DNA of 35,685 nt from Thalassococcus halodurans. Its GTDB lineage: Bacteria; Pseudomonadota; Alphaproteobacteria; Rhodobacterales; Rhodobacteraceae. Location: positions 1 to 35,685 of the forward strand of contig CATNDK010000004.1 of the NCBI GenBank assembly GCA_950096585.1. The letters are read 5' to 3'. The position numbers and the translations under genes were made by a program. This document shows positions 1 to 35,685 of the stretch, piece after piece. The number at the start of each line of letters is the position of its first letter. Within the stretch, counting starts at the first letter, position 1. The notes under the pieces are model-generated. The model saw only the letters and a program-made list of their open reading frames with translations, made no database searches and was not told the DNA's origin.

Positions 1-475
1 CCAGCGCTTCGATCACTTCGACAAGCTCGGTCTTGGATCGCAGCGATGATCGCCCGAACCCGAGCGGTTCGACCAAGGCGATCATGTCGGCCTCTTCCAG
101 CATCGGAAGCACTTCTTTCAGGGCGATGCGCAGGTTGGCCTGACGTTCGCCATTGCCGGTCTGTGTGCCATCGTTGCGGGGGATCAGGCTGATGGTTTCA
201 GCACCCGATGCCTTGGCAGCAGCAATGATGGTTTCCACCTTGGCACGGATGTCGTCATCCCAGCTGTTGAAGGCGTAGACTTCGCTCATGCCAAGAATGC
301 GCAGGCCACGGTCACGGGCCATTTGGCCGGCGACCGCTGCGGGGATGCCGTCAAACAACGGACGCCCCAGATCATTGCGTACTTCGACGCCAATGCACCC
401 AAGGTCGCGCGCCAAATCCAGAAAAGTCGTAAAGTCTAGATGACGGACCGTCATCTGGTTCAGCGCAGTATGCAT
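1..475 (-). CDS. Partial TIM-barrel sugar phosphate isomerase/epimerase family protein (IolI/2-keto-myo-inositol isomerase-like); 3' end beyond left edge
   Basis: Not in the ORF track because it is truncated. Reverse-strand reading from ATG at 475 gives MHTALNQMTVRHLDFTTFLDLARDLGCIGVEVRNDLGRPLFDGIPAAVAGQMARDRGLRILGMSEVYAFNSWDDDIRAKVETIIAAAKASGAETISLIPRNDGT..., open to base 1; resembles xylose-isomerase-like TIM barrels. Confidence 0.75.
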   Translation of the reverse strand, partial: MHTALNQMTVRHLDFTTFLDLARDLGCIGVEVRNDLGRPLFDGIPAAVAGQMARDRGLRILGMSEVYAFNSWDDDIRAKVETIIAAAKASGAETISLIPRNDGTQTGNGERQANLRIALKEVLPMLEEADMIALVEPLGFGRSSLRSKTELVEVIEAL

Positions 476-616
476 TTTCCCTCCCTTATCGATGCTTTGG
501 CACCGACGATGTTGGGGGGACGCTGCGTTAGTTGCCCGATTCCGTCAATTCATCGGGCCTCATTTCCCGCCAAAAATGACGTTTTTCTGCGCATGCATTG
601 TGACGCTTTTACGTCA

Positions 617-1645
617 TCATAACATTTCAGGAAGTACGATGTGAGGCTCTAGAAAATGCTGTCCGGCGATCCCGTCGTCACCTTCGCGGACGGACCGCAC
701 CATATGGCCGACCAGATCATCGCACAGCGTGCCAAGCGGTGTGGTGATCGCCATCAGCACATAACCTTCGCGAAGCGCCGCCGCGCTTTCCTTGGTCACC
801 TCGTTCACGACCAGCGCCACGCGGGGCGATGCATGCACCTCTCGTAGGGCGGCAATCGCACCCTCCATGCCGCCGCCGCCCACGTAGATACCCTTCAGGT
901 CCGGATGCCTGCGCACCAGATCAAGCGTCGCCTCGTAGGTCAGCTGACGCGTCTCGAGGTTGACCAGCGTGTCCAGCACGGAAAAGGCCGGTGCGTTTTC
1001 CCGCAGATAAGATCTGAAGCCGACCTCGCGGAGGTCGTGGCCGTGCCAGCGGTTGCCCCCCACAAAGATCGCAAGCTTGCCGGGTTGCGGCACCGTTTTG
1101 CTGATGATCCAAGCCGCGATGCGGCCGATTTTCATATTGTTCAAACCGATGTAGTTGCGGCGCACGCCTTGGGCAAAATCGTTAAGCACCGAAAACACTG
1201 GCACACCGCGCGCCTTCAGATCCGACACGACCTCGGCCAGCAGGTGGTGGTTGATGGCTGTGGCCGCGATCGCATCGCAGTGCGACAGGCTTTCCAGCGC
1301 CTTGGCAAAATCCTCGGGGCTTTGGGATGGCGCATAGCGGATCACCGCCCTGCCCCGTATGTCGGTTCGTGCCGCGACGGCACGTTCAGCTTCGCGGGCA
1401 AAGTTCTGATAGAACTCTTGCCCTTTTTTGATGAAGACGAAACCGAAGGTCATTTCGGGAACGGCGGCGTCGATGTTCTGTTCGATCAGACCCCGCGCAT
1501 GGTAGCCGACCTTATGCGCCGCCTGCGCGATTTTGCGCATGGTTTCTTCGCGGACCTTGGCACGGCCATTCAGGGCGCGGTCGACTGTGGTAACGCTGAC
1601 CCCCGCTTCGCGGGCGACATCCTGAGTTGTGGGGCGGCGTGCCAT
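617..1645 (-). CDS. LacI-family transcriptional regulator (periplasmic-binding-protein-like sensor domain)
   Basis: N-terminal HTH ARRPTTQDVAREAGVSVTTVDRALNGRAKV plus sugar-binding-type domain; ATG at 1645 preceded by GAGGTG; ORF track start at 1651 is a GTG. Confidence 0.9.
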   Translation of the reverse strand: MARRPTTQDVAREAGVSVTTVDRALNGRAKVREETMRKIAQAAHKVGYHARGLIEQNIDAAVPEMTFGFVFIKKGQEFYQNFAREAERAVAARTDIRGRAVIRYAPSQSPEDFAKALESLSHCDAIAATAINHHLLAEVVSDLKARGVPVFSVLNDFAQGVRRNYIGLNNMKIGRIAAWIISKTVPQPGKLAIFVGGNRWHGHDLREVGFRSYLRENAPAFSVLDTLVNLETRQLTYEATLDLVRRHPDLKGIYVGGGGMEGAIAALREVHASPRVALVVNEVTKESAAALREGYVLMAITTPLGTLCDDLVGHMVRSVREGDDGIAGQHFLEPHIVLPEML

Positions 1646-1705
1646 AATCACCTCGATGACGGAAAAACGTCATCAAGACTTAGATCATGCCACGCCTTCT
1701 GGCAA

Positions 1706-2497
1706 CTAGTTCAAACCTGCCATGAATGAGACGAATTCATCATCCTTGATCGCAACGGAATGTTCGGGCGCGGGGTAAGCGCCGCGCTCAACATCGGCCC
1801 GAAACTCGCCAAAGGCGCTGACGCGTTCTTTGTGCAGACGTTAATATTCGGCTGCAAAGTCGCGGTAGGTTTTTGCATGGCGGGGCTTGTGCCCACGGGT
1901 GCATCCCAGCACGTCTTCGGCAAACAGATACTGCGCATCCGCACCCGAGCCCGCCCCCATGCCCAGCATGATCAAAGGCGTGCGTTTGCTGATCTCGGCG
2001 GCCACACGATCCGGCACGACCTCAAGCTCGGCGCCGAAGGCCCCTACCCTTTCAAGTGCGCGGACATGTTGCCAGATGCGCAGCGCGCTATCAGAGGTTT
2101 TGCCGACCGCTTTGAACCCGCCGGTCCACGTTGCCTTGGACGGGATCAGACCAACGTGGCTGACCACGGGAATGCCGTCGTCGGCCAGCGCCTTGATCGT
2201 GTTCAGGGACGACGCGCAATAGACGCAATCACCCCCATCCCGCATGGCGCGATGTGCGGCGCGCAGATAGTCTTCGGCGGTGACAAGCTGACGGTACAGC
2301 AATCCTACCTGAACAAAGCAGTCCCCTGCTGCCTCGCGCATGGCGGGGGTCCAAAGTGGGTCGATGATTGACAGCATGTCGATGCCAGCCTCGGCAGCGG
2401 CTTCGGCCTCTTCCGGGGTTTCTACGTACAGCATTGTCAGGGTGCGTTTGCCCTTTAACGCGCGGATATCGGCAACGGTGGGTCGGTTGTTGCGCAT
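1706..2497 (-). pseudogene. PanB-like (ketopantoate hydroxymethyltransferase / PEP mutase superfamily) protein with an in-frame TAA at 1841-1843; reading frame continues to TAG at 1706-1708
   Basis: ORF 1841..2497 has PanB-like features (VVSHVGLIPSKATWTGGFKAVGK, GCTRGHKPRHAKTYRDF). The same frame after the TAA encodes RLHKERVSAFGEFRADVERGAYPAPEHSVAIKDDEFVSFMAGLN, which looks like a natural C-terminus. Confidence 0.7.
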
Positions 2498-2498
2498 C

Positions 2499-2807
2499 TT
2501 AGACCTCGATCATCACGCGACCGCCTTCAACCTTCACCTTGTAGGTGTTCAGGTTGACGCAGGCAGGCGCACGCAGGGCTTCGCCCGTGCGGTAATCGAA
2601 TGTCGCATTATGCTTGGGGCATTCGATTTCGTACTCCATCACCAGACCGTTTTCCAAATGCACGTCCTCGTGGGTGCATTTGCCGTCGGTGCAAAAGAAG
2701 TCGCCGTCAGGAGAGTGATAAATCGCATAGGTGCGATCGCCGTGATCAAAGCGGATCAGGTCTTCTTCTTCGATATCGCTTGTCGCGCAGGCATCAATCC
2801 AGGGCAT
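2499..2807 (-). CDS. Rieske-type [2Fe-2S] ferredoxin, MocE-like
   Basis: Rieske motifs CTHEDVHL and CPKHNATFDYRTGEAL in a 102-aa protein. Confidence 0.85.
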   Translation of the reverse strand: MPWIDACATSDIEEEDLIRFDHGDRTYAIYHSPDGDFFCTDGKCTHEDVHLENGLVMEYEIECPKHNATFDYRTGEALRAPACVNLNTYKVKVEGGRVMIEV

Positions 2808-2876
2808 GGTCCTGTTTCCTTCGTTTTGCGTGGGTGTGTCAGTGTGGGTGGCCCCTATCCGGCCACCCTTCAGGGA

Positions 2877-3956
2877 TCATTCGGCAGCAGAGCCCAAGGC
2901 CGCACTGTGAAAGTCTTCACGATAGGCTTTTGCAGTGACGGGCAGATCGCGCTTCAGGAAGTAATCCTCGTTCGCCAACTGGCGCTTTAGCGCGGGCCAC
3001 ATTTCTGCAAATCCCTCGGCAATCGACCGGTTCGGCGCGGGCAGATCGTGTTTGATCGCCTCGTGCAGCGCGGGCAGCTGATGGTACGGGACCATGGGGA
3101 ACATGTGGTGTTCGACGTGGTAGTTCATGTTCCAGTAAATGAACCGCGAAATCGGGTTCATATAGACCGTGCGGCTGTTCAGACGGTGATCAATCACGTT
3201 GTCCGCAAGACCACCATGCTGCAACAGCCCCGTCATCACATGGTGCCACGCCCCATAGAACCGCGGCAAGCCGATCACCATCAAGGGCAGGATTGATCCC
3301 ATCCAGACCGCCAAGCCAATCGTCGCAGCATAGATCAGCACCCAGACACGCGCGACACGGATCACCTTGGGCTGTTCCTGCTCGGGAATATAGGTGGCCT
3401 CTTCGGGATGAATGCGGCCCGATGCGTTATGAAGCATGCGCGCCCAGCCTGCCGGAGCGTCCAGAAGACCAAAGAAATTGGCGATGACACGGGCAAATTC
3501 CACAGGACGCATGATCGCGATTTCAGGATCACGCCCCACGATGATCGTGTCCGTGTGGTGGCGCGTATGGCTCCACCGCCAGGTCACAGGGTTCCGCACC
3601 ATGCAGAAGCTCGCGATCTGGTACAGCCAGTCATTGTATTGCCGCGTTTTAAAGGCTGTGCCATGACTGCATTCATGCCAGCGGGAATCCATCGCAGAGG
3701 CATAAAGAACACCGTAAGCCAGCCAGAACGGCGCAGACCACCACGACGGCCACAGCGCGATACCTATGGCGGCAAAAACCACCATGGCCGCGAACAGGAT
3801 AATGGTGTCACGCATGGCCGGACCATCCGAGCGTTGCATCAGGGCCTTCATCTCTTTCCTGGAAATGTCGGTATGATACCACTCGGCCGCAGCAAGACCG
3901 GTCTCAACGGCGCGGGCCGCGTCCGGGCCCAACATCGAATAATCGCGCTTTCCCAT
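2877..3956 (-). CDS. Membrane fatty acid desaturase-like di-iron oxygenase, MocD-like
   Basis: Histidine boxes HECSHG, HTRHH and HVEHHMFP with transmembrane segments. Confidence 0.85.
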   Translation of the reverse strand: MGKRDYSMLGPDAARAVETGLAAAEWYHTDISRKEMKALMQRSDGPAMRDTIILFAAMVVFAAIGIALWPSWWSAPFWLAYGVLYASAMDSRWHECSHGTAFKTRQYNDWLYQIASFCMVRNPVTWRWSHTRHHTDTIIVGRDPEIAIMRPVEFARVIANFFGLLDAPAGWARMLHNASGRIHPEEATYIPEQEQPKVIRVARVWVLIYAATIGLAVWMGSILPLMVIGLPRFYGAWHHVMTGLLQHGGLADNVIDHRLNSRTVYMNPISRFIYWNMNYHVEHHMFPMVPYHQLPALHEAIKHDLPAPNRSIAEGFAEMWPALKRQLANEDYFLKRDLPVTAKAYREDFHSAALGSAAE

Positions 3957-4083
3957 AGGTCCCTCCCCTCAAGCGTTTGCGAGAGATTATGGGAAGCACC
4001 GCGCGAACCGAAGAAAACTAGCTTGCGATCACATCAAAAAACATCAATCATGATCGGAATTATGATGGGATCACATCAACGCC

Positions 4084-5115
4084 ATGTCCAGAAAACCGAC
4101 CATCACCGACCTCGCCCGTGAATGTGGACTTGGGCCCGCGACAGTGGACCGCGTATTGCACGAACGACCCAATGTCTCGGACCGTGCCCGAGAACTGGTG
4201 GCGCAGGCTGCTGCCCGTCTGGGGTATCCGGTGCCTGCGACGCTGTCCCTGCACAGCCGCGCTGATCTTCCCAAGCTGACCCTCGGCTTTGTGCTGCACA
4301 AACAAGGGCAGTCGTTTTATCAGGACTTTGCACGGGAAATCGAAAAGGCCTGTCAGGGGCGTAGCGACGTCTCTATCACGCCACACATCCGCTTTTCTCC
4401 GTCCCAATCGCCAGAGGATTTCGTGCGGGAAATGACCGCTGCCGCCGAACAATGCGATGCGATTGCCGCCACTGCCGTGAACCACACCAGCACTGCACGG
4501 GTCACCGAAGATCTGATGAAACAGGGTGTTCCTGTCTTCTCGGCCTTGAACGATTTCGCACGCTCTGCCGGTGCCGGATATTTCGGCATGGACAACATGA
4601 AGGTCGGGCGGATTGCGGCTTCGGTCATGGCGATGCGACATCAACGGGACTGCACCGTTGGCGTCATGATCGGCGGCACGCGGTGGCATGGGCAAGCAAT
4701 GCGCGAAACGGGCTTTCGTACCTACCTGCGGGAATATGCACCGCAAGTTCAGGTGCTGGACACGTTGGTCAATCTTGAGACGCGGCAGCTGACTTATGAG
4801 GCGACGTTGGATTTGCTGAACCGTGTTCCCGATCTTGCGGGTATGTACGTTGCCGGTGGCGGCATGGAAGGTGCAATCGCCGCAGTACGCGAGGCGCGCC
4901 CACCCAACAAGATCGCGCTGATCGTGAATGAACTGACCCCTGAAAGCCGCAGCGCTTTGGCGGATCGCTATCTGACACTGGTCGTCGCGACACCCTTGGA
5001 AACACTGTGCCATCGCCTGATCGAAAGCATGGTTCAGCGTATTCAAGAGCCGGAACAGAAACCCTCAATTCCGGCAATGTTAGAGCCGCTTTTGTATTTG
5101 CCAGAGTCTATTTAA
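4084..5115 (+). CDS. LacI-family transcriptional regulator, paralogous to 617..1645
   Basis: HTH RKPTITDLARECGLGPATVDRVLHERPNV; shares long stretches such as VLDTLVNLETRQLTYEATLDL and GGGMEGAIAA with the first LacI. Confidence 0.9.
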   Translation: MSRKPTITDLARECGLGPATVDRVLHERPNVSDRARELVAQAAARLGYPVPATLSLHSRADLPKLTLGFVLHKQGQSFYQDFAREIEKACQGRSDVSITPHIRFSPSQSPEDFVREMTAAAEQCDAIAATAVNHTSTARVTEDLMKQGVPVFSALNDFARSAGAGYFGMDNMKVGRIAASVMAMRHQRDCTVGVMIGGTRWHGQAMRETGFRTYLREYAPQVQVLDTLVNLETRQLTYEATLDLLNRVPDLAGMYVAGGGMEGAIAAVREARPPNKIALIVNELTPESRSALADRYLTLVVATPLETLCHRLIESMVQRIQEPEQKPSIPAMLEPLLYLPESI

Positions 5116-5131
5116 GCCGAATTAGACTCTA

Positions 5132-5581
5132 TTATTGCTGCGCCTCTAGCTCGGCAATCAGTGCCTTCATCTCGGCAATTTCGCGTACCTGAGCTTCGAT
5201 GATACCGTCCGCCAACTCTCGCACACGGGGATCCGAAAGCTCGGCCCGACGCGATGTCATAATCGCGATCGAGTGGTGCGGGATCATGGCACGCATGTAG
5301 CTGACATCCTGGACCGTTACCTGAGACCGGACCAGAAACAACGACCCGGCAGAAACAACCAAAGCGCCCACAAAGATCGCAATATTCGCAGCCTTGTTCT
5401 GATACATAGACAGCATGAACGCCAACATGATGATTGCCATAACAGCCCCCATCAACAAGGCCATGTATGTCCGCGTTTCGGAAAACGTCACATGATCCAG
5501 TGCGTAGGTGTTCAGGTACATAAGACCGAACATCACGATGGTTGAGGTGATAATCATGGCCGCAAAACGTGCGTAGGACAT
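5132..5581 (-). CDS. DUF305-type membrane protein
   Basis: Transmembrane helices followed by YMRAMIPHHSIAIMTSRRAEL (MIPHH motif). Confidence 0.75.
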   Translation of the reverse strand: MSYARFAAMIITSTIVMFGLMYLNTYALDHVTFSETRTYMALLMGAVMAIIMLAFMLSMYQNKAANIAIFVGALVVSAGSLFLVRSQVTVQDVSYMRAMIPHHSIAIMTSRRAELSDPRVRELADGIIEAQVREIAEMKALIAELEAQQ

Positions 5582-5673
5582 TGGAAACTCCGTTGACTGG
5601 TTGCCAAACCAACGCAGACCCTACGGATCGGTTCCTGTTGTCAGCCCCCTGCCCTATCACTCAGCCGCCACAA

Positions 5674-6945
5674 TCACGCGGCCAAGGCCTTCAGGCGCCC
5701 GTAACAGCTTCGTTCCAGATGCAACTCCCCTACCCTGCTTTTCGCAATCATCCCGCGCAGATATCCTGCCGGTGACTTCACCTCGCCGGACGTGTGCTTT
5801 TCAAAGACCAAAGCCACTGCAATCGCCGCCGCCTGTGGTCCCATATAGGCTTGGGCTGTGTCCCAGGATTTCTGTGGAATGCCGATCATTGGGGCCAGTT
5901 GTCCTGCCATTCTATGCAAATCCGCCCAATCCCTTAGAGACAGGCCAAGGTTTTTGGCCCACGACGTGAAATCAGGACAGGCTTGCGCAATGGTCGCAAG
6001 ATCGATTTTTGCGGTTTCTTTGAAATTTCTGTCGTTCGGTTTCAGGGCTGTCGTTTCTTCAGTGTCGCAGAAATCCCCAACATTACTTTTTACAGATTCA
6101 AGTTTATTTGTAGTTTGTAAGTGGGGTTCATTTTTGGACGGCTTGGTATCCATTTCCGTGTCAAAAAAGTTTTCGATCTGCGATTTAAGCTGATCGAATA
6201 GCCCAGCAATCCGACGCAATTTTTCGGTCGTTGTTTTGCGCGTGGGCAAATGTGCCAGCAGTTCATCGAAGGCCTTTGATAAATCCGCCCAAGGCCCTTT
6301 GATCCTTTCTTGAACGGCTGCTTCCAGACGTGCACGGATCAAACGGCGCGTGATGGTGATGTGGCGTTTCAGTGTTTGGTATTCGGCGCGCTCTTTCTGC
6401 AGGTCTTCGTGCAGCGCTTCGAACTCTGCTGTCCGTGCAGCGAGTGGCGACAGGTCGAACCCATAAGCTTCGACAATCTCGCCACGGGCATCACGGTGTC
6501 CCCAACGTTTGCCGTTCGGGCTGTCTTTGAAAGCAATGACGCCCGCTGCCGCCAGTCGGTTCACATGGCGTTTCAGCGCGGACAGGGAAAAGCCGGTGTG
6601 CTCCATCAAAAGCGCGTTTGAGGGCCACACGATAGCCCGTTGCCCGTGCGTCCAATCCTGCGGCTGTGAAAACGCGGCAAGCGTGTCCAGAAGCATCACA
6701 TCACTGGCTTTCAATCCGATATGAACACCCACGCGCTTCACCGCCAGCATTGCGCGCTGCTTGGGCACGTCCATGCGTTCACCGGCATCAGCGTACGTAT
6801 CAGATGCGCGAACAGCCAAGGATGCCTTGCGCCAGCCGGTGTTGGGGCAGGGCGCGTGCATAGCTTCACCGCTCTGAGCCCGTGTGACCTCAGTCATCCC
6901 AAGTGGGATCGTATCGATTTTTCCCATTATTTTATCAGCAGACAA
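5674..6945 (-). CDS. repC: Replication initiator RepC of a repABC plasmid/chromid
   Basis: RepC-type GWRKASLAVRASD and HTH region (MEHTGFSLSALKRHVNRLAAAGVIAFKDSPNGKRWGHRD), downstream of repA and repB. Start is TTG at 6945 in the track; an ATG at 6927 is an alternative. Confidence 0.9.
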   Translation of the reverse strand: MSADKIMGKIDTIPLGMTEVTRAQSGEAMHAPCPNTGWRKASLAVRASDTYADAGERMDVPKQRAMLAVKRVGVHIGLKASDVMLLDTLAAFSQPQDWTHGQRAIVWPSNALLMEHTGFSLSALKRHVNRLAAAGVIAFKDSPNGKRWGHRDARGEIVEAYGFDLSPLAARTAEFEALHEDLQKERAEYQTLKRHITITRRLIRARLEAAVQERIKGPWADLSKAFDELLAHLPTRKTTTEKLRRIAGLFDQLKSQIENFFDTEMDTKPSKNEPHLQTTNKLESVKSNVGDFCDTEETTALKPNDRNFKETAKIDLATIAQACPDFTSWAKNLGLSLRDWADLHRMAGQLAPMIGIPQKSWDTAQAYMGPQAAAIAVALVFEKHTSGEVKSPAGYLRGMIAKSRVGELHLERSCYGRLKALAA

Positions 6946-7007
6946 AGAAATCCCGTTCGCTCAAGAGCGTTTTGACTTGTATGGCGATTCGGGGACTGCT
7001 AGATTCT

Positions 7008-7072
7008 AGGTGCTAATCTAAGAATTGCGCTTTGCGCAGCAGCCCTCGGAACCTTGGTTTCGGGGGTTTCTT
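7008..7072 (+). ncRNA. Candidate antisense counter-transcribed RNA (incompatibility ctRNA) of the repABC operon
   Basis: Lies between repB and repC, antisense to them. Possible -35 TTGACT (6972-6977), small GCGC-TTT-GCGC hairpin (7027-7037) and strong terminator-like hairpin at 7043-7066 followed by TTTCTT. 5' end is a guess. Confidence 0.55.
7043..7072 (+). terminator. Rho-independent terminator-like hairpin ending the candidate ctRNA
   Basis: CCCTCGGAACC-TT-GGTTTCGGGGG stem (with G-T pairs) followed by TTTCTT. Confidence 0.6.
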
Positions 7073-7101
7073 ATTACTGCCTTCCTCCTTTCTGCTCGTC
7101 C

Positions 7102-8073
7102 TCAGGTGTCATCCGACGAGTTTACAGCTGTAAACTCGGCATAGGATTTCTTGATGATCTCAGTGAGATTGTTGTCCAACCAATTCGCAAACGCAGCGTT
7201 CGTACCGGTTTTCTTAACCGACATCGAAACAGCGCCACGGCTGGATTTGATGGTTACTCCGTCAATCGGCGTGACCTCGGCCAAGCCTGAATTGGGCCGG
7301 GGCACACGTTTGGTGGCCTCTTTGATCAGCGTTTCCAGCCGATCATCCGAGGGCATTTCGGGGGGCATCTTGGCAAGGATGCCAAGGGCGGCTTTGTCGG
7401 TCAGCTTTTTGGCGATGAAAAGCTCGGCCAATTCTGTCCAACGGGGGCGGCCCGATTTGGGCGCGGCCCCGATCTGATCGCCGACTTTCGTTGGGATATT
7501 TTGGGTGACCTTTGTCAGATGCGACAGCCCAGATGCGGACAGGTTCAACACCTGTCGCGCAGTGGCAGTGTCGTGGCCTGCGTTCTGGATCGCTTCGGCA
7601 AAGCGGGCCTTTTCGTAGAACGACAGGTTGCGCCGTGCCGCGTTTTCCAGACCCTTGGCCAGCAGGGCGGTCGCGTCATCCAGATCCTGAACGTTGGCGC
7701 GTACCTTGATGCCAAGTTCACGGCAGGCCTTCAGGCGGCGACGGCCATAGATCGCCTCGTATCGGCCATCAGTGGTTTTCGAACGGCGCACAAGGATCGG
7801 CACCTGCTGTCCACCGTCCTGAATGCTGGTTTTCAGCGCCTCAAGGCTTTGGTCATCGTCATCCGAGTTTACAGCTGTAAACTCGTCCAAACGGTCTGCC
7901 GGACCCCAATCGTCAATCAGGTTCGGATCAATCTCGCGGATTGAAGCAAGCGATCCTTGCAGCGCGCCAAGGGCAGGGGCGCTGGTTTTCGGCGTCTTTT
8001 CAGTGTTGCCTGTGCCGGATCGTGCGATGGTGCTGGCGATGCCGGACATGTCCCGAAGTGTCTTTCTGGCCAT
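7102..8073 (-). CDS. repB: ParB-family partition protein RepB
   Basis: ParB/Spo0J motifs VPILVRRSKTTDGRYEAIYGRRRLKACRELG and ENAARRNLSFYEKARF; start overlaps repA stop (TAATG). Confidence 0.92.
   Translation of the reverse strand: MARKTLRDMSGIASTIARSGTGNTEKTPKTSAPALGALQGSLASIREIDPNLIDDWGPADRLDEFTAVNSDDDDQSLEALKTSIQDGGQQVPILVRRSKTTDGRYEAIYGRRRLKACRELGIKVRANVQDLDDATALLAKGLENAARRNLSFYEKARFAEAIQNAGHDTATARQVLNLSASGLSHLTKVTQNIPTKVGDQIGAAPKSGRPRWTELAELFIAKKLTDKAALGILAKMPPEMPSDDRLETLIKEATKRVPRPNSGLAEVTPIDGVTIKSSRGAVSMSVKKTGTNAAFANWLDNNLTEIIKKSYAEFTAVNSSDDT
7117..7138. repeat. parS-like palindrome CGAGTTTACAGCTGTAAACTCG (copy 1, in 3' end of repB)
   Basis: Perfect 22-bp palindrome read directly. Confidence 0.85.
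7864..7885. repeat. parS-like palindrome CGAGTTTACAGCTGTAAACTCG (copy 2, in 5' part of repB)
   Basis: Identical 22-bp palindrome read directly. Confidence 0.85.
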
Positions 8074-9257
8074 TAGCTACGTCCCCATGCTTGCTGGATC
8101 ATGGCTTCTACTTCTTGCCCGACGGCATCCATTGACCCCTTCGCGCGGTCATAAGTGGCGCGGGTCATTTCCGAGCGGACGACTTCATAGATCGACTGTT
8201 TCAACATGGTCGCATCACTGATCGCGGTGCTTTTCAGTGCTGTTGCTGACATGACGCGATCCTGGAACAGGGCCCGCATGAACGACGTCAGTTGCTGCGA
8301 TGGTACGTCTGTCGGTTCGTCACGGGTGATCAGGAACTTGAAGTGGTCATAGTTCAGCGATGCGCCTGCGTCCTCGATCACGCCCATGTAAGCGCCGGCG
8401 AGTTCAAGAAACTGCGCGGTGGACGATACGTCCAGCATCGATGGGGTCAAAGGCACGATCAGAGAGCTGGCGGCGGCCATGCCGGCGATTGTCAGGAAGC
8501 CCAATTGAGGTGGGCTGTCCATCAGAACCAGATCAAAATCGTCCTCGACCTGCGCCAGAGCGTTCCGGATACGGGTAAAGAACGGCTGGTCGGGATTTGA
8601 ATGTACCGCTGATTCAGTCTCGAATTCCGATAACATCAGTCTCGAAGGCGCGATGGACAGGCCGGGGAAATATGTTGGCTGAACGACCTCGGTCATGGGC
8701 ACCGGATCGTCATAGCGGACAGCGTCGTAGATGGTCAGTCCGTCGAATTCGATTTCGGGGCTGATCCCGCACATTGACGTCAACGACCCCTGAGGATCGA
8801 GGTCGACCAGCAAAACACGGTAGCCGCGCAGGGCAAAGTAATGGGCCAGATGCACGGTGGTCGTACTTTTGCTGGACCCGCCTTTAAAGTTCATCAGCTG
8901 CCAGACCTGAAGCTTTTCATCACCGGTTCGGCGGGGCAGGTAGCGCCCCTTTTTTCGAGACGATTTCTCGAGGATCTCGCGGGCATCCCAGATTTCCTGC
9001 GCGGTGTAGTAGCGCCGTCCGCCGCGTTGTTCCTGCGGTTCGGGAATGGTGCCTTCGGCGTGCACTTTGCGCATGAATTGTCCCGAAACACCCAAAAGTT
9101 CAGCCGCCTCGGGGGCGGCGAAACTACGGAGCGTTTTGGTGTTGTCTGGCGCGAATGCCGACAGTAGGTGTTCACGGATCGCCGCGTTCAGCCGTTCGGA
9201 AATATCCGTGGCGAGTGCGGAGGGCCGTTCATCTGTGAGTGGTGTCACCGGAATCAT
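8073..9257 (-). CDS. repA: ParA-family partition ATPase RepA
   Basis: Walker-type FKGGSSKSTTTVHLAHYFALRGYRVLLVDLDPQGSLT; LVLMDSPPQLGFLTIAGM; N-terminal HTH. Confidence 0.93.
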   Translation of the reverse strand: MIPVTPLTDERPSALATDISERLNAAIREHLLSAFAPDNTKTLRSFAAPEAAELLGVSGQFMRKVHAEGTIPEPQEQRGGRRYYTAQEIWDAREILEKSSRKKGRYLPRRTGDEKLQVWQLMNFKGGSSKSTTTVHLAHYFALRGYRVLLVDLDPQGSLTSMCGISPEIEFDGLTIYDAVRYDDPVPMTEVVQPTYFPGLSIAPSRLMLSEFETESAVHSNPDQPFFTRIRNALAQVEDDFDLVLMDSPPQLGFLTIAGMAAASSLIVPLTPSMLDVSSTAQFLELAGAYMGVIEDAGASLNYDHFKFLITRDEPTDVPSQQLTSFMRALFQDRVMSATALKSTAISDATMLKQSIYEVVRSEMTRATYDRAKGSMDAVGQEVEAMIQQAWGRS

Positions 9258-9404
9258 CTGGTTGCCTCAATTTTAAAAATGTGGGCTTTTTCGCGCCACT
9301 TGAGGACAAGAGCGATGATTCAGAAGGTTAAGTCAAGCATTTTCCCTTATTTTGTGGGGCCGCCTGTAGGTGCAGACTAAATGCATGGTGGGCTTCTATC
9401 AAGA

Positions 9405-9420
9405 GTTTACAGCTGTAAAC
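9405..9420. repeat. parS-like palindrome GTTTACAGCTGTAAAC (copy 3, upstream of repA)
   Basis: 16-bp palindromic core identical to copies 1 and 2. Confidence 0.85.
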
Positions 9421-9495
9421 GAAGTTGGCACGACACTGTGGTTCGAATGGCTGTTCCTGAAAGTCCCCGTCCGCAGGGCAGGAACGTGACCCGAG

Positions 9496-9511
9496 AAAAG
9501 CTATAGCTTTT
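9496..9511. promoter_or_regulatory. Perfect palindrome AAAAGCTATAGCTTTT upstream of galB-like gene; candidate operator
   Basis: 16-bp perfect palindrome in the repA/galB intergenic region. Confidence 0.35.
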
Positions 9512-9595
9512 GCTTATCATGATCGTTCATCTTTCTAATTGAGCCTGACCCGCTGCCCATGACAACTGTGACCCAAAGTTTCAAAGGAGATACCC

Positions 9596-10327
9596 ATGTG
9601 TGCTGCCAAAACGGCTTTGGTTCTGTCTGCCCACGCAGCTGATTTTGTCTGGCGGTGCGGTGGCGCAATCGCGCTTCATGCCGAAATGGGATACGAGGTT
9701 ACGGTGGCCTGCATGTCCTTTGGTGAACGTGGTGAAAGCGCGCGCCTCTGGAAAGAAGGTAAGTCGCTGGACGAAGTCAAAGCCATCCGCCGAGGCGAGG
9801 CTGAAGCAGCCGCCGAAGCATTGGGTGTGCATCGTCTGGAATGCTTTGATCTGGGGGATTATCCACTGGAACTGGACCGCGATGACAAGAATAAGCTGGT
9901 CGATCTGATCCGCGAGGTTCAGCCCGCCTTTATGCTGAGCCATTCGAAATACGATCCTTACAACACCGATCACATGTACATGACGCAGGTCGCGCTTGAG
10001 ACGCGTATGATCGCGCAGGCGTGGGGCCATAACCCGGGGGAAAAGGTGCTGGGTGCGCCGCAGCTGTACCTGTTTGAACCGCACCAGACCGAACAGATGG
10101 GCTGGAAGCCTGACACGTTCCTCGACATCACGCCGGTTTGGGACAAAAAGCGCGCCGCGATGGAGGCGATGAACGGTCAGGTCCACCTGTGGGACTATTA
10201 CACGCGTGTCGCCCAGCAGCGTGCCAACCACTTCAAGCGGAACTCGGGCGGTCAGTCCGGCGGGCGTGATTGCAAATACGCCGAGGGCTTTGAATCCGTC
10301 TTCCCGCGCACGGTTGACGAACTCTAA
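9596..10327 (+). CDS. galB: PIG-L/LmbE-family 4-oxalomesaconate hydratase, GalB-like
   Basis: LmbE-type N-terminus (LVLSAHAADFVWRCGGAIALHAEMGYEVTVACMSFGERGES) with galC- and galD-like genes directly downstream. Confidence 0.8.
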   Translation: MCAAKTALVLSAHAADFVWRCGGAIALHAEMGYEVTVACMSFGERGESARLWKEGKSLDEVKAIRRGEAEAAAEALGVHRLECFDLGDYPLELDRDDKNKLVDLIREVQPAFMLSHSKYDPYNTDHMYMTQVALETRMIAQAWGHNPGEKVLGAPQLYLFEPHQTEQMGWKPDTFLDITPVWDKKRAAMEAMNGQVHLWDYYTRVAQQRANHFKRNSGGQSGGRDCKYAEGFESVFPRTVDEL

Positions 10328-10357
10328 GGCAGTACAGGCAAGACAAAGGAGCAGGCC

Positions 10358-11029
10358 ATGGCTGTAGTCGTGCAGAACATCGAACGGGCCGCGCCCGAAG
10401 TTATCGACGGGCTGGCCCGTGCTGGCGTGGCCACCGTACACGAAGCACAGGGGCGCAAAGGGTGCCTGCAAAGCTATATGCGCCCGATTTATAGCGGCGC
10501 ACAGATTGCGGGCTCTGCCGTGACGATTTCGGCCCCTCCGGGCGACAACTGGATGGTCCACGTGGCAATCGAGCAGCTGCAAGAGGGCGATATCCTTGTC
10601 CTCGCGCCCACGTCGCCCTGCGACAACGGCTATTTCGGTGATCTGCTGGCAACATCTGCCATCGCACGCGGCTGCCGTGGCCTGATCATTGATGCCGGTG
10701 TGCGCGATATCAAAGACCTGACCGAGATGGCTTTTCCTGTCTGGTCCAAGGCGGTGTCGGCGCAAGGCACGGTGAAAGAAACGCTGGGGTCCGTGAATGT
10801 GACCGTGGTCTGCGCGGGGCAGGGGATCGAGGCCGGTGATATCATCGTCGCCGATGATGACGGCGTCTGCGTCGTGAAACGGGCGGAAGCGGCGGATGTG
10901 CTGGCCAAAGCAAACGAACGCCTTGATGCGGAAGAGGCCAAGCGCAAGCGCCTTGCCAGTGGTGAACTGGGCTTGGACATCTACAACATGCGCGGGCGAC
11001 TGGCCGAAAAGGGCCTGAAATACGTCTGA
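10358..11029 (+). CDS. galC: 4-carboxy-4-hydroxy-2-oxoadipate aldolase/oxaloacetate decarboxylase (RraA-like fold)
   Basis: RraA-type [31 protein letters not shown] and position between galB- and galD-like genes. Confidence 0.82.
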
Positions 11030-11046
11030 TAGGGCAGGGTGGTTTC

Positions 11047-12111
11047 ATGGACAGCTACATGACGGACGGCATTCCCTGCCTCTGGATGCGGGGCGGGACC
11101 TCTAAGGGGGCGTATTTTCTGGCGTCTGATCTGCCTGGTGACGTGGCCGCGCGTGATGATCTATTGCTGCGCATCATGGGGTCGCCCGATCCGACCCAGA
11201 TTGACGGGATCGGCGGGGCAGATCCGCTGACCTCGAAGGTCGCAATCCTTAGCCCGCCAACGCGTGATGATGCGGATGTGGATTATCTGTTCCTTCAGGT
11301 GTTCGTTGATCAGGCTGTGGTCAGTGATGCCCAAGGCTGCGGCAACATACTTGCTGGCGTTGGCCCTGCCGCGATTGAGCGGGGTCTGGTTGCTGTTCAA
11401 GGCGACGAAACCCCCGTGCGCATCCACATGCGCAACACGGGCGAGGTCGCTTTGGCCAAAATCGCGACGCCCAACGGTCGGGTTTCCTACGTAGGCGACG
11501 CGCGGATTGACGGTGTTCCAGGCCATCATGCGCCGGTTCCCTTGATGTTCGAAAACACGGCCGGTTCCATGTGCGGCAGCCTGCTGCCAAGCGGGCAGGC
11601 GGTGGATGTGATCGATGGTGTTGACTGCACGCTGATCGACAACGGTATGCCCTGCGTCATCCTGAAAGCGCAGGATTTGGGCGCAACAGGGTCTGAATCC
11701 CGCGAAGATCTGGATGCCAACGCCCATCTTAAGGCTCGCGTCGAGGCGATCCGGCTTCAGGCTGGGCCAATGATGAATCTTGGGGATGTCACCGATAAAT
11801 CGGTCCCCAAAATGACGCTGGTTTCGGCCCCGACAGCGGGCGGCGTGATCAATACGCGCAGTTTCATTCCCCACCGCTGTCATGCGACCATCGGGGTGTT
11901 CGCGGCGGTTAGCGTGGCGACGGCTTGTACGCTGCCAAACACACCAGCTGCCGAAGTTGCGGCGCTGCCAGACGGTGAAACCTTTGCCATAGAACACCCC
12001 ACCGGCGCGGCCGAAGTTCTGATTGAACGGGATTCCAAAGGCCAGGTGACGCGCGCAGGCACCTTGCGTACCGCTCGTAAACTATTCGACGGGCGCGTTT
12101 TTCCCAGTTAA
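11047..12111 (+). CDS. galD: PrpF-family 4-oxalomesaconate tautomerase, GalD-like
   Basis: PrpF-type CLWMRGGTSKGAYF, SPDPTQIDGIGGADPLTSKVAIL, and the galB/galC context. Confidence 0.82.
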   Translation: MDSYMTDGIPCLWMRGGTSKGAYFLASDLPGDVAARDDLLLRIMGSPDPTQIDGIGGADPLTSKVAILSPPTRDDADVDYLFLQVFVDQAVVSDAQGCGNILAGVGPAAIERGLVAVQGDETPVRIHMRNTGEVALAKIATPNGRVSYVGDARIDGVPGHHAPVPLMFENTAGSMCGSLLPSGQAVDVIDGVDCTLIDNGMPCVILKAQDLGATGSESREDLDANAHLKARVEAIRLQAGPMMNLGDVTDKSVPKMTLVSAPTAGGVINTRSFIPHRCHATIGVFAAVSVATACTLPNTPAAEVAALPDGETFAIEHPTGAAEVLIERDSKGQVTRAGTLRTARKLFDGRVFPS

Positions 12112-12130
12112 ACTACTGATAATAATAAAT

Positions 12131-12157
12131 AAACCCCGCTGTTTCCAGCGGGGTTTT
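12131..12157. terminator. Bidirectional intrinsic terminator between convergent galD and dctP
   Basis: AACCCCGCTG-TTTC-CAGCGGGGTT hairpin with flanking A/T runs. Confidence 0.8.
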
Positions 12158-12177
12158 GCATTGCGCTGTGTTTGCGA

Positions 12178-13161
12178 TCAGTTGCCCTTTAACGCGTTCA
12201 CATAGGCAGTCGCAGGCAGGCCCTCTGCATCCGCGTCAGCGATTGCCTTGGCAACAACAGGGGCCGAGGCCGCATCAAACATGGCCGCTTCTTCGGCGGA
12301 AAGTGTGATCACCGCTTTGCCCTCGGTCGAGGCAAAATCAGCCAGCGCGCTTTCGGCAACCGACAACCACGCCTGGTTCGCCGCGAGCGATGCGTCGCGA
12401 CCGGCATCCTTAACGATCTGCTGCTGTTCTTCGGTCAGGTCGCCAAAGCTGTCGCGGTTCATGATCATGAAGAAAGACGAAATTGTTGTCGCCATGCCGG
12501 TGGTGATGTGGTTGGTCACTTCGGCCAGTTTGAAAGCTTTCAACGTGGTTGCGTCGATCATCGCGCCGTCGATCACGCCGGTTTGCATCGCGTTATAGAT
12601 TTCAGGCGCAGGCATCGACACGGGCGTTGCACCCCAAGCTTCGACAACCAGACCCGCATTGCGCGACGGGACGCGGATTTTCAGACCTTGCAGGTCTTCA
12701 AGCGCGTTCACGGGCTTTTCCGCCATAAACAGCATGTTGGGTGCGTTGTTCCAAAGACCGATCAGCGCAACACGGCGGTATTCCTTGCTCAGGATGTCGA
12801 TGTTGTCCTGAACGGCTTGCGTGCCGGTTTCGGCGTCAATCACGCCCGGAAGTTCCGTCAGCAGCGTGGTGGGGAAGTTCGCAGCGGTATAGCCCGGGAG
12901 GCCGAACGCAATGTCGGTCACGCCCTCGACGGTGCGATTATACTGTTCACGCGGGCCCGGGCCCAATTCGCCACCCATGTATTCGGTGACGGTGACAGCA
13001 CCGCCGGTCTTTTCGGCGATGGTTTCAGCGAAGGGCTTATAGACCTTTTCCACGACAAAGTGGGTCGGGGGCTGGAAATCGGCCAGTTTCAGATCTTCGG
13101 CCAAGGCCGCCTGCGCGCCCAGTGCGAACGCGGCGACGGCTGTCAGTGTCTTCATGAACAT
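12178..13161 (-). CDS. dctP: TRAP transporter solute-binding protein (DctP family)
   Basis: Signal peptide and DctP-type motifs (LQGLKIRVPSRNAGLVVEAWGATPVSMPAPEIYNAMQTGVIDGA). Confidence 0.88.
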   Translation of the reverse strand: MFMKTLTAVAAFALGAQAALAEDLKLADFQPPTHFVVEKVYKPFAETIAEKTGGAVTVTEYMGGELGPGPREQYNRTVEGVTDIAFGLPGYTAANFPTTLLTELPGVIDAETGTQAVQDNIDILSKEYRRVALIGLWNNAPNMLFMAEKPVNALEDLQGLKIRVPSRNAGLVVEAWGATPVSMPAPEIYNAMQTGVIDGAMIDATTLKAFKLAEVTNHITTGMATTISSFFMIMNRDSFGDLTEEQQQIVKDAGRDASLAANQAWLSVAESALADFASTEGKAVITLSAEEAAMFDAASAPVVAKAIADADAEGLPATAYVNALKGN

Positions 13162-13206
13162 CCTGTAGTCCTCCGTTTTGGATGTTAGGAACGGGGGGCT
13201 GATGGC

Positions 13207-14511
13207 CTACCCGAACATTGAGTTGGGCAAGAACAGAGCAATGCCCGGAAAGGCGATGATCAGCAGAAGAGCGATGATCATGGCGATCAGGAAAGGCCAG
13301 ATGCCGCGGAACACGGTCGCCAGCGGCACATCCCCTGCAACACCCCTGACCACGAACACGTTCAGGCCTACAGGCGGGGTGATCATGCCCATTTCGATCA
13401 CGATCACAGCGATCACACCGAACCAGATCGGATCAAAGCCAAGTGCTGTGATGACAGGGAAAAACACAGGGATCGTGATCACCAGCATGGACAGCCCGTC
13501 CATGAACATGCCCAGCAGGACATAGGCCAGAATGATCACGGCCAGCGTTCCGTACATCCCCAGATCAAGCGCGCCCAGACCTTCGCCCAAAGTGGCGGGG
13601 ATGCGGGTGATCGCGAAGAAGGGGTTCAATACGTTGGCACCGATCACGATGGTATAAAGCATGGCCGACGTCGACAGCGTGCTTCTGACTGCCTCTTTAA
13701 ACTTGTCGAACGACAGACGACGGCGGACCAAAGCCAGTACGATTACCAATGCCGCGCCAATGCCCGAGGCCTCGACCGGAGTGAAGACGCCTAGATAGAT
13801 GCCGCCGATCGAAATCAGGATCACACCCAAAAGCGGTGCGGCCTCGGCCAGATGGGACAGTTTTTCACGCATCGGTACGGCTGTGCCGCGCGGGCCAGCT
13901 TTGGGGTCGCGATAGGACACGATCCAGATCGCCGCCATAAACAGCGCGGTCAGCAACAGGCCCGGGACCACGCCCGCCATGAACAGGCGGCCAATGCTTT
14001 CTTCTGTCAGGATCGCATAAAGGACAAAGCCGGTAGACGGCGGGATCAGAAAGCCCAGCGTTCCGCCCGCCGCAATGGACCCGGTTGACAGGCTGTTGGA
14101 ATAGCCAAGGCGCTTCATCTCGGGCAGGGCGACTTTGCCCAATGTCACGGCCGTGGCCACGGACGATCCGGACACGGCGGCAAACACCGCACATCCCAGA
14201 ACCGAGGCTGACGCCAAACCACCCCGAAACGCGCCGACCCAAGCAAAGGCCGCATCATAAAGCCCGCGCGAAAAGCCCGAGACCGATGCGATATTGCCCA
14301 ACAGAACAAACATCGGAACGACGATCAGGTTATAGTTTGCCACCGCCGAATAGCTTTCGGTCAGCAACACGCCGCCCGCACTACGCAGTCCTTCCAGCGC
14401 CCAGTAGCCGAAAAAGCCGACGGTCATCATCGCAAAGGCGACGGGCATCCGAAGGCCCAAAAGCAGGAACAGGCAGGCAATGCCAATCAGACCATCAAGG
14501 ATCGGGTCCAT
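13207..14511 (-). CDS. dctM: TRAP transporter large permease (DctM family)
   Basis: Polytopic protein with GGTLGFLIPPSTGFVLYAILTEESIGRLFMAGVVPG and MITPPVGLNVFVV. Confidence 0.92.
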   Translation of the reverse strand: MDPILDGLIGIACLFLLLGLRMPVAFAMMTVGFFGYWALEGLRSAGGVLLTESYSAVANYNLIVVPMFVLLGNIASVSGFSRGLYDAAFAWVGAFRGGLASASVLGCAVFAAVSGSSVATAVTLGKVALPEMKRLGYSNSLSTGSIAAGGTLGFLIPPSTGFVLYAILTEESIGRLFMAGVVPGLLLTALFMAAIWIVSYRDPKAGPRGTAVPMREKLSHLAEAAPLLGVILISIGGIYLGVFTPVEASGIGAALVIVLALVRRRLSFDKFKEAVRSTLSTSAMLYTIVIGANVLNPFFAITRIPATLGEGLGALDLGMYGTLAVIILAYVLLGMFMDGLSMLVITIPVFFPVITALGFDPIWFGVIAVIVIEMGMITPPVGLNVFVVRGVAGDVPLATVFRGIWPFLIAMIIALLLIIAFPGIALFLPNSMFG

Positions 14512-15008
14512 TATTCAGCCCCCCGCAAAACAATCGCAATCAGTTGGAAGGCAAACACCAGAACGCACAGACCAGCGCCGACGCTCAGGATCGCGTAGAA
14601 CGGCCAGATCGGCATTTTCAGCATATTGGTGGCATCGCCCCATTCGGCGGCATCCAGCGCCTTCAGAAAGGCGCGGCGGCACAGAACGGCCAGCACGAAT
14701 CCGGAAATCAGACGCGATGCGATATCGCCCAGAAAGCGGCCCCATTTGCCAAGGGCTTTCTCGAAGACATCGACGGCAACATGGCCTTCGGCAAAGGTAC
14801 AGCCCGGAAGCGCGGCCATGACCAGCGCGACAGCGGTCAGTTGCACAATCTCATTCACGCCGAGCAAAGGCATGTTGAACAGATAGCGCATGACGACACC
14901 GGCCATAACGACAGCAACGATAGCGATCAGGCAAATGCCACCGACGACGTTCAGAACTTGCGTCGCTGCATTCAGGCGACGTGACCATGGCTCAAGGGAC
15001 ATCTGCAT
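14511..15008 (-). CDS. dctQ: TRAP transporter small permease (DctQ family)
   Basis: 165-aa four-helix protein adjacent to DctM; stop/start overlap TAATG. Confidence 0.85.
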   Translation of the reverse strand: MQMSLEPWSRRLNAATQVLNVVGGICLIAIVAVVMAGVVMRYLFNMPLLGVNEIVQLTAVALVMAALPGCTFAEGHVAVDVFEKALGKWGRFLGDIASRLISGFVLAVLCRRAFLKALDAAEWGDATNMLKMPIWPFYAILSVGAGLCVLVFAFQLIAIVLRGAE

Positions 15009-15154
15009 GTCAGATTCCCTTGGCGAAACAGTTGGAGAATGCGGTCATCGGGGCCCCCTTGCGCAGTTGATCGCCAAAGACGTGTTGGTCGGTGGCTATC
15101 GCGAAGGCAGGGGATCAGGCCAATTCAAACGGGCCTGCGTGTCATAAGTTCGGG

Positions 15155-16342
15155 CTATATGGACAGGGTTTTGGCTTCGCTCTCGATAATGTCGATCAGC
15201 AGGGCCTGCGCCTTGGTTGGCACCCAATTTTCCCGATAAGTCAGGCCGATAGGGCGGGCGGGCCAGTTGGCTGTGACGTCAAGCTCGCTCAAAAGTTGAT
15301 GCGAAAGCTCGGCTTGCGCCTGTACCGAAGAAATACCCCCGAGGTGATCGCTTTCGGCCAGAAGCTCGCGCATCAGCAAAATAGACCCAGCCTCGATGAT
15401 GCTTTCAGGCAAGCCGATTGGCGCAAAGAGCGCATCAAAGTGTTCGCGCGATGGTGTGCCGCGACGGGGAACGACCCATTTGCATTCCTGCAGGTCCTTG
15501 GCGGTCAAACCTGTTTTGCCCGCCAGCGGATGATCGCGACGTGCCAGCACCGACAGATGATCGTCAAACAGTTTGACCTGAGTGATGTCGCCGATGGGGG
15601 CGGGTTGGCGAAGGGCACCGATGATCAGGTCAACCTCGCCCCGTCTGAGATTTCCGAGCAATTCGTCATACCGTCCGTCAATCACCATCACCGGATAGCG
15701 CGGCCGTTGTTCACGGAACCGCGCCAAGGCGCGTGGCAAAAGAACGGAACGCGACAGCGGCAGGCTACCGACCACAATCTGCCCCGTTTCGCCACCGTCC
15801 AGTTCGGACAGGTCACTGTCCGCCTGATCAAGTTCGGCAAAGGCCAGCATCACCGCCTGCACCAGCGCGCGGGTCTGTCGTGTGGGCAAAAGACCAAAGG
15901 CCGTGCGTTCAAACAGGCTTTGCCCGGCTTCCTGTTCCAGTTGCGAAATGGCGCGGTGCACGGTTGGCTGGGCCAGCCCTAAACGGCGGGCGGCAAGGGT
16001 AAAGTTCTCGGCCTCATGAACCGCGACCAGCGATTGAAGCTGCGCCCATGTCGCCGTCAGCATCAGGCGCGGTGCGACATCGGTCAGCGCCGGATCAAGC
16101 CTGTCAAACGCGCGGCGCAGACGACGGGCCAACACCTCGCATCGCGGGGTGGGGAAAATGCCCTGACGGGTGCGGTCAAACAAACGTCCGCCGGTTTCAC
16201 GTTCCAGTTTCCCGATGGCTTGGGTGACGGCCGGTTGCGACACATTCAGGATCGACGCGGAATGGGTTAGCGAACCTGTTTCCGCGACCGATAACAATAG
16301 CCTAAGATGTCTGAGATTGCGCGACAAACCGTGGAATTCCAT
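15155..16342 (-). CDS. LysR-family regulator with two tandem N-terminal HTH domains
   Basis: Two HTH_1-like segments (NLRHLRLLLSVAETGSLTHSASILNVSQPAVTQAIGKLERETGGRLFDRT and TWAQLQSLVAVHEAENFTLAARRLGLAQPTVHRAISQLEQEAGQSLFERT), then a LysR substrate-binding domain. Confidence 0.9.
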   Translation of the reverse strand: MEFHGLSRNLRHLRLLLSVAETGSLTHSASILNVSQPAVTQAIGKLERETGGRLFDRTRQGIFPTPRCEVLARRLRRAFDRLDPALTDVAPRLMLTATWAQLQSLVAVHEAENFTLAARRLGLAQPTVHRAISQLEQEAGQSLFERTAFGLLPTRQTRALVQAVMLAFAELDQADSDLSELDGGETGQIVVGSLPLSRSVLLPRALARFREQRPRYPVMVIDGRYDELLGNLRRGEVDLIIGALRQPAPIGDITQVKLFDDHLSVLARRDHPLAGKTGLTAKDLQECKWVVPRRGTPSREHFDALFAPIGLPESIIEAGSILLMRELLAESDHLGGISSVQAQAELSHQLLSELDVTANWPARPIGLTYRENWVPTKAQALLIDIIESEAKTLSI

Positions 16343-16359
16343 GTGCGAACTCTGCGGAC

Positions 16360-16376
16360 CATAGCGTCAACTTATG
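16360..16376. promoter_or_regulatory. Candidate LysR box CATAGCGTCAACTTATG (T-N11-A)
   Basis: CATA-N9-TATG dyad in the divergent lysR/dioxygenase intergenic region. Confidence 0.35.
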
Positions 16377-16449
16377 ACGAAGAACAGCGTTTAGAATTGG
16401 CCTTTGCGCCCAAGCGTGCCAAGACCGCCCCGACACACGGAGGACCCTC

Positions 16450-17409
16450 ATGGCTGAACCGACAAACCCGAGCTTTGACATCGCCCATCTTGGCCACGTC
16501 GAAATGCTGACCGATAAATTTGACGAAAGCCTTGATTTCTTTACTCGGATCTTCGGCCTGAAGCTTTCAGCGCAGGACGAAAACAGCGCCTATCTGCGGG
16601 CTTGGGAAGATTACGAATTCTGTTCCCTGAAACTGACCAAGGCCGAAACAACCGGCGTTGGGCACATCGGATATCGCGCCGCATCGCCCGAGGCGTTGGA
16701 GCGTCGCGTCGCAGCCATTACAGCCTCTGGCTATAAGGTGCACGGTTGGGTGGATGGCGACCTAAGCCATGGTCGCGCCTTCCGGTTCGAAGATCCCTTC
16801 GGCCATCTGTTCGAAATTTACTACGACACCAATCGCGCCCCTGCGGATGATCCCTCGGCGCTGAAAAACATGGCGTCGAAGTTCCACGCGCAGGGCGCTT
16901 GCCCCCGCCGGATCGATCACCTGAACCTGCTTAGCGACGATGTCACCGAATTCCGCCGCTTTATGGAGACTTGTCTGGGCAGCCGCGTGACCGAATACAT
17001 CCAGCTGGACAATGGCCGGCTTGGTGGCTGCTGGTTCACAGTAAACAACAAAACCTACGATCTGGCCTGCACCGAAGAACATGGCGGCGGTCTGGGGCGT
17101 TTGCACCATGTGACCTACGCCACCGATCAGCGCGAAGACATCCTGCGCGCGGCGGATGTGTTTCTGGAAAACGGCGTCCATATCGAAACCGGCCCGCACA
17201 AGCATGCCATTCAAGGCACGTTCTTCCTCTATGTCTGGGAACCGGCGGGCAACCGAGTGGAACTGGCCAATGCAGGCGCGCGCCTGATCCTTGCGCCGGA
17301 TTGGGAGCCGATCAAATGGACCGAGACGGATCGCAAGAAAGGGCAGGCGTGGGGGTTGAAGACCATCGAAAGCTTCCACACCCACGGAACTCCACTGGTA
17401 AAACGATAA
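16450..17409 (+). CDS. Type I extradiol (vicinal oxygen chelate) dioxygenase, catechol 2,3-dioxygenase-like
   Basis: Two VOC domains; likely C-domain metal ligands in RRIDHLNL, GRLHHVTY and NRVELANAG. Confidence 0.82.
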   Translation: MAEPTNPSFDIAHLGHVEMLTDKFDESLDFFTRIFGLKLSAQDENSAYLRAWEDYEFCSLKLTKAETTGVGHIGYRAASPEALERRVAAITASGYKVHGWVDGDLSHGRAFRFEDPFGHLFEIYYDTNRAPADDPSALKNMASKFHAQGACPRRIDHLNLLSDDVTEFRRFMETCLGSRVTEYIQLDNGRLGGCWFTVNNKTYDLACTEEHGGGLGRLHHVTYATDQREDILRAADVFLENGVHIETGPHKHAIQGTFFLYVWEPAGNRVELANAGARLILAPDWEPIKWTETDRKKGQAWGLKTIESFHTHGTPLVKR

Positions 17410-17413
17410 ACCG

Positions 17414-17442
17414 AAAGGCCTGGCGATTTGTCAGGCCTTTTT
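17414..17442 (+). terminator. Intrinsic terminator after the dioxygenase gene
   Basis: AAAGGCCTG...CAGGCCTTTTT hairpin. Confidence 0.75.
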
Positions 17443-17445
17443 GCT

Positions 17446-18027
17446 TCATCCCGAAAGCGCTTTGTGCGCCAGCGTTTGGATGGTGGCTTCATAATCCGCC
17501 TGCGACCAGCCACAGTCCCGCACCAACCGTTCCCAGTTTTCGACCGACAGGATCATCCACAACAGATCGGTGGCGGTATCTTCTGTCAGATGGGGCAGCA
17601 GTAACCCGTCATCTTTGATCGCCTTGACCGCCGCCGCGCAGCCATGGCGCATCGCCTGCATCCGGTCATTCCACGCCGCCGCAGCCTCGGCATCGGTGGC
17701 TTGCATCGCGCGCAGCGCAACGGACGTTCCGTGGATTTCCGGAATATACCCGACCCACGCCCGAATGAACGCGCTTAGCCTGTCCTTGCCGGATTTTGCT
17801 GCGCGGCTTTCGGCCAGCCGCCCGTCAATGTCTTTGACAGAATCAATGTGCCGGGTCGTGGCGATCAGCAGGTCGGCGCGGTTCGGATAATGCAGGTACA
17901 ACGCCTGCCGGCTGATCCCGACCGCTTTGGCGATATCAGACATGCGGACATTTTTATTTCCCGATTCCAACAGCTTCCATGTCGTATCGAGAATGCGGGT
18001 TTTTGTATCGGTTTGAGTACTTGACAT
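17446..18027 (-). CDS. TetR/AcrR-family regulator
   Basis: N-terminal TKTRILDTTWKLLESGNKNVRMSDIAKAVGISRQALYLHYPNRADLL. Confidence 0.9.
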   Translation of the reverse strand: MSSTQTDTKTRILDTTWKLLESGNKNVRMSDIAKAVGISRQALYLHYPNRADLLIATTRHIDSVKDIDGRLAESRAAKSGKDRLSAFIRAWVGYIPEIHGTSVALRAMQATDAEAAAAWNDRMQAMRHGCAAAVKAIKDDGLLLPHLTEDTATDLLWMILSVENWERLVRDCGWSQADYEATIQTLAHKALSG

Positions 18028-18077
18028 GGCGTCAATTTACTTCCTGTTTACACCATGTCAACTTTACATCGTGTCAA
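18021..18077. promoter_or_regulatory. Three TTKACR-N3-YGTCAA operator-like repeats between tetR and the NAD(P)-binding gene
   Basis: TTGACATGGCGTCAA (18021-18035), TTTACACCATGTCAA (18047-18061), TTTACATCGTGTCAA (18063-18077). Confidence 0.6.
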
Positions 18078-18113
18078 GCGGTTCGCGAGGCACTCATTTC
18101 AAGGAGAATTGTC

Positions 18114-18743
18114 ATGAAAGTTATCGTATTCGGAGCCACAGGAACGGTTGGTCGTCTTGCTGTGCAGGACCTTTTGAAAGCAGGCCACGAGGTCAGCGCA
18201 TTTGCCCGTTCGCCGCAGAAACTGGATTTCGCGGACCCCAAGCTGCGTCTGATCGCGGGCGATGCGTTTAAGGCTGATGAAGTGGCCAAGGCGGTTGAAG
18301 GTCATGATGCCGTTGTCGTGGCGCTTGGCGCGGGTATGTCCCGCAGCAGTATGATCCGGTCTAAGGGCACATTGAACGTGATCAACGCGATGCAACAACA
18401 GGGCGTGCGTCGTCTGGTGATCCAGTCCACGCTTGGGGCGCATGAAAGCTGGTCGAACCTGAACTTCTTCTGGAAACGGATCATGTTCGGCGCGTTGCTG
18501 AAGCCTGTGTTCAAAGATCACGAGCTTCAGGAATCTCTGGTACGCGCCAGTGGGCTGGATTGGACAATCGTGCGCCCCGGCGCCTTTACCGACGGTCCGG
18601 CAAAGGGCGGCTACAAGGAAAACTTCCCGCCGAGCGAACGGAACCTGTCGCTGAAAATCTCCCGCGCCGATATCGCGCGGTTCCTGACGAAACAGGTTGC
18701 CGACCTGACCTATCTGGGCCGCGCGGTGGCGATTTCGAATTGA
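18114..18743 (+). CDS. NAD(P)H-binding (NmrA-like/atypical SDR) protein
   Basis: MKVIVFGATGTVGRLAVQDLLKAGHEVSAFARSPQKL; AAGGAG RBS at 18101; the upstream part of the listed ORF is not supported. Confidence 0.85.
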   Translation: MKVIVFGATGTVGRLAVQDLLKAGHEVSAFARSPQKLDFADPKLRLIAGDAFKADEVAKAVEGHDAVVVALGAGMSRSSMIRSKGTLNVINAMQQQGVRRLVIQSTLGAHESWSNLNFFWKRIMFGALLKPVFKDHELQESLVRASGLDWTIVRPGAFTDGPAKGGYKENFPPSERNLSLKISRADIARFLTKQVADLTYLGRAVAISN

Positions 18744-18763
18744 TTGAAGTTAGTTATCGAATG

Positions 18764-18793
18764 GCCGTGGCGGGACTTTGTTTCCGCCACGGC
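18764..18793 (+). terminator. 10-bp GC-rich hairpin after the NAD(P)-binding gene (no U tract)
   Basis: GCCGTGGCGG...CCGCCACGGC. Confidence 0.35.
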
Positions 18794-18854
18794 TAGCGCT
18801 AACATGAAATGAGGGGTAGAAGACGCGCGGAGTATTAATTTGGGAGGTGAAGAA

Positions 18855-20306
18855 ATGTCGTTTCTCGGGATCGACCTTGGAACATCGGGCGTGCGTGCCT
18901 TGCTGGTGGACGGCGACGGCGCACCCATCGGATCGACAGAACGTCACTATAGCGTCAGTCACCCCCACACCGGTTGGTCCGAACAGGACCCCGCCGAATG
19001 GGTCGCCGCCCTGAACGGCGCGGTCGAGGAATTGCGCGACACCTATCCGGCCTTTGCCGATCTGAAAGGCATCGGTGTTGCCGGCCATATGCATGGCGCG
19101 ACATTGCTCGATCAAAACGGCGACGTCCTGCGCCCCTGTATCCTATGGAATGATACGCGTTCGCACGTCGAGGCCGCCGCTTTGGACGGTACACCCAACG
19201 TGCGTGATCTGTCCGGCAACATCGTTTTTCCAGGTTTCACAGCGCCGAAACTGGAATGGGTCCGCAAACACGAACCCGAAGTTTTCGCCAAAACCGCCAA
19301 GGTCCTGCTGCCTGCTGCCTACCTAAACTACGTCCTGACTGGCGATTACGTGGCTGACATGTCTGACAGCGCGGGTACGTCTTGGCTGGATGTTGGCCAG
19401 CGCGACTGGTCTGATGAACTGCTTGGCGCAGGCCACATGCGTGCCGATCAGATGCCGCGTCTGGTGGAAGGGTCTGAAAAGGCGGGCGAGCTGCGTGCCG
19501 ATCTTGTCGAAAAGTGGGGCCTGTCCGGTCCGGTCGTTGTGGCCGGTGGGGCAGGGGACAACGCCGCCGCCGCCTGCGGGATTGGTGCGCTTAGCGAAGG
19601 GCAGGGATTTGTATCGCTCGGCACCTCTGGCGTTTTGCTGGCCGCGCGTGACGGCTACAGCCCCGCGCCGGAAACGGCAGTGCACACATTCTGCCACGCC
19701 GTGCCGGGCCGCTGGTACCAGATGGGCGTGCAGCTTTCCGCCACTGATAGCCTGAACTGGTATTCGCGGATCGCGGGCAAGAAGCCCGCCGAACTGACCG
19801 CTGCACTGGGCGATACGCTTATCGCGCCAGGCGCTGTCCGGTTCCTGCCGTATCTGTCAGGTGAACGCACGCCGCATAACGACGCCGAAATCCGTGGCAG
19901 CTTTACCGGCCTCTCTGCCGGCTCCACGCAAGAAGACCTTACCCGTGCGGTGATTGAAGGCGTGGCATTCGGTTTGCGCGACAGCTTTGAAGCCCTGCGG
20001 GCAACGGGGGCGAAGCTGGACAAGCTAATCGCCATCGGCGGCGGCAGCGCGTCGCGCTATTGGCTAAAACTGATCGCGACGGTTCTGAATGTCCCGCTGC
20101 AATTGCCTGCATCGGGGGAATTCGGCGCGGCCTTGGGCGCTGCGCGGTTGTCTATGGTTGCTGCGACTGGACAATCGCCGGAAAGCGTGATTTTCCAGCC
20201 GGACATCCAAGACGAAATTCAGCCAGAGACCGATTTGGTAGATGCTTTTGACAAAGCCTATCAGTCGTTCAAGGCAGCATATGCCGGAATCAAAGCCGTT
20301 CAGTAA
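18855..20306 (+). CDS. xylB: Xylulokinase (FGGY family)
   Basis: FLGIDLGTSGVRALLVDGDG, GVAGHMHGATLLD, FVSLGTSGVLLAARDGY. Confidence 0.9.
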   Translation: MSFLGIDLGTSGVRALLVDGDGAPIGSTERHYSVSHPHTGWSEQDPAEWVAALNGAVEELRDTYPAFADLKGIGVAGHMHGATLLDQNGDVLRPCILWNDTRSHVEAAALDGTPNVRDLSGNIVFPGFTAPKLEWVRKHEPEVFAKTAKVLLPAAYLNYVLTGDYVADMSDSAGTSWLDVGQRDWSDELLGAGHMRADQMPRLVEGSEKAGELRADLVEKWGLSGPVVVAGGAGDNAAAACGIGALSEGQGFVSLGTSGVLLAARDGYSPAPETAVHTFCHAVPGRWYQMGVQLSATDSLNWYSRIAGKKPAELTAALGDTLIAPGAVRFLPYLSGERTPHNDAEIRGSFTGLSAGSTQEDLTRAVIEGVAFGLRDSFEALRATGAKLDKLIAIGGGSASRYWLKLIATVLNVPLQLPASGEFGAALGAARLSMVAATGQSPESVIFQPDIQDEIQPETDLVDAFDKAYQSFKAAYAGIKAVQ

Positions 20307-20345
20307 GTCGATGTGCTGAGCGAAAGATCAGGAAAGGAAAAGATC

Positions 20346-21293
20346 GTGGCCAACGCGCTTGATCAACTGCGAGAAATGACCGTCGTCGTTGCTGACACCG
20401 GAAACCTTGAAGCTGTCAAAAAATATCAGCCCGTAGACTGCACAACGAACCCGTCGCTGGTTCTGGCGGCCCTGTCCGACGATGCCTCGAAAGAGCTGGT
20501 TCAGGCCGAGGTTGAAAAAGGCCGCGCTGCTGGCAAAACGGCCGAGCAGATCACAGACACGTTGACCGTCGCCATCGGTGCCGAGCTGTCCAAGCTGGTT
20601 CCGGGCCGTGTGTCGACAGAAGTTGACGCCTGCCTGTCCTTCGACACAGACGCTTCGGTGAAGCGCGCGCGCGACATCATCGCCGATTACGAAAGCCGTG
20701 GCATCAGCAAGGATCGCATCCTGATCAAACTTGCCTCGACGTGGGAAGGTATCCGCGCCGCCGAGATCCTTCAGAAAGAAGGCATCGACTGTAACCTGAC
20801 GCTGCTGTTTTCCATGGCGCAGGCGGTGGCCTGTGCAGACGCGGGCGCTTTCCTGATTTCGCCCTTCGTTGGCCGTATCACAGATTGGTACAAAAAGGCC
20901 GAAGGCGTTGATGGCTACGAGCCCAACGAAGACCCCGGCGTTCTGTCGGTGCGTCGCATCTATTCCTACTACAAGTCCAACAACATCGACACTGTTGTGA
21001 TGGGCGCGAGCTTCCGTTCCGTCGGTCAGATCAAGGCGCTGGCGGGTTGTGACAACCTGACAATCGGCCCGAAGTTCCTGGACGAGCTGGAAAACGACAA
21101 TAGCACTTTGGAACGCGCGCTGTCGCCCGACACGGTCGAGGCGATGCCCGCCGTTAAAATGGACGAGGCAACGTTCCGTTGGGAAATGAACGAAGACCAG
21201 ATGGCAAGCGAAAAGCTGGCTGAGGGCATCCGCCTGTTCAATGCGGACCATCAGAAGCTGATCAAGATCATCGGCGATCTGGCATCTGCCTAA
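20346..21293 (+). CDS. tal: Transaldolase (TalB type), GTG start
   Basis: ANALDQLREMTVVVADTGNLEAVKKYQPVDCTTNPSLV; ISKDRILIKLASTWEGIRAAEILQKEGI. Confidence 0.93.
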   Translation: MANALDQLREMTVVVADTGNLEAVKKYQPVDCTTNPSLVLAALSDDASKELVQAEVEKGRAAGKTAEQITDTLTVAIGAELSKLVPGRVSTEVDACLSFDTDASVKRARDIIADYESRGISKDRILIKLASTWEGIRAAEILQKEGIDCNLTLLFSMAQAVACADAGAFLISPFVGRITDWYKKAEGVDGYEPNEDPGVLSVRRIYSYYKSNNIDTVVMGASFRSVGQIKALAGCDNLTIGPKFLDELENDNSTLERALSPDTVEAMPAVKMDEATFRWEMNEDQMASEKLAEGIRLFNADHQKLIKIIGDLASA

Positions 21294-21297
21294 TTAC

Positions 21298-21336
21298 AAA
21301 AGGCCCGCACGCGATCAGGCGTGCGGGCCTTTTCTT
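21298..21336 (+). terminator. Intrinsic terminator after tal
   Basis: AAAAGGCCCGCACGC...GCGTGCGGGCCTTTTCTTT hairpin. Confidence 0.85.
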
Positions 21337-21368
21337 TGTGAACGTTGTTGTGGCCGACGCTTGCGTGA

Positions 21369-23609
21369 TCAGACCCTAAGTTTGGGGTCGTCTGGCACCA
21401 CAATCCCACCCAAAAACTGCATCAGTCTTTGTGCGTCGATCGGCTTCGGCAGCAGCAACAGATTGGATTTGGCGCAGGCGTCGATCAGTTCGATCGACCG
21501 GTTTGCCGAAATGATGCAGGACGGGATCGGGCCGAATTCATCGGTGATCGCCCTGATCGCGTCCGTGCCCAAAGCGCCGTCATCCAGCTGATAATCGGCG
21601 ATGATGAAATCGGGCGACACTTCGATTTCGCGTAGCAGATCGACGGCGTGGTCCTGTCCGGGGCAGTCGATGACGTTCACGCCCCAGCCTTCCATGGTCA
21701 TGGTCAAAGCATTGCGCAGGTTTTCGTCGTTTTCGATCAGAAGGGCGATGACACCGGCCAGGTCGCCGTTCTGTTCGACATCGTTTTGCGGCTCTGTCCG
21801 GTCTGTATCCACCGCCACCACGTCAACGCGCGGGACCTCGATCGACAGCATGGTACCTTTGCCAACCTCGGATTCAAGCCGGACGGGATGTTTCAGCAAC
21901 CCGCAGGCACGTTCCACAATGGCAAGCCCCAGCCCCATGCCTTCGGCGGCGCTGGCGTCTGCGTTCAGGCGTTGGAATTCGCGGAATACGACCTCTTGCT
22001 GGTCTTTGGGAATGCCGATGCCCGTATCCCAGACCTCAATCCTTACAGAGTTCCCGACGTGGCGCGCGCCGACAAGGATTTTGCCCTTTTCCGAATAGCG
22101 GATCGCGTTCGACATCAGGTTTTGCACGATGCGCCGCAAATAGGCTGCATCGCTGGCGACCCGCGCCTTGGTCGGCACGATCCGCAGGTCCAGCCCCTTG
22201 GCATGGGCGGCAGGGCGGAAGGCGTCGCCAAGCTGGCGGAACATATCGCCCAACGGCACGGTCGACACGTGCACCGACGCGCGGCCTGAATCCAGTTTGG
22301 AGATATCCAGCAGCGCCTCAAGGATGTGTTCGACACTGTTCAACGCGCTTTCGGCCTTTGCGGCAACGCGGCGTGTTTCGTTGTCGTCATCACCGCCAAG
22401 CGAGGCGACGTAGAGTTTGGCCGCAGACAAGGGTTGCAGCAGGTCGTGACTGGCGGCCGCAACAAAGCGCGACTTCGATGCGTTCGCGCGTTCGGCGTCC
22501 AGCAATGCCTCGGCCAGTTCCTCGGTCCGGTCTGCAACGCGCTGTTCCAGCATTTCGTTGGCATTGGCCAATGCCTGCGCCGCTTGGCGTTCTGCGGTCA
22601 CGTCGGTGAAGGAAATCACAAACCCTTTGTCCGGCATTTCCTGTGCAAAAACAGATAGATAGTTGGTTCGTCCGCGATTGACCTCGAACGACAGGGGCGG
22701 GCGTTCGTCGGTGCTGTTGACCCAAGCTTCCACCGCTTCGGGCCCTGTGCCGCCTTCAAACGTCATTTCGGCACGGGCGCGGGTGAAAAGCGTGCTGAAC
22801 TGCGCGCCCATCTGGAATTGCGTGGTCGGGATCGCTAGCAACTCGCTGGCCCGCGTGTTCCAACCGGCCAGCCGCTGTTTGCTGTCAAAGATGCACAGAC
22901 CCTGATCGATATGTTCCAGCGTCGCGCGGATCAGGCGGGCTTGGTCGTCAAGGATACGATCCCGTTCCTGACGCTCGACGCGCATAATGTCGGTGATGTC
23001 TGTTTGCAGAATGACCGTGCCGCCATCCAGCGTCCTATGCTCGGATACCTGCACCCAGCGACGGCCGCTCATCCGGACGTTAAAGATAACGTGGTCGTCC
23101 TGATGCCGCTCCATCCGGCGGGTGGCCCAATCAAGGGGTGTTTCGGTATCGGGCAGCGACAGGTAGTGCGATTTGCTGACCAGATCGACGTAATCGATGA
23201 ACTGCAATCCGGGCACCAGCGCCTTGCGGATGTCGGGCATATGCATGCCGAAACGGCTGTTACATAGGACCAGTTCTTCGTCGGTGTTGAACAGGGCAAA
23301 GCCCTCTTGCACCGTTTCGATCGCATTGGCGAGGTTGGCGCGTGCCGCTTCGGTTTCCTGATTGGCCAGCGCCAAACGCCCGTTGGAATCGTTCAGCAAA
23401 TCCAGCGCACGTTCCAGATCCTGCGTGCGCGCGCGAACCTCTTGTTCCAGCATCGCGGCGCGTTGGAACTGTGCATAGGCCGCACCCGATGCGTTGGTGG
23501 ATTCCTCGACGCGACGCATCAACGACTCGGCGATTTTCAGCAGCTTTTCGTTCTGCCGTTCAAGCGGGTCGTTGGGATTAATGAGCGTCGGAATCATGGG
23601 AAAGGTCAC
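21369..23609 (-). CDS. Hybrid sensor histidine kinase (PAS, HisKA, HATPase, C-terminal REC), NahK/ErcS'-like
   Basis: H-box FVAAASHDLLQPLSAAKLYVASL, N/G boxes, C-terminal receiver IIADYQLDDG; overlaps the FIST gene. ATG at 23597 is an alternative start. Confidence 0.88.
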   Translation of the reverse strand: MTFPMIPTLINPNDPLERQNEKLLKIAESLMRRVEESTNASGAAYAQFQRAAMLEQEVRARTQDLERALDLLNDSNGRLALANQETEAARANLANAIETVQEGFALFNTDEELVLCNSRFGMHMPDIRKALVPGLQFIDYVDLVSKSHYLSLPDTETPLDWATRRMERHQDDHVIFNVRMSGRRWVQVSEHRTLDGGTVILQTDITDIMRVERQERDRILDDQARLIRATLEHIDQGLCIFDSKQRLAGWNTRASELLAIPTTQFQMGAQFSTLFTRARAEMTFEGGTGPEAVEAWVNSTDERPPLSFEVNRGRTNYLSVFAQEMPDKGFVISFTDVTAERQAAQALANANEMLEQRVADRTEELAEALLDAERANASKSRFVAAASHDLLQPLSAAKLYVASLGGDDDNETRRVAAKAESALNSVEHILEALLDISKLDSGRASVHVSTVPLGDMFRQLGDAFRPAAHAKGLDLRIVPTKARVASDAAYLRRIVQNLMSNAIRYSEKGKILVGARHVGNSVRIEVWDTGIGIPKDQQEVVFREFQRLNADASAAEGMGLGLAIVERACGLLKHPVRLESEVGKGTMLSIEVPRVDVVAVDTDRTEPQNDVEQNGDLAGVIALLIENDENLRNALTMTMEGWGVNVIDCPGQDHAVDLLREIEVSPDFIIADYQLDDGALGTDAIRAITDEFGPIPSCIISANRSIELIDACAKSNLLLLPKPIDAQRLMQFLGGIVVPDDPKLRV

Positions 23610-24771
23610 ACTCGGGCGGATAAATCGCGACGCCGGTCAGCGTCTGGTTCACATGGATCGAATTCAACTGTTCGCCGTAGGTCGAAAAACCCACAACATG
23701 ATTTTTGGCCAATATCTTGGACAAGGCCATGGTCATTTGTTTTTCCTGCGCTTCCAACCGTCGTAAAAGACAATCGCAGCCTAAAATAGTGTCAGGTGGC
23801 GTATCTTTCGAAAGCCCTGCGATTTCCTCTTCTAGATGTTTCACCATGTCCTGCGGTTCGGCCAGCGTCAGAACCAGTCCTTCGTCAATGGCTGAGAAAA
23901 ACACCAGATCGCCATTGTCGGCCACGCGCTGAATGGCACGTACGTGGTGTTCGCCGCCGATCTGCACCACGACAGGGTGGGCGGCAAAAGTGAAGGGCGT
24001 CAGCTGTTCGGGGTCTTTGCCCAGAATGCGTGCATATTCACGCGCCGCGGGTTCGGCGTTGATTTCGCGCACAATCCGGCGGGCGGGGTCGGCATCGGTC
24101 ACGACCATCCGTTGGGCGGTGGGGATCAGGTGATCTGACTTGAACACCTTGATCGGGCAGCGCGTGCGCACCTGTGTCAGGATCGCGGCGTTGGCCAGAA
24201 CCTGACCGTCGTGCATCACGTAGGAATGCGCAAACCGCGTCCCGTCGCCGGCAGATCCGCCAAACAGCGGCACAGGCCCAAGGCCAACCGCCAGTTCGGA
24301 TGTCAGCTGGTCTTCTTTCGTCGACAGCCCGTCGATCATCAGAAAGGTAAACTCGTGGTCCCAATCAGGGGCCGCTTCGATCATGGATGTGCGGTTCTGG
24401 ATCATCTGGTCGATCAGCGATTGTGCCTCGAACGTGTCCAGATCGGGGACCAGCAGGGTTTCGACCTTGAAGTGCGATTTAGGCAGGCCGACCGCGACGA
24501 TGTGATCTTCGGCATAGCCGTTGCCAGACAATTCGCCTGCCGTGGTGCAGCCGACGACAGGGGTAGGCGCAAAGGCCCGGGTGGCCTGTTCGATGATGGC
24601 TTCTGGGTCGGCGCTAGAGGTGACAAACAGAATCACGATTTCCAGACCATCAACGCCAAGGGTTGTGGCCAGCTCCGACACCGGATCGTCGGTTTTGTGA
24701 TAAACATAGGCGGTGCGCACTATTCCGTCCGCGCGGCCCGAGCCCCCATTCAGGCCCAACATCTGGTCCAT
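23578..24771 (-). CDS. FIST-domain sensor protein, NosP-like
   Basis: FIST N/C features PVVGCTTAGELSGNGY, LFGGSAGDGTRF, ILGCDCLLRRLE, VVGFSTYGEQL; directly upstream of the hybrid kinase. Confidence 0.8.
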   Translation of the reverse strand: MDQMLGLNGGSGRADGIVRTAYVYHKTDDPVSELATTLGVDGLEIVILFVTSSADPEAIIEQATRAFAPTPVVGCTTAGELSGNGYAEDHIVAVGLPKSHFKVETLLVPDLDTFEAQSLIDQMIQNRTSMIEAAPDWDHEFTFLMIDGLSTKEDQLTSELAVGLGPVPLFGGSAGDGTRFAHSYVMHDGQVLANAAILTQVRTRCPIKVFKSDHLIPTAQRMVVTDADPARRIVREINAEPAAREYARILGKDPEQLTPFTFAAHPVVVQIGGEHHVRAIQRVADNGDLVFFSAIDEGLVLTLAEPQDMVKHLEEEIAGLSKDTPPDTILGCDCLLRRLEAQEKQMTMALSKILAKNHVVGFSTYGEQLNSIHVNQTLTGVAIYPPECDLSHDSDAH

Positions 24772-24827
24772 CGAGCTTCCTCCCTAAAGCGCGACGTTTT
24801 ACCCGAGTATGCGTGAGTTCGCCGGGG

Positions 24828-25499
24828 TTACAAGCGATTGATCTCTGGCGCGCGTTTGGCCATCAACACCGCTTGGGTCCGGCTTTGCACCCCGAGCTTT
24901 CGAATGATTGCACTGACATGCGCTTTCACGGTTGTCTCGGCAATCGATAGATCAAAGGCGATTTGCTTGTTCAGTTTCCCTTGGCAGATCAGCTCCAGTA
25001 TCCGCGTTTGTTGTTTTGTCAGCGTCGCCAGCCGCTGTGCTTCGAAGTTGCGGACGCTGTCTTCGTCCGGCTCCAGCAAAACGCAACCCTCTGGCAGAAA
25101 CGTTTCGCCATTTTGCAACGCCTTGAACGCGTTTCGGAACACGTCCCTTTGGCTGTGTTTCGGCACATAGCCCGCAGCGCCGGAATGGATGACCTGACTG
25201 ATCAGGCAATCTTCTGTCATCGAAGACACCACGATCACAGGCGCCTTTGCCAGCCCGATCAGTTTCCGCACCGCTTCCAGCCCCTGAACACCGGGCATGT
25301 TCAGATCCAGCATGATCGCATCAGGCTCTAACCCGCCCTCAAGCATTTCAATTGCGCGGTCCAGACGATCGGCTGTGTGGATTTCGCCAATATTCGCCAC
25401 CGATTGCAGCGTCATCGACAACGCATCGCAAAACAGCGGGTGATCATCGACGATCAGAACCGATTTGAAAACGCAATGAATGGGGGCGTGCGCAAGCAT
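24828..25499 (-). CDS. NarL/LuxR-family response regulator (AgmR/ExaE-like position)
   Basis: REC domain SVLIVDDHPLFCDALSMTLQ, LDLNMPGVQGLEAV; C-terminal HTH QTRILELICQGKLNKQIAFDLSIAETTVKAHVSAIIRKLGVQSRTQAV. Confidence 0.9.
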   Translation of the reverse strand: MLAHAPIHCVFKSVLIVDDHPLFCDALSMTLQSVANIGEIHTADRLDRAIEMLEGGLEPDAIMLDLNMPGVQGLEAVRKLIGLAKAPVIVVSSMTEDCLISQVIHSGAAGYVPKHSQRDVFRNAFKALQNGETFLPEGCVLLEPDEDSVRNFEAQRLATLTKQQTRILELICQGKLNKQIAFDLSIAETTVKAHVSAIIRKLGVQSRTQAVLMAKRAPEINRL

Positions 25500-25590
25500 A
25501 TAAGGCGGACCTTGCTCCTAATAGTACGGAACCTGAAATAATCGTACCAATCCAGCCCGCCAGCGCCTATTAGCGGAAGGTCTTATAAGA

Positions 25591-25619
25591 AAACGCGCAC
25601 CGTTGTCGGGTGCGCGTTT
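25591..25619 (-). terminator. Intrinsic terminator downstream of the PQQ alcohol dehydrogenase gene
   Basis: AAACGCGCACC...GGTGCGCGTTT hairpin; T-rich on the minus strand. Confidence 0.75.
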
Positions 25620-25642
25620 CCGTTTTTATCCAATGGGTTGGA

Positions 25643-27403
25643 TTACTTCATGGCCAGCTGCTTGGGCAGCTTGAATGTCCACAGCATGCCACCTTGGTTC
25701 AGGTAGTTGACCTTTTTGGCAACTTCACCACCCCAGAGCGGAACCGCGCCACCCCAGCCAGAGATAACCGACACATACTGTTCGCCGTCCTGTTCCCATG
25801 TGATGGGCTGACCGACGATGCCGGAACCTGTCTGGAACGACCACAGTTTTTCACCTGTTTCGTCATCCAGAGCGATGAACTCACCTTCAGGCGTGCCGAA
25901 GAATACCAGACCGCCAGCGGTGGTCATAACACCCGACCAAAGCGGTGCTTCGTTCTTGTATTCCCAGACCCAGTCGCCTGTTTCCGGATCGATCGCCTTC
26001 AGGCTGCCGATGTGGTCTTCGTAGTTCGGCTTGATGGTAAAGCCCGCACCCAGGTACGCCGCGCCTTTTTTGTAGGTGATCGGCTCGTTCCAGATATCCA
26101 TGCCCCATTCGTTGGACGGAACATAGAAGTTGCCTGTGCGCTGCGAGAACGCCATCGGCATCCAGTTCTTACCACCTAGGAAGGACGGGGATGCAAAGAT
26201 AACTTCGCCTTTGGCACCATCTGCTGCCTCGGCGGGGTTACCCGGACGGTTTTCTTCAACAAAGATCGGACGACCGTTTTCGTCGATACCGCTTGCCCAA
26301 GAGATGTCCTTGACGAAGGGTGCCGCGCTGATGAAGTCGCCTGTTTCACGATCCAGAACGTAGAAATAGCCGTTACGGTCAGCTGTCGCATAACGCTTTT
26401 CGCCGTTGCGGTCGGTGTAGGCGACGACTTCGTTTACGCCGTCATAGTCCCAACCTTCGCGCGGGGTTGTCTGGAAGTGCCACTTGATTTCGCCTGTTGC
26501 AGGGTCGATGCCGATACGGCTTGCTGCGTACAGGTTGTCACCTTCGGTGCCTTCGGGGTTGCCAGCAGAACGCAACCAGCTGTTCCACGGGGCAGGGTTA
26601 CCCGCGCCGAATACCAGCGTGTCTGTCTCTGCGTCATAAGAGCCGCCCAGCCATGTCGCGCCGCCACCTGTTTTCCACAGATCGCCCGGCCATGTCGCGT
26701 TCAGCGTGCCGGTCATTGTGGATTCTTCGCCGTTCAGCGTACCCATGTGACCTTCGATCACCGGACGTGTCCAAACCATTTCGCCTGTTTCGGCGTTACG
26801 GGCCTGAACTTCGCCAACGATACCGAATTCGCCGCCAGAGTTACCTGTGACAACCAGACCGTTCACGATCAGCGGAGCTGCTGTGTAGGAATAGCCGGCT
26901 TTGTAATCAGCGATCTTGTCGCGCCAGACAACGTCACCTGTTTTCAGGTCCAGAGCCACGATGCGGGCGTCCAGTGTGCCGAAATAGATGTTGTTGCCGT
27001 AGATGGCCGCGCCGCGGTTAACCACGTCACAGCAGGGCAGGATGCCTTCGGGCAGACGTGCGTCGTACTGCCAGATTTCCTTGCCTGTTTTGACGTCGAT
27101 CGCGAACAGACGGGAATAGGAACCCGTGATGTACATGATGCCGTCGTAAATCAGCGGCTGGGTTTCCTGACCGCGCTGCTTTTCACCGCCAAGGCTGAAG
27201 GCCCAGGCAGGAACAAGGTTATCGACGTTTTCTTTGTTCAGAGTCTCCAGCGGGCTGTAGCGCTGAAGGTGACGACCCATACCATTGGTCACAACCTGTG
27301 TTGTGATGGTCTGGTCGTTGGCCACATCCTGTTCGGTGACCTCGGCATAGGCGGTTGTTGCAGCCAATACGCCAGCAACAGCGGCCATAATGAAACGGTT
27401 CAT
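25643..27403 (-). CDS. PQQ-dependent alcohol dehydrogenase, ExaA/ExaF/PedH-like, with lanthanide-type Asp
   Basis: [20 protein letters not shown], vicinal cysteines [15 protein letters not shown], tryptophan-docking-like repeats, [18 protein letters not shown]; active-site segment WDYDGVNE; signal peptide. Confidence 0.93.
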
Positions 27404-27814
27404 AGGTGTCCTCCCTAGACGTTATGTCCCTTCAGCCCGACCCCGACGAATCGGGACTAGGGGCTGATTGAACTATCTCGGGCGGGGGGCTTTGGCGAAA
27501 TTGCACCATGGTCGTATGGGTCGGATTCGCGCAATTTCAAGGGTGGGTTCGATTTTGTGACGTAGATGTATATTTATAAAATACTGAGTAATTATAATAA
27601 CCTATGGCGGTAATTCGCGCCGTTGCAGTATCCGCCGCGATGCAGGCGATGTCTTTTGCATAGCGCCAGAAACGAAAAAAAATAGCTGAAGATTGCTGCA
27701 CGGAAGAAAACGCAGAAAACCGACCGTGCCGATCCCAAGCTACGGGACTGACACAGCCGGTTCGTGACTGCTCAAGGCAATCGGTGTGCAGGCAATAACC
27801 TGCACGGGGAGCCC

Positions 27815-28363
27815 CTAGAAAAGCGGCGCGTATTTCCAGTTGTCGGCGTCTGGTGTCACCTCATCCAGATCGTAATCGGCGCCCTGCAAACGCTTGGCGA
27901 TCTTCAGGCCGTCCTTTGCGGCTTCGTCCACATAGGCCCGCCCAAGCGCATCATTTCTGGCCACGCCATGTCCGCGCATCAGGTCCAGTCCATAGTTGAA
28001 CTTGCCGACCGGATCGCCCAATTTGGCGGCCTTCAGATCCCAGTTCGCAGCGGCATCGGGGTTATATTCGCCACCCAATCCGTTGTTATCCAGCTGGCTC
28101 ATCCACGTCATCGCGCCAGTGTATCCGGCGTCGGCACAGGCCTGAAACAACTTGCGCGCGGCCTCGTGGCGACCGGATTTGGTGATGTAGTAGCCGGTGG
28201 CGCAGGTCACCATGTCGGTGACACCGTTATCGATGTTCGACATCACGCGGCCAAAGCCCGTGTCCTGCGGGTTCAGCGTTCCGAAATCGTCTTCAATCGT
28301 CTGGGTCTCGGCTGCCAAAGGCAGCGCGAAAACGCAACAAATGGCGCATAAAACGTGTTTCAC
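27815..28363 (-). CDS. Secreted Sel1/TPR-like repeat protein
   Basis: Signal peptide KHVLCAICCVFALPLAAE and Sel1-like GDPVGKFNYGLDLMRGHGVARNDALGRAYVDEAAKDG; GTG start at 28363 with AGAGGAGA RBS preferred over the listed ATG at 28420. Confidence 0.7.
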   Translation of the reverse strand: MKHVLCAICCVFALPLAAETQTIEDDFGTLNPQDTGFGRVMSNIDNGVTDMVTCATGYYITKSGRHEAARKLFQACADAGYTGAMTWMSQLDNNGLGGEYNPDAAANWDLKAAKLGDPVGKFNYGLDLMRGHGVARNDALGRAYVDEAAKDGLKIAKRLQGADYDLDEVTPDADNWKYAPLF

Positions 28364-28468
28364 GGCAAATCTCCTCTGGGGAAACCGTAACATGGATGCG
28401 CTTGGCGATCTTGGGTGCAATGGTCGTATTTCTGGTCAGCACTGCTGGCCTAATCTACGACCCTGCCA

Positions 28469-29431
28469 TCAGTTGGTCGGGCGTAGAGCAGCCCCCCAAG
28501 GGAAACGGCCCACCTTGATTGTCTTGATCGCCTTACGCTTGGCCACATCGACAACTGTCACGTCACCGGAAACGCCGTTCGTGGTGAACAGCAGCGATTT
28601 GTCGGCGTTGAATTCCATGTGCCAGACACGGCGGCCGACCAGAATGTAATCTTCGACCTCGAAGGTATCGGCGTTGATCACGGCCAGATGGTTGGACGGG
28701 CCAAGGGCAACAAAGGCGGTCTTTTCATCATCTGTCAGCTCGAACCCCACGGGCTGTACACGGTCGGGGTGAACCCCCTGAATTTCGAACCGGATTTTGC
28801 CCTTTTCCGCTTGGGTCGCGACATCAAACACAGTGATGGTGCCGCCGATTTCGGAACTGACCCAAAGCTCGGAGCCCTCTTTAACAAACTCGGCATGGCG
28901 CGGGCGGGAATCGACCAGCGTATTCGCGAACAACTGTTCGCTTTCCGTGTCGATCCAATGGGCCATGTTGGTGGTTTCAGAGGTTGTGATCGCGATGGTG
29001 CCATCGGGTGACACGGCCATGCCTTCGGGTTCGATGCCTACGTCGATCTGCGCAATCACCTTGCGGGTTTCTGTATCCACAACTGTGGTGATCGCGTCGT
29101 CTTCGTTGGCGATGTAAAGGCGGCGGTTGTCGGGGTGCAGCACAAACTGTTCGGGGTCTTCGCCCGAGGGCAGGTCATGCAGGATTTCACCTGTTTCAGG
29201 GTCCATCACCTGAACCGCATCGCTGTCGGATGCGCAGATATAAACAACCGAGTGATCCTTGGAAAAGGTGATGCCGCGCGGGCGTTCACCGGTCGGGATG
29301 GTGCGCACGACCTCTAGCGTGTCGATGTCGATCACGCTGATCGTGTCGTCCTTTTCGTTGGTGACCCAAATCTCGTCGGCAAGGGCAGGGGCCGCCAGAA
29401 GCGTAGCGGCGGCAAGGGCGATAAGTTTCAT
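28469..29431 (-). CDS. YVTN-type beta-propeller protein (PQQ-dependent catabolism-associated)
   Basis: Signal peptide MKLIALAAATLLAAPALA and repeated WVTNEKDDTISVIDIDTLEVVRTIPTGERPRGI-type blades. Confidence 0.85.
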   Translation of the reverse strand: MKLIALAAATLLAAPALADEIWVTNEKDDTISVIDIDTLEVVRTIPTGERPRGITFSKDHSVVYICASDSDAVQVMDPETGEILHDLPSGEDPEQFVLHPDNRRLYIANEDDAITTVVDTETRKVIAQIDVGIEPEGMAVSPDGTIAITTSETTNMAHWIDTESEQLFANTLVDSRPRHAEFVKEGSELWVSSEIGGTITVFDVATQAEKGKIRFEIQGVHPDRVQPVGFELTDDEKTAFVALGPSNHLAVINADTFEVEDYILVGRRVWHMEFNADKSLLFTTNGVSGDVTVVDVAKRKAIKTIKVGRFPWGAALRPTN

Positions 29432-29432
29432 C

Positions 29433-30602
29433 TTAGTCCTCGTCAAAAGCGGTGCATTTGGATTCGGGCTGATCAATTCCTAGCGTGTCCAGCTCGCTGA
29501 CCTGATGCAAAAACCCTTCTAAAGGGGCGGTGGCCACAACGGCACGGCCTGTGACCAGCGGAATCGGCTGGCGCAACTGGCCGTTCCAGCCGCGATAATT
29601 CATCGGGCGGCCTTTGAAGCCGGCCAGTTCGAACGCATCCGACAGGATGTAGTCGCGCAAAGTGGCCGGATCATCGGATTGGGTCCGCGTGACAGCCTCG
29701 CCCAGCGACCGGAAGGCGGCCCAGGCGGCATAGTCTTCGCTGCGCATGTCACGGCCTGTCAATTCATGGAATCGGTTCTGCATCTGGACCGCGCCCCACT
29801 GTTCGACAACGTCGGACCATGCAACGGGACGCAGCCCGTCCGATCCCGCGACAGGGCGGGCGATCCATGTGTTGTACGCAATATACCGGCCGAAATCGTC
29901 CAACTCGTCGGCCAGCAGAAGGGCGTCGTATTCACCCAGATCCTGCGTGAATAGCGGCACTTCCTGCGCGGCGTTGCGGCGCATGTCGGCGTTGAACACC
30001 CACTCTTTTTCGGCCTTCAACTCCAGACCGAATTTGGTGACCGACTGTTTTAGCGATTCAGCAAAGGCCTGATCCTGCGGATGCGCGCCGGATATCAGGG
30101 CCAATGTCGTCCAGCGACGTTTCACAAAGAACTGGACCAGCGCGTCGGTGCGCATGCGATTGGATGGCAAGGTGTGCAAAAGATTGGCACGGCAGGATTC
30201 GTTGCGCAGCGCCACATCGGGGCTGGTCGCATTGAAAAGCAGGGCATCTTTGGCCTCGGGTAGGTCCGCGACCCCTAGCAAAAGGTCGGATGGTGCATCG
30301 AGGATGACATAGGGCGACAAGGCCAGAGCCTGTTTCGCAGAAGCAATCCAGTCACCGCCTTCCGGTACAACAATCGTTTCCAGCGTATAGGTATGACCCA
30401 GAAATTTGCCGGTGGTCATGTTGTCGGCAAGGCCCAGATCGGCCCCCGCAGACCCAAGATCATCGGGGATCGGATCAAGGTTCGACAGAACCGGCGGGCG
30501 CGGAACGTCTTGTTTTAGATAGACAACCGGAACCTCGATTGCCGCAGACACAACCTGCGGCAGCGCAAGCGCCAGAAACAACATCTGAAACAGTCGAAAC
30601 AT
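29433..30602 (-). CDS. ABC-transporter-type substrate-binding protein of PQQ-alcohol dehydrogenase clusters
   Basis: Signal peptide FRLFQMLFLALALPQVVSA; periplasmic branched-chain-type fold features; position in the cluster; GGGAGGAG RBS before ATG 30602. Confidence 0.72.
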   Translation of the reverse strand: MFRLFQMLFLALALPQVVSAAIEVPVVYLKQDVPRPPVLSNLDPIPDDLGSAGADLGLADNMTTGKFLGHTYTLETIVVPEGGDWIASAKQALALSPYVILDAPSDLLLGVADLPEAKDALLFNATSPDVALRNESCRANLLHTLPSNRMRTDALVQFFVKRRWTTLALISGAHPQDQAFAESLKQSVTKFGLELKAEKEWVFNADMRRNAAQEVPLFTQDLGEYDALLLADELDDFGRYIAYNTWIARPVAGSDGLRPVAWSDVVEQWGAVQMQNRFHELTGRDMRSEDYAAWAAFRSLGEAVTRTQSDDPATLRDYILSDAFELAGFKGRPMNYRGWNGQLRQPIPLVTGRAVVATAPLEGFLHQVSELDTLGIDQPESKCTAFDED

Positions 30603-30760
30603 CGACATCTCCTCCCTCTCCAACATCGTTAGAGCATCCAAAATATCGCCTTCACATTGGACCATGGTCGAAGATCGTGGCGGTCTTCAACCAAGGTCGC
30701 ATTTCGCTGTGGTGGAAAGTCGGGCTATCTCGGTGGAAACCGCATGAACAGGAGGAAATC

Positions 30761-31441
30761 ATGCTCGTTGATTTTCGCATCACACTTTTGGGCGCACTTA
30801 CGGCTGGTACAATGGCTATGGCCCATGGTGACGTCGCCCCGCAGCCCATCAACACAGACGTTCTGCCCGACGTGGGCGAAGAATGGCTGACAGAAAACCC
30901 CTACCGCGCTGAAGAAGTCGGCGAAGAGACATGGGCAGCCGCCATCAAGATCGGTGATTCCGGTTACAATCAGAACTGTGCGCGCTGCCACGGTCTGGGC
31001 GCTGTTTCGGGCGGTCTGGCCCCCGACCTGCGTTACCTCGAAGCCGAAGAGTTCGGCGACGAATGGTATGTTGAGCGTTTCCAGGTTGGCTACACGCAGA
31101 ACGGCATCACCAAGATGCCCGCGTTCGGTGAGCTTCTGGGCCAAAAGGCCGCTTGGGCCATCCGCACATACATCGAAACACGCCCCGATGACGGCGCTCT
31201 GGACGACTATGCCGATCGCTTGAAAGAGATCCGCGATGAGTTGGCCGGCATGTCCGCCGGTGATGATGCATCCGCGCTTCAGGCTGAGCTGTCCGAAATC
31301 GCAGGCAACATCGAAACAGCTTCGGGCGCGCCCGTTGCAGACAGCATCGCGATGCGTGCGGCGAACCTTCTGGCAGGTGACACACCTGAATATGCAGAAG
31401 CAGCCGAACAGCTCACAATCGGATTGTCTGCCGCAAATTAA
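30761..31441 (+). CDS. Cytochrome c, c-550 PedF-like
   Basis: Signal peptide, single heme motif CARCH (NQNCARCHGLGAVSGGLAPDLRYL), RBS GGAGG before ATG 30761. Confidence 0.85.
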   Translation: MLVDFRITLLGALTAGTMAMAHGDVAPQPINTDVLPDVGEEWLTENPYRAEEVGEETWAAAIKIGDSGYNQNCARCHGLGAVSGGLAPDLRYLEAEEFGDEWYVERFQVGYTQNGITKMPAFGELLGQKAAWAIRTYIETRPDDGALDDYADRLKEIRDELAGMSAGDDASALQAELSEIAGNIETASGAPVADSIAMRAANLLAGDTPEYAEAAEQLTIGLSAAN

Positions 31442-31450
31442 CGCGGCAGA

Positions 31451-32356
31451 TTGGGGCACATGATTAGACGCGCCTTCCTCCTCACCTCAATCATCGGGTC
31501 TCTCCTTGCGGGACCCGCACTGGCTAGGTGCGAAGATCACGTGCCCCAACCCAAACCCCAAAACGCCAGCCGCGATATCGTGGGGGCGGATTTGGATACG
31601 ATCATTGATCGTGGGTACATCGAAATTGCCGCTTACGAAGATTTTCCGCCGTGGTCCTATGAGGAGGACGGGAAGATCAAGGGCGTTGATATCGAAATCG
31701 GCCGCCTGATCGCGGCTGATCTGGGCGTTGAGCCCCGCTTCAAGCTGGTGACAGCGGGCGAAAACCTTGATGCCGATCTGCGCAACTGGATCTGGAAAGG
31801 TCCGCTGATCGGCGGAAGCGTGGCAAATGTCATGCTGCACATCCCCTATGACAGCGACTATGCCTGCCGCGTGGAACAGGTGGTCTTTACCGGCCAGTAC
31901 CACGTCGAAGAGGTTGCTATCGCCTACCGCAAAGATGCCTACCCCGAGGATTTGCCCGTTCCGGCCTATTTCCGGTTTGATACGGTGGCCGTGGAAAACG
32001 ACTCGATCGCCGATTTCTACCTGACCTCGTTCCCAGGTGGCCAACTGGCCGCCAACGTGCGGCGGTATCCGACCGCCGCTGGCGCGATGCAGGCTTTGGC
32101 TGACGGCGAAACCAAAGCGGCCATGGGCCCCTTGGCACAGCTTGAGTTTGGTCTGACCGAAGATTTGGGCGTACACACGCCGCCGCTGCCGGGGTTTGCT
32201 GCGGGCAACTGGACCAGCGGCGTTGCGGTGCATTTCGCCTATCGTGGCCTCAGCTATGCCGTAGATGACGCCATCTACGCCGCCATTCAGGATGGCCGCA
32301 TGCAGGCGATCTTTGACAGCTACGGGCTGACCTTCAGACCACCCGAGCTGCGCTAA
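31451..32356 (+). CDS. Quinoprotein-dehydrogenase-associated periplasmic solute-binding protein (XoxJ/MoxJ-like)
   Basis: Signal peptide; IEIAAYEDFPPWSYEEDGKIKGVDIEIGRLIAADLG typical of family 3 solute-binding proteins; adjacent to the cytochrome c gene. Confidence 0.8.
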   Translation: MGHMIRRAFLLTSIIGSLLAGPALARCEDHVPQPKPQNASRDIVGADLDTIIDRGYIEIAAYEDFPPWSYEEDGKIKGVDIEIGRLIAADLGVEPRFKLVTAGENLDADLRNWIWKGPLIGGSVANVMLHIPYDSDYACRVEQVVFTGQYHVEEVAIAYRKDAYPEDLPVPAYFRFDTVAVENDSIADFYLTSFPGGQLAANVRRYPTAAGAMQALADGETKAAMGPLAQLEFGLTEDLGVHTPPLPGFAAGNWTSGVAVHFAYRGLSYAVDDAIYAAIQDGRMQAIFDSYGLTFRPPELR

Positions 32357-33240
32357 AGTTCAGTGATTGAGCCGTTGTGACCGACGCAAATCGCCGTCGG
32401 CGCGCCGTCGATTGCGCGTAGCGTGGCTGCGATTTCATAGGCATCTGCATAGCAGAACGCCGTGGACAGCGCGTCTGCGGTTACGGCTTCGTCCGCTTCG
32501 ACACTGACGGTTGACCACAGCGGTTGCCCCGCACCTTGCAGGTTCACGATATGTGGCTGGCCATCGGCCAATGTCATGGCCAATGGGCTGGATGTGGCGA
32601 TGGCGCGGTTGCGTAACACGCGTGTCTGAACCAACCCGTATTCGGGATCGGAGACGCCCAATGTCCAGTTGCGCCCGTTGCCGCGAAACTCGCCGATATT
32701 TACCAGAACATCTGTCAGGCCCGCATCGATTAAAACCTGCGTCGCCAGATCGGTGACAAAGCCCTGCGCAATACCATTCAGGGTCAGTTCCTGACCCGCG
32801 CCAAGGGTGATGCGATCCGGTGTGAACGTGACCTGTTCCCAGCCGATCAGGTGCTGAACCGGATAAGGATCGTGGCCCTGCGCCAGGGCTGACCACAGCG
32901 GTTGGACCGTCGGATCGAACCGGCCATTTGTGGCGCGATGCATCCTGTCACAACGGGTGATCAACTGATGGAATCTGGGATCAGGCCGCTGCAAGACACC
33001 GTCTTTGTTCAACTGCGACAGGGCCGAGAACGGATCATACAGGCTGAAGAGCGACTCGCATTCCGCCAACAACTGGCGGACTTGGGCAATCGCGGGTTTT
33101 GCAATCTCAGGCGGCGCATCCAGCGTCAGGGCGACCTCGGCCCCCATGGCGACACCCTGCCATTTAACGGGCGCCGATGCCATTGCCGGAGTGGCAAGCG
33201 CGGCCGCGCTAATGGTCAGGAAACGTCTGCGCGAAATCAT
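32353..33240 (-). CDS. apbE: FAD:protein FMN transferase (ApbE family)
   Basis: WQGVAMGAEVALTLDAP, LNGIAQGFVTDLA, VNIGEFRGNG, DALSTAFCY; start overlaps the NosR-like gene stop (ATGA). Confidence 0.85.
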   Translation of the reverse strand: MISRRRFLTISAAALATPAMASAPVKWQGVAMGAEVALTLDAPPEIAKPAIAQVRQLLAECESLFSLYDPFSALSQLNKDGVLQRPDPRFHQLITRCDRMHRATNGRFDPTVQPLWSALAQGHDPYPVQHLIGWEQVTFTPDRITLGAGQELTLNGIAQGFVTDLATQVLIDAGLTDVLVNIGEFRGNGRNWTLGVSDPEYGLVQTRVLRNRAIATSSPLAMTLADGQPHIVNLQGAGQPLWSTVSVEADEAVTADALSTAFCYADAYEIAATLRAIDGAPTAICVGHNGSITEL

Positions 33241-35303
33241 TCTGCGGCCACCTTCTGTCTGCTGCCCCGTTCCTTCAGGATCAGTGGCACGCATTGTTTT
33301 GGATCATCATGGATAGTTACGCAATCCAGACACTGGAAGCATTCGCTATATTGGATTTCACCGGTACGTTTGATTGCGCCATATTGGCATTTCACGCGGC
33401 ACAGCTGGCAGGGTGATCCGCATTCGTCGCGCCGTGCGATCCAGTCGCGTCCACGCAGAAGCCCGCCAATCGCCATCACGGCCCCAAGCGGGCAGACATA
33501 GCGGCAGAACCCCTTGAACATCACCATGCCCAGCACCAGCCAGAATACGGCATAAGCGACATAGTACCATTCCCGCACAAAGAAGGTGGTGATCGCGGTT
33601 TTGAACGGCTCGACCTCGGCCGCTTTGTCGGCTTGGTCAGGTGCGATAAAGGCAATGGCGATCAGGCCGGCCAGCACCACGTATTTCAAGTATTTCAACC
33701 GCTTGTCCCACGCCGCGGGCACGTCGATCTGGGGCACACGCAGGAGACGCCCCAAGTGATGTGCAAATTCTTGCAACGCGCCGAACGGGCAAAGCCACCC
33801 GCAAAACAGGCCACGACCCCAGGCCACAAAGCCCGCAATGGTCACTGCCCAGATCAGCAGCGAAAACGGATCGTATAGAAGGAAGGCAAAGCTGCCGCCT
33901 TCGACCGCTGCGCGAAGGGTTCCGATGACGGTGACAATCGACAGCTGGCCTTGCCCCCACCAGCCGATAAAGCCCGTGACCACAGCCAATATGGCCAACC
34001 GAACGGGGGTAAAGCGGGGCAGGGCGGCAAGCGCGTTCATTTTGAACGCCAAGGCCACCAACAGGCCGGTCAGGAAGACGGCCAGAACAATCATGTCTGT
34101 TTGGCGGTTGCGCAATGCCTCAAGCCACGGGGGGGCCGGTTTGATCTGAACGGGACGTGTGAAAAAGCGCTCCGGCGTTGAATGGGCAACCTCGATGGTG
34201 ACGGACCCGATTTCAGGCTGGAACACCCCATGTTCGCGCAGGGCCAGTACCTTCAGCGTCCAGTCGCGCGACGGATCAAATCCCAGCCGACGGTCGGTGC
34301 GCAGGATCATCGCGGTGCCGTCAGGTGCGCCATCGGCCAGTTCCACGAACAGGTCTGCGTCGCGCAGCGCCACAGGAAGACCATCCTGTTCGGCGGATAG
34401 CCAGTCCGGCGAGGTGTTGCGCACGAACTCCTCGCTCACCAACCCGTGTCGTGCGGTTTCGATCAGAAGCAGCGGTTCGTCGTTGTCCGAGATCTCCATA
34501 AAGCGCTGAAGCTCTTCATAGGTGTCATCGGACAGGGCTGCCTTGGCGATGGATTGGGGCCCCAGATCGACGATCCACAAATCAAGATAGGCCTCGTCGG
34601 GATAATCACTGGCCTCGGGGTCGTCATCGGCCCAGCGGGTGCCTGCAAACAGCACGTTGATTTCCGCGTTGCTCAGCTGTTTGCGCGTGGCGATGCCTTG
34701 GGACACCAGATCATCCCACGTCAGATTCTCGGAATACTCGGGGTCCGGATAGGCAGGGGGCGAGGTGGCGATGCCCTGCATCTTTTCCCGCGCCACGGCC
34801 AGCGCGGCCCCCATCACCGATTCATGCGCGATCCGGACGCTGGCGGTCGCCTTGGTCACGCCGTCCAGATAGACCAGCGACGATCCAGAGGCCCCTTCGC
34901 CATAAGGGGTGCCAACAACGATGGAATCCGAAATCGACAAGCCGCCGTATTGTTCAAAGAACTTGTGAAACGGTGCCTCGCCCAGACCGGACACAAAGAT
35001 CGGTTCATTGTGGCTGATCAGCTGGACATCGAGAAACTTGCCCTCAAGATCCAGGACAACCAGCACATTGATCGGCGCGCCGGAAAAGCCGGGCAGGGGG
35101 GCCAGGGGTTCGGTCTCGAACACATAGCCCGCGGTCTGTCCGCCCGCATTCTCCAGTGTCCAGACACCTTTATCGTTGACGGGGTCCCCCAGCAGGAAAG
35201 GCGGAATGACCCGTTCGGCCAGCGCCTCTCGGCTCATCAGGTCGGCCCGGGCGGTGCCGGTCAGCAGGCAGAGACAGGTCAGAAAGGTGAGGATCACGCG
35301 CAT
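33237..35303 (-). CDS. NosR/NirI-like membrane flavo-iron-sulfur protein (FMN-binding domain, TM helices, two CxxxCP motifs, ferredoxin-like C-terminus)
   Basis: FMN-binding segment YLDGVTKATASVRIAHESV; CGWLCPFGALQEF; CRYVCPLGAVMAIGG; CGSPCQLCRVKCQYGAI and CFQCLDC. Confidence 0.87.
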   Translation of the reverse strand: MRVILTFLTCLCLLTGTARADLMSREALAERVIPPFLLGDPVNDKGVWTLENAGGQTAGYVFETEPLAPLPGFSGAPINVLVVLDLEGKFLDVQLISHNEPIFVSGLGEAPFHKFFEQYGGLSISDSIVVGTPYGEGASGSSLVYLDGVTKATASVRIAHESVMGAALAVAREKMQGIATSPPAYPDPEYSENLTWDDLVSQGIATRKQLSNAEINVLFAGTRWADDDPEASDYPDEAYLDLWIVDLGPQSIAKAALSDDTYEELQRFMEISDNDEPLLLIETARHGLVSEEFVRNTSPDWLSAEQDGLPVALRDADLFVELADGAPDGTAMILRTDRRLGFDPSRDWTLKVLALREHGVFQPEIGSVTIEVAHSTPERFFTRPVQIKPAPPWLEALRNRQTDMIVLAVFLTGLLVALAFKMNALAALPRFTPVRLAILAVVTGFIGWWGQGQLSIVTVIGTLRAAVEGGSFAFLLYDPFSLLIWAVTIAGFVAWGRGLFCGWLCPFGALQEFAHHLGRLLRVPQIDVPAAWDKRLKYLKYVVLAGLIAIAFIAPDQADKAAEVEPFKTAITTFFVREWYYVAYAVFWLVLGMVMFKGFCRYVCPLGAVMAIGGLLRGRDWIARRDECGSPCQLCRVKCQYGAIKRTGEIQYSECFQCLDCVTIHDDPKQCVPLILKERGSRQKVAAE

Positions 35304-35463
35304 GGCCGCGACCCTAGGCCCGCCCGAAACGCGCCCCTATGCGACCTTGGTCGGATTGGGGTGGCCTGACGCAAAGGTGATTGATCTACGACCTTAGGCG
35401 AAGTGATCCGCCCACGCCCGCCATGCTAGCCTTTGCGGCATGGTACGACAGGGAGGGTCCGCC

Positions 35464-35685
35464 ATGTTCATCCGCACCGCGTTTGCCGCGCTGATTGCCG
35501 TTGCAGGCAGCGCCGCCGTCGCTCTCGACGATCCGCAGACCGTTCTGCAGGATCCGATGGGGTCCGGCATGTGGAATTACCACCAGAAGGGGCTGCTGGG
35601 CGATCCCGCCGACATCCGCTTTGACGACCGGGTGGTGCTGCGCGCGCCGGCCTCGGCCGAGGACACCCTGAACGTGCCCCTGCTG
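35464..35685 (+). CDS. Quinoprotein dehydrogenase-associated SoxYZ-like carrier, 5' part (truncated by window edge)
   Basis: MFIRTAFAALIAVAGSAAVALDDPQTVLQDPMGSGMWNYHQKGLLGDPADIRFDDRVVLRAP..., open to the last base. Confidence 0.65.
   Translation, partial: MFIRTAFAALIAVAGSAAVALDDPQTVLQDPMGSGMWNYHQKGLLGDPADIRFDDRVVLRAPASAEDTLNVPLL

Follow-up and report, generated by a model that had tools for sequence, protein, structure and literature searches.

Results

The window analysed here, a stretch of 35,685 nucleotides from a Thalassococcus contig, encodes a NosR-like membrane flavo-iron-sulfur protein that belongs to a clade separate from the NosR proteins of nitrous oxide reduction and that co-occurs almost one-to-one with PedF, the cytochrome c550 of alcohol oxidation systems. 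Its redox motifs, the gene order, the separate clade and the co-occurrence with PedF are all evident at the level of sequence. Our preferred reading, which we hold as a working proposal short of an even chance, is that this non-denitrification NosR paralogue carries FMN on Thr153 and acts beside PedF, where it would pass electrons outward and so maintain the redox state of a quinoprotein or its cytochrome. The features are collected in Table 1.

Table 1. Positions of the NosR-like gene, its motifs and its neighbours in the window.
Feature	Position	Strand	Support
ErdR-like response regulator, NosP-like NO sensor and NahK/ErcS-like kinase, adjoining the dehydrogenase	21369..25499	-	NF041830, NF041558, NF041832
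PQQ alcohol dehydrogenase, W-D-Y-D (lanthanide-type extra Asp), PCC disulfide-ring motif	25643..27403	-	TIGR03075 763 bits; sequence
PedA2-like beta-propeller protein	28469..29476	-	TIGR03866 527 bits
PedA1-like binding protein, PQQ/lanthanide ABC transporter	29433..30665	-	TIGR03863 475.9 bits (cut-off 413.6)
PedF cytochrome c550	30539..31441	+	TIGR04494 187.9 bits (cut-off 122)
PedG-like periplasmic solute-binding protein, convergent with apbE	31451..32356	+	PF00497
ApbE FMN transferase (predicted), RRRF-type N-terminus	32353..33240	-	PF02424 126.7 bits (cut-off 25.6)
NosR-like membrane flavo-iron-sulfur protein, 688 aa	33237..35303	-	NF046105 TransRegNosR 472.8 bits, PF12801 50.2 bits, alignments
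C-terminal ferredoxin-type cysteines, two [4Fe-4S] clusters, residues 628-671	33291..33422	-	
Second CX3CP motif, CRYVCP, residues 600-605	33489..33506	-	sequence, alignments
First CX3CP motif, CGWLCP, residues 501-506	33786..33803	-	sequence, alignments
Thr153 codon ACC, predicted FMN attachment site (DGVTKAT, residues 147-153)	34845..34847	-	
Block of 26 identical bp, switch from Mameliella-like (35068-35685) to Thalassococcus-like	35068..35093	.	
Codons 1 to ~72 of the NosR-like gene, suspected foreign contig end	about 35088-35303	-	
Truncated SoxYZ-like carrier gene, Mameliella-like, contig end; ATG at 35440 or 35464	35440..35685	+	TIGR04557 20.5 bits, partial

The original prediction had placed an ApbE-type flavinylation motif, two-part membrane iron-sulfur wiring and a 4-bp overlap with apbE in this locus, and each of these is borne out: DGVTKAT lies at residues 147-153 with Thr153 encoded by ACC, CX3CP motifs lie at 501 and 600 ahead of the ferredoxin-type cysteines, and the apbE ATG (33240-33238) overlaps the nosR TGA within ATGA. 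Of 80 homologues, 77 fit the pattern D-x-x-[ST]-x-[AG]-T. An alignment of 38 NosR proteins, ped-type and nosZ-type both included, shows no variation at T153 or at the redox cysteines; over the same 38 sequences the FMN-threonine motif, the two CX3CP motifs and the two ferredoxin-type 4Fe-4S motifs are invariant or nearly so. The gene and its motif and cluster features therefore stand far above chance. An apbE gene on the same strand is present in 73 of the 80 homologous loci, and the product of the apbE gene in the window is predicted to be an FMN transferase from its PF02424 domain. The covalent flavin itself is likewise a prediction. The Pfam model FMN_bind (PF04205) scored 15.8 bits on the NosR-like protein against a cut-off of 22, and the best match of a model of the N-terminal domain in a fold search was RnfG, a covalent-FMN subunit (E 3e-3, probability 1.00). 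A weak match to 2ox5 (probability 0.41) in the fold search had hinted that the periplasmic region resembles SoxZ; we discarded this reading, as profile comparison gave it a probability of only 0.4%. An Rfam scan returned no match.

The expected PQQ alcohol dehydrogenase cluster does accompany the gene. If an extra Asp two residues past the catalytic Asp is taken as the mark of a lanthanide-type enzyme, the dehydrogenase is predicted to be of that type; W-D-[YF]-D was found in 17/17 readable dehydrogenases of related loci, and the PCC motif in nearly all. The PedF open reading frame has its conserved part at about 30779-31189, and the true start is probably internal to the frame. A PedG-like gene is present in 60/80 loci, and PedA1A2BC is described as a lanthanide transporter.

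That the protein is an ordinary NosR, an electron donor or regulator of denitrification located here by happenstance, might be supposed from its best NCBIfam match, which is NosR. However, the score falls far under the curated cut-off of 1000 bits for the NF046105 equivalog, identity to nosZ-linked NosR is 31-35%, and the protein belongs to a clade that forms one side of a fully supported, long-stemmed branch, apart from all nosZ-linked NosR. A search for nosZ, suggested with the original prediction, found none in the source MAG or in the near-complete congener T. halodurans (99% complete), nor was the gene present inside the 80 fetched homologous loci. Across a survey of 199 Rhodobacteraceae genomes, the PedF-linked NosR clade coincides with nosZ at chance level (p 0.55), whereas the other NosR type does track nosZ (p 4e-36). 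We consequently rejected a genuine denitrification NosR, and regard a chance placement as scarcely credible; the alcohol-oxidation setting first proposed for this predicted flavinylated NosR relative has held up.

In the same survey, PedF and the NosR-like clade were each found in 42 genomes and had 40 genomes in common (Fisher p 4e-37). The pairing was retained even where the two loci are distant on one contig, by about 2.1 Mb, 240 kb and 130 kb in three genomes (G036, G088 and G198, respectively). Because 16 PedF genomes outside Rhodobacteraceae are without any NosR, the NosR-like protein is no general requirement of PedF systems. In marine Rhodobacterales, the clade with the predicted covalent flavin travels with lanthanide-type alcohol oxidation and the cytochrome, and therefore probably services that system and not denitrification.

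The SoxYZ-like carrier that lies divergently from the NosR-like gene, and that had been put forward as its sulfur-carrier partner, fared less well. It is a stub of 82 codons before the contig end, scoring 20.5 bits with TIGR04557 against a cut-off of 140, and 70% identical to a full-length relative. Over its final ~620 bp, which hold the stub and nosR codons 1 to ~72, the contig shows ~99% identity to Mameliella sp. CS4, and the changeover from Mameliella-like to Thalassococcus-like sequence falls inside nosR; from this identity pattern we suspect that the contig is a chimera or that recombination took place very recently. In T. halodurans, a hydrogenase-like operon, not SoxYZ, lies upstream of the nosR-like gene. 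One might still imagine that the two proteins form one working pair here, given that the genes are divergently adjacent in Mameliella (L077, L085) and in two surveyed genomes (G021, G152), and adjacent also in G032. Such a pair is very improbable in our estimation, and SoxYZ was rejected as a conserved partner: it adjoins the NosR-like gene in only 2/80 named loci, the contig end is probably chimeric, and in the sample examined the two are mutually exclusive outside Rhodobacteraceae.

This exclusion was seen among PedF genomes of Pseudomonadota outside Rhodobacteraceae, in which SoxYZ was present in 0/10 genomes with a non-nosZ NosR and in 15/18 without one (p 2e-5). One SoxYZ row (L149), in the wrong orientation, was disregarded. 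A phylogeny-aware test that drew on PedF from all 72 genomes had 7 pairs independent of one another, with 6 informative pairs; none went the same way, and the sign test returned p about 0.06, so that the alternation is phylogenetically thin and only suggestive. Within one genus, two genomes (G283 and G364) have the order pedF-pedG-SoxYZ-SoxH-ADH, and a third (G279) has pedF-pedG-ADH with NosR elsewhere. Within Rhodobacteraceae no such exclusion is seen: NosR is present in almost all PedF genomes of the family, and 9 genomes have both NosR and SoxYZ (p 0.42), SoxYZ being mostly at other loci. These results suggest that non-nosZ NosR and SoxYZ are alternative modules of PedF genomes outside Rhodobacteraceae.

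Discussion

The general idea of a NosR/NapH-like flavoprotein working with an alcohol dehydrogenase is not new. Meheust et al. (2021, PMC8238504) linked flavinylated NapH/NosR-like proteins to ExaA dehydrogenases and pictured the flavoprotein as standing in for a cytochrome. The window shares with their clusters a CX3CP/Fe-S membrane protein, here with predicted FMN binding, and an ApbE, both next to a cluster for a PQQ alcohol dehydrogenase (PF12801, 50.2 bits; ApbE, 126.7 bits; TIGR03075, 763 bits), but here the NosR-like protein accompanies PedF. With NosR and NosX/ApbE of nitrous oxide reduction it has in common the domain layout, the FMN threonine, the two CX3CP motifs, the two 4Fe-4S motifs and ApbE, and differs in sequence, clade, the absence of nosZ and its alcohol-oxidation neighbours. 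PceC/RdhC of organohalide respiration combines, as predicted for the present protein, an exocytoplasmic covalent FMN domain with a CX3CP membrane part; PceC differs in having no Fe-S centres at its C-terminus and in its link to a reductive dehalogenase. The Pseudomonas putida ped cluster (PedF, PedG, PedA1A2BC, PedH, SoxYZ-like PP_2677 and SoxH-like PP_2678) matches the window in PedF, PedG, PedA1, PedA2, the lanthanide-type dehydrogenase and NosP/PedS1-like regulators, but carries SoxYZ/SoxH; a review of that cluster makes no mention of NosR or ApbE (PMC12997753).

The flavinylation, electron direction, substrate and servicing role that we infer would fit together as follows. On the periplasmic face of the membrane, ApbE would link FMN covalently to Thr153, and the electron path would connect the two cytoplasmic [4Fe-4S] clusters, the membrane CX3CP sites and the FMN. 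Outward transfer seems most likely, as in characterised relatives; NosR, PceC and NapH are believed to supply electrons to reductases in the periplasm. The electrons might then maintain a working redox state of the quinoprotein or of its cytochrome, with the NosR-like protein acting alongside PedF, not in its stead, in the lanthanide-type PQQ alcohol dehydrogenase system. SoxYZ/SoxH may fill the servicing job in other bacteria.

Because the partner is a dehydrogenase, outward flow would need an electron consumer, and none has been named so far. Electrons could instead run inward: from the dehydrogenase to FMN, on through the Fe-S centres and into the quinone pool, either beside cytochrome c or replacing it. 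This is the model published for NapH-like + ExaA clusters in 172 genomes, and at a gammaproteobacterial-type locus (L187) the NosR-like gene directly follows the dehydrogenase. We think an inward outlet somewhat unlikely, however. PedF is nearly always kept with the NosR-like protein, and since it is retained (in 40/42 genomes, and in the same cluster) replacement of the cytochrome was rejected for this family; free FMN (-205 mV) accepts electrons poorly from PQQ unless it is strongly tuned; and reductases are what the characterised relatives feed. Another view is that the protein aids the uptake or handling of lanthanide or PQQ; maintaining a carrier or metal site in its reduced form would be one way. 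PedA1 co-occurs with the protein in 39/42 genomes, and its gene lies next to pqqB in about 17 loci and next to a NitT/TauT-type permease in about 36/80, but 18 PedA1 genomes are without the NosR-like gene, the neighbours are variable, and there is no direct tie to metal redox chemistry. A handling role thus appears improbable to us, and we favour the servicing of the PedF-linked dehydrogenase system.

It is conceivable, though doubtful, that PedF-linked lanthanide quinoproteins receive the same upkeep in the periplasm from either of two interchangeable modules: the flavinylated NosR-like electron conduit, with ApbE, or the sulfur relay of SoxYZ/SoxH. If so, the job of SoxYZ/SoxH would be a redox job and the two modules could replace one another. 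The alternation, if real, would offer a way to test what two so far unexplained accessory systems of these enzymes do. That the NosR-like protein is so closely paired with PedF corrects the published view of a flavoprotein that does the job of a cytochrome. In many marine Rhodobacterales, genes labelled NosR or "4Fe-4S binding protein" are probably parts of alcohol oxidation and not of denitrification, and would therefore be misleading if counted as markers of N2O reduction.

The NosR-like protein is distinct from denitrification NosR

The window is one entire contig (C4) of a MAG that is 80% complete, and the original prediction holds for these features of its NosR-like ORF: the FMN-type motif D147-GVTKA-T153, the cysteines of CX3CP and ferredoxin type, and an ATGA overlap of 4 bases with apbE. 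Thalassococcus halodurans, the closest relative compared, has the same gene order on a 96,339-base contig, with shared proteins ~95-100% identical. Because nosR is divided between both ends of this 96 kb contig, with overlap, the counterpart is suggested to be a circular plasmid. Among 80 named loci homologous to the NosR-like gene, 77 match the pattern D-x-x-[ST]-x-[AG]-T. Aligning 38 NosR proteins of both kinds shows no variation at the FMN-type threonine or at any redox cysteine. The AlphaFold model (pLDDT 78, fair confidence) finds its best solved-structure match in RnfG, a covalent-FMN subunit.

Features of the window and of homologous loci (L-numbers)
Locus	Position	Feature
Window	7102-9257	ParA-like and RepB/ParB-like genes
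Window	15155-16342	395-aa LysR-type ORF; LysR profiles match two stretches, so the DNA-binding domain may be duplicated or fused
Window	21369-25499	NosP-like NO sensor, NahK/ErcS-like kinase and ErdR-like regulator, adjoining the dehydrogenase
Window	27815-28420	Conserved 201-aa protein; sub-threshold Sel1-repeat match, no NCBIfam family; 26/80 homologous loci
Window	33237-35303(-)	NosR-like ORF
Window	~35068-35685	~99% identity to Mameliella sp. CS4
L035 and homologues	12507-12965 (L035)	~150 aa, apparently secreted, no NCBIfam match; beside PedA2 propeller, 44/80 loci
L039; L037	3175-3981; 3635-5220	ABC transporter of NitT/TauT type, with permease, binding protein and ATPase, associated with NosR-like/ped clusters
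L176, L177, L178, L179, L183, L186		Solitary NosR-like genes with no nosZ close by; they come from six genomes outside the class, each of which also has PedF

Rhodobacteraceae NosR proteins fall into two sharply distinct kinds, with 60-91% and ~31-41% identity to the window's protein; nosZ accompanies the second, and in a tree the first occupies a single, long-stemmed branch with full support. The genome search for nosZ proposed earlier found none in the source MAG or in the 99% complete T. halodurans genome. Given this absence, the separate branch and a score of 473 bits against the NCBIfam NosR cut-off of 1000, we rejected a denitrification identity.

The contig end is probably chimeric

The SoxYZ-like gene is a stub of 82 codons at which the contig ends. 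At positions below ~35068 the Mameliella identity drops sharply, while identity to T. halodurans rises from 47-68% near the nosR 5' end to ~92-97%; the switch falls within a 26-base block, inside nosR, that is identical in both. The simplest reading of these comparisons is that 35068-35685 is probably chimeric; a very recent recombination inside nosR is possible. Upstream of the T. halodurans gene lies what looks like a hydrogenase operon (read by eye, not by profile). True NosR-SoxYZ adjacency occurs in Mameliella and three sampled genomes (G021, G032, G152), and a NitT/TauT-type permease or pqqB is the commoner divergent neighbor. The proposal that SoxYZ is the partner of NosR here thus loses its footing.

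The NosR-like protein accompanies PedF

ApbE adjoins the NosR-like gene in 73 of the 80 loci, and PedF (cytochrome c550), a PedG-like solute-binding protein, PedA1 and PedA2 are nearby in 60, several contigs ending early. In 17 loci the dehydrogenase is readable, and there it has the additional Asp that is characteristic of lanthanide enzymes (cf. PedH, XoxF), nearly always together with the adjacent-cysteine motif. P. putida uses PedA1A2BC as its lanthanide transporter (PMC12997753). The placing of the sensor, kinase and regulator beside the dehydrogenase resembles that in the Pseudomonas ped/exa regulons.

Across 199 Rhodobacteraceae genomes (~198 genera), PedF, counted when above its cut-off, and ped-type NosR were each present in 42, with 40 in common, and both are kept although unlinked in G036, G088 and G198. 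The NosR-like protein therefore belongs to the PedF system. A published model has the flavoprotein stand in for the cytochrome (PMC8238504); here, in contrast, it accompanies PedF in 40 of 42 genomes, and we rejected the substitute role for this family.

PedF occurs in 28 of the genomes sampled outside the family. NosR unlinked to nosZ occurs in 10, none with a SoxYZ-like carrier over cut-off; SoxYZ is present in 15 of the remaining 18. Within one genus, G279, which has NosR, shows a clean gap in place of SoxYZ-SoxH between pedG and the dehydrogenase; G283 and G364 have the pair at that site. Seven independent pairs on the PedF tree differ in NosR; SoxYZ changes in the opposite direction in a mean of 4.5 of them and in the same direction in none (p ~0.06). 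Exclusion was not seen inside Rhodobacteraceae, ten genomes of which carry both in the combined set, many with a second, SoxYZ-bearing cluster elsewhere. We regard the alternation as a lead, not a result.

Discussion

Clusters joining a flavinylated membrane protein to an alcohol oxidase are of a known kind: a 2021 study described NapH-like flavinylated clusters together with an ethanol oxidase from 172 genomes (PMC8238504). Neither the near-obligate PedF pairing in Rhodobacteraceae nor the NosR/SoxYZ alternation was found in the literature searched.

NosR is thought to carry electrons across the inner membrane to periplasmic N2O reductase, and PceC and NapH to act by analogy (PMC7660919, PMC5928378). 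The ped-type protein could instead be a second inward route, which is somewhat less likely because PedF is already there to take the electrons of the dehydrogenase. By analogy, we consider it somewhat more likely that the protein would send electrons outward, a predicted direction, for upkeep of the quinoprotein system.
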